Part shown: one piece after another, positions 1-64,000 of the stretch
How the letters are laid out: every line of letters starts with the position of its first letter
Numbering within the stretch: position 1 is the stretch's first letter
Source of the DNA: a virus
Length of the DNA: 64,000 nt
IMG/VR virus record: IMGVR_UViG_3300025769_014365
Coordinates: 1-64,000 of that record
Reading direction: 5' to 3' (one strand)
The notes under the pieces: generated by a model
What the model saw: only the letters and a program-made list of their open reading frames with translations
The model's database searches: none
What the model was told of the DNA's origin: nothing
Position numbers and translations under genes: made by a program

Positions 1-2349
1 TTCGACATTGAGGTGGACTTCGATCCAGATCGAGGTTACTCAACGACGGATGATCCGTTCATGCCCATAACTGCCATAAGTTGTTACATGAGCTGGACGG
101 ATCAACTGGTCACACTGGCGGTGCCACCCAAGACAATCAGCATGAAGGACGCCGAAGAGCTCACGAAGAGATTCGACAACACCATGCTGTTCGAGAAAGA
201 GAAGGACATGCTGGACGCTTTCCTACAACTTGTGGAAGACGCGGACATATTGAGCGGATGGAACTCAGAGGGTTATGATATACCCTACACCGTGGGCCGG
301 ATACAGAAAGTTTTGAGTGGAGACGACACGAGGAGATTGTGTTTCTGGGGTGAGAAGCCCAAGAAGAGGGTGTTCGAGAAATATGGTCGAGAGCAGTTGA
401 GTTTTGATCTTGTGGGCAGGGTGCACCTGGACTTGCTGGAACTGTACAGGAAATACACATACGAGGAAAGGCACAGTTTCAGACTTGATGCGATTGGAGA
501 ACATGAACTTGGTGAGAAGAAGACCGTGTATGAAGGTTCTCTTGATAATCTATACAAGAACGATTTTGGCTTGTTCATAGAATACAACAGACAGGACACG
601 GCACTGCTGGCCAAACTTGAGAAGAAATTGAAGTTCATAGAACTGGCCAACGAGATCGCACACCAGAACACCGTGCTACTACAGACCACGATGGGCGCAG
701 TGGCAGTGACGGAACAGGCCATAGTGAACGAAGCACACAGGAGAGGCATGCAGGTGCCCGGCAGGAAGTACAAGAAGGAAGGTGAGGAGAACCAACCAGC
801 CGCTGGCGCATACGTGGCCACGCCTAAGAAAGGCATACATGACTGGATCGGATCCATTGACATCAACAGTCTATATCCTAGTGTGATCAGGGCATTGAAC
901 ATGGGTCCAGAGACCATCGTGGGACAGATAAGGCCAGTGATAACTTCCGCGGAGATCAACAGGGCCAAACACGCTAAGAAGTCGTTCGCGGCCGCGTGGG
1001 ATAGCCAGTTCGGCTCATGGGAGTACCAGGCAGTGATGAAACAGGACAAGGGCACGGAGATCATAGTGGACTGGGAGGACAAGACCAGTGTGCGTATGAG
1101 TGCGGCACAACTGTATGAAGTGATTTTCGATGGCAACAACAAGTGGATGCTCAGCGCGAATGGAACAATATTCACATACGAGTATGAGGCCATAATACCA
1201 GGATTGTTGAAACGTTGGTACGCGGAGAGACAGGAGATGCAACAGAAGATGCGTGACTGTGGCGACAACGAGATAGAACGCGAGTACTGGGACAAGAGAC
1301 AGTTGGTCAAGAAGATCAACCTGAACAGTCTGTATGGAGCGATACTGAACCCAGGATGTAGATTCTTTGACATCAGGATAGGTCAGAGTGTGACACTCAC
1401 AGGTAGATGTATCACGAGACACATGGCCAGCAAGGTCAACGAAGTTGTGGCGGGCAAGTATGATCACTTGGGCGAGAGCGTGATATACGGCGATACTGAT
1501 TCCGTTTACTTCTCGGCCGCAAAGACATTGGAAAAAGAAATCGAATCAGGCGCCATACCATGGACCAAGGACAGCGTGGTGGCACTGTATGATCGTATAG
1601 CAGATGAGGTCAACGGCTCATTCAAGGCATTCATGACCCGGGCGTTCCACACTCCGAGCACAAGAGGAGAAGTTATTGCGGCGGGCAGGGAATTGGTCGC
1701 TAGTAAAGGATTATTCATCACAAAGAAGAGATATGCGGTGCTGTACTATGACAAGGAAGGTAAACGTGCGGATGTGGAAGGCAAAGAGGGCAAAATGAAA
1801 GCGATGGGGCTAGATTTGAAGAGATCGGATACCCCTGTGTTCGTGCAGGACTTCCTCAGTGATCTACTGTACATGGTGCTGACGGGCATGACAGAGAAAG
1901 AGGTGCTTGAGAAGATCAGTGAGTTCAGGGCGGAGTTCAAGGCCAGACCAGGTTGGGAGAAGGGTTCACCTAAACGTGCCAACAACATGACCAAATACAC
2001 CGAGGAAGAGAACAAGAAGGGCAAGACCAACATGCCAGGACACGTCAGGGCCAGCATGAACTGGAACAGGTGCAGGGAGATGTACGGTGACAAATACTCC
2101 ATGCCCATAACGGATGGCGCCAAGGTGATAGTATGTAAACTGAAATCTAATCCCCTAGGTTACACCAGCATAGCATACCCTGTAGACGAGATGCGTATAC
2201 CGGAATGGTTCAAGGAACTGCCGTTTGACTCAGATGCCATGGAGAGCACGATACTTGATCAAAAGATCGACAACCTCATAGGTGTGTTGGGTTGGGACGT
2301 ACAGAGCACGGAGACCACGAACACATTCAACAAACTGTTTGAATTCTAA
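1..2349 (+). CDS. 43: Family-B DNA polymerase, T4 gp43 type (5' truncated by window)
   Basis: Replicative DNA polymerase with 3'-5' proofreading. The frame is open from base 1 and the first residues read FDIE, the Exo I motif, so the true start lies outside the window and the GTG at 13 is not the start. Exo II follows (N..YD in GWNSEGYDIPY), then Exo III (YNRQD). Polymerase motif A is DINSLYPSVIRA, motif B KKINLNSLYGAIL, and motif C YGDTDSVYF carries the two catalytic aspartates; a KKRYAVLYYD segment lies downstream. About 780 residues remain against roughly 900 in T4 gp43, so perhaps 100 N-terminal residues are missing. A methyltransferase and the clamp follow directly, as expected for a T4-like replication block. 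Assignment is near certain. Confidence 0.97.
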   Translation, partial: FDIEVDFDPDRGYSTTDDPFMPITAISCYMSWTDQLVTLAVPPKTISMKDAEELTKRFDNTMLFEKEKDMLDAFLQLVEDADILSGWNSEGYDIPYTVGRIQKVLSGDDTRRLCFWGEKPKKRVFEKYGREQLSFDLVGRVHLDLLELYRKYTYEERHSFRLDAIGEHELGEKKTVYEGSLDNLYKNDFGLFIEYNRQDTALLAKLEKKLKFIELANEIAHQNTVLLQTTMGAVAVTEQAIVNEAHRRGMQVPGRKYKKEGEENQPAAGAYVATPKKGIHDWIGSIDINSLYPSVIRALNMGPETIVGQIRPVITSAEINRAKHAKKSFAAAWDSQFGSWEYQAVMKQDKGTEIIVDWEDKTSVRMSAAQLYEVIFDGNNKWMLSANGTIFTYEYEAIIPGLLKRWYAERQEMQQKMRDCGDNEIEREYWDKRQLVKKINLNSLYGAILNPGCRFFDIRIGQSVTLTGRCITRHMASKVNEVVAGKYDHLGESVIYGDTDSVYFSAAKTLEKEIESGAIPWTKDSVVALYDRIADEVNGSFKAFMTRAFHTPSTRGEVIAAGRELVASKGLFITKKRYAVLYYDKEGKRADVEGKEGKMKAMGLDLKRSDTPVFVQDFLSDLLYMVLTGMTEKEVLEKISEFRAEFKARPGWEKGSPKRANNMTKYTEEENKKGKTNMPGHVRASMNWNRCREMYGDKYSMPITDGAKVIVCKLKSNPLGYTSIAYPVDEMRIPEWFKELPFDSDAMESTILDQKIDNLIGVLGWDVQSTETTNTFNKLFEF

Positions 2350-2357
2350 ATACCTTT

Positions 2358-3155
2358 ATGTTGAGCATCGAAGAAATAAAATTACTGATAGAAAAATTAG
2401 AGAAAGTCAAGAAAGAGGACCTGCAGGAGTTGATAGACTCAAATCTAAAAATTCTCAAAGACATAGAACTGGCTGTTGACGCCAACAACAAGGAGGCCAT
2501 AGACAGGTTGGACAAAACCCCAGACTGGTTCAGAAGGGACCTTAAACAGAAACAACAGGAACCCACAGTTACCCCTGATGTGCGCAGGATGGTCCAGTCA
2601 AAGATATTCCAGTTCGCTAGGACCAACATCTACAACAGCCTAGAGATAGGACCAGGTGATGGCATGTTCTCAATGGACTTCCGCGCATGGAGGCTAAACT
2701 ATTTCCTTGATGTACTGCGTGACAGGGAAAAGGTCATCAGAGATTTGTTTAATCCTCAGCATCACAAGTACCTCAGATTTTTGACAACTGATAAAACTAG
2801 TTGTGACACTGTTCCGCAAGGCAGTTGCAACCTCGTGTTCAGTTGGGACACCTTCGTGTTCTTCACACAACAGCACGTGCGACAGTACTTACATGACATC
2901 AAGAGGGTGCTGATACCCGGTGGCTACTGCTTCATACAGTATGCGGACTGCCACTATGACCTTGAACTGGACCTGGCCAAGCGAGGCTACTGGAACTACA
3001 ACACCAAGACCGCCATGGCAGAAATGATCCTGCAGGAGGGATATGAAGTGGTAGAAATGAACCAATTCCGACCCGGGGCGAGTTATGCCATATTCCGTAA
3101 TCCTGGTAAACAAAATCCAGTTGTTTACGGAGTTTCTGAATTAACACTAGACTAA
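2358..3155 (+). CDS. SAM-dependent class I methyltransferase
   Basis: Predicted methyltransferase of unknown substrate, 265 residues. The first ~60 residues are charged and probably helical or coiled coil. The Rossmann part begins with the SAM-binding glycine motif LEIGPGDGMFS near residue 95, followed by an acidic/hydrophobic strand (NLVFSWDTFVFF) and the typical post-motif segment RVLIPGGYCFIQ before strand 5. It sits 8 bases after the polymerase stop and 30 bases before the clamp, so it could act on DNA, but small-molecule or sugar substrates are equally possible. A CTAAATA box overlaps the polymerase stop codon at 2346-2352, only 5 bases from this ATG. The fold is clear; the substrate is not. 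Confidence 0.75.
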   Translation: MLSIEEIKLLIEKLEKVKKEDLQELIDSNLKILKDIELAVDANNKEAIDRLDKTPDWFRRDLKQKQQEPTVTPDVRRMVQSKIFQFARTNIYNSLEIGPGDGMFSMDFRAWRLNYFLDVLRDREKVIRDLFNPQHHKYLRFLTTDKTSCDTVPQGSCNLVFSWDTFVFFTQQHVRQYLHDIKRVLIPGGYCFIQYADCHYDLELDLAKRGYWNYNTKTAMAEMILQEGYEVVEMNQFRPGASYAIFRNPGKQNPVVYGVSELTLD

Positions 3156-3158
3156 GAT

Positions 3159-3176
3159 CTAAATATCATATACAAT
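3159..3176 (+). promoter_or_regulatory. Composite promoter: CTAAATA plus TACAAT upstream of the clamp gene
   Basis: CTAAATA at 3159-3165, as in marine T4-like late promoters, is followed after 5 bases by TACAAT (3171-3176), a sigma70-like -10. An AGGAG ribosome site and the clamp ATG at 3186 follow. The same two-part arrangement recurs at 14425, 16171, 19954 and 26764. Confidence 0.5.
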
Positions 3177-3185
3177 AGGAGTATT

Positions 3186-3923
3186 ATGATAGACATCTTA
3201 AAAGACATCGTTAAACACACGCATGGATTGGGATTCTTGGATCTGGTCAAGATCACTGGGGACGATAAGGAAACTACTATCGACTCAATGGCCGAAGACA
3301 GATCTGTGATCCTGCAGGGGTCTTTCCACAAACCACAACCGGAGATGACGGGTACGTTCGGAATGCCTCAGATGGGCAAACTGGACATCCACCTGAAGTG
3401 TCCGGAGTACAAGGAGAAGGCGAACATAACAGTGTTGTCCGGTGAGAGAAACGGCGCAACGGTTCCGACGGGTATCCATTTCGAGAACGAGAAGGGTGAC
3501 TTCAAGAATGACTACAGGTTCATGAACGCCGAGATCATCAACGAGAAACTCAAGACGGTCAAGTTCAAGGGCGTCAAGTGGGACGTCGAGATCGAACCTT
3601 CAGTGGCGAGTGTGCAGAGATTCAACTTCCAGGCCACAGCAAACACAGAACACAATTCATTCGTCGTGAGGACGGAGGATGGAAATCTGGTATTCACCTT
3701 CGGTGACCAAGCGTCACATGGTGGTGAGTTCGTTTTCGCAACCGACGTTAAGGGCACACTTAACAAGGGTTGGAGTTGGCCGGTGGGGCAGGTGTTACAG
3801 ATACTTAAACTTTCTGACTCAGCCAAGGTCACGTTACACTTCTCTAACGAGGGTGCGATGATGGTCACTGTTGACTCAGGACTGGGCAAGTACCAGTACA
3901 TTATACCAGCACAGGCGCAGTAA
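3186..3923 (+). CDS. 45: Sliding clamp, gp45/PCNA-like
   Basis: Predicted DNA polymerase processivity clamp, 245 residues against 228 in T4 gp45. Sequence similarity to T4 is not obvious by eye. The support is the size, the position right after the polymerase, and the two-domain beta-rich layout. The C-terminal half ends with GQVLQILKLSDSAKVTLHF, then a short strand and KYQYIIPAQ, which matches the PCNA/gp45 final strands (a Y.LAP/Y.IIP-like C-terminus). A good ribosome site (AATAGGAG) precedes the ATG, with a composite promoter just upstream. The stop overlaps the next start by one base (TAATG), so the clamp and the TGT-like enzyme are translationally coupled, which fits a DNA-directed role for the latter. 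Confidence 0.72.
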   Translation: MIDILKDIVKHTHGLGFLDLVKITGDDKETTIDSMAEDRSVILQGSFHKPQPEMTGTFGMPQMGKLDIHLKCPEYKEKANITVLSGERNGATVPTGIHFENEKGDFKNDYRFMNAEIINEKLKTVKFKGVKWDVEIEPSVASVQRFNFQATANTEHNSFVVRTEDGNLVFTFGDQASHGGEFVFATDVKGTLNKGWSWPVGQVLQILKLSDSAKVTLHFSNEGAMMVTVDSGLGKYQYIIPAQAQ

Positions 3924-5371
3924 TGACGACGAACAATAGTAAGCAGGAACATTTGGGAGAACTCAGCAGAGACTTCGCGGTGTTCCTGCCTGCTATCTCA
4001 AACTTCTACAACACGTTTATCAGCAAACAGAGAGTTTCAGAAGGCAAACACATCTCAGAAGACAGGATACCCAAGGGCTTCGAGAATGGTGTGGAGGGAT
4101 TGAACTTCATCAACCCAGAACAAGGAATGTTCACATACCCCACAGCACTGTACTCGGCTGGACACGCCTGTTTGGACATGGAAAAAGTTGGAGACAGGGA
4201 TCACATGTTCGTGAACAGGGACAGGAAGTTCAGCACCATAGTGGGTGACTCCGGTGGATACCAGATAGGTAAGGGTGTAATAAAATTTGATTGGAAAGAT
4301 TTCGAGGGTAACAAAGCAAACAAGGTCAGGTCAGACATACTGAACTGGCTAGAACTAACAAGTGACTGGGCGATGACACTGGACGTGCCAACATGGGCGG
4401 CAGATGATCTAAACTCGCCAAAGACAGGACTGAACAGTTTCCGAGACACGTTAGACGGAACGATATACAACAACAAGTTCTTCCAGAAAAACAGATTGGG
4501 TCAAACCAAACTGTTGAATGTGTTACAGGGGGATGACTGGAACACGGCACAGATATGGTATGACGCAGTCAAAGACTTCGAATTCGAAGGATGGGCAATG
4601 GGTGGTATCAACATGTGTGACATGGAAGTAATGCTCAAACGTCTGATCATCATGAGAGACGAGAAGAAATTGGACGGCAAGGACTGGATGCACGTATTAG
4701 GAACATCACAGATGGATTGGGCATGTTATCTGACACAGGTCCAGAGACAGGTCAGGAAATTGATCAACCCCAACTTCACTATAAGTTTTGACAGTGCGTC
4801 CGCGTTCCTGTCCACAGCGAACGGATTGGTTTACACGCATAACTCATTCACCCCAGACAGGTTTTCATTCATAATGGACAAAGCACCAGACGACAAGCGA
4901 CTGAAAGGATCTGACATACAATTCCCGTTTGACAGCGGAATCGGACGTAGGTTGAGGATGGGAGACGTGTGCTGGTATGGCGAGAATGATGTGAACAAGA
5001 ATGGCAAGATCGGTTCAACATCGTGGGACAGTTTCAGTTATGTGCTGATGATGGCGCACAACGTTTACAACCAGATCAGGGCCATACAGATCGCCAACGA
5101 CATCAATGACATAGAATCACTGAAGCACAGGCCAGAAGTGAAACACTGGCGCAAGACCAAAGCCAGTGACAAGACCGACGAGCCCAGCATATACGTTCCC
5201 AGGAACATCCTGTACTTCAACACCTTCGTTGAAGAGGTATTCACCAGCGAGAAGCCCATGGACGTGATCGCGGGAGCGTCCAGTTACTTGTCGGACATAC
5301 GAGGCAACAGGTGGGCCAGGGCAACAGGCGGTGGCAAGGGCACCAACAACTTCAGTTCTTTATTTGAATAG
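3923..5371 (+). CDS. dpdA: TGT-like DNA transglycosylase (DpdA family candidate)
   Basis: Predicted base-exchange enzyme that swaps guanine for a 7-deazaguanine base. The tRNA-guanine transglycosylase core is readable in order: VGDSGGYQ (residues ~107-114; Asp109 is the general-base position), DWAMTLDVP (~148-156; TGT has DxAMxxDE), LLNVLQGDDW (~197-206; TGT IVQGG), GWAMGGIN (~223-230; TGT YAIGGL), HVLGTS (~257-262; TGT LMGVG) and ISFDSAS (~287-293; Asp290 aligns with the nucleophile). The tRNA-TGT zinc motif CxCxxC is absent, which argues against an ordinary tRNA enzyme. The adjacent clamp and polymerase, and FolE, QueE and YhhQ in the same window, fit the known phage 7-deazaguanine DNA modification systems that use DpdA. 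DNA rather than tRNA as substrate is inference. Confidence 0.85.
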   Translation: MTTNNSKQEHLGELSRDFAVFLPAISNFYNTFISKQRVSEGKHISEDRIPKGFENGVEGLNFINPEQGMFTYPTALYSAGHACLDMEKVGDRDHMFVNRDRKFSTIVGDSGGYQIGKGVIKFDWKDFEGNKANKVRSDILNWLELTSDWAMTLDVPTWAADDLNSPKTGLNSFRDTLDGTIYNNKFFQKNRLGQTKLLNVLQGDDWNTAQIWYDAVKDFEFEGWAMGGINMCDMEVMLKRLIIMRDEKKLDGKDWMHVLGTSQMDWACYLTQVQRQVRKLINPNFTISFDSASAFLSTANGLVYTHNSFTPDRFSFIMDKAPDDKRLKGSDIQFPFDSGIGRRLRMGDVCWYGENDVNKNGKIGSTSWDSFSYVLMMAHNVYNQIRAIQIANDINDIESLKHRPEVKHWRKTKASDKTDEPSIYVPRNILYFNTFVEEVFTSEKPMDVIAGASSYLSDIRGNRWARATGGGKGTNNFSSLFE

Positions 5372-5380
5372 GAGGACAAC

Positions 5381-5584
5381 ATGGTAACAAAAAGAAAAAA
5401 AAGCAAAAAACTCAAGAAACTTGAAGATGAGCACCAGTACCTTGACAAGAAGGTGGCACAACTTACCAAAGACAGGCTCAAGGACAGGAGTTCCGAGAGC
5501 AAGGAGGTGCTTACCAGATTGAAGAGGACCAAGTTGATGATCAAGGATGCGATAGCCAGGGCTAGAGCCACCTTGACAAGATAG
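5381..5584 (+). CDS. Small basic coiled-coil protein, DUF465/YdcH-like
   Basis: 67 residues, lysine-rich N-terminus followed by one amphipathic helix. The pattern EDEHQYLDKKVAQL, then LKRTKLMIKDAI, resembles the DUF465/YdcH family (H..LD..I..L and LKK..L.LKDEI), small helical-hairpin proteins of unknown function. An AGGAGGACAAC ribosome site lies directly before the ATG, 9 bases after the transglycosylase stop, so it is probably co-transcribed with it. Function unknown. Confidence 0.6.
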   Translation: MVTKRKKSKKLKKLEDEHQYLDKKVAQLTKDRLKDRSSESKEVLTRLKRTKLMIKDAIARARATLTR

Positions 5585-5595
5585 CCAACACATAG

Positions 5596-5601
5596 TATAA
5601 T
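5596..5601 (+). promoter_or_regulatory. TATAAT -10 box close to a start codon
   Basis: A perfect TATAAT lies 5 bases before the ATG at 5607. No -35 hexamer or Shine-Dalgarno sequence is visible, so a transcript started here would be leaderless or nearly so. Confidence 0.35.
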
Positions 5602-5606
5602 AAGAC

Positions 5607-6158
5607 ATGGACAGAGATTACAAAACAGGCAAGAGTGACAGTGTAGGCGTGTTTTCAGGACTGGAGATAGAACACACACCAGCCTACGGTCTACAGACAC
5701 TTTTCCTGGCAAGGAACGATCTCACACTGGAACAGATCAAAGAACTTGCTGAAATGGTCAATGCCAAAGCGATATATTATGGCGCAAACAGATCATTCAT
5801 GTACAACCACGGACTACAACTATCGCAGATGATCAAGTTAATGGAAGCAGGTTACTACGTGACCATAGATTATCCATACTCGTTACACGATGAAGTCAAA
5901 CAGAGATTCAAATTGATATGGAAGAACGAACTGTTCATACCATTCTGCTCCATAATATTTGCCAATTCCGAAGATGACGATCAACTCTGCATCAAAGTCG
6001 ATGACGTGGACTTCAACAAAACAAATCCCGGAGTATGGACAATGAGCATGAATCATTTCAAACAATCTGCAGGCTTCACTTCGTGGAAACAATACAAACA
6101 GGATAAACCAATACAGGAGAACAAATGGATACTGAGCACCAACGAAATCAAGCACTGA
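5607..6158 (+). CDS. Conserved phage protein of unknown function
   Basis: 183 residues, soluble, no signal peptide or membrane segment. A central stretch (NHGLQLSQMIKLMEAGYYVT, then DYPYSLHDEV) recalls a conserved hypothetical protein of marine T4-like phages; this is memory of the family, not a search. The segment ELFIPFCSIIFANSEDDDQ looks like a beta strand entering an acidic loop. There is no Shine-Dalgarno before the ATG and a TATAAT lies only 5 bases upstream. It overlaps the next gene by 34 bases. No function can be assigned. Confidence 0.7.
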   Translation: MDRDYKTGKSDSVGVFSGLEIEHTPAYGLQTLFLARNDLTLEQIKELAEMVNAKAIYYGANRSFMYNHGLQLSQMIKLMEAGYYVTIDYPYSLHDEVKQRFKLIWKNELFIPFCSIIFANSEDDDQLCIKVDDVDFNKTNPGVWTMSMNHFKQSAGFTSWKQYKQDKPIQENKWILSTNEIKH

Positions 6159-6553
6159 AGGAACAGGCCAGCAAGGCCGAAAAAATGATTTGGGTAACAT
6201 TCCAGAAGGAAGGAATGCACAAATACCCGGCGGCACTGACAGATCCCAAACTGGCCACAGGCGACGAGTACGATGTGTCGTTCCTGGGACATCCACACAG
6301 ACACATTTTCCACTTCAAGGTGGCCATCGAGGTGTTCCACGATGACAGAGACATAGAATTCATACAGTTCAAGAGATGGCTGTTGAACCTGTACAAGGAA
6401 GGCACTCTACAGAACGACTTCAAGAGTTGTGAAATGATGAGTGATGACCTATACATTGAGATAGCCAAGAGATACCCGGGCAGACGTATAGATATCAACG
6501 TCTCAGAGGACGGTGAAAATGGGTCATACGCTGTGTATGAATTGAGAGATTAA
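6125..6553 (+). CDS. QueD/PTPS-like T-fold protein (candidate 6-carboxytetrahydropterin synthase)
   Basis: 142 residues; an internal ATG at 6185 (MIWVTF...) is an alternative start. The core HPHRHIFHFKVAIEVFHDD, followed by IEFIQFKRWL, has the layout of QueD/6-pyruvoyl-tetrahydropterin synthases: a histidine cluster for zinc, an alternating strand, then an acidic/hydrophobic DF..LK-like motif. A conserved Cys follows (FKSCEMMSDDL, around the position of the PTPS P-T-x-E-N region) and the end INVSEDGENGSYAVYE resembles the V.E......Y strand of QueD. It would convert dihydroneopterin triphosphate, the FolE product, into the QueE substrate. Homologs seem common in marine phages without an agreed name, so this is inference from pattern and from FolE and QueE being present. 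Confidence 0.45.
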   Translation: MDTEHQRNQALKEQASKAEKMIWVTFQKEGMHKYPAALTDPKLATGDEYDVSFLGHPHRHIFHFKVAIEVFHDDRDIEFIQFKRWLLNLYKEGTLQNDFKSCEMMSDDLYIEIAKRYPGRRIDINVSEDGENGSYAVYELRD

Positions 6554-6879
6554 TGAAAGAGTTACAGTTCAAACAGAAGAGAGCGACCACTAGGATGGGA
6601 CACCTGCCCATAGAGGGTGGTGGACTGAACGCTGGCTATGACACCGTAGACGCGGTGGCCAACATCTGCACCACGGCGGGCAACCTAGGAATGAAGTACG
6701 GCAAAGATTTCATATGGGCCTACTCGGGATACAGCGATGACGAAGACATGGACGAATGTATAACTCTGTTGGTCAAGGATGACAAGTACGAATCCTTCCT
6801 ACACCTGGCACTACAGAACTCACACAGGATCAAACACACCAAAAACGGCACGGTCAAACTTACAAAGGAGAGAGCATAA
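6553..6879 (+). CDS. Hypothetical protein
   Basis: 108 residues. Its ATG overlaps the previous stop by one base (TAATG), a sign of translational coupling. The middle is rich in small residues (GGGLNAGYDTVDAVANICTT) and is followed by an aromatic/acidic stretch (WAYSGYSDDEDMDE). No known motif, signal or membrane segment. The peroxiredoxin gene starts 4 bases downstream. Function unknown. Confidence 0.65.
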   Translation: MKELQFKQKRATTRMGHLPIEGGGLNAGYDTVDAVANICTTAGNLGMKYGKDFIWAYSGYSDDEDMDECITLLVKDDKYESFLHLALQNSHRIKHTKNGTVKLTKERA

Positions 6880-6883
6880 CGAC

Positions 6884-7420
6884 ATGAGAGTACCATACAC
6901 AAACTTCAAAACACGAATAGGCGATGACCAAGCGGTAGGCGGATGCGCACTGATAGGTGGAGAATGGAAGGACGTCGACACAGCGGAGATATTCGACGAC
7001 AAGAAAGTGGTAGTATTCGCACTACCAGGAGCATTCACACCAACCTGTAGTTCACAGCAACTGCCGGGCTACGAGGAGAAATACGATGAGCTCAAAGCAC
7101 TGGGCGTAGATGAAGTCTACTGTCTGAGTGTAAACGATGCTTTCGTGATGAATGCTTGGGCAAGGGATCAAAAGATCGAAAGAGTAAAAGTGCTACCAGA
7201 CGGATCAGGCGTTTTCACACAAGGAATGGGAATGTTGGTCAACAAGGACCACGTGGGTTTCGGAATGAGATCGTGGAGATATTCCATGCTGGTTGACAAC
7301 GGGGAGGTCGTTAAGGTATTCGAGGAACCAGGCAAGAACAACGCGGGTGACAACGGAGATCCTTTCGAGGTCTCAGACGCAGACACAATGATCAAGTACC
7401 TGAAAGAAAATGCCGGGTAA
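6884..7420 (+). CDS. Peroxiredoxin, Prx5/atypical type
   Basis: Thiol peroxidase that would reduce hydrogen peroxide or organic peroxides. The start is the ATG at 6884, preceded by AAAGGAGAG; the reading frame is open further upstream but that part overlaps the previous gene in another frame. The product is 178 residues with the hallmark PGAFTPTCS around residues 48-56, Cys55 being the peroxidatic cysteine. A later arginine (FGMRSWRYS) and GEVVKVFEEPG match the Prx5 family. Oxidative-stress enzymes are known accessory genes in marine phages. It overlaps the following Cys-rich gene by 11 bases. Reductant unknown. Confidence 0.93.
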   Translation: MRVPYTNFKTRIGDDQAVGGCALIGGEWKDVDTAEIFDDKKVVVFALPGAFTPTCSSQQLPGYEEKYDELKALGVDEVYCLSVNDAFVMNAWARDQKIERVKVLPDGSGVFTQGMGMLVNKDHVGFGMRSWRYSMLVDNGEVVKVFEEPGKNNAGDNGDPFEVSDADTMIKYLKENAG

Positions 7421-7601
7421 TTGGGACGGGAAATCTAGACCCAGCAACACCAACTATCGCTCGAACTACGACGACATTTTCAAGAAGAAATCCTGTCCCT
7501 GTGGCAGGTCTCCCACTGGTAAGTGCATAGGTTGGCACGGATTGACAGAAGAGCAATATCAAGTTAAACTAGCAGAGTGGAAGGAAACAAATGCTGATTA
7601 G
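7410..7601 (+). CDS. Small Cys/His protein with CxCG...C..WH motif
   Basis: 63 residues; the ATG lies inside the end of the peroxiredoxin gene. The core KKSCPCGRSPTGKCIGWHGL places three cysteines and a histidine (C-x-C-x7-C-x3-H) as for a small zinc or Fe-S knuckle; spacing is close to, but not the same as, the CDGSH iron-sulfur motif. Similar short proteins occur in other T4-like marine phages (memory only). Overlap with the peroxiredoxin and the next gene suggests a common transcript. Function unknown; a redox partner is only a guess. Confidence 0.6.
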   Translation: MPGNWDGKSRPSNTNYRSNYDDIFKKKSCPCGRSPTGKCIGWHGLTEEQYQVKLAEWKETNAD

Positions 7602-7899
7602 ATTAATATTCGAACCCGAATCCAACGTCAATGTGAACCATGACAGAATGTTCGAGTTTTATTCAGAGAACTACCTAAGCGATTTCAATACCAAATGGGG
7701 AGGCACCATAGTGATGGACAACTTCGTGAAGAAACATTACAGACAGGAACCCTGCTACCAGAGGTACATAGAAAGTTCACAAGGCGATCAAAACACTCTA
7801 AATAAGATCATGGAGTACGTCAAAGCAAATCCAATGGCAGGATACACCACACACATATACGCAAACCCAGAAGGGGGAAATGAGGTCAAACAACTATGA
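7591..7899 (+). CDS. Hypothetical protein
   Basis: 102 residues, starting 11 bases before the end of the preceding small gene and ending 4 bases into the glycosyltransferase. Mixed composition with aromatic clusters (FEFYSENYLSDFN; KKHYRQEPCYQRY), no signal peptide, membrane segment or recognisable motif. The tight overlap on both sides supports that it is translated. Function unknown. Confidence 0.6.
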   Translation: MLIRLIFEPESNVNVNHDRMFEFYSENYLSDFNTKWGGTIVMDNFVKKHYRQEPCYQRYIESSQGDQNTLNKIMEYVKANPMAGYTTHIYANPEGGNEVKQL

Positions 7900-9065
7900 A
7901 GATATTTTACATGGGACTAGAGCCCTACGAAGGCAGATACACACTACAACTTCAGGATTGGACGGAGAGAGCATATAAGAAAAGAGGAATAGATTATGTG
8001 GTTGTCCCAGGTACTACAATCGATGACACGAAAGCGATCAGTGTTGGACAGGTGCTGGACGCACACGGCAGGTCATACTTCGGCATGAGCCAGATGATGA
8101 ACCTAGTACAGATGATGAGGAACGGTGAGGTCACCAACAAAGACATCATATTCTTCGAGGACATGTTCCAACCGGGCATGGAGTCACTACCGTACATCCT
8201 GAACCAAGTGGAAGACAAACACAGACCAACCATATACCTGAGATGTCTGGCACAGGCCATAGATCCGGATGACTTTGTACACGTATGGGGCATGAGCAAA
8301 TGGATGAGCATGTATGAACAGATGTGTAACGAAATTCCAAATGTAAACATACTGGCAACCAATGAGGAGATGGTGGCACATATGCGTATTGCAAATTGGT
8401 CAGCACCCATATACAACATATCAGGACTATCATTCGGTAAGGAAGAGGTTCAAAACAGGGTGGAGAACATCAAACCATTTATTGAAAGAAGCCAACGAGT
8501 GGTGTTTGGCGCCAGATGGGATCAAGAGAAACAGCCACAATTCTACATGGACCTAGCAACGGAATACAAGAAGAAACATCCAGACGTGGAATTCGCCATA
8601 TGTCAAGGTGGACCATTAAGGTCAAATAACGAATTTTATGTGCAAGAGGCCAGACACCTGGCCAAGGAAGGCATACTGACCATACACGAGAACCTTAAGA
8701 AGAACGAGTACTATGAAATATTGGCTGATTCGAGGGTGATGTTCAACTGCGCATTACAGGACTGGGTTTCAAACACAGTAAGTGAAGCGGACTCACTAGG
8801 ATGCAACACTTTATTCCCCGCATACAGATCATTCCCGGAAACATTCGCAAACGACCACACCAGGATGTACATTCCGTGGTCACAGCAGGACGCGATTGAA
8901 AAACTAGAAGTACTATTAAGCAAACCATCCCCTAGTATAGGTCGGATTTCTGATTGGACCAACGGTACCATAGACAGGATGATTGACATTATGACAGGCA
9001 AGGGAGAACAATGGAGAAGAGATGGAAGACACTACAGGACACCAGTATCAGAATCCAAGTATTAA
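7896..9065 (+). CDS. Glycosyltransferase, GT-B fold (GT1/GT4-like)
   Basis: 389 residues. The N-terminal half opens with a Rossmann-type strand (MKIFYMGLEPY) and holds an acceptor-side region with a conserved IIFFEDMFQPG. The C-terminal half shows the donor-binding pattern: VVFGARWDQEKQPQFYMDL (the xGR...KGP-like turn), then EFAICQGG, then YYEILADSRVMFNCAL.D..S.T..EA, the E-rich sugar-nucleotide site of GT4-type enzymes (here SNTVSEADSLGCNTLFPA). It overlaps a GalE-like epimerase, so UDP-galactose or a similar donor is plausible. The target could be phage DNA, virion protein or host surface; no sequence evidence decides. Confidence 0.75.
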   Translation: MKIFYMGLEPYEGRYTLQLQDWTERAYKKRGIDYVVVPGTTIDDTKAISVGQVLDAHGRSYFGMSQMMNLVQMMRNGEVTNKDIIFFEDMFQPGMESLPYILNQVEDKHRPTIYLRCLAQAIDPDDFVHVWGMSKWMSMYEQMCNEIPNVNILATNEEMVAHMRIANWSAPIYNISGLSFGKEEVQNRVENIKPFIERSQRVVFGARWDQEKQPQFYMDLATEYKKKHPDVEFAICQGGPLRSNNEFYVQEARHLAKEGILTIHENLKKNEYYEILADSRVMFNCALQDWVSNTVSEADSLGCNTLFPAYRSFPETFANDHTRMYIPWSQQDAIEKLEVLLSKPSPSIGRISDWTNGTIDRMIDIMTGKGEQWRRDGRHYRTPVSESKY

Positions 9066-10059
9066 AGGTTCAAGCAAAGCAGTATTGGTCACCGGCGGGG
9101 CAGGATACGTGGGTTCACACACCTGTAAGTTCCTAGCCAAGAACGGGTACACACCAGTTGTCATAGACAGGGACACTAAGACCAAATTCAAACCAGCCCA
9201 GTTTGGGCCGATATTCGATATAAACCTACCACAAGAGATAGAGAGGTTAGATGAGATCATAAAAAGGTTCAACATAACAAGTTGTATACACTTCGCGGGC
9301 AGTGCCTCCGTGGCGGAATCTGTGAAGGACCCATCCGAATACTACAAGAACAACGTGATAGCGACTGTCGTGCTACTGGACAAGTTGATCGAATGCGGAG
9401 TCAATACGTTTGTCTACAGTTCCAGCGCCGCGACATATGGAGATCCAGGAATGAGATTGTGTAAGGAATCAGATTGGCCTAAACCCATAAGTGCATACGG
9501 AGCCAGTAAACTGATGATGGAAATGATCTGTAAAGATTATCAGAGAGCATACGGATTGAGCAGTGTTGGATTAAGGTATTTCAACGCCGCGGGAGCGGAT
9601 CCAGAAGCAGAAGTGGGAGAACTGAGGGAGAAGGAAACTCACATAATACCATTGGCTATAGATGCTGTAAAACAAGGTAAGAAATTCAAAATGTTTGGTG
9701 ACCAATATCCCACAGAGGATGGAACCTGTGTGAGAGATTACGTCCATGTGATGGATCTGGCCGACGCACATGTAAAGGCATTGAATTACGCATCAGACAA
9801 CGAGGTTGCTGAAGTTTTCAATCTCGGATCAGGAGCACCCGCTTCGAATCGACAACTGTTAGATGCGGTACAGAAATACGCAGGAGAGATGACTATAGAA
9901 GTGCATCCAAATCGTCCAGGAGACCCCGCATACCTAGTAGCCGACATAACAAAGGTTAAAAAAATATTAGGATGGGAGCCAATACAGAGTTCCATTGACA
10001 ACGTGGTGGCCACTGCTGTACAATGGTATAACAAGACACATAAAAAGGAAATACAATAA
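9022..10059 (+). CDS. galE: UDP-glucose 4-epimerase (GalE)
   Basis: Extended SDR enzyme interconverting UDP-glucose/UDP-galactose (or the GlcNAc pair). NAD site: VLVTGGAGYVGSHTCKFL near residue 22-39. Catalytic Ser/Tyr/Lys: YSSSAATYG, then YGASK (Y...K). RYFNAAGADP and GDQYPTEDGTCVRDYVHV are GalE signatures. At 345 residues it has the usual length. The start used (9022) overlaps the glycosyltransferase by 44 bases and no better ATG exists before the NAD motif. The stop overlaps the FolE start. It probably supplies the neighbouring glycosyltransferase. Confidence 0.93.
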   Translation: MEDTTGHQYQNPSIKGSSKAVLVTGGAGYVGSHTCKFLAKNGYTPVVIDRDTKTKFKPAQFGPIFDINLPQEIERLDEIIKRFNITSCIHFAGSASVAESVKDPSEYYKNNVIATVVLLDKLIECGVNTFVYSSSAATYGDPGMRLCKESDWPKPISAYGASKLMMEMICKDYQRAYGLSSVGLRYFNAAGADPEAEVGELREKETHIIPLAIDAVKQGKKFKMFGDQYPTEDGTCVRDYVHVMDLADAHVKALNYASDNEVAEVFNLGSGAPASNRQLLDAVQKYAGEMTIEVHPNRPGDPAYLVADITKVKKILGWEPIQSSIDNVVATAVQWYNKTHKKEIQ

Positions 10060-10772
10060 TGAGCGAAGACATATTAAAAGACAGTTGGATGCCGGATGAG
10101 GCAGTCAGCAAGAGGATCAGGGACAGGATCAAGAAGGCGGGCAAGAGGTTCCACGCCAATGACAACATCGCCGACTACATCGAGGACGGCGAGATTGACG
10201 AGTTACAGGCAGAGGTACAGGAGAAACTACAGGGTGTGTTGGACAGCCTGGTCATAGACACGGAGAATGATCACAACACGCAGGAAACCGCAAAACGTGT
10301 GGCCAAGATGTACATCAGAGAGACGTTCGGTGGCAGGTTTAAACCAATGCCGAGGGTCACAAGTTTCCCCAACATGGGTTACAAGAGCATGTATACATCG
10401 GGACCGATATCGATAAGATCCACGTGTGCGCACCATTTCCAGAACATAGTGGGCAAGGCATGGGTTGGCATCATTCCCAACGGTGAGGTCATTGGACTGA
10501 GTAAGTTCAATAGGATAGTGCATCACATAGTGGAGAGACCACAGATACAGGAAGAGATGACCACACAGATAGCGGAGGAACTGAAGAAGTACGCCAAGAC
10601 CGAGAACATAGCGGTTGTGGTCAAGGCAGAACACCACTGCATGACACACAGAGGTGTGAGGGAACACGAATCAGACATGACAACAGCGATAATGCTAGGT
10701 GCGTTCAAAGACGATCCAGCAACCAGAGATGAATTCTACAAGATCTGCATGAGCATGAAGGGCCATGGGTAA
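10059..10772 (+). CDS. folE: GTP cyclohydrolase I (FolE)
   Basis: Converts GTP to dihydroneopterin triphosphate, the first step toward folate and 7-deazaguanines. Zinc ligands are visible: STCAHHF (Cys123, His126) and EHHCMTHRGV (Cys194). The substrate-site segment GLSKFNRIVHHIVERPQIQE is strongly conserved. Length 237 with a typical helical N-terminus that pairs into the decamer. The ATG overlaps the galE stop by one base. In phages folE accompanies queD, queE and dpdA in DNA-modification modules, and the QueE, DpdA-like and YhhQ genes here fit. Whether the product goes to folate or deazaguanine is inference from this context. Confidence 0.95.
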   Translation: MSEDILKDSWMPDEAVSKRIRDRIKKAGKRFHANDNIADYIEDGEIDELQAEVQEKLQGVLDSLVIDTENDHNTQETAKRVAKMYIRETFGGRFKPMPRVTSFPNMGYKSMYTSGPISIRSTCAHHFQNIVGKAWVGIIPNGEVIGLSKFNRIVHHIVERPQIQEEMTTQIAEELKKYAKTENIAVVVKAEHHCMTHRGVREHESDMTTAIMLGAFKDDPATRDEFYKICMSMKGHG

Positions 10773-11013
10773 GGAAGAGAAGAAAACGTCGGACGGAGTC
10801 TGGCGCATGGAGGACTGGGACATTAGCGATGTCAACACAGGATCCGCGTCAGAGATGCTGACCATAGATGGCATGAGTTACAGTTTTGGTGAACTAGAGT
10901 TTGAAACTGATCAAAAATTAAGAGAAAAGTACCCAGCGTTAAAAGACGCATGGGATCACTACAACAACGTAAAGAAGATGTGTGAAGCAAAGGAGCAAGA
11001 AGATGAGAATTAA
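10765..11013 (+). CDS. Small acidic conserved phage protein
   Basis: 82 residues, overlapping folE by 8 bases and guaC by 11. The pattern TIDGMSYSFGELEFETDQKL then REKYPALKDAWDHYNNVKKM is a predicted short beta hairpin plus long helix and resembles a small conserved protein of T4-like marine phages (memory, unverified). No catalytic motif. Function unknown. Confidence 0.6.
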   Translation: MGKEEKKTSDGVWRMEDWDISDVNTGSASEMLTIDGMSYSFGELEFETDQKLREKYPALKDAWDHYNNVKKMCEAKEQEDEN

Positions 11014-12052
11014 GGAGGACCTAAAACTAAATTTCGACGATGTGCTGATGGAACCCAAGCGCTCCACTTTGAGTTCTAGGAGAGATGTGGACATGACGAG
11101 GAAATTTAAGTTCCGGAATTCCGGCAAGATAATGGAATTCACTCCAATATTCGCCAGTAACATGGACGGTGTTGGTACATTCTCCATGGCCAAGGTGCTA
11201 CAGGAACACAAGATGATGACTGTTATAACAAAATCAACCACACTGGATCAATGGAAGGAAGCAGTGGGATCAGGCTTGAGACTACAGAGTGTAAGCGTCT
11301 GTACAGGCACCAACAAGATATGGGATCCAGAAGCGGAAGACTATGCGAGGATGCAGGACGTGTTGAGGAGTTTCCCAGATGTCAAGATGATCACTATAGA
11401 TGTTGCTAACGCATACCACCAGAATTTTGTGGATTTCATCAAGATGGTCCGAGACGAATACCCAGACAAGGTCATAGTGGCGGGCAACGTGGTCACACCA
11501 GAGATGGTGGAGGAACTGATCATTAACGGTGCTGACATGGTCAAGATCGGAATAGGACCAGGATCAGTGTGTACCACGAGGACGATGACCGGCATAGGTG
11601 TGCCACAGTTCTCGGCTATTGTGGAATGCGCTGATGCGGCCAACGGCGTTGATGGACACATAATGGCGGATGGCGGATGTGTGTGGCCCGGAGACATAGC
11701 CAAGGCGTTCGGTGGGGGAGCACACGCTGTCATGATAGGTGGAATGCTGGCGGGACACGATGAGTCAGAACAACCAGTTGTGGACGGCAAGGTTGAATTT
11801 TATGGCATGAGCTCAGACAGGGCTCGTGAGAAACACGGCAAGAGAAAAGACGGATACAGGGGCAACGAGGGAAGGTGGATCAGCCTGCCACACAGGGGAC
11901 CTGTGAATCCAACAGTGGAGGACATATTAGGCGGAGTGAGATCAGCGGCCACTTACATCGGTGCCCGTAGACTCAAAGATATGCCCAAGTGTGCCACTTT
12001 CGTTAGGGTCAACAACAACATCAACAGGGTCTATGAGCGTTACACCAAATAG
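11003..12052 (+). CDS. guaC: GMP reductase (GuaC)
   Basis: NADPH-dependent deamination of GMP to IMP. The ATG at 11003 (AAGGAGC ribosome site upstream) gives 349 residues, matching the family length; the frame remains open a little further upstream but that is out of register with the family start (MRIKEDLKLNFDDVL). The active-site loop KIGIGPGSVCTTRTMTGIG (Cys190) followed by PQFSAIVECADAA is specific for GMP reductase rather than IMP dehydrogenase, and no CBS domains are present. GGMLAGHDES and the final ILGGVRSAATYIGA also match. It sits between folE and a phosphoribosyltransferase, suggesting phage control of the guanine pool that feeds FolE. Confidence 0.93.
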   Translation: MRIKEDLKLNFDDVLMEPKRSTLSSRRDVDMTRKFKFRNSGKIMEFTPIFASNMDGVGTFSMAKVLQEHKMMTVITKSTTLDQWKEAVGSGLRLQSVSVCTGTNKIWDPEAEDYARMQDVLRSFPDVKMITIDVANAYHQNFVDFIKMVRDEYPDKVIVAGNVVTPEMVEELIINGADMVKIGIGPGSVCTTRTMTGIGVPQFSAIVECADAANGVDGHIMADGGCVWPGDIAKAFGGGAHAVMIGGMLAGHDESEQPVVDGKVEFYGMSSDRAREKHGKRKDGYRGNEGRWISLPHRGPVNPTVEDILGGVRSAATYIGARRLKDMPKCATFVRVNNNINRVYERYTK

Positions 12053-12374
12053 AGTAGACGAGATAGAGGACAAGATCGAGGCACTTGAAGACAGCCTCAG
12101 TTCGGTGCGCAAGGTCACACCCATACACGATTCCACGTGGTACGTGAAGTGGATCTCTGTTGCGTTCGTTTGCTGTGCGGTGCTGTGTAGGTCAGTCGAA
12201 GAGATACCCAAAATATTTGACGTGTCATTCTCCATAGTGGGCACGGCCGGATGGTTATGGGTGGGATTCAAATGGCATGATAGAGCACTTATAATATTAA
12301 ACACAATTCTACTGGCCATGTTAGTTTCTGGAGCATTTAGATACTACCTTACGTACTTCGGATGGATACAATGA
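12033..12374 (+). CDS. Small membrane protein
   Basis: 113 residues from the ATG at 12033, which overlaps the guaC stop region by 20 bases; the open frame before it runs through guaC in another register and is not used. A short coiled coil (RVDEIEDKIEALEDSL) precedes three hydrophobic stretches (WISVAFVCCAVLC; SIVGTAGWLWVGF; ALIILNTILLAMLVSGAF), so an inner-membrane protein with a cytoplasmic N-terminus is likely. Comparable small membrane proteins are frequent in marine T4-like phages. Function unknown. Confidence 0.65.
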   Translation: MSVTPNRVDEIEDKIEALEDSLSSVRKVTPIHDSTWYVKWISVAFVCCAVLCRSVEEIPKIFDVSFSIVGTAGWLWVGFKWHDRALIILNTILLAMLVSGAFRYYLTYFGWIQ

Positions 12375-12835
12375 CGGAAGAAGTCAACAAGAGCTATTTC
12401 ACCACAGGTCAGATGCGCAATGCACTGATACAGATTGAAGACCAGATGGTGCACAGCAACTGGATGCCAAGCGTTATACTGGGCATTAACAGGGGTGGAT
12501 GTATTCCTGGCGTGTATCTCTCACACAGGCTGAACGTGCCACACGAAGCACTTGACGTGAGATTGCGAGACCATACATCCAAACCCGACCTATCGGTGTT
12601 AGAGAAGGTGTTCGCTTTCCAGAAGAAAATACTGATCATAGATGACATCAACGACTCTGGTGCGACATTCCAATATATCCTAGACAATTTTGGCAAGCCA
12701 GACGACAGGATCCGTTTTGCGGCCTTGATCAACAACAAACCGTCTCCGGTCAAGATGGACTACCATGGTTACCAGATCAACAAGGACGAGGTGCCCGCAT
12801 GGATAGTGTTTCCATGGGAAGATTGGGACAAATAA
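12362..12835 (+). CDS. Phosphoribosyltransferase, purine type (Gpt/Hpt-like)
   Basis: Predicted purine phosphoribosyltransferase, 157 residues; starts at 12362 or 12371 are both possible. The PRPP loop is KKILIIDDINDSGATF (residues ~88-103) with the two acidic residues and the ...SGAT turn. The earlier ILGINRGGCIPGVYLSHRL is the PPi loop/helix pattern of xanthine-guanine phosphoribosyltransferases, and the terminal PAWIVFPWEDW is typical of the Gpt-like group. It would salvage a purine base into a nucleotide. Location after guaC points to a purine-salvage function. Confidence 0.8.
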   Translation: MDTMTEEVNKSYFTTGQMRNALIQIEDQMVHSNWMPSVILGINRGGCIPGVYLSHRLNVPHEALDVRLRDHTSKPDLSVLEKVFAFQKKILIIDDINDSGATFQYILDNFGKPDDRIRFAALINNKPSPVKMDYHGYQINKDEVPAWIVFPWEDWDK

Positions 12836-12881
12836 AATTTTCAAATACCTTTATTGTAGTAAATAAATTTAGGCTACCTGT

Positions 12882-13655
12882 ATGAGATACCTTTTAATAT
12901 TTTCGTTTATCTATCGACATTATCGTAAAAAAATGAATGTGAGACTTTACAGTGACAATTATCTATTAGACGACATTTACCTAGACAAGGAGATATACAC
13001 TAAACGTGTCAACAAAACTAAAATTTCAGCAAAATACAAGAACATAAAAGAGTTCAAATGGTGGTATGCTCATAGGCTAGAACAAACGAATGTAGTCGAT
13101 TATCAAGACAAACCTGAGCAGATACACGTTTATGAAATAGATGATTCGGTTTTAGACGAACAAGTGAGAATTGAAATAGAAGACTACAGTGCCAATAGCA
13201 CCAATGGTTTCATGACCAAATCCAACACTTTAATGATTGATAGTATTTTTCTTTTCCCAAAATGTTTGTTCGAGTCTCACGAAAGTCTACACAAATTAGG
13301 AAATTTGATATACAAAAATCCAAGGCTAGTAGAACAAAACAGACCAAACGCGAAACCCGACGATATTTACAATGACCACATAATCGAATGGCCTGGGAAT
13401 GGAGTCACAATTGAACAGGGACAAGTTAACGTGAACACATGGCACGGAGGAGTAAAAACCTTGACTATACCAGTTTCAAAAAAACACAATATCTACTTTC
13501 TAGATCCATGCAGGAAAAATAGAGTAAATGGACGTCCGGCCAAGTGGGGTTTCAATACAGGCATTTTGGAATACGACGAAATTTTTCGAATACTACCAGA
13601 AAATACACACGAGACGACTGGTACAATTGGCAAATTAAAGATTTTATCTTTATAA
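12882..13655 (+). CDS. Hypothetical protein, AT-rich
   Basis: 257 residues from 12882, or 240 from a second ATG at 12933; neither has a clear ribosome site. The longer form would begin with a hydrophobic stretch (YLLIFSFIY). The body is rich in Lys, Asn, Ile and Tyr with AT-rich codons quite unlike neighbours. Blocks such as KEFKWWYAHRLEQTN, NVNTWHGGVKTL and IYFLDPCRKNRVNGR may be functional but are not recognised. Upstream bases 12836-12881 contain TAAATAAA but no good promoter. Probably a horizontally gained accessory gene. Confidence 0.6.
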   Translation: MRYLLIFSFIYRHYRKKMNVRLYSDNYLLDDIYLDKEIYTKRVNKTKISAKYKNIKEFKWWYAHRLEQTNVVDYQDKPEQIHVYEIDDSVLDEQVRIEIEDYSANSTNGFMTKSNTLMIDSIFLFPKCLFESHESLHKLGNLIYKNPRLVEQNRPNAKPDDIYNDHIIEWPGNGVTIEQGQVNVNTWHGGVKTLTIPVSKKHNIYFLDPCRKNRVNGRPAKWGFNTGILEYDEIFRILPENTHETTGTIGKLKILSL

Positions 13656-13669
13656 ATCAATTTTAAATG

Positions 13670-13699
13670 TTGACTCACCTATCGCTAAAATGCTAAAAT
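13670..13699 (+). promoter_or_regulatory. Sigma70-like promoter of yhhQ
   Basis: TTGACT (13670-13675) and TAAAAT (13694-13699) are separated by 18 bases, with TGC before the -10. A TATAAATC late-type box lies at 13651-13658 across the previous stop codon. A strong AAGGAGG ribosome site follows at 13722-13728. No preQ1 riboswitch stem could be drawn in the leader. Confidence 0.5.
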
Positions 13700-13732
13700 C
13701 TTGATACATTAAACAAACCTTAAGGAGGATTA

Positions 13733-14383
13733 ATGTTAAAATCACTACTGGCAGGCGTTGACAAGACGCTTGTAAGAAATCTAGTAATTCTACACACACT
13801 TGTTATCGCTGTGTCGAACTACCTAGTTACGATCAGATTTGATCTGTTCCCTGGTGCGGACCTTCCGTTGTTTGGATCGTTTCCACTTGCGGCGGCGGCA
13901 TTCACATTTCCGATCGTAGTAGTCGCAACTGACTTGACGGTCAGATTGGTCGGCAAGGAAGCGGGAAGGGCCGTCGTAGCAATGGCGATCATTCCAGCCA
14001 TCGTTGCATCAGTACTGGTACTGTTGGCACTGGGTGATCCACACGCGTATAGGGTTGGATTCGCATCAGGTACGGCATACGCGATTGGTACCATGCTTGA
14101 CGTGTACGTTTTCCAAGCGATCAGAGAAAGATCTGACAATTGGTGGGCGGCACCGGCACTATCGACCATCGCGGCGAACATAATCGACACATACTCGTTC
14201 TTTTACGTGGCGTTCGCAGGATCGTTGGATGCGGAAGGTAACCTATCGTGGATCGGTGAGAACTGGCACGTGGTTGCGCAGAACAACACACTGACCAAGA
14301 TCGTGGTCGGTCTGATAGTGTTCCTACCAGCGTATGGAATACTGTTGAACAGACTGCAGGTCATTGGCAAGAAGAAAAAATAG
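13733..14383 (+). CDS. yhhQ: Queuosine precursor transporter YhhQ (VUT family)
   Basis: Inner-membrane importer of 7-deazaguanine precursors (preQ0/preQ1). 216 residues with about six membrane segments. Diagnostic stretches agree with E. coli YhhQ: SNYLV near the N-terminus, then FPIVVVATDLTVRLVG, TMLDVYVFQAIRER..NWWAAP, STIAANIIDTYSFFYVAF and the ending FLPAYGILLNRL. It has its own promoter, an excellent ribosome site (AAGGAGG) and a GC-rich hairpin after the stop, so it appears to be a single-gene unit. Carrying a precursor importer as well as FolE and QueE suggests the phage can use scavenged deazaguanine. Confidence 0.93.
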   Translation: MLKSLLAGVDKTLVRNLVILHTLVIAVSNYLVTIRFDLFPGADLPLFGSFPLAAAAFTFPIVVVATDLTVRLVGKEAGRAVVAMAIIPAIVASVLVLLALGDPHAYRVGFASGTAYAIGTMLDVYVFQAIRERSDNWWAAPALSTIAANIIDTYSFFYVAFAGSLDAEGNLSWIGENWHVVAQNNTLTKIVVGLIVFLPAYGILLNRLQVIGKKKK

Positions 14384-14390
14384 TCGATCA

Positions 14391-14411
14391 GGGGGAGTTT
14401 TTTTCTCCCCC
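14391..14411 (+). terminator. Strong hairpin after yhhQ
   Basis: GGGGGAG (14391-14397), a 7-T loop (14398-14404) and CTCCCCC (14405-14411) form a perfect 7-bp GC-rich stem. The run of T is in the loop rather than after the stem, so it may act as a transcript-end stabiliser or weak terminator rather than a standard intrinsic terminator. Confidence 0.6.
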
Positions 14412-14412
14412 A

Positions 14413-14442
14413 TTGACAACTCATCTAAATATCCTTTATAAT
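14413..14442 (+). promoter_or_regulatory. Consensus sigma70 promoter with embedded CTAAATA
   Basis: TTGACA (14413-14418) and TATAAT (14437-14442), both perfect hexamers, lie 18 bases apart. CTAAATA sits inside the spacer at 14425-14431, 5 bases before the -10, as in the other composite promoters here. It drives the cupin gene and possibly on to queE. Confidence 0.75.
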
Positions 14443-14467
14443 ACAAGTATAGGAAGGTACAAAATTT

Positions 14468-14863
14468 ATGGGAAATAAGGCAGGAAAGATTTGGGGAGAA
14501 ACAGAACTGATACTAGCGAACAGTTCATGTGAGTTCCACAGGATAGATTACAAGAAGGGTGGTGTTTGTTCCAAACACAAACACGAATGGAAATGGAACG
14601 GCTTCTACGTGGTGTCGGGGCAAATGAAGATTAGGGTTTGGGCGAATGACTACGACCTCGTGGACGAGACCATACTTAACCCAGGCGACTTTACAGCCGT
14701 CAAACCAGGACAATATCACACGTTCGAAGGACTCGAGGACGGCGTGGCTTTTGAACTTTACTGGGCCAATTTCTCACACAACGACATAGTGAGGGAGAAC
14801 ACTGGTTACATGAAGGAGACGGACGGCAAGGTGGTAAGGTTAGACAAGAGCAAGAAGAAATAG
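14468..14863 (+). CDS. Cupin-domain protein
   Basis: 131 residues forming a single cupin barrel. Motif 1 is readable as HKHEWKWNGFYVVSGQMKIRV (H.H....E/N.....G); motif 2 as PGDFTAVKPGQYHTFEGL (PGD...P...H). These histidines normally hold a metal. The C-terminus is lysine-rich (DKSKKK). It begins a unit led by a perfect sigma70 promoter and is followed within two bases by the next gene. Substrate unknown; sugar-isomerase and storage-like cupins share this layout. Confidence 0.8.
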   Translation: MGNKAGKIWGETELILANSSCEFHRIDYKKGGVCSKHKHEWKWNGFYVVSGQMKIRVWANDYDLVDETILNPGDFTAVKPGQYHTFEGLEDGVAFELYWANFSHNDIVRENTGYMKETDGKVVRLDKSKKK

Positions 14864-14864
14864 T

Positions 14865-15287
14865 GTGAACATCTACACCATATACGCCGACCACAAAGAC
14901 AACATCACAGCACATGACTTCGTGTACAAGATGAAATTGTTCCTAGATAAGTTAGTCGATCACAGGAAAATGTCCACTTACAGGATCACTAGGATGAAAC
15001 TGGGTTTCAGGTCAATGGATTTACCTGAATTCAGGATTGACATGGAGTTTGACACTATGCAGGCTCTTGATGATGCTATGACTATTACCATTGCTGACAA
15101 AAAAGTAGATCAGGTACATGTTGGATTCAATCAGTATGTGAATACCGATACCATACAACACTTTTTGTACAGAGATTTTCCAGATGATCTAAATAAGCCA
15201 AAGTTGACAGAACAGCAAGACCAGTTTACAATAGATGAGATAGTCAAGGCAACAAAAAATATAAAACCAGAATTATGGAAAGAATAA
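14865..15287 (+). CDS. Hypothetical protein, DUF6614-like
   Basis: 140 residues beginning at a GTG one base after the cupin stop, with AAGAAG as a weak ribosome site. The N-terminal NIYTIYADHKD, the segment YRITRMKLGFRSMDLPEFRI and FDTMQALDDAM suggest a ferredoxin-like alpha/beta fold of the DUF6614 kind (recalled pattern). The C-terminal part becomes AT-richer. It overlaps queE by 13 bases. It does not contain QueD zinc motifs, despite its position. Function unknown. Confidence 0.6.
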   Translation: MNIYTIYADHKDNITAHDFVYKMKLFLDKLVDHRKMSTYRITRMKLGFRSMDLPEFRIDMEFDTMQALDDAMTITIADKKVDQVHVGFNQYVNTDTIQHFLYRDFPDDLNKPKLTEQQDQFTIDEIVKATKNIKPELWKE

Positions 15288-16162
15288 GGTATTCGGAAAT
15301 ATTCTACAGTGTACAAGGCGAGGGGAGGTTCGTTGGAGTGCCTTCGGTGTTCTTTAGGACGTTTGGCTGTAATTTCCACTGCCATGGCTTTGGACAGGGT
15401 AGAGATAGATCAAAATGGATCCAACCCGAAGACATGCCCTACAACACACAGGACATCACAAACATCAAACACATATCCGAACTACCGGTTGTGAACATAG
15501 GTTGCGACGCTTCGGCCAGCTGGAGCGCTAGATACAAGGACCTAGTGGATTGGGATCCTGTAGACGAGATAGCAAAAAAGGTCACAGCACACACACCAGA
15601 GAACCGATGGACCTGTGCGAACGGACAGGATGTTCATTTCATAATCACGGGCGGTGAACCCATGATGTGGCAGAGACAGATCGAGGCACTGATCAGGCAA
15701 CCAGAATTCAACGACTTAAAGAACATCACCGTAGAGACCAACTGCACACAGGCATGGAAGGACAACTTCGACAAGTTCATGCATGGACTGACCGCGGGCG
15801 ATTACACTAAGGAACCTGTACACGTGACATGGTCAACATCACCAAAACTGAGCATATCAGGCGAGGCATGGGAGAAGGCCATAAGAGCGGATGTGGCGAG
15901 GCAATACTCACTGATACCCAACACACACCTATACTTCAAGTTCGTGGTGCAGGACGAACAGGATCTTAAGGAAGTGGATTCGGCAAGGGAGGCATACTCT
16001 AAGGCGGGGGTCACTGGAGACATATATCTCATGGCTGTAGGGGCCACACAGGAAGGTCAATCTAAGACATCATCACAGGTGGCAGAGATGGCCATGAAGA
16101 ACGGCTACAAATACTCCCCAAGACTGCACGTGGACCTGTTCGGAAATAAATGGGGTACATAA
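15275..16162 (+). CDS. queE: 7-carboxy-7-deazaguanine synthase (QueE), phage type
   Basis: Radical SAM ring-contraction enzyme making CDG from carboxytetrahydropterin. N-terminal YSEIFYSVQGEG and GVPSVFFRTFGCNFHC are QueE signatures; GGEPMMW and VETNCTQ match the SAM and substrate strands. The canonical CxxxCxxC is not continuous: Cys32 and Cys36 are followed by HGFGQG, and the third candidate is Cys77 in NIGCDASASW, about 40 residues later. This long-insert pattern resembles other phage QueE proteins (family memory). 295 residues, longer than the ~210-220 of many bacterial forms, because of that insert. It supplies the 7-deazaguanine pathway with FolE and the DpdA-like enzyme. QueC is not in the window. 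Confidence 0.92.
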   Translation: MERIRYSEIFYSVQGEGRFVGVPSVFFRTFGCNFHCHGFGQGRDRSKWIQPEDMPYNTQDITNIKHISELPVVNIGCDASASWSARYKDLVDWDPVDEIAKKVTAHTPENRWTCANGQDVHFIITGGEPMMWQRQIEALIRQPEFNDLKNITVETNCTQAWKDNFDKFMHGLTAGDYTKEPVHVTWSTSPKLSISGEAWEKAIRADVARQYSLIPNTHLYFKFVVQDEQDLKEVDSAREAYSKAGVTGDIYLMAVGATQEGQSKTSSQVAEMAMKNGYKYSPRLHVDLFGNKWGT

Positions 16163-16170
16163 TAGTGCCA

Positions 16171-16189
16171 CTAAATAATTTTATATAAT
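16171..16189 (+). promoter_or_regulatory. Composite promoter upstream of tctA
   Basis: CTAAATA (16171-16177), 6 bases, then TATAAT (16184-16189). The leader to the tctA ATG (16245) is about 50 bases and holds no strong hairpin; an AAGGAAG lies at 16205-16211 but is too far from the ATG to be its ribosome site. Confidence 0.55.
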
Positions 16190-16244
16190 TTGTTGTAACG
16201 CTCCCAAGGAAGTTCACAACATCAACCCCAAAAATCGATAGTAT

Positions 16245-17681
16245 ATGGAACTTGCTATATTAATGGCGGGTATCGTCTATGGCTTGATCATTGGCCTGAT
16301 ACCAGCCGCGGGAGCAACAACAGGTCTTATCACACTGTTTGGATTCATGCCCTACTTCGTGGGCGACCCCTACCTGGGCGTGATATTCTGTGTGGCAGTC
16401 GTTGCTTCATCAACAACCGGTGATTCATTCAGTGGTGTGCTACTCGGCATACCCGGAGCCAACTCTGCGGCCGCAACTATGGTGGATGGCTTCCCCATGG
16501 CCAAAAACGGAGAGGCAACACGAGCATTATCAGCCGCCATAACCTCCAGCACTGCCAACGGATTGTTTTGGGGATCACTTACATTTTTATTCTTGCCTTG
16601 GTACACCAAAGTTGTGATGTACATGGGCGTACCTGAACTGTGGGCGCTGGTGCTGTTGGCATTTGTGACTGTTGGATTCGTTTCAACTAGGAAATATATT
16701 AGAAGCACACTAGCCATAGTGTTAGGAGTGACAATAGGACTGGTAGGTGTTGATGTCAATAATGTTCCTCGTTTCACCCTGGGATGGAGATATCTCGAGG
16801 ACGGTGTACAAATATTACCTTTCGTGGCAGGACTGTTCGCCATACCTGAACTGTGGGATGGATGGTTCAACAGAAAAAAGACAACAACAATACGGGCGGA
16901 ACACGGCAGTTGGCATGATCTTAAACAGGGAATGAAAGACACACTTATCTGTTGGAAGGACAGCCTCAGAGGAGGGGCAATAGGTTCTTTTATTGGATTG
17001 TTACCAGGACTGGGTGGAGCAATGGCAGACTGGTTGGCATACGGTGCCACGGTTGCGGCCAATCCCAAGGAGAAGTTTGGTGTGGGCAACGTCAAAGGCG
17101 TGATAGGTGCCGAGGGGGCCAACAACGCACAGAAGGCCTCGTCATTCATTCCAACCGTGCTGTTTGGCATACCGGGTGCCAGTTTCGCCGCGATACTGAT
17201 GGGACTTTTCTTATACCTGGGCATAGACCTAGGATCACCTGACACATTCCACGACGACAGATTATTTGACAGCATGACATTTGCTTTCTTGCTGGGAACG
17301 ATAATTACCGCCGTCATCTGTTATGGACTGGCATATTTCGCAGGTTGGGTCACACGTATTCCATACGTGTATTACTTTCCTTTCATACTTGCTGTGATAA
17401 TCTGGGCCACGCTACAGTACACCGGTGGTTGGGAGGACCTCGCGGTGCTCTTCGCATTCTCGATCTTGGGAGTGCTGTGTAAGAAATTCCAAGTCAGCAG
17501 GCCAGCACTGCTGATCGGATTCCTGTTGAGTGACAGGATCTACAATCTCACTTACCAACTAACAACGCTCCACACGGTGACGGATCTGATCACAAGACCG
17601 ATCTTTATTTCCATAATGATCTGTGTTATACTGTTGCTGTACTGGGGCATAACAAAAAGGAGCAGAATAGACTATGCTTAA
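16245..17681 (+). CDS. tctA: Tripartite tricarboxylate transporter permease (TctA family)
   Basis: Large membrane subunit of a TTT importer for citrate-like acids. 478 residues, near the family's ~500, with about 11-12 hydrophobic segments. The signature is clear: GVLLGIPGANSAAATMVDG, then FPMAKNGEATRAL, and a second inverted-repeat copy LLPGLGGAMADWLAYG...EGANNAQKASSFIPTVLFGIPGAS. The start lies at the first hydrophobic helix (MELAILMAGIVYG). The stop overlaps tctC by 8 bases, so the two are coupled. The small TctB subunit is not present. Phage carriage of such a transporter is unusual; host acquisition as an auxiliary metabolic gene is the likely explanation. Confidence 0.92.
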   Translation: MELAILMAGIVYGLIIGLIPAAGATTGLITLFGFMPYFVGDPYLGVIFCVAVVASSTTGDSFSGVLLGIPGANSAAATMVDGFPMAKNGEATRALSAAITSSTANGLFWGSLTFLFLPWYTKVVMYMGVPELWALVLLAFVTVGFVSTRKYIRSTLAIVLGVTIGLVGVDVNNVPRFTLGWRYLEDGVQILPFVAGLFAIPELWDGWFNRKKTTTIRAEHGSWHDLKQGMKDTLICWKDSLRGGAIGSFIGLLPGLGGAMADWLAYGATVAANPKEKFGVGNVKGVIGAEGANNAQKASSFIPTVLFGIPGASFAAILMGLFLYLGIDLGSPDTFHDDRLFDSMTFAFLLGTIITAVICYGLAYFAGWVTRIPYVYYFPFILAVIIWATLQYTGGWEDLAVLFAFSILGVLCKKFQVSRPALLIGFLLSDRIYNLTYQLTTLHTVTDLITRPIFISIMICVILLLYWGITKRSRIDYA

Positions 17682-18720
17682 GAAAACGATAATGGCGTTG
17701 ATCATAATGACAACAACCGCGATGGCCGACTACAACTTGATTGTGCCTCAAAAACCATCTGGTGGAACTTCTGTGTGGGCACAGATAGTTGTGGCTGAAT
17801 GGGAGAAACACCTGGGTGAGAAGATCAATCTCGTCTACAAGCCAGGTGCTAGAGACCAACTGGGACCAAACGAGTTCCAAAACAAACTGAGATTCGATGA
17901 CCGGACCATACTGGTGTCACACGGTGGTAACGGTATATCATATCTCGTTGAACCCGTGGACTACAACTACCTTGATTGGGAGTCGGTGGGACAGATGAAT
18001 CTCAACATCATAGTGGGCGCCAGGAACAAGGCAGACACAAAGAACGGACCTATCCAGTTTCCATCAGGATCTGGGATGACACCGGAGATCATGGCGATCG
18101 TGATGTTGCTCACAGGACCCAACGATGATCCGGTGAAGACGTTTGAAGAAAAAATCGTATGGGTGAAAGGCATGAAAGGGTCTGAGAGGAGACTCGCATT
18201 CATCAGGGGTGACCTAAACGCTACACGAGAAAATCCTGCCGCGTACAAGAAACACGTGATGCCAGTGATTGAGAAAGGCGATGCCTACACTTGGTTCCAT
18301 CACGGACTCTTGAATGTGAAAACGGGTAAGCACGACAACGATCCAAACTTCACGGAACCAACATTCGAGGCACTGTATGAATCCACACACGGAGTTGCAC
18401 CGAGCGGTGACTTCTATGACGCCTACAAACTGGTCAAGAGTTGGAGGGACGCACTACAGAAGGCTTTCTGGGTGAACAAGGGCAATCCCAACCGGGACAA
18501 GCTCGTTGCCGCACTTGACAGGATGATCAAGGATCCAGAGTCTGTGGCCGCGATAGAGAAAAAGGTTGGCAAGTACGAATGGAGGACGGGTGCGGAGGGC
18601 GACGCCGCGGTGAGGACCCTGAAGTCATTCATCACTCCAGGTGCGTTGAAAACACTATCTGATTTTGGAAAGAACCAGTTGGGTTACAATGCCGTCTACA
18701 AGGAAGAGTTGACCAAATAA
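17674..18720 (+). CDS. tctC: Periplasmic solute-binding protein (TctC/Bug family)
   Basis: Extracytoplasmic receptor partner of TctA. The N-terminus is a classical signal peptide (MLKKTIMALIIMTTTAMA, cleavage likely before DYN). The mature start YNLIVPQKPSGGTSVWAQIV and LVYKPGARDQLGPNEF match the Bug pattern (IVPY.PGG..D..AR; ENRPGAGG..G). 348 residues, slightly longer than the ~300-325 usual. It binds an organic acid in other systems; the ligand here is unknown. Its stop overlaps the next ATG by one base. It completes the receptor/permease pair without TctB. Confidence 0.88.
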   Translation: MLKKTIMALIIMTTTAMADYNLIVPQKPSGGTSVWAQIVVAEWEKHLGEKINLVYKPGARDQLGPNEFQNKLRFDDRTILVSHGGNGISYLVEPVDYNYLDWESVGQMNLNIIVGARNKADTKNGPIQFPSGSGMTPEIMAIVMLLTGPNDDPVKTFEEKIVWVKGMKGSERRLAFIRGDLNATRENPAAYKKHVMPVIEKGDAYTWFHHGLLNVKTGKHDNDPNFTEPTFEALYESTHGVAPSGDFYDAYKLVKSWRDALQKAFWVNKGNPNRDKLVAALDRMIKDPESVAAIEKKVGKYEWRTGAEGDAAVRTLKSFITPGALKTLSDFGKNQLGYNAVYKEELTK

Positions 18721-19304
18721 TGTACATACTGTTCACAGGGGCGCCGGGATCAAAGTGGAGTAGTGTTGTCAAGAACATCTACTGGAGTGCGGACATAGAT
18801 CACACAGATTATTCTGAGGCAAGGACCTACTGGCACGATGCCGACACCCCTGGACGCAAACACCTCATGCACATTGGAGCATACTGGGATCCGGGAATGG
18901 AGTTTGATGTAGACGATTGGAACGGACCTTTCTCGGGCACAGGCAAGAGGATCGTGAAAGCACACACATTCGCACACCAATTGGACAAACTGAAAGACAA
19001 GGGATATCCCATTGTGATGGTCTATAGGAATGACTTCGAGTGTTTGGAGTGGTGGAAACTTTGCGGGGAATTCACGATCACATACCCTAACTACCAACAC
19101 TTCGAAAATCTGGAAAAGATGTGGGGACACATCCAAGCGGAAAACAGAGACACCATGCAGTTCATACGTGACAACAAAGACAGGATAACAAAAGTCAAGG
19201 ACAACGTGGACCTCTGCAGATTATTGGAAATTAGTTTCCCAGACACCAAGGGCAGGATACATAACTACGCACAGAAAGAAGTCGAGGTATATGTCTACAA
19301 GTAA
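18720..19304 (+). CDS. P-loop sulfotransferase-like protein
   Basis: 194 residues. The N-terminal ILFTGAPGSKWSSVVKNIY looks like the PAPS-binding P-loop (GxPxSGTTxL-type), and the later YPIVMVYRNDFECLEWW matches the second PAPS motif (P.V.V.R.P.D...S). Similar proteins with GAPGSKWSS occur in marine T4-like phages (memory). It would transfer sulfate from PAPS to a sugar or protein, but key residues differ from characterised enzymes, so activity is uncertain. The start overlaps the tctC stop (TAATG) and the gene overlaps the 2OG oxygenase downstream by 14 bases. Confidence 0.55.
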   Translation: MYILFTGAPGSKWSSVVKNIYWSADIDHTDYSEARTYWHDADTPGRKHLMHIGAYWDPGMEFDVDDWNGPFSGTGKRIVKAHTFAHQLDKLKDKGYPIVMVYRNDFECLEWWKLCGEFTITYPNYQHFENLEKMWGHIQAENRDTMQFIRDNKDRITKVKDNVDLCRLLEISFPDTKGRIHNYAQKEVEVYVYK

Positions 19305-19947
19305 TTGGGAAGAGTCAAAAGCGAGGAGCGACTACCACTTCAACAAGTGGCACCAGGACACCGACTGCGTCCAACACCTGGGCAGTTTCACGGGTGGCTG
19401 GCAGACCGAGATACAGTCGGTGATCGATGACGCCAAACCCCTCAACTGGGCCAATCGTAGGGAGGGCACGGGCAGGGAAAACACCAACATCAACGTGGAG
19501 GCCGAGGAGAACGACCTCAGGAACGCGGGCGCCGATCCCAAGATGACAATTTACCGAGGTCTCAAGGACTTCACAAAATGTCCTACTCTACAGAGGATGA
19601 CTGACTACTTCTCACTGGAACCAGTGCAATCCAAACTACACATACAGTTTACGGGCGAGGTGTTGAACATGCACATAGACAAACTGTACGACCTAGACGC
19701 TGACCCAAATAATGTTGTCCGTATAATGATCATGCTTCAGGATTGGGAACCAGGCCAGTTCTTGATATATGGTAATGAGCAGTTCGACAGATGGCGGGCA
19801 GGAGACATTCATAAGTTTGACTGGCAAAACATTCCACACGCTACAGCAAACGCCAGCAATAAACCAAGACCCATGTTGGTAATCACAGGTGTGATTACAG
19901 ACAAGACCAAGTATATACTTTCAAAGCCAATTAAGAAAAAGATTTAA
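19291..19947 (+). CDS. 2-oxoglutarate/Fe(II) oxygenase, Asp/Asn hydroxylase-like
   Basis: 218 residues. The iron-binding triad can be read: HID (His128, Asp130) in LNMHIDKLYDL, and His183 in FDWQNIPHATANAS, with Arg193 (KPRPMLVITG) in position to hold 2-oxoglutarate. The intervening RIMIMLQDWEPGQFLIYGN and GDIHKFDW are double-stranded beta-helix strands. Such enzymes hydroxylate protein side chains or small molecules using O2. It lies after the sulfotransferase-like gene, overlapping it. Substrate unknown. Another member of the same superfamily is at 53864-54532. Confidence 0.8.
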   Translation: MSTSNWEESKARSDYHFNKWHQDTDCVQHLGSFTGGWQTEIQSVIDDAKPLNWANRREGTGRENTNINVEAEENDLRNAGADPKMTIYRGLKDFTKCPTLQRMTDYFSLEPVQSKLHIQFTGEVLNMHIDKLYDLDADPNNVVRIMIMLQDWEPGQFLIYGNEQFDRWRAGDIHKFDWQNIPHATANASNKPRPMLVITGVITDKTKYILSKPIKKKI

Positions 19948-19953
19948 ACATTA

Positions 19954-19971
19954 GTAAATTTCTTATATAAT
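19954..19971 (+). promoter_or_regulatory. Composite promoter (GTAAATT-N5-TATAAT)
   Basis: GTAAATT (19954-19960), 5 bases, TATAAT (19966-19971). The ATG at 19980 follows 8 bases later with no Shine-Dalgarno, so a transcript would start at or very near the start codon. Confidence 0.45.
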
Positions 19972-19979
19972 AAACTGAC

Positions 19980-20960
19980 ATGAACAAAAACTTATTCGCA
20001 GTGTGTTGTGACCAGTTTAATCTAGGCACAACTTTTATTATCTGGTCCCTACATTATGTGACGGACCAAACGGAGTTTTATTCACTTGAAAAAGATAGAG
20101 TGTGTTCCATACCAAATAATCCATTAAGAAACGGCACAGCTCATTCTATGGAAATCAACGAGGTCAAATCGATTACAAAAATTAAAGATACTATTGACCA
20201 ATTAAAGGCCAACGGAAATTTTAATCATTTTAGATTTGTCCCAAAGGAAAACTCCCTTGTTGAGTATTCCCAACAAAACGAAAAATTCCAAGAAGCAATG
20301 GCCACACACAATATCAAGGTCGTTAACATTGGTTGTGAAAGGTTACAAGGTCTGATCGGATTCCTAAGATACAATACCGAGGACCTTTCATGGCAAAATG
20401 ATATGAAGAAAGTAAAAAAACATTGTCTGAAATACTGGCCTTCCTTTATGGAAAATTCTCATATATTTCCAAACAAGCTGAACACTTGGCACGATATCAG
20501 AGAAAATATCGCTTTCAACATCAGGCCATATGACCACTGGAAGCAATGGAAGGATAAAAAGTCGACTCGAGAAAATGTCCATGACTGTAAATTTAAATCT
20601 TTCTTGTTTGACCCTGAAAAAGAAATCTCAAATATTTTAAAATTCCTAGGAATTAGCCCTATGAAAAGAATTGCACAATGGTTAGAAGTTCATCATAAAT
20701 GGCTTGCTAATATAGGACATTACATTGTTTTTTGTGATGACATAGAAAAAATAATAAGTCATATACTGAACAACCAGGACATGGATCTCGGAAAATACAA
20801 AATGACCGTGTTAAAAGAAGCAGTCCTACTCCATTTTTTGATGTACAAACACGACCTAAACCTTCATACAAAAGTGGAACACTTACCAAAAAATGCCAAA
20901 GACATATGTAAACTGTTGACAAAAAATAATAGGACCGGAATAGAAAAACTTTATAACTAA
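19980..20960 (+). CDS. Hypothetical AT-rich protein, possibly sulfotransferase-like
   Basis: 326 residues in AT-rich codons, distinct from the flanking phage genes. The opening FAVCCDQFNLGTTFIIWSLH has a short G-T-T turn after a strand, reminiscent of a PAPS-type P-loop, but no second motif is convincing. The middle is rich in Trp/His/Lys (HCLKYWPSFMEN; YDHWKQWKDKK) and the end is helical. It has its own composite promoter. It is grouped with an AT-rich methyltransferase, so both may have arrived together. Function unknown. Confidence 0.6.
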   Translation: MNKNLFAVCCDQFNLGTTFIIWSLHYVTDQTEFYSLEKDRVCSIPNNPLRNGTAHSMEINEVKSITKIKDTIDQLKANGNFNHFRFVPKENSLVEYSQQNEKFQEAMATHNIKVVNIGCERLQGLIGFLRYNTEDLSWQNDMKKVKKHCLKYWPSFMENSHIFPNKLNTWHDIRENIAFNIRPYDHWKQWKDKKSTRENVHDCKFKSFLFDPEKEISNILKFLGISPMKRIAQWLEVHHKWLANIGHYIVFCDDIEKIISHILNNQDMDLGKYKMTVLKEAVLLHFLMYKHDLNLHTKVEHLPKNAKDICKLLTKNNRTGIEKLYN

Positions 20961-20966
20961 CAACAC

Positions 20967-21626
20967 ATGAATAAAAAAATATTAGAACAATTAATAAAAG
21001 ATTCACAAAACGATCTATCTAAAATCACAAGCCCATACATTAGTCAAACTTTCGGAGTATCTGTACAAAGGTGTGATACACTGGAGCAGTATGCCCAGGT
21101 TATAGATGATGCCTGCCTACACAAGTATTTTTCAAAGTATTGGTATAACGATATGAAAAAATGGAAATATTCGGGACTAGCACTTGTGGACGAAGTAAAC
21201 AGCCTAAAACCACGAGCAGTGTTAGACGTTGGGTGTGGCTACAATGAATTCAAAGGCAAGATTCAAAATCTAATAGGAATTGACCCTTATAATGACCGTG
21301 CAGACCTGCAGGTCAGCACCATTGACTTTAAAACGGAACAAAAGTTTGATGTGATATTGTGCTTAGGATCAGTGAACTTTGGTGACAGAGACAAGATAAT
21401 AGCAGAAGTAAACAGATGTGTTAGTCTATTAGAGCAAAATGGCACAATGTTCTTCAGAGTAAATCCAGGAATACAGCATGACAAGTCAGAAGCCAAATGG
21501 ATTGAATTCTTTGCCTGGAACGTTCCATTTATCATAGAGTTAGCGGAAAAATTTCAATTAAAAATATTAGATATTAGAGATGACACCAATCAAAGAAAAT
21601 ACTTTGTGCTGAAAAAAACAAGTTGA
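20967..21626 (+). CDS. Class I SAM-dependent methyltransferase, AT-rich
   Basis: 219 residues. AVLDVGCGYNEFKGKI (about residue 80) is the SAM-binding motif I; LIGIDPYND gives the acidic residue of motif II; KFDVILCLGSVNFG is the post-II strand, and LLEQNGTMFFRVNPG is motif III-like. The first ~70 residues are helical. It begins 6 bases after the preceding AT-rich gene. Substrate unknown; proximity to sulfotransferase- and glycosyltransferase-like genes suggests small-molecule or glycan decoration rather than DNA methylation. Confidence 0.75.
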   Translation: MNKKILEQLIKDSQNDLSKITSPYISQTFGVSVQRCDTLEQYAQVIDDACLHKYFSKYWYNDMKKWKYSGLALVDEVNSLKPRAVLDVGCGYNEFKGKIQNLIGIDPYNDRADLQVSTIDFKTEQKFDVILCLGSVNFGDRDKIIAEVNRCVSLLEQNGTMFFRVNPGIQHDKSEAKWIEFFAWNVPFIIELAEKFQLKILDIRDDTNQRKYFVLKKTS

Positions 21627-21656
21627 CTTTTATGGAAAAAACAAGTAAAATAAGTT

Positions 21657-21983
21657 ATGAAGGTAAAGAAAACAGCAAAGACAACGATAAAAAAAAAGAA
21701 TAAGAAAGGTTCCAAAAAGAGCGAGGAACCAATGGTCAAGGTTCTTAATCTAAATGTCAACCCAGAAAACCCAAGAAACGGTTTCTTTGAGTTAGACTGG
21801 AATGACGAGTTCGTAAACATGCTGAAGCAGTCAGGATACCAGGGTGCCTCCGAGGAGGAGATCGTGGACAGGTGGTTCCAGACGCTTTGTAGGACCATAG
21901 GCAACGAGCAGGGCATAGACGTCACTGGATCTGGCTACGTGCAGATCAATCGTAGGGAAGACGGCAAGACAGAGGTGTCTTAA
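21657..21983 (+). CDS. Conserved phage protein with Lys-rich N-terminus
   Basis: 108 residues. The first 25 are almost entirely Lys/Thr/Ser; an ATG at 21732 after them could be the true start. The conserved core (NPRNGFFELDWNDEF, then GYQGASEEEIVDRWFQTLCR) matches my memory of a small protein found near DNA-metabolism genes in marine T4-like phages. No catalytic motif. The stop overlaps the RNase H ATG by one base, so it is coupled to that gene. Function unknown. Confidence 0.65.
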   Translation: MKVKKTAKTTIKKKNKKGSKKSEEPMVKVLNLNVNPENPRNGFFELDWNDEFVNMLKQSGYQGASEEEIVDRWFQTLCRTIGNEQGIDVTGSGYVQINRREDGKTEVS

Positions 21984-22972
21984 TGACACACATACTAGTA
22001 GACACAGCCAACACATTCTTCAGGGCCAGACACGTGATACGTGGAGACACTTCCGAGAAGGTAGGAATGGCCATACACATCATGATGAACAGCATCAAGA
22101 AGGCATGGCAGGACTTCGAGGGCAAACATGTGGTATTCTGTCTAGAGGGCAGATCGTGGCGCAAGGACCACTACGCACCATACAAGCGTAACCGTAAGGA
22201 GATGGCCGACGCCATGACCGAGAAAGAAAAGGAAGAAAACGAGGTGTTCTGGGAGGTGTACGATGACTTCGTGGACTTCATCAAGACCAAGACCAACGCA
22301 ACAGTATTAAGGAACCCTAGAGCAGAGGCAGATGATCTTATAGCAAGATGGATCGACAAGCACCCAGACGACAATCACGTCATAATCAGCACAGACAAGG
22401 ATCTAAATCAACTGATAACACCCAGGGTAAAACAGTACAACGGTGTCAATGAAACCACATTAACACACGAGGGTTGGTTTGACGCCAAGGGCAACCCTGT
22501 GATAGACAAAAAACTGAAGGCACCCAAACCTGCACCGGACACGGAATGGATAGTGTTCGAGAAGGCCATGAGGGGTGATCCAAGTGACAACATATTCTCA
22601 GCATACCCAGGTGTAAGAACAAAGGGCACCAAGAACAAGATCGGCCTACAGGAGGCCTACGCGGACAGGCACGAGAAGGGCTACACATGGAACAACCTCA
22701 TGTTGAGCAAGTGGGTGGACCATGACGGCAACGAACACAGGGTACTGGAAGACTACGAACGTAACAGGCTACTAGTGGACCTACACGCACAGCCAGAGGC
22801 CATCATAGAGGAACTGGACCAGACCATAGCACAGGCCAAGTCAGAGGCCAAGAACGTGGGACAGGTTGGGATCAGATTCATGAGGTTCTGTGCCAAGTAC
22901 GATCTGAATAGGATCAGTGAGCAGGCACAACTGTATGTCGAACCCTTCAATGCTAGACTAGAAAATGTTTGA
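21983..22972 (+). CDS. rnh: RNase H / 5'-3' exonuclease, T4 Rnh type
   Basis: FEN-family nuclease that removes RNA primers from Okazaki fragments. 329 residues (T4 RNase H is 305). Metal-binding acids lie in the expected places: Asp7 (ILVDTANTFFRARH), Glu115/Asp117/Asp118 (AEADDLIARW), Asp138/Asp140 (STDKDLNQLI) and a GDPSDNI helix-hairpin-helix segment near residue 200. YAPYKRNRK is the arch/clamp motif. It belongs functionally with the polymerase and clamp at the left end of the window. It overlaps the following gene by 8 bases. Confidence 0.93.
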   Translation: MTHILVDTANTFFRARHVIRGDTSEKVGMAIHIMMNSIKKAWQDFEGKHVVFCLEGRSWRKDHYAPYKRNRKEMADAMTEKEKEENEVFWEVYDDFVDFIKTKTNATVLRNPRAEADDLIARWIDKHPDDNHVIISTDKDLNQLITPRVKQYNGVNETTLTHEGWFDAKGNPVIDKKLKAPKPAPDTEWIVFEKAMRGDPSDNIFSAYPGVRTKGTKNKIGLQEAYADRHEKGYTWNNLMLSKWVDHDGNEHRVLEDYERNRLLVDLHAQPEAIIEELDQTIAQAKSEAKNVGQVGIRFMRFCAKYDLNRISEQAQLYVEPFNARLENV

Positions 22973-24074
22973 CACTGTTTATCATAATTTAATTTACAAA
23001 GATTTCCTACGGTCACCTCACGCTGATTGCTATGACACGGTAGACCAAATACATCTAGAACATTTTTCAGAACAAGATTTAGAAGCTATCAAACAGAAAT
23101 CCAACGGTAACCTCAAATGTATATTTTTACACACTGCCGAACCCCATTGGTACGACGAGGGCGATTTGATAAGTCGCCAATTTAAGGAGTTCATGAATCT
23201 ATGCAGGAAAATTGGCATATACAACGTTGACTTCTATGTTACATGTTTAGAAGGTGCTTATCAAAATGATTTCAAAGCAATGAACAACAACTATTGGGAC
23301 TGGAATTTCATACCATATTATATCGACCTTCCGTGGTGTTGGGATGATTTTGCCACGATTACAAATCACAATGTTGAACAAGATACACACGTAGATCAAA
23401 TTAGACACAAATTCCTACACATGAATTTCACACACAGGATGCACAGGCAACTGTTCAGCAAGTTCCTTATCAGAGAAAATCTAATCGATGGCAACTGCGT
23501 GGCGATAAACATCTCTGATAGATTAAAAACTGCTGAGGAATTACAAACTGCTGAGGAAAAGAACTTTCCTAGAGCTATCCTAACAAACCAAAACGACGAT
23601 TGGCGCCTGAACAAAAACCTATCAACTTTATGGAGAGATACAACCTTAACAAAGCACGGGCACCCACTTATTGATAGTAATTTTGACAAATCTTATTACG
23701 GCTTTTTAAAAAAAGCCGGAGTGTACATCATAAGTGAGACTGTTTTCCATCACCCACATCCGTATTTCAGTGAAAAGACCGTGAGTGCCCTGTTGTCGAA
23801 CAGGCCATTCATCATCATAGGTGCCCAGGGCAGTCTCAGAGCACTCAAGCAGAAGGGCTACAAGACTTTCAATGACGTGTTTGACGAATCGTATGACAAT
23901 ATCATAGATCCTTCATCTAGAATGGAATCAATTTTTGATCTGGTTAAAAACATAAACTCAAGGTCGTTGGATCAGCTCAAGGAAAATGTTCTACAATGCC
24001 AAGACAAGTTATTTCACAACAGGAAATTAATGCTGACAACAATCAGTAGGTATACAGGAGCAGACACACAATAA
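22965..24074 (+). CDS. Unknown protein A of a mosaic paralog pair
   Basis: 369 residues. Two blocks are shared with the next gene: a 34-residue block starting KFLHMNFTHRMHRQLFS, and a ~48-residue block containing SETVFHHPHP, then FSEKTVSALLSNRPFIIIG and RALKQKGYKTF. The SEKT...RPFIIIG...LK..GYKTF pattern resembles proteins near glycosyltransferases in marine phages, perhaps a sugar-transferase domain; this is unproven. The remainder is AT-rich and differs from its paralog, while the shared blocks use the GC-richer codons of core phage genes. It starts inside the RNase H gene end (8 bases). Confidence 0.65.
   Translation: MFDTVYHNLIYKDFLRSPHADCYDTVDQIHLEHFSEQDLEAIKQKSNGNLKCIFLHTAEPHWYDEGDLISRQFKEFMNLCRKIGIYNVDFYVTCLEGAYQNDFKAMNNNYWDWNFIPYYIDLPWCWDDFATITNHNVEQDTHVDQIRHKFLHMNFTHRMHRQLFSKFLIRENLIDGNCVAINISDRLKTAEELQTAEEKNFPRAILTNQNDDWRLNKNLSTLWRDTTLTKHGHPLIDSNFDKSYYGFLKKAGVYIISETVFHHPHPYFSEKTVSALLSNRPFIIIGAQGSLRALKQKGYKTFNDVFDESYDNIIDPSSRMESIFDLVKNINSRSLDQLKENVLQCQDKLFHNRKLMLTTISRYTGADTQ
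23409..23510 (+). repeat. Direct repeat block 1, copy A
   Basis: 102 bases identical, base for base, to 24535-24636. It lies inside the coding region of protein A; flanking DNA is strongly diverged from the paralog. Confidence 0.95.
23721..23866 (+). repeat. Direct repeat block 2, copy A
   Basis: 146 bases with only 5 differences from 24850-24995 (four clustered near base 23760, one at 23791). It encodes the SEKT...RPFIIIG motif of protein A. Confidence 0.93.
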
Positions 24075-24078
24075 AAAA

Positions 24079-25224
24079 ATGTACACATACAGGCATAATC
24101 TATACGACAAATTGATATTCCAAGATTTCAAGCAATCTCCTCACGCACAAGGTTACGAACAAATTTTCCTACTAAGTCTTGAATTGATGTCGTTGCATGA
24201 CTTAGACTCCATCAAGGAAAACAATAATGTCCTGAATAAAAAATGTATCTTCTTGTCAATGAGTGAACCACAATGGTACGATGACGGTGCTTTGGTAAGC
24301 CTTCAGTTAAACAAGTTTGTGGATCTGTTAAGACAAAAACAGATTTTCAATGCTGATATTTTTGTTCCATGTTTTGGTAATCAATATCACAATGACTTAG
24401 AAATACTTAATCAGAATTATTATGGATGGAACTTCCTGCAGTATAACGTGGACCTACCATTTGCCAACAACGATGTTGTGAAAGAGATCGAAACCACACA
24501 CAATGAAGATTTGTTTTTAGAGCAGATAAAATATAAATTCCTACACATGAATTTCACACACAGGATGCACAGGCAACTGTTCAGCAAGTTCCTTATCAGA
24601 GAAAATCTAATCGATGGCAACTGCGTGGCGATAAACACTAACAACGATAACTTTAGAGACGAACATTACGATGATCATGATCGTCTTTTTGGCGAAGAGG
24701 CATGCATACCAGTTAATCGAAGGGATGATTGGTCCTACAACAAAAAACTGTTAGATTTGTGGAGAGGAACACCTATCACCGATCACAAGAATCCAAACAT
24801 AGATCAAAACTATTCGCGTGCCAGTTACAATTTTTGTAGGTTGAGTGTAGTGTACATCATAAGTGAGACTGTTTTCCATCACCCACACCCTAACTTCAGT
24901 GAAAAGACCGTGAGTGCCCTATTGTCGAACAGGCCATTCATCATCATAGGTGCCCAGGGCAGTCTCAGAGCACTCAAGCAGAAGGGCTACAAGACGTTTG
25001 ACAATTTCATCGATGAATCTTATGACAGCATCGCATGTCCTAACCAACGTTTGGAACAGATATTCGAATTGGTTAAACAAATTAATAAAAAAACTTTAAG
25101 CGAACTTACCGCACATCTCAAAGATTGCCAAGGTAGTATAACTCATAATCGAAAACTGATGCTGAACACCATACGTAAGTACACTAATCACATAAACAAA
25201 GAGGAGATAAAAAATGCCAGTTAG
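24079..25224 (+). CDS. Unknown protein B of a mosaic paralog pair
   Basis: 381 residues, starting 4 bases after protein A. It has the same plan: N-terminal AT-rich region (PHAQGYEQIF versus PHADCYDTVD), shared block 1, a divergent middle, shared block 2 with SEKT...RPFIIIGAQGSLRALKQ, and a helical C-terminus ending with a conserved TIRKYT-like stretch. Divergence outside the blocks is high even where amino-acid positions align, while DNA in the blocks is essentially unchanged, so the blocks appear to have been homogenised. Function unknown; a glycan-related role is possible from motif similarity only. It overlaps the next gene by 11 bases. Confidence 0.65.
   Translation: MYTYRHNLYDKLIFQDFKQSPHAQGYEQIFLLSLELMSLHDLDSIKENNNVLNKKCIFLSMSEPQWYDDGALVSLQLNKFVDLLRQKQIFNADIFVPCFGNQYHNDLEILNQNYYGWNFLQYNVDLPFANNDVVKEIETTHNEDLFLEQIKYKFLHMNFTHRMHRQLFSKFLIRENLIDGNCVAINTNNDNFRDEHYDDHDRLFGEEACIPVNRRDDWSYNKKLLDLWRGTPITDHKNPNIDQNYSRASYNFCRLSVVYIISETVFHHPHPNFSEKTVSALLSNRPFIIIGAQGSLRALKQKGYKTFDNFIDESYDSIACPNQRLEQIFELVKQINKKTLSELTAHLKDCQGSITHNRKLMLNTIRKYTNHINKEEIKNAS
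24535..24636 (+). repeat. Direct repeat block 1, copy B
   Basis: 102 bases identical to 23409-23510, including all third codon positions. Confidence 0.95.
24850..24995 (+). repeat. Direct repeat block 2, copy B
   Basis: 146 bases, 5 mismatches to 23721-23866; ends abruptly at CAAGAC, after which the paralogs diverge. Confidence 0.93.
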
Positions 25225-25717
25225 AGCAAAGACACTAGTCAAAGACAAGTTCTGGATAGTCGAGGAAAATGGCCATAAACTGGGCACCCTTTCTAAACAA
25301 GCGGACAACGGTTGGATATTCCTCAGCAAACAGGACAAGAGGCAGGTGTTCCACACACAGGAAAGCCTGTTCACGAAGTTCGGATTTGGTATTTTTGACG
25401 ATTCTAATGCGAAAAGGGCCGAGGAAGAAGTTCAGAAGGACAATTTCGATGTGCATGGTTATCCGTGCAGTCAGCACCCATACAACCCAATGTTCGACGT
25501 GCAGAAGCAGTTGCCAGTGTACACCAAGACCCCAAAGAGCAAGAGCCAGTTCTGTGCTGGATACTACATCATATGCTTCGAAAAAGGGTGGAGGAAGGCC
25601 TACTGTCCAAAGATGATAACACTGTCTAGGTACGAGTACAAAGGACCCATGAAGACCAAACTAGAAATGCAACAGGTACTGAACAATGCCATCAAAGAAT
25701 TCCAAGATTCAAACTAG
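25214..25717 (+). CDS. Conserved marine-phage protein of unknown function
   Basis: 167 residues with ribosome site GAGGAG before the ATG. The first ~60 residues (FWIVEENGHKLGTL, then DNGWIFLSKQDKRQVF) look like a small beta domain. The second part has a distinctive conserved run (VHGYPCSQHPYNPMFDVQ; then QFCAGYYIICF..GW.KAYCPK) with three cysteines. I recall this as a conserved hypothetical of T4-like cyanophages, without a known role. It overlaps the next gene by 32 bases. Confidence 0.7.
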   Translation: MPVRAKTLVKDKFWIVEENGHKLGTLSKQADNGWIFLSKQDKRQVFHTQESLFTKFGFGIFDDSNAKRAEEEVQKDNFDVHGYPCSQHPYNPMFDVQKQLPVYTKTPKSKSQFCAGYYIICFEKGWRKAYCPKMITLSRYEYKGPMKTKLEMQQVLNNAIKEFQDSN

Positions 25718-25949
25718 GCCCATAGAGGACCTCATAGGCAGGATCCGTACACTGCGCCAACGTGGTGAGAGGCAGATCGTGATACCAGCAAAAGAGGCGG
25801 ATCAACTGGCTGATAGCCTAAGTCAAGTCATGACCCGCATGGTCACGATCCAGGAAGAGATCATAGAAGCACTCAAGACCGCCAAGGAATCACAGACCAT
25901 CAACATCGAGATGGACGGTGGCGGGTTTTCTACTCCAGACGAGGAATAA
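25686..25949 (+). CDS. Small coiled-coil protein
   Basis: 87 residues. A central long helix (EADQLADSLSQVMTRMVTI, then QEEIIEALKTAKES) suggests oligomerisation. The start lies inside the preceding gene and the stop overlaps the converging minus-strand gene by 20 bases. It closes the first plus-strand block. Function unknown. Confidence 0.55.
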   Translation: MPSKNSKIQTRPIEDLIGRIRTLRQRGERQIVIPAKEADQLADSLSQVMTRMVTIQEEIIEALKTAKESQTINIEMDGGGFSTPDEE

Positions 25950-26712
25950 TCAATTCACACAGATCATTGTTGTAGGCAGGGTCTACAGGATGTCCGCAGA
26001 CCCCTCTTCTGTAACCAGACCAAAACACACTGAAATCATCCATCACAACTTTATCAAGGATATCTTCAGGCACATCATCCTTTGATTGGAAGATGTAGAG
26101 ATCATCTATTTTTCTCTCGGCGGACAAATGCTGTATTCTTTTCAGCACCCTCAAATAGTGTTTCTTGATGTATCCGTCGCGTGTGACGAAGTCGCGATAT
26201 TTTTTCTTGACTCGCTCTATCTCCCTGCCTGATCGTTCGACATCGAACCCAAAATTATCATGCAGTTCCTGGGGTAGCACATTGACCCTGCCATACTCCT
26301 CACTGAATCTCATGTACAGCCTCCCGGGCTCCGGTAATTGGTGTATGGTCAGCTTCTTTTGTGTTGAATTGTGCGGGGTACCTTTGACATGCCGTGAATA
26401 CTCCAACAGGGTACGTGGCAGAGACGCACCTATCTCCGACAGGTTGATCACAGGAATGCCAGTGAGCTTTTGTAGGCGTGCCGGCCAGCTGGCTTCTTGT
26501 TTTTCTTTTTTTTGCCACTGCTTCCTGCTGGTGTTGAGGATCTCTAGACCGTCCATGTTTAGGACATCAAAATTCTGCCTGTACCATTCCACTATGCGAT
26601 CGTCCCTTTCTTGTGCGTTCTGGAAGTTGGGCAACAAGTGGTCATTCATTTCCATGCCTGAGGACAGACTGCATCCCGTGACCACAATTAGATCGTAATG
26701 TTTCGAAGTCAT
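25930..26712 (-). CDS. SGNH/GDSL-like protein, isolated and inverted
   Basis: 260 residues. The start VVTGCSLSSGMEMND gives the GxS nucleophile block of SGNH hydrolases (Ser near residue 15). A later NLSEIGASLPRTL resembles block II. The C-terminal catalytic region reads GHPVDPAYNNDLCELI, in which the expected DxxH histidine is Tyr, so hydrolase activity is doubtful. It is the only minus-strand gene between two plus-strand blocks and is related in layout to the proteins at 39341 and 45227, which belong to the radical SAM cluster. It shares the 79-base divergent region with 26792. Confidence 0.65.
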   Translation of the reverse strand: MTSKHYDLIVVTGCSLSSGMEMNDHLLPNFQNAQERDDRIVEWYRQNFDVLNMDGLEILNTSRKQWQKKEKQEASWPARLQKLTGIPVINLSEIGASLPRTLLEYSRHVKGTPHNSTQKKLTIHQLPEPGRLYMRFSEEYGRVNVLPQELHDNFGFDVERSGREIERVKKKYRDFVTRDGYIKKHYLRVLKRIQHLSAERKIDDLYIFQSKDDVPEDILDKVVMDDFSVFWSGYRRGVCGHPVDPAYNNDLCELIIPRLE

Positions 26713-26763
26713 AAGCCTATTTACGGTGAGATACTGTCACAGGAAAAAATCATAAAATTTCTG

Positions 26764-26782
26764 GTAAATACAGTTGTATAAT
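26764..26782 (+). promoter_or_regulatory. Composite promoter in the divergent region
   Basis: GTAAATA (26764-26770), 6 bases, TATAAT (26777-26782). The ATG at 26792 is 9 bases further on and lacks a clear ribosome site. Confidence 0.5.
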
Positions 26783-26791
26783 TTTACACCT

Positions 26792-27082
26792 ATGAGCAGA
26801 CCAAAACCCACAGTGTTGTTACAACACAGTAACAAAACCACCTACAAGATGGACGAGGTCTTGGCGGCCGAGGGCATCTGGGCGGTGTTCTACGATGGTA
26901 AGCCCATCAATTTGAAATCAAGCAGTCTTGTTTCAAACTATCCCGGACCAAAGTACAAGAAGGTTTCGTTCTCAAACCCAGGACACGCGGAGAACCTAGC
27001 CAAGAAACTGAACGCACAGCACAACACCGATAAGTTTGGTGTGTACCTGCTGAAGACCGGCGAAAAATTCAAACGCAAATAA
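26792..27082 (+). CDS. Conserved small phage protein
   Basis: 96 residues from the ATG at 26792; an in-frame ATG at 26774 lies inside the -10 region and is less likely. Conserved-looking stretch: MSRPKPTVLLQHSNKTTYK, then EGIWAVFYDGKPINLK and YPGPKYKKVSFSNPGHAENLAKKLN. I recall this as a frequent hypothetical of T4-like marine phages. The end is basic. No function assigned. Confidence 0.7.
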   Translation: MSRPKPTVLLQHSNKTTYKMDEVLAAEGIWAVFYDGKPINLKSSSLVSNYPGPKYKKVSFSNPGHAENLAKKLNAQHNTDKFGVYLLKTGEKFKRK

Positions 27083-27100
27083 CCACCGTTAAATAGCAGT

Positions 27101-27496
27101 ATGGATCGCAAGACCGCATACACACGCACCTTCATGGAACTGTTGGAACAACCAATCCATGACGAGAGCATCAAGACCAACTACTACACTTGGTGGCAGA
27201 ATGTTCGTGAGAGTTACCAAGCCAGAAGTTTACGCCTCACCAAACAGGGATTGGAGATGTTGGAAAATCTGGACATCAAGACCTATGACATAAAATTTCC
27301 AGCCAAGGTCATATTCACCCCTCAGACCTATCTCTGGTTGGATGAATTCGTTGATTGTCCCTACTATGTAGACAAAAAGCACATTAAAGTGACCATGGAG
27401 AAAATGGCTCTACAACTAATGCTTTTCGCTGGAGACATCACCAAATACGGGCTAGCCCGGGCAATGAGCAAGATGGACGAGCAAAAAAGCCAATAA
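27101..27496 (+). CDS. Hypothetical protein
   Basis: 131 residues, mostly helical (YTRTFMELLEQPIHDESIK; MEKMALQLMLFAGDITKYGL). TTAAATA lies 5 bases before the ATG (27089-27095). The gene is followed by an inverted repeat and a promoter for the MoxR gene. Function unknown. Confidence 0.6.
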   Translation: MDRKTAYTRTFMELLEQPIHDESIKTNYYTWWQNVRESYQARSLRLTKQGLEMLENLDIKTYDIKFPAKVIFTPQTYLWLDEFVDCPYYVDKKHIKVTMEKMALQLMLFAGDITKYGLARAMSKMDEQKSQ

Positions 27497-27508
27497 AAAC
27501 GCGACTTC

Positions 27509-27543
27509 TGTGCGGTTGACCGCACACACATTCCTGCTATAAT
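27509..27543 (+). promoter_or_regulatory. Promoter of the moxR-like gene with a palindrome over the -35
   Basis: TTGACC (27516-27521) and TATAAT (27538-27543) are 16 bases apart. The -35 is the loop and start of the right arm of a perfect 7-bp inverted repeat, TGTGCGG (27509-27515) / CCGCACA (27520-27526). This could be an operator or an RNA hairpin ending the upstream transcript; there is no T-run after it. Confidence 0.55.
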
Positions 27544-27577
27544 GATATTATAAACATTTAAAACAGGAGTGTACTAA

Positions 27578-28684
27578 ATGGTAAGAGCAAACAAAAACAA
27601 AGAGGCGGCGGTAGGTTCTCAGAACAGAACAGTATCACCAAACGAGGCAAAATCAGCATTAACACATTGTATCAAACTACAAAGACCCATAATGATGTGG
27701 GGAGCACCAGGTATTGGTAAGTCAGACATAGTCAAGCAGATCGCGGACGCGGAAGGCAGAGAAGTGATCGACATCAGACTTCCATTATGGGAGCCCACAG
27801 ATATCAAAGGTATCCCTTATTACAATTCAAAAGAAAACAACATGGTTTGGGCGAGTCCGGCAGAACTGCCAACTGATCCCAAATCAAACGCCATAGTGTT
27901 CCTGGACGAGTTGAACTCGGCGGCACCGGCTGTACAGGCGGCGGCGTACCAGTTGATCCTTAACAGAAGGGTTGGACAGTACCACCTACCAGAGGGTGTT
28001 TCGATCGTGGCGGCGGGCAACAGAGATTCAGATAAAGGTGTCACTTACAGGATGCCAGCACCGTTGGCCAACAGATTCGTACACGTAGAACTGAGGGTGG
28101 ACTTCGAGGACTGGTTACAATGGGCCACAGAACAGCACGTACACGCGGACGTTGTGGGTTACTGCACATTCGCAAAACAAGATTTATATGATTTCGATCC
28201 AAAAGGGTCATCGAGATCATTCGCGACTCCAAGATCTTGGAGTTTCGTAAGCCAACTTCTATCAGACGACCTGCCAGAAAGTACGCTCACTGACCTCGTA
28301 GCAGGTTGCGTAGGAGAAGGACTGGCCGTTAAGTTTATGAATCATCGTAAAATTAGCGGTCAGTTACCTAACCCGTCTGATATCTTGAGCGGTAAAGTAA
28401 GAGATCTAAAAACAAAAGAAATATCAGCGATGTACTCACTGACGGTTTCGTTGTGCTATGAACTACAACAGGCACACCAGAACGGTGACAAGAAGTGGAA
28501 CGACATGGCTGACAGGTTCTTCAACTACATGATGGACAACTTCGAGACTGAGCTTGTGGTGATGGGTGCCAAGATAGCACTCACGAACTACAAACTTCCG
28601 TTCGATCCTAGCAAGTTGAAATCATTTGATAGGTTCCATAAGAAGTTTGGCAAGTACGTCATAACTGCTATGGAGTCTAAATAA
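27578..28684 (+). CDS. MoxR-family AAA+ ATPase
   Basis: 368 residues. Walker A WGAPGIGKSD (residues 41-50), Walker B AIVFLDELNSA (Asp110/Glu111), sensor-1 region VSIVAAGNRDSD, and an ANRFVHVEL box follow the MoxR pattern. MoxR proteins work with VWA-domain partners as chaperones that insert metal or remodel complexes. The VWA gene follows immediately: this stop (TAA) overlaps the next ATG by one base. It has a strong promoter with palindrome and ACAGGAG ribosome site. In marine T4-like phages this pair is recurrent but its job is not known. Confidence 0.9.
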   Translation: MVRANKNKEAAVGSQNRTVSPNEAKSALTHCIKLQRPIMMWGAPGIGKSDIVKQIADAEGREVIDIRLPLWEPTDIKGIPYYNSKENNMVWASPAELPTDPKSNAIVFLDELNSAAPAVQAAAYQLILNRRVGQYHLPEGVSIVAAGNRDSDKGVTYRMPAPLANRFVHVELRVDFEDWLQWATEQHVHADVVGYCTFAKQDLYDFDPKGSSRSFATPRSWSFVSQLLSDDLPESTLTDLVAGCVGEGLAVKFMNHRKISGQLPNPSDILSGKVRDLKTKEISAMYSLTVSLCYELQQAHQNGDKKWNDMADRFFNYMMDNFETELVVMGAKIALTNYKLPFDPSKLKSFDRFHKKFGKYVITAMESK

Positions 28685-29925
28685 TGGACTACAGGGAACA
28701 GAAGATCATAGACAAACTGGTTACGGCGCGGATCGCACTGCTACTGAAACATCCGTTCTTTGGCAACCTGGCGACTAGGTTGAAACTTGTGAACGCTGAC
28801 GACTGGTGTCCAACTGCGGGCACTGACGGCAGGCACTTCTTCTACAACACCAAGTTCATAGATTCACTGACTCCAAAAGAGGCGGAGTTCCTGTTCGGAC
28901 ACGAGGTGCTACACAACGTATTCGAACACATGCTGGTGAGGATTGGTGACAGGGATCCACAACTTTGGAACATAGCGGCGGACTACGCCGTGAACCAGAT
29001 ACTGAAGGATTCAAACATCGGTGAAATGCCAAAAGGTGAGAAGGGCGAGAACAAGGGCTTCCAGGACGACAAGTACAAGGACTGGGCTTCAGAGAGGATA
29101 TACGACGACCTGTACAAGACAGCCAAGAAGAACGGCAAGAAGTTCCTCGAGAAACTGGGCGAGTTAATGGATGACCACCAGGAGTGGGGCAAGGGTGACG
29201 GTGACTCAAAAGACAAGGGCGAAGGGAAAGGCAATAAAGGTGGCAAGGGCAGACCCGTGTACACCAAGGAAGAATTGAAGAAGATCAGGGACGAAGTCAA
29301 AGAAGCGATGGTGTCAGCGGCACAGTCAACAGGTGCCAGCAACCTACCAGGCGCACTACAGAGACTAGTATCACAACTCACGGAACCCAAGATGGACTGG
29401 AGGGAGATACTACAACAACAGATAATGAGCACCATTAAGTCGGACTACACTTGGATGAGACCTTCTAGAAAGAGTTGGCACACATCTGCCATACTGCCAG
29501 GACAGAACAATGACGAGATGATCGATATATGCTTGGCTCTTGACGCGTCAGGATCAATCAGCAATGAACAATGTACCGAGTTCTTGACAGAAGTGAAGAA
29601 CATAATGGACCAATACAAGGACTTCAGGATACATCTTTGGAGTTTTGACACAGAGGTGTTCAACCCTGTGGTGTTCACGCCAGACAACGCAGACGAGTTG
29701 TTGGACTACAAACTGGGTTCAGGTGGTGGTACAGAATTCGAATGTAATTGGAAATACATGAAGGACCAGGGCATAGAGCCCAAGAAGTTCGTGATGTTCA
29801 CGGACGGTTGGCCTTTTGATTCATGGGGTGACGCTGACTACTGTGACACTATATTCTTAATCAACAATCCATACGAGAGGGACATAGAGGCCCCGTTTGG
29901 ACTAACGGTGCAGTACGATGATTAG
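28684..29925 (+). CDS. VWA-like protein with metallopeptidase-type N-terminus (DUF2201-like)
   Basis: 413 residues. N-terminal zinc-type motif HEVLHNVFEH (His73, Glu74, His77) sits in a helix after a Pro/Lys-rich loop. A hydrophilic Gly/Lys/Asp linker (about residues 165-195) separates it from the C-terminal VWA domain, with MIDAS motif LDASGSIS (about residue 293), the TEF turn, and a final GDAD/D. It forms the expected substrate-adapter partner of the MoxR ATPase. Overlaps MoxR by one base and the next micro-gene by 8. The biological substrate is unknown. Confidence 0.88.
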   Translation: MDYREQKIIDKLVTARIALLLKHPFFGNLATRLKLVNADDWCPTAGTDGRHFFYNTKFIDSLTPKEAEFLFGHEVLHNVFEHMLVRIGDRDPQLWNIAADYAVNQILKDSNIGEMPKGEKGENKGFQDDKYKDWASERIYDDLYKTAKKNGKKFLEKLGELMDDHQEWGKGDGDSKDKGEGKGNKGGKGRPVYTKEELKKIRDEVKEAMVSAAQSTGASNLPGALQRLVSQLTEPKMDWREILQQQIMSTIKSDYTWMRPSRKSWHTSAILPGQNNDEMIDICLALDASGSISNEQCTEFLTEVKNIMDQYKDFRIHLWSFDTEVFNPVVFTPDNADELLDYKLGSGGGTEFECNWKYMKDQGIEPKKFVMFTDGWPFDSWGDADYCDTIFLINNPYERDIEAPFGLTVQYDD

Positions 29926-30028
29926 GATACTTTGGGAAACATTCAAGGATTGGTTCCTCAACGAGGTGTCCATATCCATAATGTGCTTTGGCCTGTTGGC
30001 GATAGCACTGTGGAGTTACATCACATGA
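29918..30028 (+). CDS. Micro membrane protein 1 (36 aa)
   Basis: 36 residues: an amphipathic N-terminus (MIRILWETFKDWFLNEV) then a single hydrophobic helix ending in LWSYIT. The ATG lies inside the end of the VWA gene (8-base overlap) and its TGA overlaps the next ATG (ATGA). This coupling on both sides supports translation despite its size. Membrane role unknown. Confidence 0.55.
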   Translation: MIRILWETFKDWFLNEVSISIMCFGLLAIALWSYIT

Positions 30029-30111
30029 GGAATTTTTTCGAAAACCCAATAGTGTTGGCTGTCATAATCGTCAGCATATCACTGTTGATAATGCAGATAG
30101 GGATAGGATAA
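30025..30111 (+). CDS. Micro membrane protein 2 (28 aa)
   Basis: 28 residues, MRNFFENPI followed by one hydrophobic helix of ~17 residues. ATG overlaps the previous stop (ATGA) and its TAA overlaps the following ATG (TAATG). Translational coupling on both sides makes it a likely real gene. Function unknown. Confidence 0.5.
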   Translation: MRNFFENPIVLAVIIVSISLLIMQIGIG

Positions 30112-30353
30112 TGAGTGACCTTTGGATAGAAGACGTTGAGTACCACAGGGTCAACCTCACCAAGAGATACACCCTGGATGAGGAAGACGTCATAAAAGAA
30201 TTCGGTTCAGTTGAGAAGTTCAAGGAACTGTTCGACACCGAAGACGAACGTGCTAGGCAGTACGTGTACGAAGGCGACTATGAAACAGACGAGGACTGGT
30301 GGACCGCCAACAAGGGTGGATACGAGATAGACACCACGACGAGCTGGGAGTAG
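30111..30353 (+). CDS. Small acidic protein
   Basis: 80 residues, very acidic (about a quarter Asp/Glu), no Cys. Central helix EDVIKEFGSVEKFKELFDTE; C-terminus TSWE. Start coupled to the upstream micro-gene (TAATG). No motif recognised. Confidence 0.6.
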   Translation: MSDLWIEDVEYHRVNLTKRYTLDEEDVIKEFGSVEKFKELFDTEDERARQYVYEGDYETDEDWWTANKGGYEIDTTTSWE

Positions 30354-30356
30354 GAT

Positions 30357-30713
30357 ATGATGATGTTTCCAAACACGAATCCGTATTCAGGCAAACTCGA
30401 GAAAGTTAAAAACCTGAGAAACTGGATGATAGATGCCGCAACAATTCTTTTCGACGACACCAAAAACGATCTGAGGGCACTGCCCAAGACCGTGAGACTA
30501 CAGATATTATTAACCCTTAGTTTCCTTTGGAGCACAGCATTCACTATCTACGTTTGGGGCATCAGGACTGACCTATGGTTGAGTTGGTTCTTGGGACACC
30601 TCGCGGTGATATTCGTTGCATACTACACATTCAAGCAGTTCCACAAGAAACCATACACGATGAAACCTGACCAACAGGAGCCACCCATGTATGACGACGT
30701 TTGGGGGGCCTAG
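30357..30713 (+). CDS. Two-helix membrane protein
   Basis: 118 residues; hydrophilic N-terminal ~50 residues, then two membrane helices (LQILLTLSFLWSTAFTIYVW and SWFLGHLAVIFVAYYTF) and a proline-rich tail. Three ATG codons in a row at the start (MMMF) make the exact start uncertain by up to 6 bases. It lies 3 bases after the acidic gene and the next gene follows its stop at once. Unknown function; holin-like topology but no other support. Confidence 0.6.
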   Translation: MMMFPNTNPYSGKLEKVKNLRNWMIDAATILFDDTKNDLRALPKTVRLQILLTLSFLWSTAFTIYVWGIRTDLWLSWFLGHLAVIFVAYYTFKQFHKKPYTMKPDQQEPPMYDDVWGA

Positions 30714-31073
30714 ATGAGAGACATCTCAAAGATGGACTACTTCCAAAATCTCATGTCAGTTTTGGTGGACAACACCAGGAGGCTGTTCAGGCTACACGGC
30801 AAGGAGTATGAACTGATGCCAGAGGCTCACACCATAAACGCAGAGATGACCAAGACTGGCAACTGGATAGACCACATACCAGGCGGATTCAAGACCATAG
30901 TCCACACCGAACCACAGCAGTTCGTGAGAGAAGCAATAGAGGGTGTGCTACCAGGATACAGGCAACAGGCGATAAAACTGATCGAGCATTTCAGGAACAC
31001 CAGCAAGGCACAAGGACTAGATGCTACTATAGTGGACGAGCACTTTGACAAGGAGTACAGGTATGAGGATTAA
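30714..31073 (+). CDS. Hypothetical protein
   Basis: 119 residues, mixed alpha/beta, no membrane segment. Stretches MDYFQNLMSVLVDNTRRLF and REAIEGVLPGYRQQAIKLIE appear helical. It follows the previous stop directly and overlaps the next start by 11 bases. Function unknown. Confidence 0.6.
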   Translation: MRDISKMDYFQNLMSVLVDNTRRLFRLHGKEYELMPEAHTINAEMTKTGNWIDHIPGGFKTIVHTEPQQFVREAIEGVLPGYRQQAIKLIEHFRNTSKAQGLDATIVDEHFDKEYRYED

Positions 31074-31329
31074 TCCCAATAACTTCTTTGGCAGAGAGCT
31101 GGACATATTACCACCACACTTCGTGAACACGGTCGTGAAGACACACGAAGCCAACGTGGAGATGATGCGTAGATGGATCTACGAGAACTGTTCAGGAAGA
31201 TACTCAATTACCAAGGATGTCGTATTCGAGGGTGACACCTCAAGATCAGTCACCGTTCTGGGATTCGAGGAACCCGGAGACCTCACACTGTTCGCACTCA
31301 GCGGAGTGGCCCAGAAGTACTCAAAATAG
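31063..31329 (+). CDS. Hypothetical protein
   Basis: 88 residues from the ATG at 31063, chosen because AAGGAG lies 9 bases before it; an earlier in-frame ATG at 31045 lacks this site. Contains a Trp-rich helix (EMMRRWIYENCS) and a beta C-terminal half (RSVTVLGFEEPGDLTLFAL). No known domain. Last gene before the promoter at 31333. Confidence 0.6.
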   Translation: MRINPNNFFGRELDILPPHFVNTVVKTHEANVEMMRRWIYENCSGRYSITKDVVFEGDTSRSVTVLGFEEPGDLTLFALSGVAQKYSK

Positions 31330-31332
31330 TCG

Positions 31333-31361
31333 TTGCTCACCATAATTAATTTTAGTATAAT
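31333..31361 (+). promoter_or_regulatory. Sigma70-like promoter upstream of the Ala/Pro-rich gene
   Basis: TTGCTC (31333-31338), 17-base spacer, TATAAT (31356-31361). About 40 bases of AT-rich leader follow and contain an AGGAG site just before the ATG at 31403. Confidence 0.55.
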
Positions 31362-31402
31362 ATACGTATATTAATACCAATTGCAATTAGGAGAAAAACA
31401 AA

Positions 31403-31717
31403 ATGGCAACAAAGAAGAAGAACTTGAAGAAGCCAAGCAAGGCAACTGCCCAACCTACCGCGGCCGCGCAACCGCAACAGGCACCGGCGGCACAACAGGC
31501 TCCACAACCGGATCCAACTGCCCTGTCTATTGGCGATCTTAAGAATCTCTCAACCATACTTGATGTGGCATCCACAAGGGGTGCGTTCAAGGCCAACGAG
31601 ATGGCGGGTGTGGGATTCCTTTACAACAAACTGCAGGCGTTCCTAGCCAAGGTGGCACCGGAACAGAAACCTGAAGAGAACAAAGCGGCGGCCCCGGCCA
31701 CTGCGGAAAGAAAATAA
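31403..31717 (+). CDS. Ala/Pro/Gln-rich conserved phage protein
   Basis: 104 residues. Basic start, then a low-complexity Ala/Pro/Gln segment (residues ~15-38), a conserved helical core (LSIGDLKNLSTILDVASTRG, then KANEMAGVGFLYNKLQ), and an Ala/Lys/Glu tail. Reminiscent of a small conserved protein of T4-like cyanophages. The next gene begins one base after its stop. Function unknown. Confidence 0.65.
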   Translation: MATKKKNLKKPSKATAQPTAAAQPQQAPAAQQAPQPDPTALSIGDLKNLSTILDVASTRGAFKANEMAGVGFLYNKLQAFLAKVAPEQKPEENKAAAPATAERK

Positions 31718-31718
31718 C

Positions 31719-32276
31719 ATGGCAACACTAATGAACGTGAACAACCAGGCCATGCCAATGGGTGACAACACCGGGCAGGCGGGTGACGGTCAGACCGGTC
31801 CAAAGAGACACTACAAACACATTGGAGAACTAGCAGACGGATCAAAGGCAAAAGTGGTGATCCTGTACAGGACGGTACCAGGTGAGGCTGACAACTGCCT
31901 AGTGGTTGGAACCAAGTTCCTGCCAGACATGTACCATAATGGTCTGATGAAGGCCGTGGAATCAGAGGGCGGACAGGCCGCTGATGAACTAGCGGACTAC
32001 CTGGGTAGGCAGACCTTCGCTGATGGGACTAACATGTTGGCCATGCTACATAATGACAACTACATCAAGAAGTTCAAGACCAAAGAGATCATGGTCACAT
32101 ACGGTAATACCGCAGACGGTAGGATCCTGTTGAACAAGTTGAACGAAATGATAGCAAAGGAGAAGGGCGTAGCCGTTAAGGACCTCGCCAATGATCCAGA
32201 CGCAGTGGAGCAGAAGGCACCAGCCAAGAAAGCAACCAAGAAAGCGGATGCCAAGACGACAGCCGCCAAAGAATAG
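31719..32276 (+). CDS. Conserved phage protein with Lys/Ala tail
   Basis: 185 residues. Globular part: KVVILYRTVPGEADNCLVVG, TKFLPDMYHNGLMKAVES, ELADYLGRQTF; then a Lys/Ala/Pro-rich tail. Probably encoded with the preceding gene from the same promoter. It looks like a known hypothetical of marine T4-like phages. No catalytic motif. Confidence 0.65.
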   Translation: MATLMNVNNQAMPMGDNTGQAGDGQTGPKRHYKHIGELADGSKAKVVILYRTVPGEADNCLVVGTKFLPDMYHNGLMKAVESEGGQAADELADYLGRQTFADGTNMLAMLHNDNYIKKFKTKEIMVTYGNTADGRILLNKLNEMIAKEKGVAVKDLANDPDAVEQKAPAKKATKKADAKTTAAKE

Positions 32277-32592
32277 CACTTGGGTACAGTTGACGAAGGA
32301 TTTCGTCAAGGAATGGCCGGAGGTCCTGGAGGGACTACAGTTCCAGAACATGCCGGTCAAGTACCTAATGTACGTGAATATTATCCTCAAGAACAACATC
32401 ACCATACACTACGACATAGCCAAGGAACTTCGAAAGAAGAAGCAGGCCACTATAGCAAAATTTCTCAAAGAGACCATAGAGACACACTACCAGAAGATCA
32501 AGACGGTGGATCTCAAATTTGACATTCCCGCGTTGAAACGGGACATGGAGTCTAGGACTTCTCTGTTAATGGATAAGACTTTTCGAAAGTAG
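32248..32592 (+). CDS. Conserved phage protein
   Basis: 114 residues from the ATG at 32248 (MPRRQPPKNSTW); the frame stays open upstream to 32191 but that stretch only mirrors the Lys-rich tail of the previous gene. Conserved core: WVQLTKDFVKEWPEVLEG, LQFQNMPVKYLMYVNI, TIHYDIAKEL, KETIETHYQKIKTVDLKFDI. Helical and basic, about the size of T4 gp33 (112), though no specific similarity to gp33 could be shown. It converges on the minus-strand block, overlapping it by 27 bases. Confidence 0.65.
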   Translation: MPRRQPPKNSTWVQLTKDFVKEWPEVLEGLQFQNMPVKYLMYVNIILKNNITIHYDIAKELRKKKQATIAKFLKETIETHYQKIKTVDLKFDIPALKRDMESRTSLLMDKTFRK

Positions 32593-33441
32593 ATCTAAAT
32601 TTTTGGCCACTTCGATGGCATTGTCTACGTCTGATAAGGGTTTTCTTTTATCTCTTACACATTCGACAAATTCTATCAGCTCATTGCGTAGAGGATTTGA
32701 TTCTATGATAAATTGTTCAATTGTCGGCTCATAATTCATTCTATCTTGGTTCCAGATGTTGGTTGTGAGTTTGACTGTTTTCTTTTCTTCGTCCCAAAAT
32801 ATCATGCCCCTGGTGCCAATTATAGCAGTGGTGCGCACCTTTTCGGGATAATACCAACTGAGATTGAATTTCACAGGAATGTTATTACAAGTGAATTCGA
32901 ACTCGTCCCTGTCATTCTGTACCTTTGCACTGAACTTATGCCCAATGTGTTTGACGTTTTTGAACTCATGCGTGCCCAACCAATAGTGTATGATGCTGAC
33001 ATCATGTGGTGCCAGGCTGTGTAAGGTACTGATCTTGGTCTGGAACCGGCCCCAATTCAACCTGTTCATTTCAACATGTTGTATTTCACCTATCCTTGGT
33101 AGCAGTTCTTTAATTTTTCTCACCCTGTCATTGTATAGGAATATGTGTCCCACCATCAATGTCTGTTGTTTTAAAAAACTTTTTATAACACAACAGTCAG
33201 TACACGTCAAAGCCAACGGTTTTTCAACATACAGGTTTTTATCTTTCTGCAGGAGAGATATCGTCTGACTGTAGTGATCCCAAGCGGGTGTGGCAAGTAT
33301 GACATTTTCGAAACTTATGTCATTCAAATCCTTTCCGTCCTTGATATCTATTACCTCTATCTCGTCCACTCCAGGTATGGTTTCCAGTTCTGTTTTGAGT
33401 TTGGATCCCCAGTAGCCCGCTCCCACAAGACTAATTCGCAT
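32566..33441 (-). CDS. Gfo/Idh/MocA sugar dehydrogenase
   Basis: 291 residues. Rossmann NAD site MRISLVGAGYWGSKL, then VILATPAWDHY and the hallmark LYVEKPLAL (EKP catalytic Lys). The C-terminal domain is shorter than usual. Members such as WlbA oxidise UDP-sugars at C3. The upstream DegT aminotransferase overlaps it by 11 bases, and a dehydrogenase plus PLP aminotransferase plus acetyltransferase is the established path to 3-acetamido sugars; the GNAT at 38673 could supply the last step. Last gene of the minus-strand operon. Confidence 0.85.
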   Translation of the reverse strand: MRISLVGAGYWGSKLKTELETIPGVDEIEVIDIKDGKDLNDISFENVILATPAWDHYSQTISLLQKDKNLYVEKPLALTCTDCCVIKSFLKQQTLMVGHIFLYNDRVRKIKELLPRIGEIQHVEMNRLNWGRFQTKISTLHSLAPHDVSIIHYWLGTHEFKNVKHIGHKFSAKVQNDRDEFEFTCNNIPVKFNLSWYYPEKVRTTAIIGTRGMIFWDEEKKTVKLTTNIWNQDRMNYEPTIEQFIIESNPLRNELIEFVECVRDKRKPLSDVDNAIEVAKNLDLLSKSLIH

Positions 33442-34525
33442 AGAACTCCTTGATAGATTTCACTATGAAGTCTTGGTGATGTTCAGGAAGAGTGTGGTAA
33501 CATGGCAGACTGACTATGTTCTCACAGATGCGTTCAGTCACGGGTAATTCTGTGCCGTCGGCAAACGCCTTGGTCTTGTGGGTGGGAAATTTGTAGTGTA
33601 TGTTTGTCTGTATTCCTTTTTGTGCCAAAAAATCTTGTAAGTCGTCACGAGTTCCCTCGGGTGTCTCTATAACATAAACGTAGTAGGAGTGTTTTGACCA
33701 TGGTGCTTCTTTGGGGCACTTGACCACTTCCTTCAATTGCTCAGTGTATTTGCGACAAATTAATCTCTTTTTGTCTAACCATTCATCTATCTTTTTCAGT
33801 TTGGCCTGAACGATCACCGCTTGTAGATTGTCTATCCTGGCATTGTATCCCACGGTGTCATACTCGAACTTTGTTTTCCTGCCATGGTCCCTATACATGC
33901 GCACTTTGTCTATCAAATCCTTGTCACCAGTGACAGCACCCGCATCTCCCATGGCACCTAGGTTCTTTACAGGATTGAAACTGAAGCAAGTGAGGTCGAC
34001 TAGGCTTCCAACTTTTTTGCCGTTGTATTCCGCGCCAAAGCTCTGTGCGGCGTCCTCTATCACTGCGAGATTCCACTGCTTTGCGAATTCCATTATCTTG
34101 TCTATGTCCGGTGTTTGTCCATAAAGGTCTACGAAAAGTATGGCCTTGAGCCTGCTGGAGTATATGAGCTGATCTGTGTCTATGTGATAAAATTCATTAA
34201 CGTCGATGAACCTGGGTATCGCTCCTACATTCACAATTGATTCTGTGGTTGATACAAAAGTGTGTCCTACCGTGAGCACTTCGTCGCCTGGTCCGATATC
34301 TAATGCTTTCAAGGCACAAGTTAGCGCGTTCGTTCCCGATCCAATACTGGCACAGTCCTCTGCCCCAGTGTATTCACTGATTGCTTTTTCGAACTTGTCC
34401 ACAGTGGGTCCTGTTATGAAATCGGAACGTGTGATGATGTCCGCTATGGCGGCGTCTATGTCAGACTTGACCTCCTCATACTGAGGATACAAGTCAACGA
34501 ACGGTATTTTCGTATTTTGATTCAT
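33431..34525 (-). CDS. DegT/DnrJ/EryC1/StrS aminotransferase
   Basis: 364 residues from the ATG at 34525 (MNQNTKIPFVDLYPQYEE, the normal family start); an earlier in-frame ATG at 34552 adds 9 residues. PLP-dependent sugar aminotransferase: IGSGTNALTCAL (phosphate-binding), VIEDAAQSFGAEY (Asp for the pyridine nitrogen) and SFNPVKNLGAMGDAGA with the Schiff-base Lys (about residue 187). It converts a keto-sugar nucleotide to the amino sugar, the keto group probably made by the Gfo/Idh/MocA enzyme encoded next. Confidence 0.92.
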   Translation of the reverse strand: MNQNTKIPFVDLYPQYEEVKSDIDAAIADIITRSDFITGPTVDKFEKAISEYTGAEDCASIGSGTNALTCALKALDIGPGDEVLTVGHTFVSTTESIVNVGAIPRFIDVNEFYHIDTDQLIYSSRLKAILFVDLYGQTPDIDKIMEFAKQWNLAVIEDAAQSFGAEYNGKKVGSLVDLTCFSFNPVKNLGAMGDAGAVTGDKDLIDKVRMYRDHGRKTKFEYDTVGYNARIDNLQAVIVQAKLKKIDEWLDKKRLICRKYTEQLKEVVKCPKEAPWSKHSYYVYVIETPEGTRDDLQDFLAQKGIQTNIHYKFPTHKTKAFADGTELPVTERICENIVSLPCYHTLPEHHQDFIVKSIKEFYAN

Positions 34526-35813
34526 AATGTTGTTTAAGCCATTCAAAGTCATATGATAGCATTAATTTTTCGTTATCGCGATGATATTTTTGGTAGTATT
34601 CGTGGGCGTCATTGGCTCCTCGGAGACACCATTCAGAGTTTTTTCCTTCGGCCACATTCAGCCATTTTTTCAGTCTGTAGTTTGTTTCTACTGTGGGTTT
34701 TGATTGTTTCAACTTGACAACTTCTCTAAACGCTGTCCTCCAAGCAAGCCAGGGAGTTTCGTTGAAGTGATTGATAGCGGATAGAATAGGCACACGATCA
34801 TGCGGTGCCGATAGCGTGAAGTCTAAACCTGGATTGGTTGTCTGCATGACTAATTCTTTATTGTACAAAAGCACTGCGCCATGTCCATATTCCAGTCCGT
34901 TCACTGGATTTTTACAGTTGAAAATGTAGTGACAAGGATTTTTTAGCCTATTTGGCTGGAAGTCAAATTTGAAACTGTCTAAAATTTCAAGTTTAGGAAA
35001 CACGGCAAAAAAATAATCTGTTTCACTCATAGACGCCGCTGTCATGTAGGCTAGCGTTTGCCCTACAACATTTTTACACCATTTGGCTCTGGGATATTTT
35101 GATTTAAGAATTGAAAACCTCTGAGACGCACTGGGTTCATCGTAAGAAATGAATATTATGTCCATCTGTCTAGATTGGTAGTCAAGATCAAAGTGCACCA
35201 TTCTGTCTATGTCATGAAATTGCTTGATGTCCTTGCCCCCAGGAACCAACATTACATCGTTGGTATGTCCCCAACAGTAAAGTTTTTCATCGTCCCAAAA
35301 ACTGGGATAAAAGTTGGGCAATTCTAAATCTTTAAGATCTTTATTGACCATCCAATAGTAAAAAGCCGAAGCATCATTGTTGTATGCCTCCAATGGATTT
35401 CCTAGTTTGAAGTAAATCTTTCCTATAGGTCTCTGGAACAATGTGCTATGAGCATGGTAATTTATGTCTTTGTAATCCCTAAGAAATCTTATGTTGTGCA
35501 TCTGCTTTTTGAATTCTTCCGTGGGTATCAACATCACGTTCCCTTCTTTGTTCAATCCCCCTGACTTATGCGTTGTATACCAAACATGTATTTGACTCCT
35601 TTCATGTTTCTCTGGTATGAAATCTGTATCTATGTCTGTGATGTCTACGAAATTTGAAAAAAACCAAAAATGTTCAGTCTTTACATCATTCACCACGGCT
35701 TTCAATACCTCAAGATAGTTTTCAACAAATGGTACCTGTCTCGTGTTAGCAAATGGAGATGGTATGTGTTTAGTGTTTTTAAATCTTACCTGTATACTGT
35801 CGAATCCAGTCAT
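34494..35813 (-). CDS. Glycosyltransferase-like protein with degenerate DxD domain
   Basis: 439 residues. The C-terminal half (from IIFISYDEPSASQRFSIL) is paralogous to the protein at 47323-48246: both have YISF.EP, a P.AKW/R strand, SETDYFF/AETDFFI, then NPVNGLEYGHGAVLLYNK/ NNVNGLVYGNGGLVGW. Where the paralog has VDGD (DxD metal site) this one has VFPK, so the catalytic acids are missing. The N-terminal ~200 residues are another, similar repeat (FWFFSNFVDITDID; WMVNKDLKDL; LPNFYPSFWDDEKLYCW). Overlaps flanking genes. It may bind but not transfer a sugar. Confidence 0.65.
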   Translation of the reverse strand: MTGFDSIQVRFKNTKHIPSPFANTRQVPFVENYLEVLKAVVNDVKTEHFWFFSNFVDITDIDTDFIPEKHERSQIHVWYTTHKSGGLNKEGNVMLIPTEEFKKQMHNIRFLRDYKDINYHAHSTLFQRPIGKIYFKLGNPLEAYNNDASAFYYWMVNKDLKDLELPNFYPSFWDDEKLYCWGHTNDVMLVPGGKDIKQFHDIDRMVHFDLDYQSRQMDIIFISYDEPSASQRFSILKSKYPRAKWCKNVVGQTLAYMTAASMSETDYFFAVFPKLEILDSFKFDFQPNRLKNPCHYIFNCKNPVNGLEYGHGAVLLYNKELVMQTTNPGLDFTLSAPHDRVPILSAINHFNETPWLAWRTAFREVVKLKQSKPTVETNYRLKKWLNVAEGKNSEWCLRGANDAHEYYQKYHRDNEKLMLSYDFEWLKQHYESKYENTVR

Positions 35814-36738
35814 GATAACTTTCTAGTCCCTGCCTTAGAGAGAATTTGGGTTCGTAGCCTAAAAGGTCCTTGGCCCTGCTGATGTCCAGTGTGCCACGCA
35901 ACGGATACAACTTGTGCATGCCAATGTCTTCCAGTTCCGACTTGCTTCCGGTTATGTCTACGATGGTCTCTGCCAGCGTCCTGAGACTGTTAGCGTTGCC
36001 CGCCGTCATGTTGAAACTGGTATTGGCTACTTCTGAGGTCGCGGCCTTGATTATGCCATAAGCGGCGTCCTGCCTGTACGTGAAGTCCACTTTGTTGTCT
36101 CCATTGTGTAGTGTGATGGTCTTGTTGTTCATAGCCTTGTCAAAGAACTTGGACACCACCCTGTCTGGCAGGTCTCCTGGCCCGTACACCCCACTGGGCC
36201 TGACTATCACGTAGTTGAGTCCATCACGTTTCGCGAAAAGTTTTGTGAGCCTCTCTCCTGTGAGCTTGGCCTCACCGTATATGTTGGTGGGCTTTGTGGT
36301 CGAGTCTTCACGTGTTCCGTCTATGAAGTCCCCGTACACCATGCTACTGCTGATGTACACGAATTTCTTTGTGCCGAACTTGGAAGCGTGCCATAATAAG
36401 TTTGTTGTCGTGTCAATGACCTTGGGTATGCCCAGTATGGGATCCTCATCCACTATCTTGGCACGTGGATACGTGGCCATGTGTATGACAATGTCTGGTT
36501 GCGCCTTGAAAGCCCTCAGGCACACATCGCGATCAAGCAGGTCACCGTTGATTATGGAAACGTTCTTGTGGTCCCAATTCCTGGTCCTCCAGGCTATCAG
36601 TTTGTTCAACTCCACAGTTGATATTATTCCGTATGTGTCTTTGTTGTCTACACATGTTATAAGATGTCCATCCTGTGATAATTTTTCTATGACTTTGGTT
36701 CCTATGAATCCCAGTCCGCCTGTTATCAAAAATTTCAT
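35779..36738 (-). CDS. NAD-dependent sugar epimerase/dehydratase
   Basis: 319 residues, extended SDR. MKFLITGGLGFIGTKVIEKL is the NAD site; VYISSSMVYG and IYGEAKLTGE supply Ser and the YxxxK pair. VRPSGVYGPGD and a final RAKDLLGYEPKFSLRQGL are typical of nucleotide-sugar epimerases. The ATG overlaps the lipoprotein stop by one base (TAATG), and its 3' end overlaps the following gene by 35 bases. Exact sugar unknown. Confidence 0.88.
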   Translation of the reverse strand: MKFLITGGLGFIGTKVIEKLSQDGHLITCVDNKDTYGIISTVELNKLIAWRTRNWDHKNVSIINGDLLDRDVCLRAFKAQPDIVIHMATYPRAKIVDEDPILGIPKVIDTTTNLLWHASKFGTKKFVYISSSMVYGDFIDGTREDSTTKPTNIYGEAKLTGERLTKLFAKRDGLNYVIVRPSGVYGPGDLPDRVVSKFFDKAMNNKTITLHNGDNKVDFTYRQDAAYGIIKAATSEVANTSFNMTAGNANSLRTLAETIVDITGSKSELEDIGMHKLYPLRGTLDISRAKDLLGYEPKFSLRQGLESYHDWIRQYTGKI

Positions 36739-36887
36739 TAAAATTCCTTCTTTACACCAACGGTTGGGTTTTCAACACAACTGTCTGTGATTTCCTTCAT
36801 TGTTCCTTTTTCTAAATTCACACTACAGGTTGCCGATGGTTTGATCCCGCAACCTACCACTAATACTAACACAATTAGATATCTCAT
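36738..36887 (-). CDS. Small lipoprotein (49 aa)
   Basis: 49 residues: MRYLIVLVLVVGCGIKPS... has a short basic start, a hydrophobic core and a lipobox (LVVGC) with the lipid-modified Cys at 13; two further Cys follow (residues 21 and 37). Its ATG overlaps the carbamoyltransferase stop as ATGA and its TAA overlaps the epimerase start as TAATG, so it is translationally coupled on both sides and is a genuine gene despite its size. Likely exported to the periplasm. A spanin (Rz1-like) is possible but the proline-rich mature region typical of those is absent. Confidence 0.65.
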   Translation of the reverse strand: MRYLIVLVLVVGCGIKPSATCSVNLEKGTMKEITDSCVENPTVGVKKEF

Positions 36888-38356
36888 CCTAGTACTTTAA
36901 CTCCGTACTTGTTGGTAAATGCTCGACCGTCCTCCCTGTCATTGACTATCGGCTGTCCTTTTATGTTGAGACTGGTGTTGAGCAGTATGGGACACCCGGT
37001 CTGTCGTTTCCATTCTGTGAGCAGTGCGTGGAACCCTGGATTGTCCGTCTTACGCACGGTTTGAACCCTGGAAGTGTGATCATGGTGTATTATAGCAGGA
37101 AACTCTTTACCATGCGTACACGCCGCTGTAAACTGCATATAAGGGGTGTTTTTGACGGCTTTAGGCAGGGTAAAATACTGGTGTACATCCTCTTCTAATA
37201 TGGCTGGTGCGAATGGTCTGAATTGCTGTCTCTTCTTTATGGAATTAACCAGATCCTTGATGTCCTCACCCCTGGGGTCGGCCAGCAGTGATCTATTACC
37301 AAGTGCTCGTGGACCAAACTCTGCCCTACCACTGGCCACACCCACCATCCGGTTTTCCTTAAGTTCTTTTATCAGACTGTCCACGGGATATTCACCTTCT
37401 ATGTTGTGTCCTAGGAACGGATGCTCCCAATTCAAGTGGGATTTCTGGTGTGCGGCTATACACCCTAGGCTTGACCCCGCATCACCGGGATTGGGTATGA
37501 TCCATATGTTGTCAAACAGGCCCATGTTTGCCAATACTCTGTTTGCGGCACAGTTCAGTGCCACTCCTCCGGCATACACCAGATTACGTGATCCGTATCG
37601 GCTGGCCCTGGCCCATAAGTCTGCCAGGCATTCTTCCGTGACCTCCTGTATGCTGGCCGCTATGTCCATCACATCGGCCTCCGGGTGCCAGTCATTCAAT
37701 CCTCTGTGTAAATTTTTCTTCAAACTGAACGGTGATTGGTTCACGAAATCGTTGTATATGTCTTCCTTGTATTTTGGCTTGCCATATGCGGCCATGCCCA
37801 TTAGGATGTATTCCTCTTCCGCAGGTTTGAGTCCACAACGATGTGTGAACGCACTGTAGAGTATTCCTATGCTGTGCGGATACTTGATGGTCTCTTTCCT
37901 TTCGATCCATACCTTGTCTGCTGTGGATATAGACACGGTGTCCCACTCTCCTATGGCGTCCACGGTCAGTATCGTGGCCCCTTCGTCCCGGAACGGTGAA
38001 GTGAAGTAGCCCGCCGCCGCGTGTGAGTCATGGTGCTGGACGTACTCGTCTATCTTTATGCCGAAGTGATCCAAGTGCCACTGTGGCATCTCTGTGTAGC
38101 TCATGGCAAGTCCATACTGTCCCGCGTAGAACTGCCTGGTCTTTTTTACCAATGGCTTCTCGTAGTACACCACCTTGTCGAAAGGTCCAAAGGTACGTGC
38201 CTCGTCCACGATCCTCTGGTTGAGGTAGTGATCGTTCTTGACCTTGCTGTATCTCTCTGCGTGTGCGGCCCACAGGATCTCTCCTATGCCGGAACTGTAG
38301 TCAACTACCGCCATGGCGGCATCATGATTCATGCAGTTGATGCCTAGTATTTTCAA
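36884..38356 (-). CDS. Carbamoyltransferase, NodU/CmcH family
   Basis: 490 residues from a TTG at 38356. This start is set by AGGAGGA (38367-38361) at 4-5 bases and gives LKILGINCMNHDAAM, the family N-terminus; the TTGA overlap with the previous stop supports it. A longer ATG form (38383) would overlap the cupin with no ribosome site. Features: QHHDSHAAAGYFTSPF (metal His), the EEEYILMGMAAYGKPKY segment, YAGGVALNCAANRVL and FGPRALGNRSLLADPRG, the carbamoyl-phosphate/adenylate region. It transfers carbamoyl to a hydroxyl of a sugar or antibiotic; here probably a phage-made glycan. Confidence 0.92.
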   Translation of the reverse strand: MKILGINCMNHDAAMAVVDYSSGIGEILWAAHAERYSKVKNDHYLNQRIVDEARTFGPFDKVVYYEKPLVKKTRQFYAGQYGLAMSYTEMPQWHLDHFGIKIDEYVQHHDSHAAAGYFTSPFRDEGATILTVDAIGEWDTVSISTADKVWIERKETIKYPHSIGILYSAFTHRCGLKPAEEEYILMGMAAYGKPKYKEDIYNDFVNQSPFSLKKNLHRGLNDWHPEADVMDIAASIQEVTEECLADLWARASRYGSRNLVYAGGVALNCAANRVLANMGLFDNIWIIPNPGDAGSSLGCIAAHQKSHLNWEHPFLGHNIEGEYPVDSLIKELKENRMVGVASGRAEFGPRALGNRSLLADPRGEDIKDLVNSIKKRQQFRPFAPAILEEDVHQYFTLPKAVKNTPYMQFTAACTHGKEFPAIIHHDHTSRVQTVRKTDNPGFHALLTEWKRQTGCPILLNTSLNIKGQPIVNDREDGRAFTNKYGVKVLG

Positions 38357-38676
38357 TGATTCCTCCTGCCGTCGAACACACAAAGGAAATGCAGTCCATC
38401 TGCTCCTGTTTCCACCCTATGGTGCACTCCGTCCTCGATTAGCACCACATCTCCGGCGTGTACATCATGCGGTTTATCATCGAGATATATTTTACCAGAT
38501 CCTTTCACAAAGTAATAGACTTCTTCCTGTCCTGCATGTTTGTGCCCCGAAGTACTTTTGTGGGGATTTAATTCTGTGGTGCTGACAACAAGATTCTTGA
38601 GGTGCGTGTTGTCCTTGACCACGTATCGTTCATCCTGTTTTACTATGTCACCTATGTTCTCTAGATTTATCTTCAT
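38353..38676 (-). CDS. Cupin-domain protein
   Basis: 107 residues from the ATG at 38676, chosen because it overlaps the upstream TGA as ATGA (an earlier in-frame ATG at 38721 gives 15 extra residues inside the acetyltransferase gene). Cupin motif 1 HKHAGQEEVYYFVKGSG (H.H....E......G) and motif 2 HAGDVVLIEDGVHHRVE are intact. Similar to small mannose-6-phosphate-isomerase-type cupins. Position between a GNAT and a carbamoyltransferase suggests a sugar-modification step. Not the same as the cupin at 14468. Confidence 0.82.
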   Translation of the reverse strand: MKINLENIGDIVKQDERYVVKDNTHLKNLVVSTTELNPHKSTSGHKHAGQEEVYYFVKGSGKIYLDDKPHDVHAGDVVLIEDGVHHRVETGADGLHFLCVFDGRRNH

Positions 38677-39236
38677 GCTATCTTCAATGCCTCTTTGGTC
38701 TTCTCCAGGTATTTCTCCCACTGCTCTAGCGTGATGTCGTACTCGAAGTTCTGTGTGTGTTCATTCTTCCTCAACAACTTGGCTCCGTTCTTGATGTGGA
38801 ACCGTTCCGCCATCTCTGTGAGTGGACTAAGGGTGATCAATCTTTCTATGTGATGTTCCCTCTTGAATTTCTTATATACTTCGTTCAATATATGTTTGCC
38901 GCCACCCTTCTTTCGTGCCCACACAGTGTAGGCTATGGCTATCCTGCCCACCAGGCCACCACGCAGTATGCTCTGGTTGTAGGCGTCATGCGACATCAAC
39001 GCCATCTCCTCCACGGATGCTGGCACGTCGTTGGTGAACGCTAGACATATGATCGCCGCAATTTCTCCCGCCTCGTCTCTTAACCCTAGTATTCTCTTGC
39101 CATCACTAATTCGGAAATCAACAGAAAGTTCTGGACGCACGGGATCCTCTGTGATGTCTATGTGTTCTAGATCCACAAGCTCAAATCGTGGATTGCGTGT
39201 GAACAGATCTTTTAACTTCTGTTTGATCTTTTCCAT
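38673..39236 (-). CDS. GNAT N-acetyltransferase-like protein
   Basis: 187 residues. RKKGGGKHILNEVYKKFKRE resembles the acetyl-CoA pyrophosphate-binding turn (Q/RxxGxG/A) with helix, followed by ERLITLSPLTEMAERFHIKNGAKLLR, the strand-helix-strand end of GNAT proteins (F..NGF-like). The first 50 residues are an extra helix. It follows the 34-residue peptide gene by 3 bases. It may acetylate the amino sugar produced by the DegT enzyme downstream. Confidence 0.7.
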   Translation of the reverse strand: MEKIKQKLKDLFTRNPRFELVDLEHIDITEDPVRPELSVDFRISDGKRILGLRDEAGEIAAIICLAFTNDVPASVEEMALMSHDAYNQSILRGGLVGRIAIAYTVWARKKGGGKHILNEVYKKFKREHHIERLITLSPLTEMAERFHIKNGAKLLRKNEHTQNFEYDITLEQWEKYLEKTKEALKIA

Positions 39237-39239
39237 GTG

Positions 39240-39344
39240 TTATTTGTATATGAAAGGATCCTTCTTCTTGAGTTCTTTCAATCTCTTCCTATACCGGATC
39301 TCTTCTCTGACCTTGTTCCACATCCTTTTAAACCATCTGATCAT
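39240..39344 (-). CDS. Basic 34-residue peptide
   Basis: 34 residues, strongly basic and probably one helix: MIRWFKRMWNKVREEIR, then YRKRLKELKKKDPFIYK. The ATG is preceded by CAGGAGGACAAAG, an excellent ribosome site, and overlaps the SGNH gene's end by 4 bases. Similar short ...KKDPFIYK peptides occur in marine T4-like phages (memory). Function unknown; a peptide substrate for the neighbouring radical SAM enzymes is a speculation. Confidence 0.6.
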   Translation of the reverse strand: MIRWFKRMWNKVREEIRYRKRLKELKKKDPFIYK

Positions 39345-40138
39345 CTTTGTCCTCCTGTTATTTTTTCAAAAGTTGGTAACATTAATTTTACAGCATCTGA
39401 GTGTGCTTGGTCAAGCGGATGTGTTGTGGCACGTTCATAATCGTTTAACAGTGCCCATTGGTTGAATCCCATCATCCTGTCCCCAAAAGAGTACCATTTG
39501 TCAAGATCTATCTCGGTATGAAGTGCGTTCATCAATCCATCCATCTCCTTGTGGTGTGTAAACTTGTTGTAGAAAAGTGTGTTGTCAGCCAACGTGAAAA
39601 AGAATGGTATTCTTTTCTTCTCCAATATATTCTGTAGCCACGTGATCGATTTCCAACTGAGGTAAATCTCATGATACTCGTTGGCCGCATATTTGTACAG
39701 GCTATCTGCGAAATCACGCACACCAGTTTTTAACATACTATCTGTCCTCTTCTCCCAGATCTCCTGTTGTATTTGTGACTTGGCCAATTTGTCCATGGCT
39801 TCATCATGTCCTGCCCTAGTGTCCCATGGCGACACAGAAACCCATCTATCACGTCCCAACATCTTGTGTTCTGGCATCGCCCAGTCATACCTAGATGGGA
39901 AACTCCACATCACAGCCACCGCACCTATGTCTTGTGTATCGTGCACGGCAGTGAAAACACGCCTGGCTATGGCCTGATTGCCCAATCCTCCAACAGCAGT
40001 GCACACGTACTCCATGCCTGCGTGTTCACACAAGCGATGTGCCCAAGTTTTGCGTGATGGTGTGTTGCCGTTCACATCGTCACTAAGCTCATTGCCAAAC
40101 GTGAAACTGCAACCACCTGCTATAAATTTCTTATTCAT
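39341..40138 (-). CDS. SGNH/GDSL-like hydrolase, cluster copy 1
   Basis: 265 residues. FIAGGCSFTFGNEL contains the nucleophile block (Ser11); VGGLGNQAIARRV matches block II-III (G..N); AVAVMWSFPSRYDW is the central strand; and HPLDQAHSDAV supplies the DxxH pair (Asp, His). So all catalytic positions are in place. Possible roles are acyl removal or transfer on a sugar or peptide. It overlaps the radical SAM gene upstream by 8 bases. Related layout to 45227 and 25930. Confidence 0.75.
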   Translation of the reverse strand: MNKKFIAGGCSFTFGNELSDDVNGNTPSRKTWAHRLCEHAGMEYVCTAVGGLGNQAIARRVFTAVHDTQDIGAVAVMWSFPSRYDWAMPEHKMLGRDRWVSVSPWDTRAGHDEAMDKLAKSQIQQEIWEKRTDSMLKTGVRDFADSLYKYAANEYHEIYLSWKSITWLQNILEKKRIPFFFTLADNTLFYNKFTHHKEMDGLMNALHTEIDLDKWYSFGDRMMGFNQWALLNDYERATTHPLDQAHSDAVKLMLPTFEKITGGQR

Positions 40139-41297
40139 ATATTCTTAAAACCTTATTTAAAAGGGGAAACATGTCTCCAAAATTTTCATTTCTGTACCTA
40201 TCTGTCTGCAGTATGCGTGCCTTCCTCTGTTCTCTGAGCTCGGGGGTGTCCCTGTCCGCCGCGTTCATGAAACGTATGCTGGGCTGGTAGTCAGTCAGCA
40301 TGTGATATCTATCTGTAACAATCTCCTTGACCTGCCGCGGCAGTGTCTGTATGTTGAAAACGTCAGGATCAAAACAAGTGTTGACGTAAAAGAATTTGGG
40401 CTGGTACTGTGCGACCCACAAAGCCATTTTGGCCCAGTTGAACACGTTGAATATCGATACTGTTGAACATATCTGGAAGTCCATGTTGTCTGTTTTCATT
40501 TCTTTGAATTTAACCAGATTTTGATTCACTTCCCTCCACTTGGCAGGATGTCTCTGGTACTCGAAAGGTGCCCCAACGTCGTCAATGCTGAACGCCACTT
40601 CCACGTGTTTGAAATAACTCCACAGGTCAAATATTTCCTGTGGTGGTAACTGCGTGCCGTTGGTGTTGTAGTGTATGTCTATTTTCTTGGCGTATCCTTT
40701 CTCAACACAGTGCATCAAGATCTTGAAGTGATCTTTGATCATGAACGGTTCTCCTCCTGTGAACTCGAAATACTCCACGTGCTTGAGATCTTCCTGCAGG
40801 TCCTCGAAGAACTGTGGGTTACGCTTGGGCCATCCGCCCTCTTTTAAATTTTGCCTTGCTACGGGATTCTCACCGTAGTCCAATTCCTCCTGGGCCCATT
40901 TCGAAGAACTCCAAGATCCACATATCCTACACTTGAGGTTACACACGTTGCCCAACTTAAAGTCAATGAACTTCAGCGTTGGCTCGCTATCGGGTGTCCA
41001 GCCCGTCAGGCTCTTCTGCATCTTGTATATGCTGTTCTGTCTCTTGGACGTCTTGCCCGCGTCCTCCTCCTGCCAACAGCTCTGGCAACCTGCCGGGCGT
41101 TCTCCTTTACGGAACTGTTCGCGGAGATCGGTCATGTATGCCGTGTCCTGTATGGATTTGAGGCTCTGTTTATACACCTTCACGCCAGGCACACTGCCTT
41201 TGTACAGACAACACGGAGATGCGCCTCCATTAACATCCACTTCCAGGTGCGTCCATGGCAACGGGCACACGTTTGATTTTATATACTTGTCCACCAT
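40131..41297 (-). CDS. Radical SAM protein with N-terminal twitch/SPASM-like domain, E
   Basis: 388 residues. N-terminal cysteine domain: Cys11 (CPLPWTHLEVDVNGG), Cys29-Cys30 (PCCLYKG), Cys71 and Cys74 (CQSC), the order expected of a SPASM/twitch Fe-S site but before the barrel. Radical SAM site: Cys119-x3-Cys123-x2-Cys126 (NVCNLKCRICG), then FEFTGGEPFMI (SAM-binding GGE) and NTNGTQLP. It belongs to the N-twitch radical SAM family (family knowledge). Substrate unknown. Overlaps copy D by 19 bases. One of five paralogs in the block. Confidence 0.88.
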   Translation of the reverse strand: MVDKYIKSNVCPLPWTHLEVDVNGGASPCCLYKGSVPGVKVYKQSLKSIQDTAYMTDLREQFRKGERPAGCQSCWQEEDAGKTSKRQNSIYKMQKSLTGWTPDSEPTLKFIDFKLGNVCNLKCRICGSWSSSKWAQEELDYGENPVARQNLKEGGWPKRNPQFFEDLQEDLKHVEYFEFTGGEPFMIKDHFKILMHCVEKGYAKKIDIHYNTNGTQLPPQEIFDLWSYFKHVEVAFSIDDVGAPFEYQRHPAKWREVNQNLVKFKEMKTDNMDFQICSTVSIFNVFNWAKMALWVAQYQPKFFYVNTCFDPDVFNIQTLPRQVKEIVTDRYHMLTDYQPSIRFMNAADRDTPELREQRKARILQTDRYRNENFGDMFPLLNKVLRIYE

Positions 41298-42643
41298 TCC
41301 AATGCTTTCTTGTTCTTGCGCAATATTTTCTTTATGTCTGTGCCACGTATGCGATCTAGCCTTTCGATCTCTGCCTTGCCGTCCTTTTGACCTTTCTTGT
41401 ACACACCCTCGTCATAGACTAGTTCATTGTTCCTCTTCTGTCTCTGCATCTCATCCAACTGTGAGAAGAAATTGTTCAAATTCTTATTCTTGTATTTGAT
41501 CGTTTTCTCCCTCACGTCGTCTATGATCTCACTCATGATGTCGTACGGCATGAACAACGGTGCCATGGCATTGTCCTCTGAGAAGTTGAAGACCTGCTTG
41601 GTCAGGAGTTCTATATCCAGTTCATTGCTGAGCAAAACCATGTTTTCAAGATCAAACAATCCTGGCATGGTTATCGTGAGGTCCAACTGTATCCGCTGAT
41701 GCTGGCCTTTTACATACTTCAAACCATACCTCATGTTTTCTAACCATTCCGAGTACTTCAATCCTGTCCTGATGTACTCTCCCACCTGCCCTGTACCGTC
41801 AATGGACGCACAGATCTGGAATTGTGGATAGTGTTTCAGTATGTCATCAAACAAGTTTTTACCATAGAAGTTTATTCGGCTCATGTTGGAATTATATCTG
41901 GCCAGCACCCTGTCTGAGTATCCTAGTTCTTTGATCCGCTCCATTGCTGTCCAGTGTATTTTCCACATTAATGGCTCTCCTCCACACCAGTACAACTCCG
42001 TGATCCTTTTTTGCTCAACCGCTGACGTGAACTCTTTGACCACTTGCTGATCATGAAATCTTTCTAATTTTTCTTTTATGTCTTTCCTACCCCATATCCT
42101 GTGGTTCTTGTAAACGTACTCTGGGTCGATTTGCACTCCCTCCACGCCCAGACCGTGCTTCTTGTTCTCGGCCTCCCACGTACTGCTCAACATGTCACCA
42201 CACATCCTACAACTGAAGTTACAGAGATTAGAGAAACGATAATCAAAACTCTGCACCTTCATGCTCGTCGCACCAGTATCATCCGTAGTGTCAAACGCTT
42301 CGTCCACTTTGTGCCTGTACAAGTGGTTGAAGTGTTGCCTGTACACTTGTTCGTTCAACAACTTGTCATTGCACACAGCACACTGAGGTATCTCCTCTCC
42401 TGCGAGCAACTTCTGTCTCACACTCCTCATGTATGGCGAGTTCCAATGCTCGTCGAGTGTTGATAGATTGAGGGTATCGTTGTGCCCCGAGGGATCCATG
42501 GTGTCAATGTACTGTTTGAAGTTTGTCGATGATTCCCTAGAACTGCAACACAGTCTTCTTTCCATCTGCGGAGACAGGTATGTGTGGGTCCACGGCGCCA
42601 TGCAGAAGGTCTTGTTGCCTTCTGAAGGTTTAATCCGTTTCAT
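41279..42643 (-). CDS. Radical SAM protein with N-terminal twitch/SPASM-like domain, D
   Basis: 454 residues. Same plan as its neighbours: Cys14 (CMAPWTHTYLSP), Cys32-Cys33, Cys88 and Cys91 (CAVC) form the N-terminal auxiliary site; Cys141-x3-Cys145-x2-Cys148 (NLCNFSCRMCG) is the SAM cluster; LYWCGGEPLMW is the SAM-binding motif. The C-terminal ~150 residues are helical and charged. Overlaps copies C and E by 14 and 19 bases, so the genes are translated in series. Reaction unknown. Confidence 0.88.
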   Translation of the reverse strand: MKRIKPSEGNKTFCMAPWTHTYLSPQMERRLCCSSRESSTNFKQYIDTMDPSGHNDTLNLSTLDEHWNSPYMRSVRQKLLAGEEIPQCAVCNDKLLNEQVYRQHFNHLYRHKVDEAFDTTDDTGATSMKVQSFDYRFSNLCNFSCRMCGDMLSSTWEAENKKHGLGVEGVQIDPEYVYKNHRIWGRKDIKEKLERFHDQQVVKEFTSAVEQKRITELYWCGGEPLMWKIHWTAMERIKELGYSDRVLARYNSNMSRINFYGKNLFDDILKHYPQFQICASIDGTGQVGEYIRTGLKYSEWLENMRYGLKYVKGQHQRIQLDLTITMPGLFDLENMVLLSNELDIELLTKQVFNFSEDNAMAPLFMPYDIMSEIIDDVREKTIKYKNKNLNNFFSQLDEMQRQKRNNELVYDEGVYKKGQKDGKAEIERLDRIRGTDIKKILRKNKKALEWWTSI

Positions 42644-43913
42644 ACAATTCCTTCAATTCTGGAAAGGTATCCAGCATGTCCTCGTCTCGGATGTCATCTA
42701 GCCTTTTCATCCAGCTCTTGAACTGATCTATGTGCTCATAGTTGTCCCTGCGCATCATGTAATCTATTCCTGACTGGAAACCCTTCGTGGCCCTTGTTAG
42801 TGGATCCAGGGGTGCCAGCCATTCCAAGTGCTTCTCTATCTTGGCCTTGATTTTCTCTTTGTATGACAGAGGGGCAAGGTCTATCCTCTGCCCAAAAGGA
42901 GACTGCAACAGATTGAAATTGAAATCCTGTGGTTTGAGCAGACCCATGTCCACCCAGTTCCTGTGGAAGTCAGTTATGTGCCAGGCATTGATAAGTCCCA
43001 CAGTGGAACTGATGTAGAAGTCCACCTGCGGACACACTTCCAACATCCTTTTCCTGTTGGCCACCACGTCCTCCCATACTGTGCCTTTCCTCATGAGTTC
43101 TGCACGTTTTCCTTCCGCGTCTAGGCTCGCACCTATAGAGACCGTGTCAAACTTTTTCCACAATTCTAGCACGTCCATGTCCTTGAACTTTGTCTTGGTG
43201 AAATTGGTGTTGTATATCAGTCTCACGTGATACATCTTTCTCTTGTCCAGTTCTTTCAGTATCCTGTAGTGTTCCTCCATTATCAAAGGTTCACCACCTG
43301 CGAAATAGAACTGTTCCACGTGATCGAACTGTGCCAACATCTGTTGCCATATGTCATCGGAATTTCTGCCAACACGCAATATCTTGGCATGTTTTGGAGG
43401 TTCACCCGCCAGTTTCTTATGGTCCTCGTACCAGTTTGAACTGAACCATGTGCCACAACTCCTGCAGGCCAGGTTACACAGGTTGCTGAATCGTATGTCC
43501 CAATACTTGATAACGAAGTCTGCGCTTCCGTCCTCCTTGGTGTTGTCCACCATTCCTATGTTGTGTCCAAAATGCTTGTTGGAACTCATACGTAGACTGA
43601 AGAATCCTGACTTCTCTTGATCATAACACTTAGTGCAGTTCTTACTCGGTTTGTTTGACAGCATGTTCTGTCTCAACTGCCTCATGTCTTTGCCATTGAA
43701 TACCGTCTCCATGGAATCTTCGTTGAGGTTGCCAACTGGGTATTCGTCTATGGCGAAACAACAGGGATAGGCCCGTCCATCGGGGAAGGCATGAAGATGC
43801 AACCATGGCATCATGCAGAACGTTTCACTGTCTATCAACAGCTCGCGCTGTCTGTCGGTCATGTCTTTTATTTTTAACTTCTCGGGCTCTTTGGCCCCAT
43901 AATCATATGCCAC
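42630..43913 (-). CDS. Radical SAM protein with N-terminal twitch/SPASM-like domain, C
   Basis: 427 residues, the clearest copy. N-terminus: Cys33 (FCMMPWLHLHAFPDGRAYP), Cys51-Cys52, GNLNEDSMETVFN, then Cys93 and Cys96 (CTKC), matching a SPASM/twitch module moved to the N-terminus. SAM site Cys146-x3-Cys150-x2-Cys153 (NLCNLACRSCG), FYFAGGEPLIM and IYNTNFT. Overlaps copy B by 11 bases. Such enzymes commonly act on peptides or on sugars/alcohols; the substrate here is unknown. Confidence 0.9.
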   Translation of the reverse strand: MAYDYGAKEPEKLKIKDMTDRQRELLIDSETFCMMPWLHLHAFPDGRAYPCCFAIDEYPVGNLNEDSMETVFNGKDMRQLRQNMLSNKPSKNCTKCYDQEKSGFFSLRMSSNKHFGHNIGMVDNTKEDGSADFVIKYWDIRFSNLCNLACRSCGTWFSSNWYEDHKKLAGEPPKHAKILRVGRNSDDIWQQMLAQFDHVEQFYFAGGEPLIMEEHYRILKELDKRKMYHVRLIYNTNFTKTKFKDMDVLELWKKFDTVSIGASLDAEGKRAELMRKGTVWEDVVANRKRMLEVCPQVDFYISSTVGLINAWHITDFHRNWVDMGLLKPQDFNFNLLQSPFGQRIDLAPLSYKEKIKAKIEKHLEWLAPLDPLTRATKGFQSGIDYMMRRDNYEHIDQFKSWMKRLDDIRDEDMLDTFPELKELYETD

Positions 43914-45258
43914 GGTACCATTCTCCTATTATTGGGAAAGTCTTTTCAAAGTCTTTTCCTGATCGCTTGTCGTATTGGCTGTAGAACGCCTTGAAGTCTT
44001 TTTGTAACTTTTCCTGGGTGGCCGCACCCGCATGCGGTGTTTTGACAACATCCAAGTAATCTATCAGCCTCTGTGTTTGATTCACTTCCATGCCCTCCAG
44101 CCATTTCTCATGGGTATTTAAAAATTTTACCAAGTCCCCTTTAAATTTATTCCTCAGGTCGTCTGGTAAAACAAGCGGTGATTGAAAGCTCGGAAATCTC
44201 AGTATGTTCAGTGTGTAGTTCAAACTCGGCCCATACACCTTGGCCGCATTTTTAAACCATACAATTTTCTCAAGGAATTCAGGTAATGTTTCCAAGCAAA
44301 GTGCGTTGATCGTTGCCATGTTGTGTATTTCAGAAGGAATTTTATCAACCATCATGTGTAGCAGATTGGAATGCCATGAACTGAAGTCAAGTCCGTCCCT
44401 GATGTATTCAGCCTGTGAGAAAGTCGCTTCACAACTGGTGTACAGATGGAAGTTTTTGAAATCTTTGAGTTTTGTTTTGAACCTATCGATTATGCTCTGC
44501 TTGGCACCCAAGTTGGAGTTTATCGCTATTCGCATGTTGGGATTCATTTTGTCGCCCTGTGTCTCTATCCAATCCAACAGTCTCCATAGGTTAGGTGACA
44601 TCATGGGTTCTCCGCCAGTGATCCGTAATTCATCCAAACTCTTGTGTAGATCTGATTCCCACCATCGGTAGAACGCCTCCACGTAGGGATTGGTCTCGTC
44701 CTTCTTGTATGGTTCTGCGGAGTCGTGTGCGTGTGTGAAATGATCGCGCCCATCTGTGGCCAGCCCTGTGTATGGTCCTTGTCTCTTGATATTGTTTGCC
44801 CATGTGGAACTGAACGCGGGGTTACAGTATGTACAGGCAAAGTTACAGGTCCTGTCAAATGCTATCTCCAATGTTTTAAGATTCACGTTATCCTCATAGG
44901 GTGATTCATAGGCCTTCTGTAGATCCTCGTTGGAGAAGATTTTTGATTTATATACCCTGTCACTGATGTTGTCCCTGGCTATGTCCTCGATCTTCCAGCA
45001 GTACTCACACCCTGCAGGTCTTTCGCCACACTGCATCTGTTTGCGTTCTGCTTTCTTTTGTTTTGTGTTGTGTATCGCACTCGGATTGGTCTTTATCTCT
45101 TCCAGGTCTATCTTGTGTGGCAAAGGATGGTGACAACTGGTGGTCATGCCACTGCCAAGCCAGATGGTTGCGTTATACCACTTGGCTCCGCAAAAACTCG
45201 CGCTCTTTGTGTCTAGTATTTTCTTTTTATACTCGAGATCTTCCATCTTTTCCTTCAA
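43903..45258 (-). CDS. Radical SAM protein with N-terminal twitch/SPASM-like domain, B
   Basis: 451 residues (an ATG 12 bases later is also possible). N-terminal domain: Cys23 (FCGAKWYNATIWL), Cys42 followed by His-His (SCHHP) instead of the Cys-Cys pair in copies C-E, then Cys84 and Cys87 (CEYC). SAM site Cys138-x3-Cys142-x2-Cys145 (RTCNFACTYCN); ITGGEPMMSP is the SAM-binding motif. With copy A it forms a subgroup with Cys-x-His in the auxiliary site. Overlaps the SGNH gene by 32 bases. Confidence 0.88.
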   Translation of the reverse strand: MKEKMEDLEYKKKILDTKSASFCGAKWYNATIWLGSGMTTSCHHPLPHKIDLEEIKTNPSAIHNTKQKKAERKQMQCGERPAGCEYCWKIEDIARDNISDRVYKSKIFSNEDLQKAYESPYEDNVNLKTLEIAFDRTCNFACTYCNPAFSSTWANNIKRQGPYTGLATDGRDHFTHAHDSAEPYKKDETNPYVEAFYRWWESDLHKSLDELRITGGEPMMSPNLWRLLDWIETQGDKMNPNMRIAINSNLGAKQSIIDRFKTKLKDFKNFHLYTSCEATFSQAEYIRDGLDFSSWHSNLLHMMVDKIPSEIHNMATINALCLETLPEFLEKIVWFKNAAKVYGPSLNYTLNILRFPSFQSPLVLPDDLRNKFKGDLVKFLNTHEKWLEGMEVNQTQRLIDYLDVVKTPHAGAATQEKLQKDFKAFYSQYDKRSGKDFEKTFPIIGEWYRGI

Positions 45259-45973
45259 AATAATTTTTTAACTTGCTGTATTCGTCTTCCGGACAGACAA
45301 TGTCACTCTCGAACATGATGTCCTTGACCCAATGGTAGTGTGCTATTGGCGGAGGGTGGGACTCATTCTTAATGTAATACTCCCTGTAATTATCCTCCGC
45401 AAACTCCGATAGCCCTTGCCTGTCTTTGTAGAAAGTGAATTTCGTCCAATCTATTTCATTGGTCAAGGCACGTTCACTTTCACTGTGAGGTTCGTCACGT
45501 AACACAAACTTGTTGAATATCATCATTGTGTAGGGTATTTTCTTTCTGTCAAGAAACAGTTGGGTCCTCAAAATCTGTTCCAACGTCCTATACTGTTGAT
45601 GTTGCTCGTTAAGAAAATGCCTTTGATAGTACTCATGCTTTTCCGCAAGCCTGTGTCCTCCGAACCAGGTGCTCCATTTGTAATCGTCATCCCACACCCT
45701 GTAGGTTATTCTGCCATCTAAGTGATCGACGTCTTCATCCAAAGTTATAACTTCATATCTATCTACCCCTGACCACATGACGTACATGTGATCTATGTTC
45801 TTGTATTTCATCGCACTGTTTATACAGGCACGAGCTATGGTCTCGTTGCCGGACGCGGATCTTCCGTGGTTCAGAATGTCTTTGCCACCGTTGAACCATG
45901 GCACGAACTTGGGCCAACATGGCCATTTGTACCGCGTGAAACTGCAACCGTGCGCAATGGTCTTGTCAGGCAT
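45227..45973 (-). CDS. SGNH/GDSL-like protein, cluster copy 2
   Basis: 248 residues, between radical SAM copies A and B and overlapping both. TIAHGCSFTRYKWPCWPKF carries the Ser of block I; GRSASGNETIARACINSA holds the G..N block; MYVMWSGVDRYE is a conserved strand also seen in the copy at 39341. The C-terminal region NESHPPPIAHYHWV holds His residues but not the Asp of the usual DxxH, so catalysis may differ. Its place within the radical SAM series suggests it works on the same substrate. Confidence 0.7.
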   Translation of the reverse strand: MPDKTIAHGCSFTRYKWPCWPKFVPWFNGGKDILNHGRSASGNETIARACINSAMKYKNIDHMYVMWSGVDRYEVITLDEDVDHLDGRITYRVWDDDYKWSTWFGGHRLAEKHEYYQRHFLNEQHQQYRTLEQILRTQLFLDRKKIPYTMMIFNKFVLRDEPHSESERALTNEIDWTKFTFYKDRQGLSEFAEDNYREYYIKNESHPPPIAHYHWVKDIMFESDIVCPEDEYSKLKNYFEGKDGRSRV

Positions 45974-47336
45974 TCCTGCACTCCTCCCAGAACTCTTCCA
46001 TTTCAGGGAAAATGTTCATGAAGTTCGTACTCCTCCTGCGATCGTGTTCGTTGAAGAAGGCATAGAAGTTCTTCTTTTGCTTGGTTCCTGTGTCCGCATT
46101 GTCTCGCCAGTATTTCAGATTACGTTGCATTTTCTGTATTTCAAAATCATTGAATCTACGGAATCTATTTTCATTGCCAGAATGCTTTCGCATGTACTCG
46201 ATGTTTTCCTCATGAATCATTTGATACGATTCCGGTAACAGTGTTATCTGTTGCCATGCTGGTTGCCTCAGCAAGGGTATGTCAAACCAGATCCGTTGGT
46301 AAGTTGTGCTGTATTTGCCTCGAAGTTCCAGTATCTTTTCTAAGAGTTTGTCAAGGCTGGTCACGCTGAGATTGTTGTATGTGCAGATGAATGTGATCGA
46401 ATTCCTACGTGGTATGCGATCAAGGAACTCCTCCACGTTGTCCATCATGTAGTTGAAGTCCAGCCCATTCCTTATGTACTCTGCTCTTTTGCCAAACCCG
46501 TCAACACTGACAAACTGCATCATGTGTTCCACTTTGTCCTCCATGCAGATGTTCTTGGCCATGTTGAAATACTTTTGTTTGAGTTTTGGGTCAGCGGGAC
46601 ACATGTTGGACGTCACGTTCAAGTGCAGGTCATTCTTGGGATGGTCTATTATGTACTGTAATACCTTGTAGGTGTTGGGATCCATCATGGGCTCTCCCCC
46701 GGTCATACGGAAGTGTTTGAGATTCTTGTAAAGGGTGGGCCACCATCTCCAGAACGCTGTGACGTAGGGATTCTCTTCCCTGTTGGGTATTGGTCTGTTG
46801 CGTCCTTGGAAATGCTCTGGCATGTTGTGTGGTGGAGAAGTGGGGTATTCACCATAACGCTCTACTTCTTTGCCCCACGTGGTGGAAAACTGTGGTGAAC
46901 AGTAACTGCATTTCAAGTTGCAGGCATGGTTGAAGTTGACTTCTACGTAACGTGGAGTCCATTTGTCATCCAGAGGGTTCTTGCGGATCTCGTCGAAATC
47001 CTGCATGGCCCATGGTTCGCCTGACCTGTAGTGCCTATCACTCATCTCCCCTGTCTTTTCTATGTTCCAGCAGTAGGAACAGCCTTCGGGCTGTTTGCCC
47101 TCCAACATCTCCTTCCTCTGTTGCAGTTTCTCCGCGGTGTTGTGCAGTCCCGCTGGATTGTAGTTGAGCTTGTTTGGATTGATGTTGTGCAGTGGTGGAT
47201 GATAACAACTGTTCGTTAGTCCCGTGGGCAGGTGTAGTGACGTTTGGTTCCATTTGGCCAGACACATGGTTGGCGATATCGTGGCGAGTTTTTGCTTGGC
47301 CTTGTCAGCATCAGATTTGTAATCACTTGTACTCAC
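45966..47336 (-). CDS. Radical SAM protein with N-terminal twitch/SPASM-like domain, A
   Basis: 456 residues, first of the five. Cys25 (MCLAKWNQTSLHLP), Cys44-Tyr-His (SCYHPP), Cys86 and Cys89 (CSYC) make the N-terminal auxiliary site; SAM site Cys139-x3-Cys143-x2-Cys146 (HACNLKCSYCS); RMTGGEPMMD binds SAM. It shares the PAGLHNTA.K...RK segment and YCSPQFSTTWG/YCNPAFSSTWA with copy B. Overlaps the GT-A-like gene upstream by 14 bases. Confidence 0.88.
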   Translation of the reverse strand: MSTSDYKSDADKAKQKLATISPTMCLAKWNQTSLHLPTGLTNSCYHPPLHNINPNKLNYNPAGLHNTAEKLQQRKEMLEGKQPEGCSYCWNIEKTGEMSDRHYRSGEPWAMQDFDEIRKNPLDDKWTPRYVEVNFNHACNLKCSYCSPQFSTTWGKEVERYGEYPTSPPHNMPEHFQGRNRPIPNREENPYVTAFWRWWPTLYKNLKHFRMTGGEPMMDPNTYKVLQYIIDHPKNDLHLNVTSNMCPADPKLKQKYFNMAKNICMEDKVEHMMQFVSVDGFGKRAEYIRNGLDFNYMMDNVEEFLDRIPRRNSITFICTYNNLSVTSLDKLLEKILELRGKYSTTYQRIWFDIPLLRQPAWQQITLLPESYQMIHEENIEYMRKHSGNENRFRRFNDFEIQKMQRNLKYWRDNADTGTKQKKNFYAFFNEHDRRRSTNFMNIFPEMEEFWEECRNA

Positions 47337-48246
47337 GGTCTTGTACTCCTCTGTTCCTGTGTTCGGGCATTGTGAATTTGAAGAAACGACTGTCTTCCGC
47401 TGTGAAATCCGCTATGGGCACGTCCAACCTCTGTTTGATGCTCTCGCCATACGCCTGGATCTCATCGTCTATGTTGTTGACATCTATTTTGCTCAAAAAC
47501 ACGTCTTTCATTCCATTGATGTCGCTGATGTCGTGTTGCTCATTGCTTCCTATCACTGTGTTGTAAAGTCCCATCCTGGCACCGAGGATTGCGTATTTGC
47601 CGTTCTCTACGTCTGCCCCCACCGTCATCCAGGTGCTTAACACACGGAGGTTAGGAGGCCATATCGTTTTATTGAAACCGTTGGCCGGTATTGGTTTGCC
47701 CTTGTCAAGTCCCATCTTCACGCCCTCCCTGTATCCAGCGGTAAACGCCTGGTACTTTTCTGCATTTATCACTGTGGTCGAATAGCAGTTGTGTAGGTTT
47801 TCATGCGGCACTCCCCAACAGAAATCCAACTTGTTCTCTTCGGTGTCCGCGTTTTCGTGTGTCCTCATGGTCAGACAGGTCTGCTTGGGCCATCCTACTA
47901 ATCCACCATTGCCGTACACCAACCCATTCACGTTGTTTTTAGCACGCCACCTATGTACCGCTTCCGGATTACTCTTGCTCCAATCCAACGTCTCGAGCAG
48001 GAATTTTTCGTCTATGACGTTGTCACCGTCCACCGAAATAAAGAAATCAGTCTCCGCCAGTTCCGCGGCGGCCTTGTGCGCAGAATCGAACCCCACAACT
48101 CCGTCAACACGTTTGGCCCACGGCACCTTGTTTTTTAGATCTGCCCAATTCAGTTCCTTGTTGGGTTCTCTGAAACTTATGTACACGAAATCTAGATCGC
48201 TGATCCTCACACGTTTGGACCTATCTGTGTTAAATGTGTTATTCAT
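47323..48246 (-). CDS. GT-A-like glycosyltransferase
   Basis: 307 residues. FVYISFREPNKEL begins the domain; VPWAKRVDGVVGFDSA, then AETDFFISVDGDNVID with a DxD-type metal site (Asp73, Asp75), and NNVNGLVYGNGGLVGWPK. This matches a recurrent marine-phage protein group that looks like a nucleotide-sugar transferase; sugar and acceptor unknown. The C-terminal domain of the protein at 34494-35813 is its paralog with the DxD lost. It is the gene immediately before the radical SAM series. Confidence 0.65.
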   Translation of the reverse strand: MNNTFNTDRSKRVRISDLDFVYISFREPNKELNWADLKNKVPWAKRVDGVVGFDSAHKAAAELAETDFFISVDGDNVIDEKFLLETLDWSKSNPEAVHRWRAKNNVNGLVYGNGGLVGWPKQTCLTMRTHENADTEENKLDFCWGVPHENLHNCYSTTVINAEKYQAFTAGYREGVKMGLDKGKPIPANGFNKTIWPPNLRVLSTWMTVGADVENGKYAILGARMGLYNTVIGSNEQHDISDINGMKDVFLSKIDVNNIDDEIQAYGESIKQRLDVPIADFTAEDSRFFKFTMPEHRNRGVQDREYK

Positions 48247-48257
48247 TTCTTTTCACC

Positions 48258-48581
48258 TTACTCGTACTCGAGTAACCATGCCTTCCCCCCATCCACAATT
48301 CCTACGGGCCAATGTATGTCTCCATCCAAGAACACGTAACCTTTGTGTGGGCTCGATATCAACTCAGAATACTGTGTCTTTGCCTTGGGTACTTTTGGAG
48401 GTTTCACGATTACCTCTGTTTTTCCATCCGCGTAAGACAGTGTGTAGTGTTGGGTACCCCGTGACATTATCTCTAATTTCTTGTCCAGTGAGACTTCCAC
48501 TTGTTTGCCTTCCACATCAACGAAATGCTTCTTGATCGGCCTGACCTTTAGATTGTCGAGTGCTTTAAAAATTTCTGACAT
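48258..48581 (-). CDS. Hypothetical protein
   Basis: 107 residues from the ATG at 48581, chosen because AGGAGATCA lies directly before it; the open frame continues to 48629 but that part overlaps the glycosyltransferase. Mostly beta: RPIKKHFVDVEGKQVEVSL, TQHYTLSYADGKTEVIV, GYVFLDGDIHWPVGIV. No motif recognised. Confidence 0.6.
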   Translation of the reverse strand: MSEIFKALDNLKVRPIKKHFVDVEGKQVEVSLDKKLEIMSRGTQHYTLSYADGKTEVIVKPPKVPKAKTQYSELISSPHKGYVFLDGDIHWPVGIVDGGKAWLLEYE

Positions 48582-49359
48582 TGATCTCCTTGTCAAAGTA
48601 GTGCCATGGCCTCGACACACGTTTCTCACCCAGGTAAACGGCGTCTCCTGTCCTGTTTGGGAATAAGAAGTTGTTTTGGTCCCTGACCCAGTTTAGATTG
48701 TTCACGCCCGGCTTATGGTGCAGGAACTTGAACCAATCATAATTTATGAGCTGTTGGTTCGTGGGGTCCAGTATCCTGTAGGCCAACGCGAACACGACAT
48801 CAGTGCTTGGGTAGGTGTCATGACAGTTTATCAACATGTGCTCCTTGACTTCGTTCCACTTGTATGTGATTTGTTCCGCCAGTTCAAAGAATCTCTTTGC
48901 CCTCTCCGATCTGCGGAAGTACATCAGACCGTTGTATATGTTGGGCAAATGATTCCTCTCGAACAGAGACCTGTAGGGCGTGTGCTTGATCACCCGATCC
49001 TTGTAGTCCCTGCAGTCAACACTGAACACAATGTCATGTTGCCACAGATGGTACCACCACCAGTCCGTGTTGGTCGTCCACAGCATGTCTGCCTCGAGTT
49101 TTATCGTGTGTTCGAACGGCGTCCACCAACAGGCCTTGTGCTCGTTCGCCCATTTGATATCATGGTCTTTGGCGTCATCTTCGTCCAGGACCTGCACCAC
49201 ATCGACCGCTTCGTGTTCGAACTTGCTTTTCTCATCGGTGATTACACACACCTTGTTTTCACGATTCCATTTTTTTATGGACTTGGCCAATCTTATAGAT
49301 AATTCCACGTAATCGGTGGTATCGTTGTTCTGGGCGAACCACAGGAATCCTTTAGACAT
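48565..49359 (-). CDS. GT-A-like glycosyltransferase, copy 1
   Basis: 264 residues. CVITDEKS (sugar-nucleotide strand), then TIKLEADMLW with an acidic x acidic site (Glu89, Asp91), and FSVDCRDYKD. A conserved NIYNGLMYFRRSERAKRFF and the final WHYF also match its paralog at 49352 in layout. Probably a GT-A transferase for phage or host glycans. Overlaps the gene before by 8 bases. Confidence 0.65.
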   Translation of the reverse strand: MSKGFLWFAQNNDTTDYVELSIRLAKSIKKWNRENKVCVITDEKSKFEHEAVDVVQVLDEDDAKDHDIKWANEHKACWWTPFEHTIKLEADMLWTTNTDWWWYHLWQHDIVFSVDCRDYKDRVIKHTPYRSLFERNHLPNIYNGLMYFRRSERAKRFFELAEQITYKWNEVKEHMLINCHDTYPSTDVVFALAYRILDPTNQQLINYDWFKFLHHKPGVNNLNWVRDQNNFLFPNRTGDAVYLGEKRVSRPWHYFDKEINVRNF

Positions 49360-50101
49360 TGGCTATCTCCTTGTTCAAGACGTGTACATCTTGGTTGACC
49401 GTGTGCATGATCTTGTCATCTCCCCGCCATGCCAGTCCGTTGGAACTGATAGACAACACCTCACAGTCAGGTGGAAGTGTGGGTAATCTCATCGGCAGAG
49501 TCTCGTATTCCATGAATCCATTTATCTGTTCCAACGCTATCGCAAAAGCGTAATCGTTGCGGAAATTCTTGCTGTAGATCCTGTAGATCTCATTGAAGTA
49601 AGGGTAATACTCCTTTACATACCTGACCATGTCGAATATCATTTTGGCTTTTTCAGTTTTCCGGAACACCAACACCGTGGCCCATACCATGTCTATCATG
49701 CTCCAACGCCTGAGATCAAAACTATTACGTCCGGTCAGGTCATAGGCCTGCTTGGATACGAGGAAATCATACTTGGTGTCCATGAATTGCCTTAGGTTGT
49801 CAGTGAATGGAAGGTAGTCTATGTCCATCACCAATGTGGTGTCATACGGAGACAGGTCATATGACATGTGCCTGTCCACGTTGCGCCATTGTTTGCCGTT
49901 CTTGGTGTTGCCCGTCTCTGGCTTGATGAACCTGTAATCCACCTGATCTAATGATCCCAGATGCTTGTGCGTGTGTCGATCGGTGACCACCGTCACGGGC
50001 AGTCTCAGATTGGACTTGACCAGTGCTACACAGCGTGTGAGTATCTTATGGTATTTGACATCTGACGTGTCAAAGCAGTAAAGTAGAACTCCCTTGGTCA
50101 T
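49352..50101 (-). CDS. GT-A-like glycosyltransferase, copy 2
   Basis: 249 residues, paralog of the preceding protein. LPVTVVTDRHT, TTLVMDIDYLPFT with DxD (Asp93, Asp95), a WATVLVFRKTEKAKMIFDMV segment equivalent to the NGLMYFRRSERAKRFF stretch of copy 1, and DYAFAIALEQINGF. The DxD is canonical here, so this copy is the better enzyme candidate. It overlaps the next gene upstream by one base. Confidence 0.7.
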   Translation of the reverse strand: MTKGVLLYCFDTSDVKYHKILTRCVALVKSNLRLPVTVVTDRHTHKHLGSLDQVDYRFIKPETGNTKNGKQWRNVDRHMSYDLSPYDTTLVMDIDYLPFTDNLRQFMDTKYDFLVSKQAYDLTGRNSFDLRRWSMIDMVWATVLVFRKTEKAKMIFDMVRYVKEYYPYFNEIYRIYSKNFRNDYAFAIALEQINGFMEYETLPMRLPTLPPDCEVLSISSNGLAWRGDDKIMHTVNQDVHVLNKEIANV

Positions 50102-50436
50102 CAGTCATCTCTTTTCTCAAAACTCTCAGCCAACTGGTGATACGCACCCAGCGCCTCTTGGTTCCTGGCCACCAGTATGTCCAAGAATTCACTGGCATCC
50201 TTTATCTCCACAGGGTTCTGGTTGCTGTCCAACACGAAGAAGTTGTCGTGCCTGCTTTTGAGTGTGTTTACGAGATTGATTGTCTCAGCATCTGCCCGGA
50301 ATATGTGTTCGTTGTACACAACCACCATGCGCGAGTGAGCCTTCTCCAGGGCGTTGCGCTTGGCCAGTGCCCGGTCATAGGATAGTCCGGACTGTCGTTT
50401 CAGTTCCTTCAGTCGCTCGAGTTCTTTGCTGTCCAT
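50101..50436 (-). CDS. Hypothetical protein near fibre genes
   Basis: 111 residues; a helical basic N-terminus (LERLKELKRQSGLSYDRALA) then FFVLDSNQNPVEIKDASEF and a helical LVARNQEALGAYHQL. Conserved-looking in marine T4-like phages (memory). It lies between fibre genes and the sugar operon. A fibre-assembly role is possible but not shown. Confidence 0.6.
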   Translation of the reverse strand: MDSKELERLKELKRQSGLSYDRALAKRNALEKAHSRMVVVYNEHIFRADAETINLVNTLKSRHDNFFVLDSNQNPVEIKDASEFLDILVARNQEALGAYHQLAESFEKRDD

Positions 50437-50485
50437 AACACTATTTTACAGTAATTATGGTGCCAGAGCAACCTGAATAAAATTA

Positions 50486-51436
50486 TTATGATTGGGTGTT
50501 GCTTACTTCTGCGTTGGAACTGACCCTGATCGCTGAAGCCAATCCCTCGGTGTTGTTGGGGTATCCTTCAGTCAATGTCAGTGTCATGATCGGCGCCTCG
50601 TTGGGGTTGGCCGGCACACCGTCTGTGTTGCCTGCGGTGTAGGTGGTGTCCGCCGCTGGGTCTGAGGCTATCTGCTTGATGGTCATCGTGACAGCAGTTC
50701 CCACAGCCGCGTTCAGTTTGGCCTGTATCTCCAGTGTGTCTGAAGTGTAACCCGCGTTGTCAGAAGTCAGTTTCAGTATCGTGGTGTATGATGTTGTCAG
50801 GTCATGGAATCCGTTCGCCAATCCATTGGTGGTCAGTGTTTCGCCTGATCCCGATCTGGTCGAAGCATGTGCCTTGATGTCTATGTTGCCCACTGCTGTG
50901 CAGAGGTCATTGAACACAGTGTCCTTGAGGCCGTCGATCCCCGTGGTAGCCGATGGCGTGACCCTGATGTATCCGCCTGCGTTGAAGTAGTGTCTCATGG
51001 TGTCCGCAGATGCGAACGTCACTGATCTCTCAATGGTGGAAGTCGAGTTCCACGTGGCCGAGTTCGAACTGGCTCCCGCCGCCGCTGTCGATATCGCAGT
51101 GGCCGATGGTGATCCCGCCGCTACCGCGGCCGCCAGTGTGGCCAGGTCCGTCTCCAGTGCGGCCTTGATCGCAATGGTGTCACCCGCTGAAACCGATGTA
51201 GAAGTGATGCTTGAATTTGTGTGATTGGCTATGTTGTCCAGACCAGTGAACAGGCTGTTCCACTGTGATGCCTGTACCGTGTTGCCCGCAGATACCGTGG
51301 ATATCGACGCTTGTCCAAGACCGTACTCTCCAGATCCTGTGCCCGCGAAATGGTTGTAACCGTACGGACTGACCGCACTGCCTACGAATGTGTTGTATTC
51401 ATCATCTAATATTGTGTCACCTGCTTGATATGCCAT
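50486..51436 (-). CDS. Virion structural/fibre protein
   Basis: 316 residues, rich in Thr, Ser, Ala and Asn, with almost no Cys or Trp. Beta-type composition throughout (SISTVSAGNTVQASQWN; TLTEGYPNNTEGL) and an Ala-rich helix (AALETDLATLAAAVAAG). Opening MAYQAGDTILDDEYNTFVGS is typical of marine-phage tail proteins. Encoded downstream of the fibre genes. Likely tail fibre or baseplate accessory; position within the virion unknown. Confidence 0.65.
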   Translation of the reverse strand: MAYQAGDTILDDEYNTFVGSAVSPYGYNHFAGTGSGEYGLGQASISTVSAGNTVQASQWNSLFTGLDNIANHTNSSITSTSVSAGDTIAIKAALETDLATLAAAVAAGSPSATAISTAAAGASSNSATWNSTSTIERSVTFASADTMRHYFNAGGYIRVTPSATTGIDGLKDTVFNDLCTAVGNIDIKAHASTRSGSGETLTTNGLANGFHDLTTSYTTILKLTSDNAGYTSDTLEIQAKLNAAVGTAVTMTIKQIASDPAADTTYTAGNTDGVPANPNEAPIMTLTLTEGYPNNTEGLASAIRVSSNAEVSNTQS

Positions 51437-51443
51437 GTTTTTT

Positions 51444-52649
51444 TTATTTCACTCCTATCACGCACTCTGTCAGTGCTGTTTCTTCGTTATATTTATGCTT
51501 AATCAGTCTGCCCAGGGTGTTGAAAGCGGTACATTCGTCCAGATTGGCCACCCGGGCCTCACCATTTCCAGCGGATACTACGCGATCACCTGGAGCACCC
51601 GTGCCTTTCAATTTTACCATCACACGCCCTTTGAGTGCTATCATAGGGTGCGTACTATTGTCCCCAGCCTGTGCATTCATTAAAAAAGCCGGTGATTCTG
51701 ATACCACCCCAAAAACGGCATCGTCTAATTCTTTTTGGCACTTTGTGATCTCCGCGTGTCCGCCAAGGATGACCACTTCACCAACAGTCAACTCACAGTC
51801 GGCTTCGTATCTCTCGGCGAGGTCGGCGTACTGGGCCTGTGATGCCGTGGTGGACAGCACGTTGGTGCTGGGATTGTAACTCAAGTTCGTGTCCGTTTCC
51901 AGTCCCTGTGTGCCTGTCTCTCCGTCAACGAAGGTCAAATACACGGTCTCGTTGGCTGTGTTGTTGGCGCTCACAGTGACGTTTGTGGCCAGTGATGCGG
52001 TGCCTGTTAGATCTCCAATGACATCTCCTCTGAACCTGGCGGCCGCGACAGAGGTGGAGAGTTGTATGCCCTGTGCCACCGTGGCGAACCCTGCGCTTAT
52101 CAGTGCGGCACCCTTGGTCTCCGTGGAACTGGGAGTGAAGGCCGCCGCCGACACCACCGCCACCACCGCGTCCGCAGTGACTAATTTCAGTATGGATTGG
52201 TTTACTCCGGTGTTGTCCTCGACTGTCTCTGATATGACCTGTGTCACTCCAGACCCTGCCACTGTAGTGGGACCTATCAAGGTCCAGGTTGCTCCTGTGT
52301 ACACGTACAATTGATTGTTTCCTGTGTCAAACCACATGTCTCCCAACACAGCGTTGGTCGGTGACGTGGATGAATTGGTTGTTGAACCCACCGGTTTCCA
52401 TTTTGCCCCGGTGTAGACGTTTATCTGGTTGTTGGTCTTGTCATACCACAACTGTCCCTGTTGCTTGTTAGTGGGTGCTGTGGTGTTGTTGAAATTCTCC
52501 AGGAGTTTGATCAGGTTTTCATTCAGTTTCTCACCGAATCCCGCGTATCCTTTTCCTATAAGTGTGAGGTCAGTTGTCGCTACGTCAATGGTTCCGTCCG
52601 CAAGTGTGACCAATAGTGTGCCAAATGTGTTGTTTAACTTGTATGCCAT
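51444..52649 (-). CDS. Tail-fibre-like protein, paralog 1
   Basis: 401 residues. N-terminal module: MAYKLNNTFGTLLVTLADGT, TLIGKGYAGFGEKLNENLIKLLENF, then GQLWYDKTNNQINVYTGAKW and GDMWFDTGNNQLYVYTGATW, two tandem W.D...N...VYTG.W repeats. A C-terminal region (YADLAERYEADCELTVGEVV) contains SESPAFLMNAQA and ends CVIGVK. Modules are shared with the proteins at 55954 and 57356. Probably a trimeric fibre. The C-terminal region resembles self-cleaving trimerisation domains only loosely. Confidence 0.75.
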   Translation of the reverse strand: MAYKLNNTFGTLLVTLADGTIDVATTDLTLIGKGYAGFGEKLNENLIKLLENFNNTTAPTNKQQGQLWYDKTNNQINVYTGAKWKPVGSTTNSSTSPTNAVLGDMWFDTGNNQLYVYTGATWTLIGPTTVAGSGVTQVISETVEDNTGVNQSILKLVTADAVVAVVSAAAFTPSSTETKGAALISAGFATVAQGIQLSTSVAAARFRGDVIGDLTGTASLATNVTVSANNTANETVYLTFVDGETGTQGLETDTNLSYNPSTNVLSTTASQAQYADLAERYEADCELTVGEVVILGGHAEITKCQKELDDAVFGVVSESPAFLMNAQAGDNSTHPMIALKGRVMVKLKGTGAPGDRVVSAGNGEARVANLDECTAFNTLGRLIKHKYNEETALTECVIGVK

Positions 52650-52837
52650 TAGTCGTTGTTAGAGGCGTTGTCCCTGACCTCTGTCAGGAAGCTAACATCT
52701 CCCACTAACTTGATCAGTATTTCTGCTAACTCTGGGTTTAGCATCTGGTCGATCTTTGCCTCTTCCTCTGCCGTCCATGCTGATTCGTAGTTTGCGTTGA
52801 TGTAGTCTGCCACTTCTTGTTTTGTTGGTGTCGCCAT
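52649..52837 (-). CDS. Small acidic helical protein
   Basis: 62 residues, three short helices (QEVADYINANYESAWTAEEE; IDQMLNPELAEILIKL). ATG preceded by AAGGAG and a late-type promoter box. Stop and next start overlap by one base (TAATG). Function unknown; small assembly protein possible. Confidence 0.6.
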   Translation of the reverse strand: MATPTKQEVADYINANYESAWTAEEEAKIDQMLNPELAEILIKLVGDVSFLTEVRDNASNND

Positions 52838-52856
52838 TTAAATGTACTCCTTGTGC

Positions 52857-53321
52857 TTATTTATTATGCTTTTCGATCTGTTCGTCGTCGGAAATCCAGG
52901 TCAAATCCTGGGAGTATGATCCATCCAGATCACGCAGGAACGTCTTCACATTGCTCTCTGTCAGTACCATTTGATGGTATTTCTGGTATCTCTTGTGGAG
53001 TGCCTGCTCTTTTGTCGCGGTGTACACCAACTTTAGTCCTTTATCCCGGGCGAACTGCATTATACTGTCTATGCATTTCTTCAGTGCCCTGTGCACCACC
53101 CTCTGGTCTGCGTGTTTATCTGTGACTATCCATTCCATAAAACCAAACTGTGTGCCCTCTCCTATGTACAGTCCGCCAGCGCACACAGGTGTCCCTTCTT
53201 CTTCAACGATGATACCGTCAGGTGGCAGGCATTCCTTGGGCACGACACCAAACTCCCAGTCATTCCACCACTTGACCAGTGTGCTATAGTCCCTGTCCCT
53301 GTCCCAAAATCTAACTCGCAT
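52857..53321 (-). CDS. GNAT-family N-acetyltransferase
   Basis: 154 residues. Opening MRVRFWDRDRDYSTLVKWW resembles the GNAT N-terminus (I R..D..D...V..ww). IIVEEEGTPVCAGGLYIGEG and FMEWIVTDK are the central strands; LKKCIDSIMQFARDKGLKLV is the CoA-side helix. The usual QxxGxG/A is weak (ADQRVVHRAL). In a fibre-gene neighbourhood it could acetylate virion protein or a sugar. Overlaps the SDR gene by 11 bases. Confidence 0.7.
   Translation of the reverse strand: MRVRFWDRDRDYSTLVKWWNDWEFGVVPKECLPPDGIIVEEEGTPVCAGGLYIGEGTQFGFMEWIVTDKHADQRVVHRALKKCIDSIMQFARDKGLKLVYTATKEQALHKRYQKYHQMVLTESNVKTFLRDLDGSYSQDLTWISDDEQIEKHNK
52858..52866 (-). promoter_or_regulatory. Late-type promoter box TAATAAATA
   Basis: On the minus strand TAATAAATA precedes AAGGAG and the ATG at 52837 by about 20 bases, a normal distance for a T4-like late promoter. 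Confidence 0.45.
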
Positions 53322-53886
53322 TTTTCTGTATCACGATCCTGTTTATGTTGAATGTGGATTCGAAGCAGTAATTGACCGCTTGTGCCACTTCCTTGGTTGT
53401 CAGTTTTGGCAGTGTGGTCCATAAATCCTTGGTCATCTCTGTGTCAACCACGTCTGGACACACATCATACACCGACATTGGTCTGGGCAAAAGATCCTCT
53501 TGCAACTCTGATATGTATCCTATCAGTTCTCTCTTGTCATCGCAGTACTGTTGATAATCTGCATCGTCAAAATCCTCGTCCCTTCCCTCTGGTGTGCCTG
53601 ACGTGCTGGTTATCACAGCGACTTTTTTCCTGTGGTCGTGATATCTTCCATACATGCTCTTTAATAGATTTAGTTGATACCTGCCTGCGTGGGCATTGAT
53701 AACGATGAGGTCACAATCCCGTACGGTATCCACTATTTTCTCTTGGTCCACAGTGATGTCATATCCATTAGACCTGCTCATCCCGATCACTCGGTATCCC
53801 TTGTCCTTGTATAATTCTGCTATGGCCCGTCCTATGCCGCGGGTGTGGCCTATGATTGCTATGCTATTTGTTTTTCCTTGACTCAT
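53311..53886 (-). CDS. Short-chain dehydrogenase/reductase
   Basis: 191 residues from the ATG at 53886 (MSQGKTNSIAIIGHTRGIG); another ATG lies 6 bases earlier. NAD(P) site SIAIIGHTRGIGRAIAEL; VINAHAG (N..G) ; VAVITSTSGTP with the catalytic Ser; the YxxxK appears as YQQYCDDKREL. Shorter than typical SDR (~240). Substrate unknown. Grouped with a GNAT and a 2OG oxygenase inside the tail operon. Confidence 0.8.
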   Translation of the reverse strand: MSQGKTNSIAIIGHTRGIGRAIAELYKDKGYRVIGMSRSNGYDITVDQEKIVDTVRDCDLIVINAHAGRYQLNLLKSMYGRYHDHRKKVAVITSTSGTPEGRDEDFDDADYQQYCDDKRELIGYISELQEDLLPRPMSVYDVCPDVVDTEMTKDLWTTLPKLTTKEVAQAVNYCFESTFNINRIVIQKNAS

Positions 53887-54532
53887 ACACATTCACTAGG
53901 TTCTCCAACCCCTCGAAACACTCCGAATAGTGCTGGTAATATTCCTCGAACCTTTCCTTAGTGTACTGCGATTCTTTCCAAAAGTCAATCAGAAGTGTGG
54001 TCCTTGGTTTAGGATTGTGGTTGAACCCGTTGTGTAATTGGAGTCCTGGTTGGAAAACGTATGCCTCACCGGTCTTCCAGGTCATAAGTTCCTGTTCCTT
54101 GGTGTCGAGATTCAACACCCACATGCCGCTCTGGTCGCCTCCTCCATCATCCAGGCACATCTGGTATCTCCATCCGCCCTCGTTGTCGGTGTGGTTGCCT
54201 ATCTTGGTGTTGGCACCAACGGTCATTATGGCCACGTTGGTCTTGTATGGGAATTTCCTCAGTATTGAGTACAGCATTGGATAGTCATTAAACGACTGTC
54301 CCTCGTGGTCGCCTGATTGTATGCCCAGTGCCCGCCATTCACCGTGAACGTAATCCCCTGACCTGTCATCGAAGTCCTCGGGCAGTCCCCTCACGCTATC
54401 AGAGAAGTCTTCCGGATCTAGGAATGTCTTGTTGGGCTGTGAGTCGAACTCGTGTTTGATGTCTTGCCAGTGTTTGTCAAGTTGTCGGAAGCATTCGCCC
54501 TGTTGGCCGTGGTAGAAACTGTTATCAAGCAT
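53864..54532 (-). CDS. 2OG/Fe(II) oxygenase, Asp/Asn beta-hydroxylase-like
   Basis: 222 residues. GANTKIGNHTDNEGGWRYQM gives the HxD (His114, Asp116); GEAYVFQPGLQLHNGFNHNP holds the second His (167 or 172), with Arg177 (KPRTTLLIDF) for 2-oxoglutarate. This is the aspartyl/asparaginyl beta-hydroxylase pattern (PF05118-type). It may hydroxylate Asp/Asn in the neighbouring fibre proteins or an unrelated substrate. Related in fold to the protein at 19291. It overlaps the adhesin gene by 8 bases. Confidence 0.85.
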   Translation of the reverse strand: MLDNSFYHGQQGECFRQLDKHWQDIKHEFDSQPNKTFLDPEDFSDSVRGLPEDFDDRSGDYVHGEWRALGIQSGDHEGQSFNDYPMLYSILRKFPYKTNVAIMTVGANTKIGNHTDNEGGWRYQMCLDDGGGDQSGMWVLNLDTKEQELMTWKTGEAYVFQPGLQLHNGFNHNPKPRTTLLIDFWKESQYTKERFEEYYQHYSECFEGLENLVNVYESRKNK

Positions 54533-55949
54533 TCAGTATATTAACATTTTTACCATGAATCTGTCTATCATGATCTCGCCAATTGCTGAATATCCCCTCG
54601 CCGTGGTTGATAAGTTCTTCCTGTTCGCTCAATTCAAAGTAGTCTGTGAATTCTGTGCCATCTATCATAATTCTTCTGTGTTCTGAACCAAACACATAAA
54701 CAATGTGTTCATCATCGCCTAGCGAAACTCCATGTGTGCTGTTCTCTACACGTGTCCATTTACCGTCTTCTTTGACCATGTGTGTGCCTGAAACTTTTAT
54801 TCCTTTGTAGTCATACAGATTGTCTATGAGGAATTTACCTGTTGCGAATACGAATCCACCTACCGCCACCTCGTCTCGGATGTCTACTTGTTCAACAGGT
54901 TTCAGTGATCCATCCGCCATGGTGATCATTGTGCCCGCTATGAAACAGCCGCCGCCACCTGATCCTGGTGTTCCTGAACTTGTACTTCCTGTGGCATCGC
55001 CAAATCCGGCCGCCGTCTCTGTGAATGTTGACAGGGCGAATATTGCTTTCCATGTACCACCCACTTTTGTAAAGGCCGATGTTATCCTTTTCCACGCACC
55101 ACTCACTTTATAATACAACGCATTTGCGATCTTCCACTCGCCGCCCACTTTGACATATCCTCGTGCATTCGTGTTGAATATGACCACTGCTTTGCCGTCT
55201 GCACCTGACCCGCTTGGTTTCCCTCCCACTGCGACTCCTGAAGTGTAATACTGTGATCCCGTGCCGCCTGGTGTGACCCCTGATCCGTTACTTTCTGTAC
55301 CACCGGCCGCTAGATTGGCTCCCGAGTACCCGCCGGTTCCGCCATTGTCTCCTGAACCACCGGATCCGCCTCGACCACCTTGGTATCCTCCACCGCCGGC
55401 TCCACCGCCCGCTCCGTCTCCGCTGTGATCGGCTCCGTTCTCCCCCAGTGTGGCTGGAGAATTCGCTGTTGCTAAATTCGTGTTTATACCTGCCGTGCCG
55501 TTTGATCCTGCACCTGCACCTGCGCCACCGGCTCCACCGCCCGCGATCGCTATACCGGTGCCTCCTATCAGTACCGCTGTGGCACCTCCGCCACCGCCAC
55601 CTGACCCTGAGTATGGGCTTGGGCCCGCGTTACCGCCTCGTCCTCCTGAGTATCCTGTGATGCTCTTACCGTTTGCGCCACCTGGTGCGCCGCCACCTGA
55701 CGATCCACCAGCTCCGCCGCCACCCACGGCAATGTCCATTGTCTGTCCTATCTGCGCGGCTGAAATTGATATGGAAGTCGCAGTCACGTAGTGACCCGCG
55801 GCACCTGTGCCACCTGGTCCGCCCGCATCTGATCCACCGCCGCCTCCGGCTCCTCCCCAGAGGTGCACGTCAATAGAGGTCGTTCCTGGTGGTATCACCA
55901 CCTGATTTAAAGTTCCTGTGTAATTGAACGTAAAGACGCTTGCCGCCAT
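54525..55949 (-). CDS. Glycine-rich tail adhesin with C-terminal Hint domain
   Basis: 474 residues in three parts. Residues ~1-30: beta start (FTFNYTGTLNQVVIPPGTTS). Residues ~31-255: extreme Gly-rich region with GG-x runs, as in T4-type gp38 adhesins and polyglycine-II folds. Residues ~263-305: three short repeats (VKVGGEWK, YKVSGAWK, TKVGGTWK). Residues 335-474: Hint domain, starting GGGGCFIAGTMITMADGS (Cys335, the N-terminal splice/cleavage residue) with the block-B-like segment GIKVSGTHMVKEDGKW (His390). It lacks the HN + C/S/T end of a splicing intein, so cleavage or ligation to another molecule is more likely than splicing. Tail-tip location is inferred. Confidence 0.82.
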   Translation of the reverse strand: MAASVFTFNYTGTLNQVVIPPGTTSIDVHLWGGAGGGGGSDAGGPGGTGAAGHYVTATSISISAAQIGQTMDIAVGGGGAGGSSGGGAPGGANGKSITGYSGGRGGNAGPSPYSGSGGGGGGATAVLIGGTGIAIAGGGAGGAGAGAGSNGTAGINTNLATANSPATLGENGADHSGDGAGGGAGGGGYQGGRGGSGGSGDNGGTGGYSGANLAAGGTESNGSGVTPGGTGSQYYTSGVAVGGKPSGSGADGKAVVIFNTNARGYVKVGGEWKIANALYYKVSGAWKRITSAFTKVGGTWKAIFALSTFTETAAGFGDATGSTSSGTPGSGGGGCFIAGTMITMADGSLKPVEQVDIRDEVAVGGFVFATGKFLIDNLYDYKGIKVSGTHMVKEDGKWTRVENSTHGVSLGDDEHIVYVFGSEHRRIMIDGTEFTDYFELSEQEELINHGEGIFSNWRDHDRQIHGKNVNILNA

Positions 55950-55953
55950 GGGA

Positions 55954-57345
55954 TTAGGCCTCCCTTACGAACCAGAAGTCCCCGTCATTGCCATCTCCGC
56001 TTGTTGGCAGAGAAGTAGAAACAGTCTTCTCCGAACCACCCCATTGGTCTCCAAAGGTGGCAACCTGTGCTATGGTCGGCACTGTTGATCTAGAATCTGT
56101 TGTTGTGATAGCCGAACCTGGTGTTGCTACGGTCAATGAATCTAAAGTCAATCCACCTGTTGATGATGACTTCAGTGTAGTAGAGTGATTCGCCGCACCA
56201 TCATCTGTGGTGTCCGCCAATCTTATAATCTGTGAGTAAGTGGCGTTCTCTCCGGCCTCCCAGTAGTTGCCTGTCACATTATATTTCAATCTTGCGTCGT
56301 CGGTGTCTGATGTTTCCACTATAATTCCTGAATCTGTTTCGGAATTGCCTGTGTTTAATTTAATGAAAGCGTCATTTACTATGTTGATTTCACTCGAACT
56401 GTTCTCAAACTCTCCTGTGATTGTCAAGTTACCTGTGACTGTTACATCACCTGTTAATCCTATCGCCCCTGTGGCGCCTGTGAAGGACAACGGAGTCTTA
56501 GTCACACCGCCATCATTGATCGTGAAACTTAAATCTTTATCCTGTGAAGTCTGTGCTATTGTGACATTGTTGCTTGTCACTGTGATCGATAACTCTTGTG
56601 CGTCTCCAACAACTAATCCTCCATCCGAATCTATTGTCAGTGACCCGGCAGTGGTGTCCGCGGCGTCCGCCCTAAGGAAGTTGCCTCCAGCAATAAGTGA
56701 CGCTGATGAATTTGTGGTTGAACTGACGTCGACGAATGTGGCCTGTGTGTTGGTTCCTTCGAACACTGCTCCCAGTGTTGAATTGAGTGTGAGTCCTGCT
56801 TTTATCTCTGCGAATCCCGTCTGTGTGGCAGTTGGTGTGAACGTTTCCTTGGAAAGTATAGCCACCCTGGTGTTGCCCACGTACATGGAAGAAACAACCT
56901 TGTTGCCTCCTGAGCTGGCCAGTGTCTCGATCTTCCATCCTGACAGTGTCTGACCTGATGTGTAGACCGGTCCCACCAATTGCCATGCCGTGCCCGTGTA
57001 GGCATAGACCTGGTCGTCGTCCGTGTCCAACCAAAGGTCTCCTGTTGACGGTGATGTTGGCTGTGCTGAACTGGCTTTCGCTCCACCTGTGGGTTTGAAA
57101 CTGGTTCCGTCATAAACTTTTATCTGATTTGTCGTGGTGTCGAACCACAGTTCACCCCTAAGTGGTGCTGTGGGTGCCGATGTTGAAGCGGCGTTCTCTA
57201 ATAGTTTGACTAGGTTCTCATTGAGACCCTCACCAAAACCCGAATATGATTTACCAAACAACTGCAACGAAGTGGTGTTGTCCACCGTTCCGTCTGTGAT
57301 CGTTGTTACTACCGTTCCGTCTGTTTTGTTTATTGTGTACGCCAT
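55954..57345 (-). CDS. Tail-fibre-like protein, paralog 2
   Basis: 463 residues. Same N-terminal module as paralogs 1 and 3 (MAYTINKTDGTVVTTITDGT; LFGKSYSGFGEGLNENLVKLL; GELWFDTTTNQIKVYDGTSF; GDLWLDTDDDQVYAYTGTAW). The middle has long Ser/Thr/Val beta-repeats (GLTGDVTVTGNLTITGEFEN), and the C-terminus ends FWFVREA. Probably a trimeric long fibre. Its ATG follows a CTAAATA box by 7 bases, and it is co-linear with the adhesin gene. Confidence 0.78.
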   Translation of the reverse strand: MAYTINKTDGTVVTTITDGTVDNTTSLQLFGKSYSGFGEGLNENLVKLLENAASTSAPTAPLRGELWFDTTTNQIKVYDGTSFKPTGGAKASSAQPTSPSTGDLWLDTDDDQVYAYTGTAWQLVGPVYTSGQTLSGWKIETLASSGGNKVVSSMYVGNTRVAILSKETFTPTATQTGFAEIKAGLTLNSTLGAVFEGTNTQATFVDVSSTTNSSASLIAGGNFLRADAADTTAGSLTIDSDGGLVVGDAQELSITVTSNNVTIAQTSQDKDLSFTINDGGVTKTPLSFTGATGAIGLTGDVTVTGNLTITGEFENSSSEINIVNDAFIKLNTGNSETDSGIIVETSDTDDARLKYNVTGNYWEAGENATYSQIIRLADTTDDGAANHSTTLKSSSTGGLTLDSLTVATPGSAITTTDSRSTVPTIAQVATFGDQWGGSEKTVSTSLPTSGDGNDGDFWFVREA

Positions 57346-57352
57346 TTGTGTG

Positions 57353-57359
57353 TATTTAG
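57353..57359 (-). promoter_or_regulatory. Late-type promoter box CTAAATA
   Basis: CTAAATA on the minus strand, 7 bases before the ATG at 57345; overlaps the 3' end of the upstream fibre gene. Transcription from it would give little or no leader. Confidence 0.4.
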
Positions 57360-58534
57360 CACCTTCCCACCACTATATTAATTGTGCCTATTTCCTCGGA
57401 ATCATAGTCCTCTAAGGCTTTTCCTATGACTTCTCCAACCTGTGGGTCGTGTGTCTTTTTTGCTACCCCATGGTGCGTTGGGTGTGACGACAACATGTCA
57501 CCCTTGTTGATGTGTCCCACTACCTTACATTTTACCTTGCCCATCAACGCTACAGGCAAGCCTGTCGCTCCTGCATTCATCAAGTAGGCTGGATTCTCAC
57601 TGATAACTCCCGCGATCCTTGTGTCATTGCCTTCCTTGGAGATCGTAATTTCCTTATCGCCACCAAATATCACAACAGTTCCCACTTCATACTCGGCATC
57701 TGATTCGTAGATCTCAGCCAAGTCAGCGTACTGCGCCGAACTCGCTGTCGTGGTCAGCACGTTGGTACTGGGATTGTAGGTCAGTCCAGTGTCGGTCTCG
57801 ATGCCCTGTGTGCCTGTGGCACCGTCAACGAACGTGAGGTACACGGTCTCGTTGGTGGAGTTGTTGGCGCTCACAGTGACGTTGGTTGCCTCTGTCGCCG
57901 TGTCCGCATTGCCTGTAACATCACCTATCAATGCTCCTTCCAACACGTTTGTCGATGAATTCAACGTGATGCCGGTGCGAATTGTTGTGAAACCTGATAT
58001 GGTGCTCTTGGGTGTGAATGAGTTGTCTGAAATTATGGCTATGAGCGTGTCATCGTTGTACCATTTTGTTATGTTCCTAGAGACATCGCCCGAATCTAAA
58101 ATGGTCTCATAAACAAAACCATTTGTGGTACCTGTTGATGATGGCGGACCCACTAGTATCGAACTGCTTCCGTTATAGAAGTACAGTTGTCCTGTATCTG
58201 AATCGATCCAAAGGTCTCCTTGATTTATGGCGCTGGGTTCGGTTGCCTGGTATGGTACGTTTCCGCCCGATGGGATGAAGTCAGCGCCTGTGTAAACCTT
58301 GAGCCTGTTGTTGGCGCTGTCAAACCATAGTTGTCCTTTAATGGGTTTAGTGGGCGCCGTGCTGTTGGAAAAGTTTTCTAGAAGATGTAGGAAGTTCTCC
58401 GCTATGGATTCCCCGTAACCTGCGTACCCCTTTCCTATGAAACTGAGATCAGTCTGCGTGTTTATCACACCATCCTGTACCGTGTACTGGTTTGGTGATT
58501 CTGAATTGTTAGTCTTGTTTACCGTGTAGGGCAT
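57356..58534 (-). CDS. Tail-fibre-like protein, paralog 3
   Basis: 392 residues. N-terminal module with DLSFIGKGYAGYGESIAENFLHLLENF, GQLWFDSANNRLKVYTGADF and GDLWIDSDTGQLYFYNGSS. The C-terminal third closely follows paralog 1 (NVTVSANNSTNETVYLTFVD, TDTGLTYNPSTNVLTTTASS, YADLAEIYESDAEYEVGTVV) and ends NIVVGRC. The shared region is also conserved at DNA level. Likely trimeric fibre. Start overlaps the next gene's stop by one base. Confidence 0.78.
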   Translation of the reverse strand: MPYTVNKTNNSESPNQYTVQDGVINTQTDLSFIGKGYAGYGESIAENFLHLLENFSNSTAPTKPIKGQLWFDSANNRLKVYTGADFIPSGGNVPYQATEPSAINQGDLWIDSDTGQLYFYNGSSSILVGPPSSTGTTNGFVYETILDSGDVSRNITKWYNDDTLIAIISDNSFTPKSTISGFTTIRTGITLNSSTNVLEGALIGDVTGNADTATEATNVTVSANNSTNETVYLTFVDGATGTQGIETDTGLTYNPSTNVLTTTASSAQYADLAEIYESDAEYEVGTVVIFGGDKEITISKEGNDTRIAGVISENPAYLMNAGATGLPVALMGKVKCKVVGHINKGDMLSSHPTHHGVAKKTHDPQVGEVIGKALEDYDSEEIGTINIVVGRC

Positions 58535-59262
58535 TAGTATCCTGTGTTAGCACCTGAAGTCGTTCCGCTGACTGTGTTCGATGTTGACAGTGCAGTCGAG
58601 CTGGTCTCAGTAAATGTTGTTAAACTTTGAATCCTTAGAGTGTAATCAATCTGTATCAACCTGTTCAATGACTTCTGTACAGGATGGAATATCACGTGTG
58701 TTAGTAATTTGTTCGTTGAACCATTTTCCGTTCCTTCCCAACTCTTGAGTCCTAATTCATCGAACACGTAATCGCCATTGAAATCCGTGGTGTTGTCAAA
58801 TGCGGCCTGTCCGGTGGGCTCACCATAGTCCAGTGTACAGGTGCACACGATGTCAGTGTACTTGTTACCGGCGGTGTGTCTGATCTCCATCTTGTTCCTG
58901 GTCGTGTCCTTGTTGGTTGCTGAGTTGTCGTCTATCACTTTGTAGTACGTCTGATTGTATAGACTAGCATTGGTTCCTGTGGAATTTGGGGTAAGGTATG
59001 TAATGACACCCGTTGGGTCAACGCTGGTTCCGCCGTTGCCAAATGCCATCTCGTGGACGAAACCTGTTGTTTTGTTTGCTAAGCTGTTTGCCAGTGCCTG
59101 TGACATGTTCTCGTAGTGTATGGCGTTTCTTTTGTCAACTATGACCTCGCCCGTCTCTGGGTCGAAGATCTTGATGTGTCCTGTCATCATGACACCCGTG
59201 TTGTCCTGTGGCTTCTTTTGTTCCTGCTTTTTAGATTCTTGTGATTTGTCTTGCTGTGTCAT
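58534..59262 (-). CDS. Virion structural protein (baseplate/fibre base)
   Basis: 242 residues. A hydrophilic Gln/Lys N-terminus precedes MTGHIKIFDPETGEVIVDK and HYENMSQALANSLANK, then HEMAFGNGGTSVDPTGVITY. This organisation is common in structural proteins of T4-like marine phages adjacent to fibre genes; I do not know its exact virion position. AATAAATA lies upstream (59276-59269). Confidence 0.65.
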   Translation of the reverse strand: MTQQDKSQESKKQEQKKPQDNTGVMMTGHIKIFDPETGEVIVDKRNAIHYENMSQALANSLANKTTGFVHEMAFGNGGTSVDPTGVITYLTPNSTGTNASLYNQTYYKVIDDNSATNKDTTRNKMEIRHTAGNKYTDIVCTCTLDYGEPTGQAAFDNTTDFNGDYVFDELGLKSWEGTENGSTNKLLTHVIFHPVQKSLNRLIQIDYTLRIQSLTTFTETSSTALSTSNTVSGTTSGANTGY

Positions 59263-59268
59263 CTAGTG

Positions 59269-59276
59269 TATTTATT
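59269..59276 (-). promoter_or_regulatory. Late-type promoter box AATAAATA
   Basis: Minus-strand AATAAATA followed by CACTAG and the ATG at 59262; the box ends 6 bases from the ATG. Same close spacing as at 57353. Confidence 0.4.
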
Positions 59277-62200
59277 CAGGTGCATTTGTGGGCTCACTCG
59301 CTATGAATTGAGCTGGTTGAGTCGTAGAAGCCTGTAATCCCTTGCCGTCCGCTGGATTACCATCTGCGCCCGTGTACCAGACCTGTCCTTTCTTGTGTAA
59401 TATCTTGATCTGCGTGCCCGAAGCGGGTGCGGCGCTCAACGTAACTGCCGTTGTGCTTCCGTCCACAGAGTAGTTTATGGTTGACCCATCCTCGCTGGTG
59501 AGCAACAATCGTTGGCCACCAATGAATATGTCTAACTCTCCAGCGTTGGATGGTGTTTGTGATAGTGCGAACGTCACAGTACTACCATCACCAGTGAAGG
59601 TGTTGGTGTACACTGTGTCCGCGTAAGGGACGGTTTGAGTACCAGACGCGTCTACCACTTCTGTGCCTGATCCGTGCTCCTTAATTCCTGTTCCTAAAGT
59701 TCCACGCCTTAGTTGTCCCAGCGTGTTGCCTGATTTAGTGAAGTATTCTATTCTTTCCTTGTCTATGAAGATAACGCCCGGCGTGTTGCTGGCTATGTCT
59801 GGTGTTCCCAGCACTGAACCGTCTTCCACTGTAATGGTTTGTGTGCCTTCGATCATGTCGATGGTCAATTTAGTCGTCGCCGTCTTACTGATGCGTTTGT
59901 AGAAGGTCCTGTTCAGCATGTCCTTGAATATCCTGAATCCCGTGGCACCCACCGCTGACTCCAGTGCGAAGTACATCACGTCAATCCTGTCCGACGCAGT
60001 TATAGTTTTTCCTGTAATTGTCAGTGTTGTGTCTGACACGGTGTAGTCGTACTGCTGTGTCAACTGTTCACCGTTCAGCCACACGTAGGTGTATGTGGCG
60101 TTGAGTGGGGCGAATCTCAAGGCGAACACACCTCCCGGTCTGCCCTCCAGCACCTCACGCCTCTGTTTCATTCCCAGTGCGTTGTTGAATGTTGTGACCG
60201 ATATGACGTCTCCTGCGGTCAATGAGTATGGTGAAGTTATGGCACTTGGTTTCAAGATTATGTCCGTGCCCTCGTTGTAGTAGTGATTGTCCACCAGCGT
60301 TGATATGCAGATCACGTCAGTGGCCGTTGGCACGGCACCTGACACGAATTCAACGTTCTGGTTTCCAATGTCCACAGTGTAATCAGTGTTGAGATCTTTC
60401 TTGGTTCCGTTGACGTATACTTCCACTTGTGCGGCAGATGTGATTGTCTTGGCAGGATCAACCGTTGACCCATCTCCCAGACCAGATGCCACACCGTAGG
60501 TGTATGTGCTACCATCGCCCAGGTAGTATGTGTTGTCTGGACCTCGCAACATCCTGCCGTTGACTTCCACCATTGTGAGACCAGAGAATGGTCCTATCGC
60601 TCCCGGTGGGTATGTCAGCGTGTGCCTGTTTGTTGATCCATCATAGGTGATTGTGTCATTCCTGATCGAAGCATAACTCCTAGTGGAGGTGGTGGATTTG
60701 TTGAAGCCTGCGATCTGTATGTACTCACCGGAGGCCGGTGCTGTAGTGAATGTCACAGTGATCGTGTTTGCCGTGGTTGTGGTGGTGTAGGCGGTTGTTG
60801 GCACTCCGTCTATGGTTATGTACATGTCGCTCGAAGTTGAGTCTAGATTGAACTCTCCCCTCGTAGATGTCGTGAACACAGCAGTTGACCCATCACCTGT
60901 GAACGTGTCGAGAACCCTGTAGTTCTCACCGGATATCGCGAACACTTTAGTTGATATAACGGACAGCGCCGCGGGTGCCGTGGTGAACGTTATGGTCTTA
61001 TTGGCAACATCAACAGTGTAGTCCGTGGTCAGTTTCTTTATAACACCGTCTACGGTTACCGTCACTGATCCCAGTGTGCCTGGGAAGTCTCCTATGGCGT
61101 ACTCAGTGGTGTTGCCGTCACCCCTGTAGTTCTTCTCTGTGATGAAAGGCACACCCGACTCAGGTGACGTGTAGACCTTTATGTCCAAGGTGTCGAACAG
61201 TTGTCCCGGCACCGTCTCCTCTGGTGCGTAACTGGTGTCTGGGTTGACGAAGTCGTCACCCTCCAAGATGATGTCGCTTGGCGCGTAGCCCAGCGCTGAT
61301 CCAAACAGTCCGCCCTGTATGATGCTCTCCAGTGTCCTGTCGTCCGTTGGCGTGAGAACTCCGTCGTCATCGAAAGGTATGAATTCCACCAACGCGTTGG
61401 CGTCTGGGGTCTCGCTGATAGTGAATGCTGTGGTCGACCCGTCACCCCTTATTACGTCATCCAGTTTCCTCCTAGTGCTGTCGTCTGCCGTGATGTAGAC
61501 CTGGTAAACGTCTGACGTGGACGGTGCTGTGTCAAAAGTGTATGTGGCTGTTGAGCCGTCCGCCCTGAAAGCCTTGACCCTTGAATCTCCGTAGTTGTCC
61601 CATGGGAAGTCGTACCATCCTGACCTGTCCCAACCCTGTTCCTGTGAGAACAGCAGTCCTGTTACCATAGTGCCACCATAATCGACACCGGTCATGACCT
61701 GGTCCAGCTCGTTGCCTGGCATGCCAGAACCTGGTGTGTAGAAACCCTTGGTCCTGTCCGCCGCGGTCAAACCTGTCTCATCTCCGTATACCTTGTAGAC
61801 ATCTCCGATGTTGTCGTCGAAGTCGGTGGTCGATGTGAAAGCACTCGTGGCCTTGTATAATTCGTTGTTGTATCTGATCAAGTCGTTGTAGGCATATGCC
61901 GTTGATGCGGTCCAATCTTGTACCCTAGATGTGCTGGAAACCCTATCAAATTTAATGGTTGTGTCGAAATCTCTCACAAGGTCATTGTTGAGATTAGCAT
62001 AGGCTTTGGCCGTGTCTGCGGGAGTTGATCCGTCTGTTCTCCCTCCGGTTATCACAACAGTCGGAGTTGTGGTGTAGTTTGCTCCAATTCCAGTAACAGT
62101 AATTCTGGTCACAGCGCCGTTCTGGATAGTCGCTGTGGCAGTGGCCGCCGTAGTATTTGGTGTGATGTACATCTTGAATGCAGTTGATTTAGTGCCCTGT

Positions 62201-64000
62201 GCTTCGCTTACCGATGCCGTTGGTCCATAGAACGTTCCAGAGTATCCATCGAATGTGTAGGAATTGGTCGCACCAGATCCACCATTCTGCGAGTCATATA
62301 TCTCTGCCTGCTTCTCGCTGGTGAACAACGGGTAGTAGTATCCAAACCATCCACTGGTCGCACCCGATGAACTTGTGGCCTGTATCTGGAAAGGACCAGT
62401 GGATCCCACAGTGCCTCCAAGTATCGTGACTGTTGGTGTGGTCTGATAACCAGACCCTCCGTGTGTGACAGTGATTGACTGCACATATTTCTTATGGTAG
62501 TCGTACCACATCTGCCATGGCAACTGCGTGAGTTTGTCAGTGTCAGAGGAAACATTCAGTGATCTTATCTTACCTGTTGTGTCGTCATAAAACGCAGGAT
62601 TATCAAAATCAGTGAACAGGCCATCCTGGGTGTCAGTGCCCGTGTATCCAAGTTTGTAGTCTCTGATCTTGCTGTGGAAAGGTTTGACCTCATTGATGTA
62701 TTCCTCTATCCACGTGTCTACTCCCGTGGTGTATGATTTTCTCTGATCAAGTGGTCTTACACTGTTTTTCGCACTTATGAAACTGGTCTTGAACATCCAA
62801 TCAACATAGGTCTGTTCTGACAACACACGTCTAAGTCCAGTGAAGAACAGTGTGTTGTACTCTACCGCTAAATCATTGATGAACAGATCGTCTCTGAGCG
62901 CTGTCAGGACTTTCCTGGTCTCAATTCTAGGTTCCTGGTCAAACCTGTTGTCGTCGAACGTATCCTCACCCGCGAAACCAGTTGCGTCCTGGCTATAATC
63001 ATACAGTTTGGTGCTCAATCTTATTGTGCCATTTTCTGTTCCGACCAACTCCCACCCCGATGCTGTCCTCATAAACAGTTTCCAACCACCGGTATCCGCG
63101 CTGGTGACTTTGACATGTGATCCTATCGGCAATTCTAGTGACTCTAGCTCATACTGAAAAGTCACCTGCTTGTCTATCACGGTGTTCTCATCATGCACCA
63201 TGTCACCGTCTGTTTTGTACCAATCAGTGTAATTCCAGTAGCTAGATGTGTTGTAGGTCTGTATCCTGGTCCTAGTGAACTCCGTACCGTCCCATTGATA
63301 TATCGACCAGAAGCCGTTGGCGGTCTCGTCTGACCTAACCAGGTAGTTGACGGTGCCTGAAAGGTCAGCGGTGTTGACATATGTCAGTTCGGCGTATGTG
63401 TCCACTGACGCGTCCCATTCGCCACTGCCCACAGTTGGTTCTGGCTCTTTTGAATCTAGGTTTGTGAGATTTATCTGTCCAACCAGTTGGTTGCGTTTCA
63501 GCACCAGGTTGGCATAGTCTATGATCTCTTTAAGCGCTCCGAATCTATCAACGTACCAACTCTGCCTAGGCCTAATGTTGTTACCGTAACGCTGGTTGAC
63601 GGGTAGTGTGATGTCAGGGACCAAGTCACCAGATTCGTTGGAACCTATGAGTGAGTCCCACCATCTTTGTTCTATCTGCGTGCCGGGCCTGTACTCTTTG
63701 TCCCCTTCTCTCGCCAGTTTCCAGACACTGTGCGCATCTCCATCGAAGTCGTTGGTCCTGATGTCAACGTTGAGCACTATGTCGTCGTTGCTAAGATCAT
63801 CGACGTTGTTGATCAATAATTTGTTGGTGTCCGTCACCGAATAGTATTTTTTGTCAAACCTCTCCGGGTTGGCTATCATGTTGGCGACCAAAGCGGTGGA
63901 ATTTTTCCTACTTACAACACCGTTTACCGGCACCGTGGCTTTGTTCCTTACCCAGTAGTAGTAGAAGTTTACAAATCTATCTAGCCTAGAATTGTACTTC
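59272..64000 (-). CDS. Giant virion structural protein (5' end outside window)
   Basis: At least 1576 residues. The GTG at 63933 is not the start: the frame continues to the window edge with FVNFYYYWVRNKATVPVNGV, so the N-terminus is cut off. N-terminal third: globular, Trp/Tyr-rich (PRQSWYVDRFGALKEIID; TYVDWMFKTSFISAK; WIEEYINEVKPFHSKIRDY). Middle: YVQSITVTHGGSGYQTTPTV and a second GIGANYTTTPTVVITGG repeat. From about residue 830 to 1450 several modules begin with GDGST/RGDGSTTAFT-like motifs. Such giant proteins form baseplate-to-fibre structures in marine T4-like phages. Exact homolog unknown. Confidence 0.8.
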   Translation of the reverse strand, partial: KYNSRLDRFVNFYYYWVRNKATVPVNGVVSRKNSTALVANMIANPERFDKKYYSVTDTNKLLINNVDDLSNDDIVLNVDIRTNDFDGDAHSVWKLAREGDKEYRPGTQIEQRWWDSLIGSNESGDLVPDITLPVNQRYGNNIRPRQSWYVDRFGALKEIIDYANLVLKRNQLVGQINLTNLDSKEPEPTVGSGEWDASVDTYAELTYVNTADLSGTVNYLVRSDETANGFWSIYQWDGTEFTRTRIQTYNTSSYWNYTDWYKTDGDMVHDENTVIDKQVTFQYELESLELPIGSHVKVTSADTGGWKLFMRTASGWELVGTENGTIRLSTKLYDYSQDATGFAGEDTFDDNRFDQEPRIETRKVLTALRDDLFINDLAVEYNTLFFTGLRRVLSEQTYVDWMFKTSFISAKNSVRPLDQRKSYTTGVDTWIEEYINEVKPFHSKIRDYKLGYTGTDTQDGLFTDFDNPAFYDDTTGKIRSLNVSSDTDKLTQLPWQMWYDYHKKYVQSITVTHGGSGYQTTPTVTILGGTVGSTGPFQIQATSSSGATSGWFGYYYPLFTSEKQAEIYDSQNGGSGATNSYTFDGYSGTFYGPTASVSEAQGTKSTAFKMYITPNTTAATATATIQNGAVTRITVTGIGANYTTTPTVVITGGRTDGSTPADTAKAYANLNNDLVRDFDTTIKFDRVSSTSRVQDWTASTAYAYNDLIRYNNELYKATSAFTSTTDFDDNIGDVYKVYGDETGLTAADRTKGFYTPGSGMPGNELDQVMTGVDYGGTMVTGLLFSQEQGWDRSGWYDFPWDNYGDSRVKAFRADGSTATYTFDTAPSTSDVYQVYITADDSTRRKLDDVIRGDGSTTAFTISETPDANALVEFIPFDDDGVLTPTDDRTLESIIQGGLFGSALGYAPSDIILEGDDFVNPDTSYAPEETVPGQLFDTLDIKVYTSPESGVPFITEKNYRGDGNTTEYAIGDFPGTLGSVTVTVDGVIKKLTTDYTVDVANKTITFTTAPAALSVISTKVFAISGENYRVLDTFTGDGSTAVFTTSTRGEFNLDSTSSDMYITIDGVPTTAYTTTTTANTITVTFTTAPASGEYIQIAGFNKSTTSTRSYASIRNDTITYDGSTNRHTLTYPPGAIGPFSGLTMVEVNGRMLRGPDNTYYLGDGSTYTYGVASGLGDGSTVDPAKTITSAAQVEVYVNGTKKDLNTDYTVDIGNQNVEFVSGAVPTATDVICISTLVDNHYYNEGTDIILKPSAITSPYSLTAGDVISVTTFNNALGMKQRREVLEGRPGGVFALRFAPLNATYTYVWLNGEQLTQQYDYTVSDTTLTITGKTITASDRIDVMYFALESAVGATGFRIFKDMLNRTFYKRISKTATTKLTIDMIEGTQTITVEDGSVLGTPDIASNTPGVIFIDKERIEYFTKSGNTLGQLRRGTLGTGIKEHGSGTEVVDASGTQTVPYADTVYTNTFTGDGSTVTFALSQTPSNAGELDIFIGGQRLLLTSEDGSTINYSVDGSTTAVTLSAAPASGTQIKILHKKGQVWYTGADGNPADGKGLQASTTQPAQFIASEPTNAPE

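Follow-up and report, generated by a model that had tools for sequence, protein, structure and literature searches.

What does a phage gain from a TctA-type permease and a TctC-type binding protein that are encoded side by side without TctB, the small membrane subunit of such transporters? The pair lies in a 64,000-bp window (the whole stretch of DNA analysed here, bases 1 to 64,000 of a 96,195-bp viral record). A preliminary description of the window had proposed that both genes are intact, that such genes are rare in phages, and that the phage may boost organic-acid uptake, with a host TctB or with TctA working alone. The observation of an intact, phage-borne TctA/TctC pair without detectable TctB was confirmed, but the frame around it proved too narrow, as it missed a larger conserved enzyme module.

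The permease gene (16245 to 17681, + strand) is uninterrupted along its whole length and encodes 478 amino acids without a fused TctB tail. The product matched the Pfam TctA profile (PF01970) with 313.7 bits (cut-off, 28.9) over profile positions 1 to 422 of 423. A duplicated G-x3-G-x3-G-x2-P-G-x-G motif, one per half, is a trait of the TctA family (PMC5812351). The second signature is canonical (G243-x3-G247-x3-G251-LL-P-G-L-G), and the first has P-A-A-G in place of P-G-x-G with its spacing kept (16 of 16 aligned phage copies), so that the two signatures originally noticed are both there if the one conserved substitution in the first is allowed for. Judged from its sequence, TctA is a true, full-length, and intact TctA-family permease. 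Comparison of relatives with the window genes gave median dN/dS values of 0.054 for TctA and 0.039 for TctC (median dS ~1 and median dN 0.04 to 0.06 for the two genes). Both are thus under strong purifying selection (dN/dS ~0.05), indicating that the pair did not arise by chance and that its genes are in use. The absence of frameshifts in TctA and the constraint on both genes agree with the earlier view that they are intact.

The binding protein gene (17674 to 18720, + strand; 348 amino acids) has a start that overlaps the TctA stop by 8 nt. As previously described, it has a signal-like N-terminal segment, which is kept in 33 relatives. The sequence had no match in Pfam, PHROG, NCBIfam, or PDB, and the Pfam TctC profile (PF03401) gave nothing up to an E value of 10; a bacterial relative that adjoins TctA likewise misses this profile. 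The assignment as a TctC/Bug-type periplasmic binding protein comes from a structure model, fold matches, and hhalign. The AlphaFold model, for which 33 phage sequences were used, is of moderate confidence (pTM, 0.71; mean pLDDT, 65). All 13 Foldseek matches at an E value of 0.001 or better were TctC/Bug-type binding proteins, among them TphC, 2dvz, MatC, a terephthalate-binding protein, BugD, an oxoadipate-bound protein of R. palustris, and a Polaromonas TctC. VIA-align of the model reached Z values of up to 10.0 over 235 residues, and hhalign of phage TctC against bacterial TctA-adjacent binding proteins gave 97.5 to 98.1%. The model, moderate in confidence as it is, places the protein in the two-lobed TctC/Bug fold. 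A VKGM-x-GxERRLAF stretch (residues 164 to 176) is invariant and represents a candidate anion site.

TctB is poorly conserved. A profile search for it (PF07331) elsewhere in the 96,195-bp record and in 27 related viral records, most of which are fragments, found none, consistent with the initial report that the small subunit is missing. No small protein with at least three predicted membrane helices was conserved beside the pair in the loci that carry it. A three-helix DUF6552 open reading frame (11961 to 12374) was rejected as a hidden TctB because it has a homologue in Pelagibacter phage HTVC008M, where no TctA was found. A second candidate, a ∼147-amino-acid, two-helix open reading frame beside many of the loci, was rejected because it lies on the opposite strand and has no significant match in the window's record. 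We conclude that TctB is likely absent from the virus, with the proviso that the records searched are mostly fragments.

A scan of IMG/VR identified 88 stretches that encode TctA relatives and 218 that encode TctC relatives (the best 80 of each were retained). Annotated phage records contained no TctC relative, and TctA matches in annotated or isolate phage records were just 24 to 31% identical, several of them enteric or gut and mostly unannotated. Contrary to the first impression of rarity, these genes are therefore common in viral metagenome contigs and essentially absent from isolate records. The DNA polymerases nearest to that of the window (51 to 46%) are those of Sinorhizobium phage Phosso and Agrobacterium phage Atu_ph07, which are phages of 470 to 490 kb, suggesting that the 96,195-bp record is probably a fragment of a larger genome. 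In a second lineage of carriers, the terminase shares 69% identity with its counterparts in Methylophilales phage Melnitz and HTVC008M. When bacterial genome contigs were scanned for TctC, the sole find was a phage contig binned in a Pelagibacter (SAR11) metagenome-assembled genome (MAG), which bears the pair and its partners beside a phage gene. This MAG (L178/G028) appears to be phage contaminated: the contig in question is C36, and another, C78, contains a DNA polymerase fragment with 97% identity. A SAR11-like or similar proteobacterium is a plausible host.

Further genes follow the pair on the + strand. The first (g18720; 18720 to 19304; 194 amino acids) is a near-constant partner and encodes a P-loop protein (model pLDDT, 87.5) that appears sulfotransferase-like, weakly so by both sequence and fold. 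Its top Foldseek match was a sulfotransferase with a weak E value of 0.023, VIA-align ranked tyrosylprotein sulfotransferase first (Z, 9.8) with guanylate kinases scoring nearly as high (within 1), and its relatives matched Sulfotransfer_3 below the cut-off (E, 4e-4 to 0.035). The next gene (g19291; 19291 to 19947; 218 amino acids), a frequent partner, encodes a putative 2-oxoglutarate/Fe(II) oxygenase. H128-x-D130, H183, and R193 are invariant in six sequences, including two at 25 to 28% identity, and H-x-D with a further H downstream, itself followed after ten residues by Arg, is the pattern of these oxygenases. The window protein had no Pfam match and no curated family above the cut-off, so the assignment follows from this motif. 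An optional insert (19980 to 20960; 326 amino acids) has weak Sulfotransfer_3 similarity (Pfam E, 0.013, below the cut-off) and ∼44% identical homologues in a few loci. The last gene (20967 to 21626; 219 amino acids) is a frequent partner, located upstream or downstream of the pair; its match to Methyltransf_23 is below the cut-off (E, 7.8e-4; relatives, down to 8.6e-6), and the weak but repeated family matches indicate a SAM-dependent methyltransferase. Sequence searches of PDB with the TctA, TctC, oxygenase, and sulfotransferase-like queries returned nothing useful.

The pair and these enzymes form a cassette, of which we counted ∼98 loci (some contigs twice). TctA was present in 98 of 98, TctC in 97, the 194-amino-acid protein in 93, the methyltransferase in 90, and the 218-amino-acid oxygenase-like protein in 62. 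The cassette occurs in three main contexts: 59 loci adjoin a phrog_455 gene, ∼25 have terminase on one side and tail sheath on the other, and 10, including relatives of the window arrangement, are situated between QueE and g21657/RNaseH. Two vacant sites were found. A 172-kb record (G005) that has 50 of 83 proteins in common with the window's record (median identity, 64%; DNA polymerase, 84%) has QueE directly followed by g21657 at 138 to 139 kb and carries its cassette at 4.6 kb instead, a move within one phage lineage, and in HTVC008M terminase and tail sheath are adjacent, with an 80-nt gap. Based on these vacant sites and the three contexts, the pair and enzymes relocate as one block among at least three genomic sites.

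Upstream of the pair, the window encodes (10982 to 16162) IMPDH/GMP-reductase, phosphoribosyltransferase, YhhQ-like transporter, cupin, DUF6614, and QueE. A link to queuosine through the last four was rejected, as they accompany the cassette in only ∼10 loci and G005 keeps QueE without the cassette alongside. A T4-type late promoter was also rejected, since in 120 locus copies the 110 nt upstream of TctA held no TATAAATA. Elsewhere in the window (40131 to 47336, − strand) are four to five paralogous-looking proteins of 390 to 456 amino acids with Cys-rich N termini, judged by eye to be possibly of the radical-SAM/SPASM type. Another phage contig encodes a SufB-like protein (L265:15232-16665; SUFBD_core, 256 bits).

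Two overlapping viral scans with the sulfotransferase-like protein recovered 454 and 303 confirmed stretches, contigs of 216 to 354 kb included. Among 73 distant loci, 53 encode a methyltransferase, 29 a TctC-like binding protein, 10 a sodium:solute symporter, and ∼10 TctA and/or TctC of the window's family; 24 have no transporter within ∼3 kb, some because the contig ends. One lone TctC-like protein matched Pfam TctC with 77.9 bits, one sodium:solute symporter scored 88.6 bits, and none of the 12 lone-TctC records searched contained TctA. On a 167-kb contig (L507), overlapping genes encode the sulfotransferase-like protein, TctC, TctA, and the oxygenase, preceded by a methyltransferase on the opposite strand, and TctA and TctC are 44% identical to those of the window. 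Elsewhere, a single 432-amino-acid chain (L506:3001-4299) fuses a sulfotransferase-like part (49%) to a 2-oxoglutarate-oxygenase-like part (41%). G005 also encodes a divergent second TctA (26%), paired with a putative binding protein of its own; two oxygenases of the same family immediately precede this pair (L265:9451-12981, the only contig found to have it). The transport slot is thus interchangeable (orphan TctC, sodium:solute symporter, or divergent TctA/TctC), and the enzyme partners stay.

PAPS, the donor used by sulfotransferases, is produced through ATP sulfurylase and APS kinase. In one locus (L508), oxygenase, symporter, APS kinase (55 bits; cut-off, 21.1), nucleotidyltransferase (weak ATP-sulfurylase similarity), and sulfotransferase-like genes follow one another, the last four overlapping stop to start. 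L508:12-3633 and L458:58-3633 are tight operons of SSF symporter, APS kinase, ATP-sulfurylase-like, and sulfotransferase-like genes, with apparent viral PAPS synthesis. Taken together, these loci allow a tentative generalization, which we consider possible rather than probable: large phages from several habitats would have in common a biosynthetic or modification module, comprising sulfotransferase, 2-oxoglutarate oxygenase, methyltransferase, and in some cases PAPS synthesis. Its importer would vary among TctA/TctC, orphan TctC, and sodium:solute symporter, and the virus would have its host take in a precursor and turn it into a modified product that serves infection.

For the window itself, placing the pair within a larger conserved module shifts its likely purpose from generic organic-acid feeding towards serving specific modifying enzymes, and we favor, with a probability of roughly 0.55, the reading that TctA/TctC is the uptake arm of a mobile phage modification module. 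In its favor are the purifying selection, the TctC fold, the conserved neighbors and their relocation as a block, the exchange of transporters beside retained enzymes, the PAPS-synthesis-like genes of L508, the fusion in L506, and the second, unrelated pair of G005 with its oxygenases. A conserved pump and enzyme set in many large marine phages suggests that the host is made to import a small acid and then process it. In a Gram-negative host under infection, TctC would capture a small anionic molecule in the periplasm and pass it to TctA, which, if active and inward directed, would import it by ion symport, with TctB borrowed from the host or dispensable. In the cytoplasm, the enzymes may then process this molecule or draw on it to modify a different target. 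Sulfation chemistry, including any sulfotransfer, is our leading guess, drawn from PAPS-synthesis-like and other neighbors in other phages. Known TTT substrates include carboxylates and sulfolactate (PMC5812351), so the presumed substrate class is not fixed by the family. The weakest step is that from co-inheritance to a shared pathway, as co-inheritance alone is no proof, and the lack of the oxygenase in about a third of cassette loci counts against the uptake-arm reading, as do the weak sulfotransferase assignment, the 24 of 73 distant loci with no transporter within ∼3 kb, and the TctB requirement of known TTT systems (PMC5812351).

An unlikely alternative is that the pair feeds the cell an organic acid as carbon or energy together with a host TctB, the enzymes being incidental hitchhikers. 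This matches the best-known function of the family, and a host TctB could be on hand: 82 of 297 genomes of the order Pelagibacterales (about a quarter of the sample) have their own TctA at an E value of 1e-40, and one SAR11 MAG has the gene order TctC-TctB-TctA. Orphan TctC in other phages would also imply reliance on host permeases. However, the enzymes persist when the block relocates and when the transporter is exchanged, which hitchhiking does not predict, and the phage and host pairs are only distantly related. More improbable still is uptake of 2-oxoglutarate, or a precursor, by the pair to supply the 2-oxoglutarate-dependent oxygenases of the phage with their co-substrate. Two unrelated phage TctA pairs adjoin oxygenases of one family, and the annotation of the related phage HTVC008M lists many 2OG-Fe(II) oxygenases, but the oxygenase is missing from that same third of cassettes, cells produce 2-oxoglutarate themselves, and the sodium:solute symporter swap gives no hint of this substrate. 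We give very little weight to a role without import, in which one of the two proteins changes the surface of the cell and, for instance, masks a receptor or excludes other phages; orphan binding proteins without TctA and the failure to find TctB would fit, whereas TctA is a full permease under strong constraint and a symporter occupies the same slot in other phages. Finally, host DNA or an assembly chimera can be dismissed despite the bacterial type of the genes and the copy binned with Pelagibacter, because the cassette occurs in dozens of contigs adjoining terminase, tail sheath, tail tube, and portal genes, its position in other phages, with terminase on one side and tail sheath on the other, bears out its phage-borne nature, and phage TctAs form one clade far from every bacterial TctA found.

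On the preferred uptake-arm reading, many marine phages keep a predicted binding-protein-dependent secondary transporter that selection strongly constrains and that the same enzymes almost always accompany. To our knowledge, phage-encoded transporters are usually treated as single auxiliary genes. Should the imported solute be what these enzymes act on, this would be a virus-encoded import-and-modify pathway in ocean bacteria. No description of such a transporter-enzyme module was found in the open-access literature searched. By their descriptions, the nearest viral precedents are TctA-type or tricarboxylate-transport genes on marine viral contigs: tctA as a domain hit in SUP05 viral contigs, with its role stated as unknown (PMC4164917), and tricarboxylate transport genes near norB/nirK on a myovirus scaffold (PMC8115048). 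Both are passing mentions without the pair, the module, the TctB question, or a mechanism. A pelagimyophage study alludes to substrate-transport genes, naming none in its text (PMC7029224).

Among bacterial systems, the closest TctAs found (31 to 36% identical, in 385 class-level and 297 order-level genomes around the SAR11 MAG) are mostly the fused TctA-TctB permeases of Alphaproteobacteria, Pelagibacterales included, many of which adjoin TctC of the same subfamily as phage TctC. Of the 42 nearest bacterial TctAs examined, 36 exceed 600 amino acids and have a C-terminal tail, usually with four predicted helices; in an alignment of 22 bacterial TctAs and the window protein, 8 members matched Pfam TctB (best E, 2.5e-7). 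The phage TctA stops before this TctB-like tail. Such TctA-TctB-like fusions were common in the sampled Alphaproteobacteria (L186-L213 and L235-L246); a 2018 review reported one (PMC5812351). The fused permeases also differ in their frequent PrpF/4-oxalomesaconate-tautomerase-like neighbors, which come after several of the loci; a substrate guess from these was rejected, the relatives being too distant for transfer. Phage TctAs, which lack the tail, form their one clade at the end of a very long branch (4.9 changes per site, an uncertain estimate). Recent host capture was rejected, as there is no close bacterial TctA in either genome set. The phage lineage may either have shed a fused TctB or have arisen from an ancestor without the fusion.

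Compared with TctCBA (TC 2.A.80), the phage system likewise combines a TctA-family permease with an adjacent TctC/Bug-fold periplasmic binding protein. It differs in the order TctA-TctC, a TctC below Pfam detection, P-A-A-G in the first TctA motif, the link to modifying enzymes, and the lack of a recognizable TctB. Known TTT systems require TctB (PMC5812351), which is reported to be essential in one system studied; the phage pair apparently lacks this subunit. Since no TctB was found and TctC has no Pfam match, we call the pair, as far as its sequences indicate, TTT-like with a true TctA-family permease, rather than a TTT system. As such, it provides a natural case in which to test the dependence of TctA on TctB in this transporter family.

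Follow-up and report, generated by a model that had tools for sequence, protein, structure and literature searches.

Evidence for recent ectopic gene conversion between two tandem, putative GT-B-like glycosyltransferase genes of an uncultivated phage

The two blocks of near-identical DNA that are shared by adjacent and otherwise strongly diverged genes in the phage sequence analysed here are, very probably, recent ectopic (non-allelic) gene-conversion tracts between two old tandem paralogs of a phage family of putative GT-B-like glycosyltransferases. We regard the tracts as recent and recurrent because the excess of identity over the remainder of the genes occurs only within genomes, because the DNA of the blocks is not conserved, and because the unconverted segments are orthologous. 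The window, i.e. the whole stretch of 64,000 nucleotides analysed, is a piece of the 96,195-base record of an uncultivated virus, the record itself being a genome fragment. A first-pass annotation had offered recent gene conversion or a cassette system as explanations for the blocks, and the former is supported by the restriction of the block excess to same-genome pairs and by the separate homogenisation of block 1 in a related phage, L002.

Copy 1 (W1; 22965–24074, + strand) encodes a 369 aa putative GT-B-like glycosyltransferase, an assignment that draws on the ORF, on orthologs in L002, L003 and L005, and on a structure model and its fold matches; copy 2 (W2; 24079–25224, +), an ORF with orthologs in L001, L002 and L003, encodes a 381 aa paralog, and the two proteins are 53 % identical. 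Block 1 of copy 1 (23409–23510, +; codons 149–182) is identical to its counterpart in copy 2 (24535–24636, +) at 102/102 positions, and block 2 (23721–23866, +; codons 253–301) matches 24850–24995 (+) over 146 bases with five mismatches (95.9 % identity), exactly as had been annotated. Four of these five mismatches cluster in codons 265–267 of copy 1, a three-codon island within the conversion tract, and copy 2 keeps its own type of residue, Asn, at the codon matching codon 267. The divergence described around the blocks was also found, the DNA of W1 and W2 being 45–56 % identical outside them, and the described identity extends, as claimed, to silent positions: at codons for the same amino acid, Met and Trp left out, the copies agree at 32/32 sites in block 1 and 44/48 in block 2, compared with 45/107 outside (Fisher p = 1.5e-10 and 1.3e-9, respectively). 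Runs tests on shuffled sites gave 13/2000 for silent codons and 0/2000 for all polymorphic sites. For 16 other paralog pairs of the window, agreement at such codons was 34–54 %, with longest runs of 3–12 as against 32 in W1–W2. The identity of the blocks lies far beyond both chance and what protein conservation gives in this phage genome.

Elsewhere in the window, two tail-fibre-like paralogs (51447–52649 and 57359–58534, −) share a run of 12 identical same-amino-acid codons at 51940–51983 and 57840–57883, where uninterrupted identity extends over 24 and 16 nt, codon agreement being 42 % otherwise; from the sequence, this may be a second, smaller conversion tract. A glycine-rich tail-like protein (54525–55949, −) has a C-terminal stretch that looks Hint/intein-like by eye and has no Pfam match.

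The significance of the blocks was assessed by comparing 11 homologs from nine related phages in all 55 pairs, with correction for about 110 tests. An excess of agreement in the blocks survived correction only in two same-genome pairs, namely W1–W2 in both blocks and the L002 pair, B1 (copy 1) and B2 (copy 2), in block 1 only (22/26 versus 35/94 outside, p 1.5e-5); these two pairs also gave the strong signals in the runs tests. No cross-phage pair among the 55 showed a significant block excess, and synonymous sites have been homogenised only between genes of the same genome. Related phages that carry the same two genes, to which the first-pass annotation had looked for a contrary result, were found to behave in the same way at block 1, L002 and L003 showing the excess there in different DNA and none in block 2. 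Since the block-1 DNA of the window and of L002 differ, homogenisation happened independently in no fewer than two phage lineages, two being the number of independent tandem-pair lineages compared. Near-identity that includes silent sites and is bounded by diverged flanks, the pattern by which ectopic gene conversion is recognised, is thus accompanied by same-genome copies that are closer to each other than to their orthologs in the tracts only, as seen by trees for block 1 and by codons for both blocks.

The blocks might be thought to stay alike without exchange, through purifying selection acting directly on the DNA or through strong selection on codons within the motifs; they do encode the most conserved residues, and conserved columns outside them likewise have raised third-position GC in W1 and B1. 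Comparison across phages refutes this reading, however, as only same-genome pairs agree. For the orthologs W1 and B1, synonymous agreement was 0.65 in block 1, 0.63 in block 2 and 0.67 outside, and for W2 and B2 it was 0.56 and 0.49 versus 0.47; by correction for all pairs, orthologs of different phages agree no better inside the blocks than outside. At one and the same block-1 site, serine is encoded by AGC in W1 and W2 and by TCC in B1 and B2. Between phages the block DNA shows no conservation, its silent codons differing as much as those elsewhere, and we find selection scarcely credible as a substitute for conversion. The difference in composition between blocks and variable parts had been recorded beforehand and is borne out, with third-position GC of 0.63–0.65 in the blocks and 0.32–0.45 outside. 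Phage core genes have values of 0.51–0.63; the blocks of W1, W2 and B1 are core-gene-like (0.62–0.67) and the remainder of these genes is not (0.32–0.47), and B2, D and most other homologs are without so large a step. Conversion alone does not predict the raised value in the blocks of W1, W2 and B1; codon selection at conserved sites accounts for part of the rise and biased conversion is a possible contributor.

Tree tests separated the histories of the segments. For block 1 the orthology tree was rejected (AU p = 0.0019), whereas for codons 1–148, 183–252 and 302–365 only the orthology tree was accepted, so that the segments between and around the tracts retain orthologous ancestry. For block 2 the orthology tree is not rejected; its topology says little because the window copies are at nearly zero mutual distance, and it is this distance that carries the signal. 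These results weigh against the cassette system suggested at first pass, in which recombination would act at fixed blocks and swap the AT-rich parts between copies or between phages. The sharp edges of the blocks, the step in composition between them and the remainder, and the position of the pair in an accessory slot of variable content are all features that a cassette would show. Yet every variable segment keeps one orthologous tree, without reassortment between copies, and the search for swapped variable parts in related phages that had been recommended, made here by the tree tests, found none. Nor is the block DNA fixed, as it differs between phages at silent codons as much as the remainder does; the 29-nt core of block 1 has no exact copy in IMG/VR; and L001, which carries the copy-2 type alone, is of that type in every segment and is not a fusion. 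We therefore consider a cassette highly improbable.

An artefact of short-read assembly, by duplication or collapse of the two genes, has equally little to recommend it, even though the source is an uncultivated virus record and an exact 102-nt repeat can confuse assembly. Gene order and reading frames are intact, every unconverted segment matches its own ortholog, and the five differences retained in block 2, four of them clustered, would have been erased by collapse. Moreover, the tandem pair is also present in contigs of three other IMG/VR datasets (L002, L003 and L005/L094); L002 and L003, from different datasets, differ by a single base in 11 kb. L094 is almost the same as L002 as far as the end of copy 1, a gene in which the two agree fully over 1131 bp, but their copy-2 genes differ by 5 %, the L094 contig ending inside copy 2. 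In block 1, copy 2 of L002 matches copy 1 over 57 nt and copy 2 of L094 does so over a shorter stretch. Because such nearly identical contigs differ in the copy-1-like stretch of copy 2, gene conversion between the tandem copies appears to be ongoing.

The direction of conversion was assessed at sites where copy 1 of L002 differs from copy-2 types, the state shared by the window copies being compared with the background of each lineage. For codons 268–300 the log10 likelihood ratio was 2.86 in favour of copy 1 as donor, for codons 253–267 it was −2.06, leaning to copy 2 as donor, and for block 1 it was an ambiguous −0.43. Judged by these sites, the direction is resolved for codons 268–300 only, where copy 1 would have been copied into copy 2; transfer from copy 1 to copy 2 in all tracts was considered and set aside, as the site tally supports it for codons 268–300 only. 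With codons 253–267 leaning the opposite way and block 1 ambiguous, no single one-way event covers all tracts, and there was probably more than one conversion event, in both directions. The mismatch island at codons 265–267 sits at the border between the two parts of block 2.

The tracts lie on the two motifs that are best conserved in the protein, and we propose that strand exchange by a phage recombinase of the UvsX/RecA type would start in these motifs, because only there do the two gene types share identical runs of about 17–21 nt. In cross-phage comparisons of P1 with P2 (copy-2) types, the longest shared run lay in block 1, at 17–21 nt versus 9–14 nt outside (pairs with W1, W2, B1, B2, A2 and D), and runs common to both types were mostly under 15 nt outside block 1. 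As the longer shared runs lie in the motifs, exchange would have to end near the motif edges, stopping where similarity drops to about 50 % and so giving the sharp borders. It would be tolerated if both putative enzymes have the same nucleotide-sugar-binding half, built from these motifs, with the N-terminal half and the insert at codons 183–252 remaining copy-specific. The exchanging copies may belong to a single molecule or to different progeny genomes inside the same cell, and the data fit either. A RecA-family gene is present on a related 196-kb contig; a search for the RecA and Rad52 families found neither in the 96-kb record, which is a fragment. There is published evidence that diverged phage sequences recombine (PMC3945230).

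Conversion might instead be driven by a homing endonuclease that cuts a conserved motif, repair then copying the paralog. In the relative L100, an ORF just downstream of the slot (3729–4277, +), which by eye resembles a GIY-YIG nuclease gene, is absent from that place in the window. Nuclease genes mark the borders of exchange in phages, according to one report (PMC10448857). Against this, no nuclease other than the core exonuclease is recognisable in or beside the slot of the window or L002, and conversion confined to conserved motifs needs no site-specific cut, so that an endonuclease is very unlikely to be responsible.

The gene pair lies in a defined slot. Its left border is a 5′–3′ exonuclease gene (PF02739; 21983–22972, +), identified by Pfam match and junction comparison, and its right border is a conserved gene for a 167 aa protein (25214–25717, +), with 533 confirmed IMG/VR relatives. 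Among 80 contigs fetched by means of the 167 aa gene, the two border genes adjoin directly in 71, the slot being empty; the other nine contain the copy 1/2 family at seven loci and unrelated genes at two (L052 and L089). Wherever both borders are visible, family copies are always between them, and the slot is an accessory site. Single family copies occur in L004, L060, L061, L064, L079 and L097/L100, and L001 carries only the copy-2 type. Judged by its border genes (90 and 93 % DNA identity), L001 is the closest relative of the window, yet its copy-2 gene is more similar to copy 2 of L002 than to W2, and on these sequence comparisons the history of the slot is judged to differ from that of its borders. 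Among 50,697 named phage records there was no match to the copy 1 protein and no near-identical match to the DNA at 17674–32276.

Upstream of the slot, the window contains a TctA-family transporter gene (PF01970, E 2e-93; 16245–17681, +) followed by a gene for a 348 aa protein resembling a secreted solute-binding protein and without a Pfam match (17674–18720, +). Both recur in L094, and such a tripartite-transporter-like gene set is unusual in a phage. Genes for GTP cyclohydrolase I (PF01227) and a Vut_1 transporter (PF02592) lie near a QueE-like ORF (10059–10772, 13733–14383 and 15275–16162, +), and may represent a 7-deazaguanine pathway for DNA modification.

The copy 1/2 proteins have no significant Pfam, PHROG or PDB sequence match, none of 35 family members matched the GT10 profile in Pfam, and a search with the family motif pattern found no bacterial genome contig. 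An earlier structure model from seven sequences was poor (pLDDT 48), whereas one built from 35 sequences (34 homologs) is confident (pLDDT 86, pTM 0.86). Its top PDB fold matches are GT-B glycosyltransferases, albeit weak ones (best E 6e-3, low TM-scores), and a BFVD fold search returned 23 proteins with E up to 1e-3, nearly all uncharacterised and from uncultured phages, the last being a mimivirus GT10 protein (E 8.7e-4). GT-B glycosyltransferases, the GT10 fucosyltransferases among them, are the closest known enzymes by these weak fold matches, and we regard the family as putatively GT-B-like. In the model, the blocks make up strands and helices within the C-terminal half; most of the family-invariant residues (R158, R161, E258, E270, K271, P281 and G298) lie in them, and the invariant Glu and Glu-Lys pattern is similar to the donor motif of GT10 enzymes. 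At 40131–47336 (−), several radical-SAM-like paralogs alternate with SGNH-like genes, and distant GT-like relatives of the pair adjoin similar genes in L006 and L147.

It is conceivable, if unlikely, that the tandem pair is a selected arrangement, in which repeated exchange keeps the donor-sugar-binding core common while the acceptor half and the 183–252 insert diversify, so that the two enzymes would use the same donor and changing acceptors, the raised core GC resulting from repeated biased conversion. The pair is a clean natural case of paralogs of one phage genome that trade tracts of about 100 nt though the genes are only about half identical in DNA, and the exchange has occurred twice independently at the same protein motif. 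This helps to set the similarity that phage recombination needs in nature, cautions that a tree built from such genes combines different histories from within a single gene, and shows a so far unnamed family of GT-B-like phage proteins to occupy a defined accessory slot.

Cellular ectopic (interlocus) conversion of tandem paralogs offers a close parallel, with its patchy tracts, synonymous homogenisation within genomes only, sharp edges and preference for a conserved domain; the genome here, however, is that of a phage. Converting duplicates in cells are expected to be far less diverged than the window pair outside its tracts. A literature search that covered few subscription papers, and is weak evidence, found no direct precedent in which paralogs of the same phage had converted each other. 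De Paepe et al. (2014; PMC3945230), writing on phage mosaicism by relaxed homologous recombination, modelled 80 % identical islands in 60 % identical DNA, reported a median mosaic of 131 bp and 91.5 % identity among virulent phages, and stated that repeated sequences are usually absent from phage genomes. Short tracts exchanged at conserved regions of strongly diverged sequence are common to that process and to the one proposed here, but the partners there are different phages or prophages and here are two tandem genes of one genome. The mechanism is therefore already known between phages, and it is the intragenomic, recurrent form that is new, to a modest degree.
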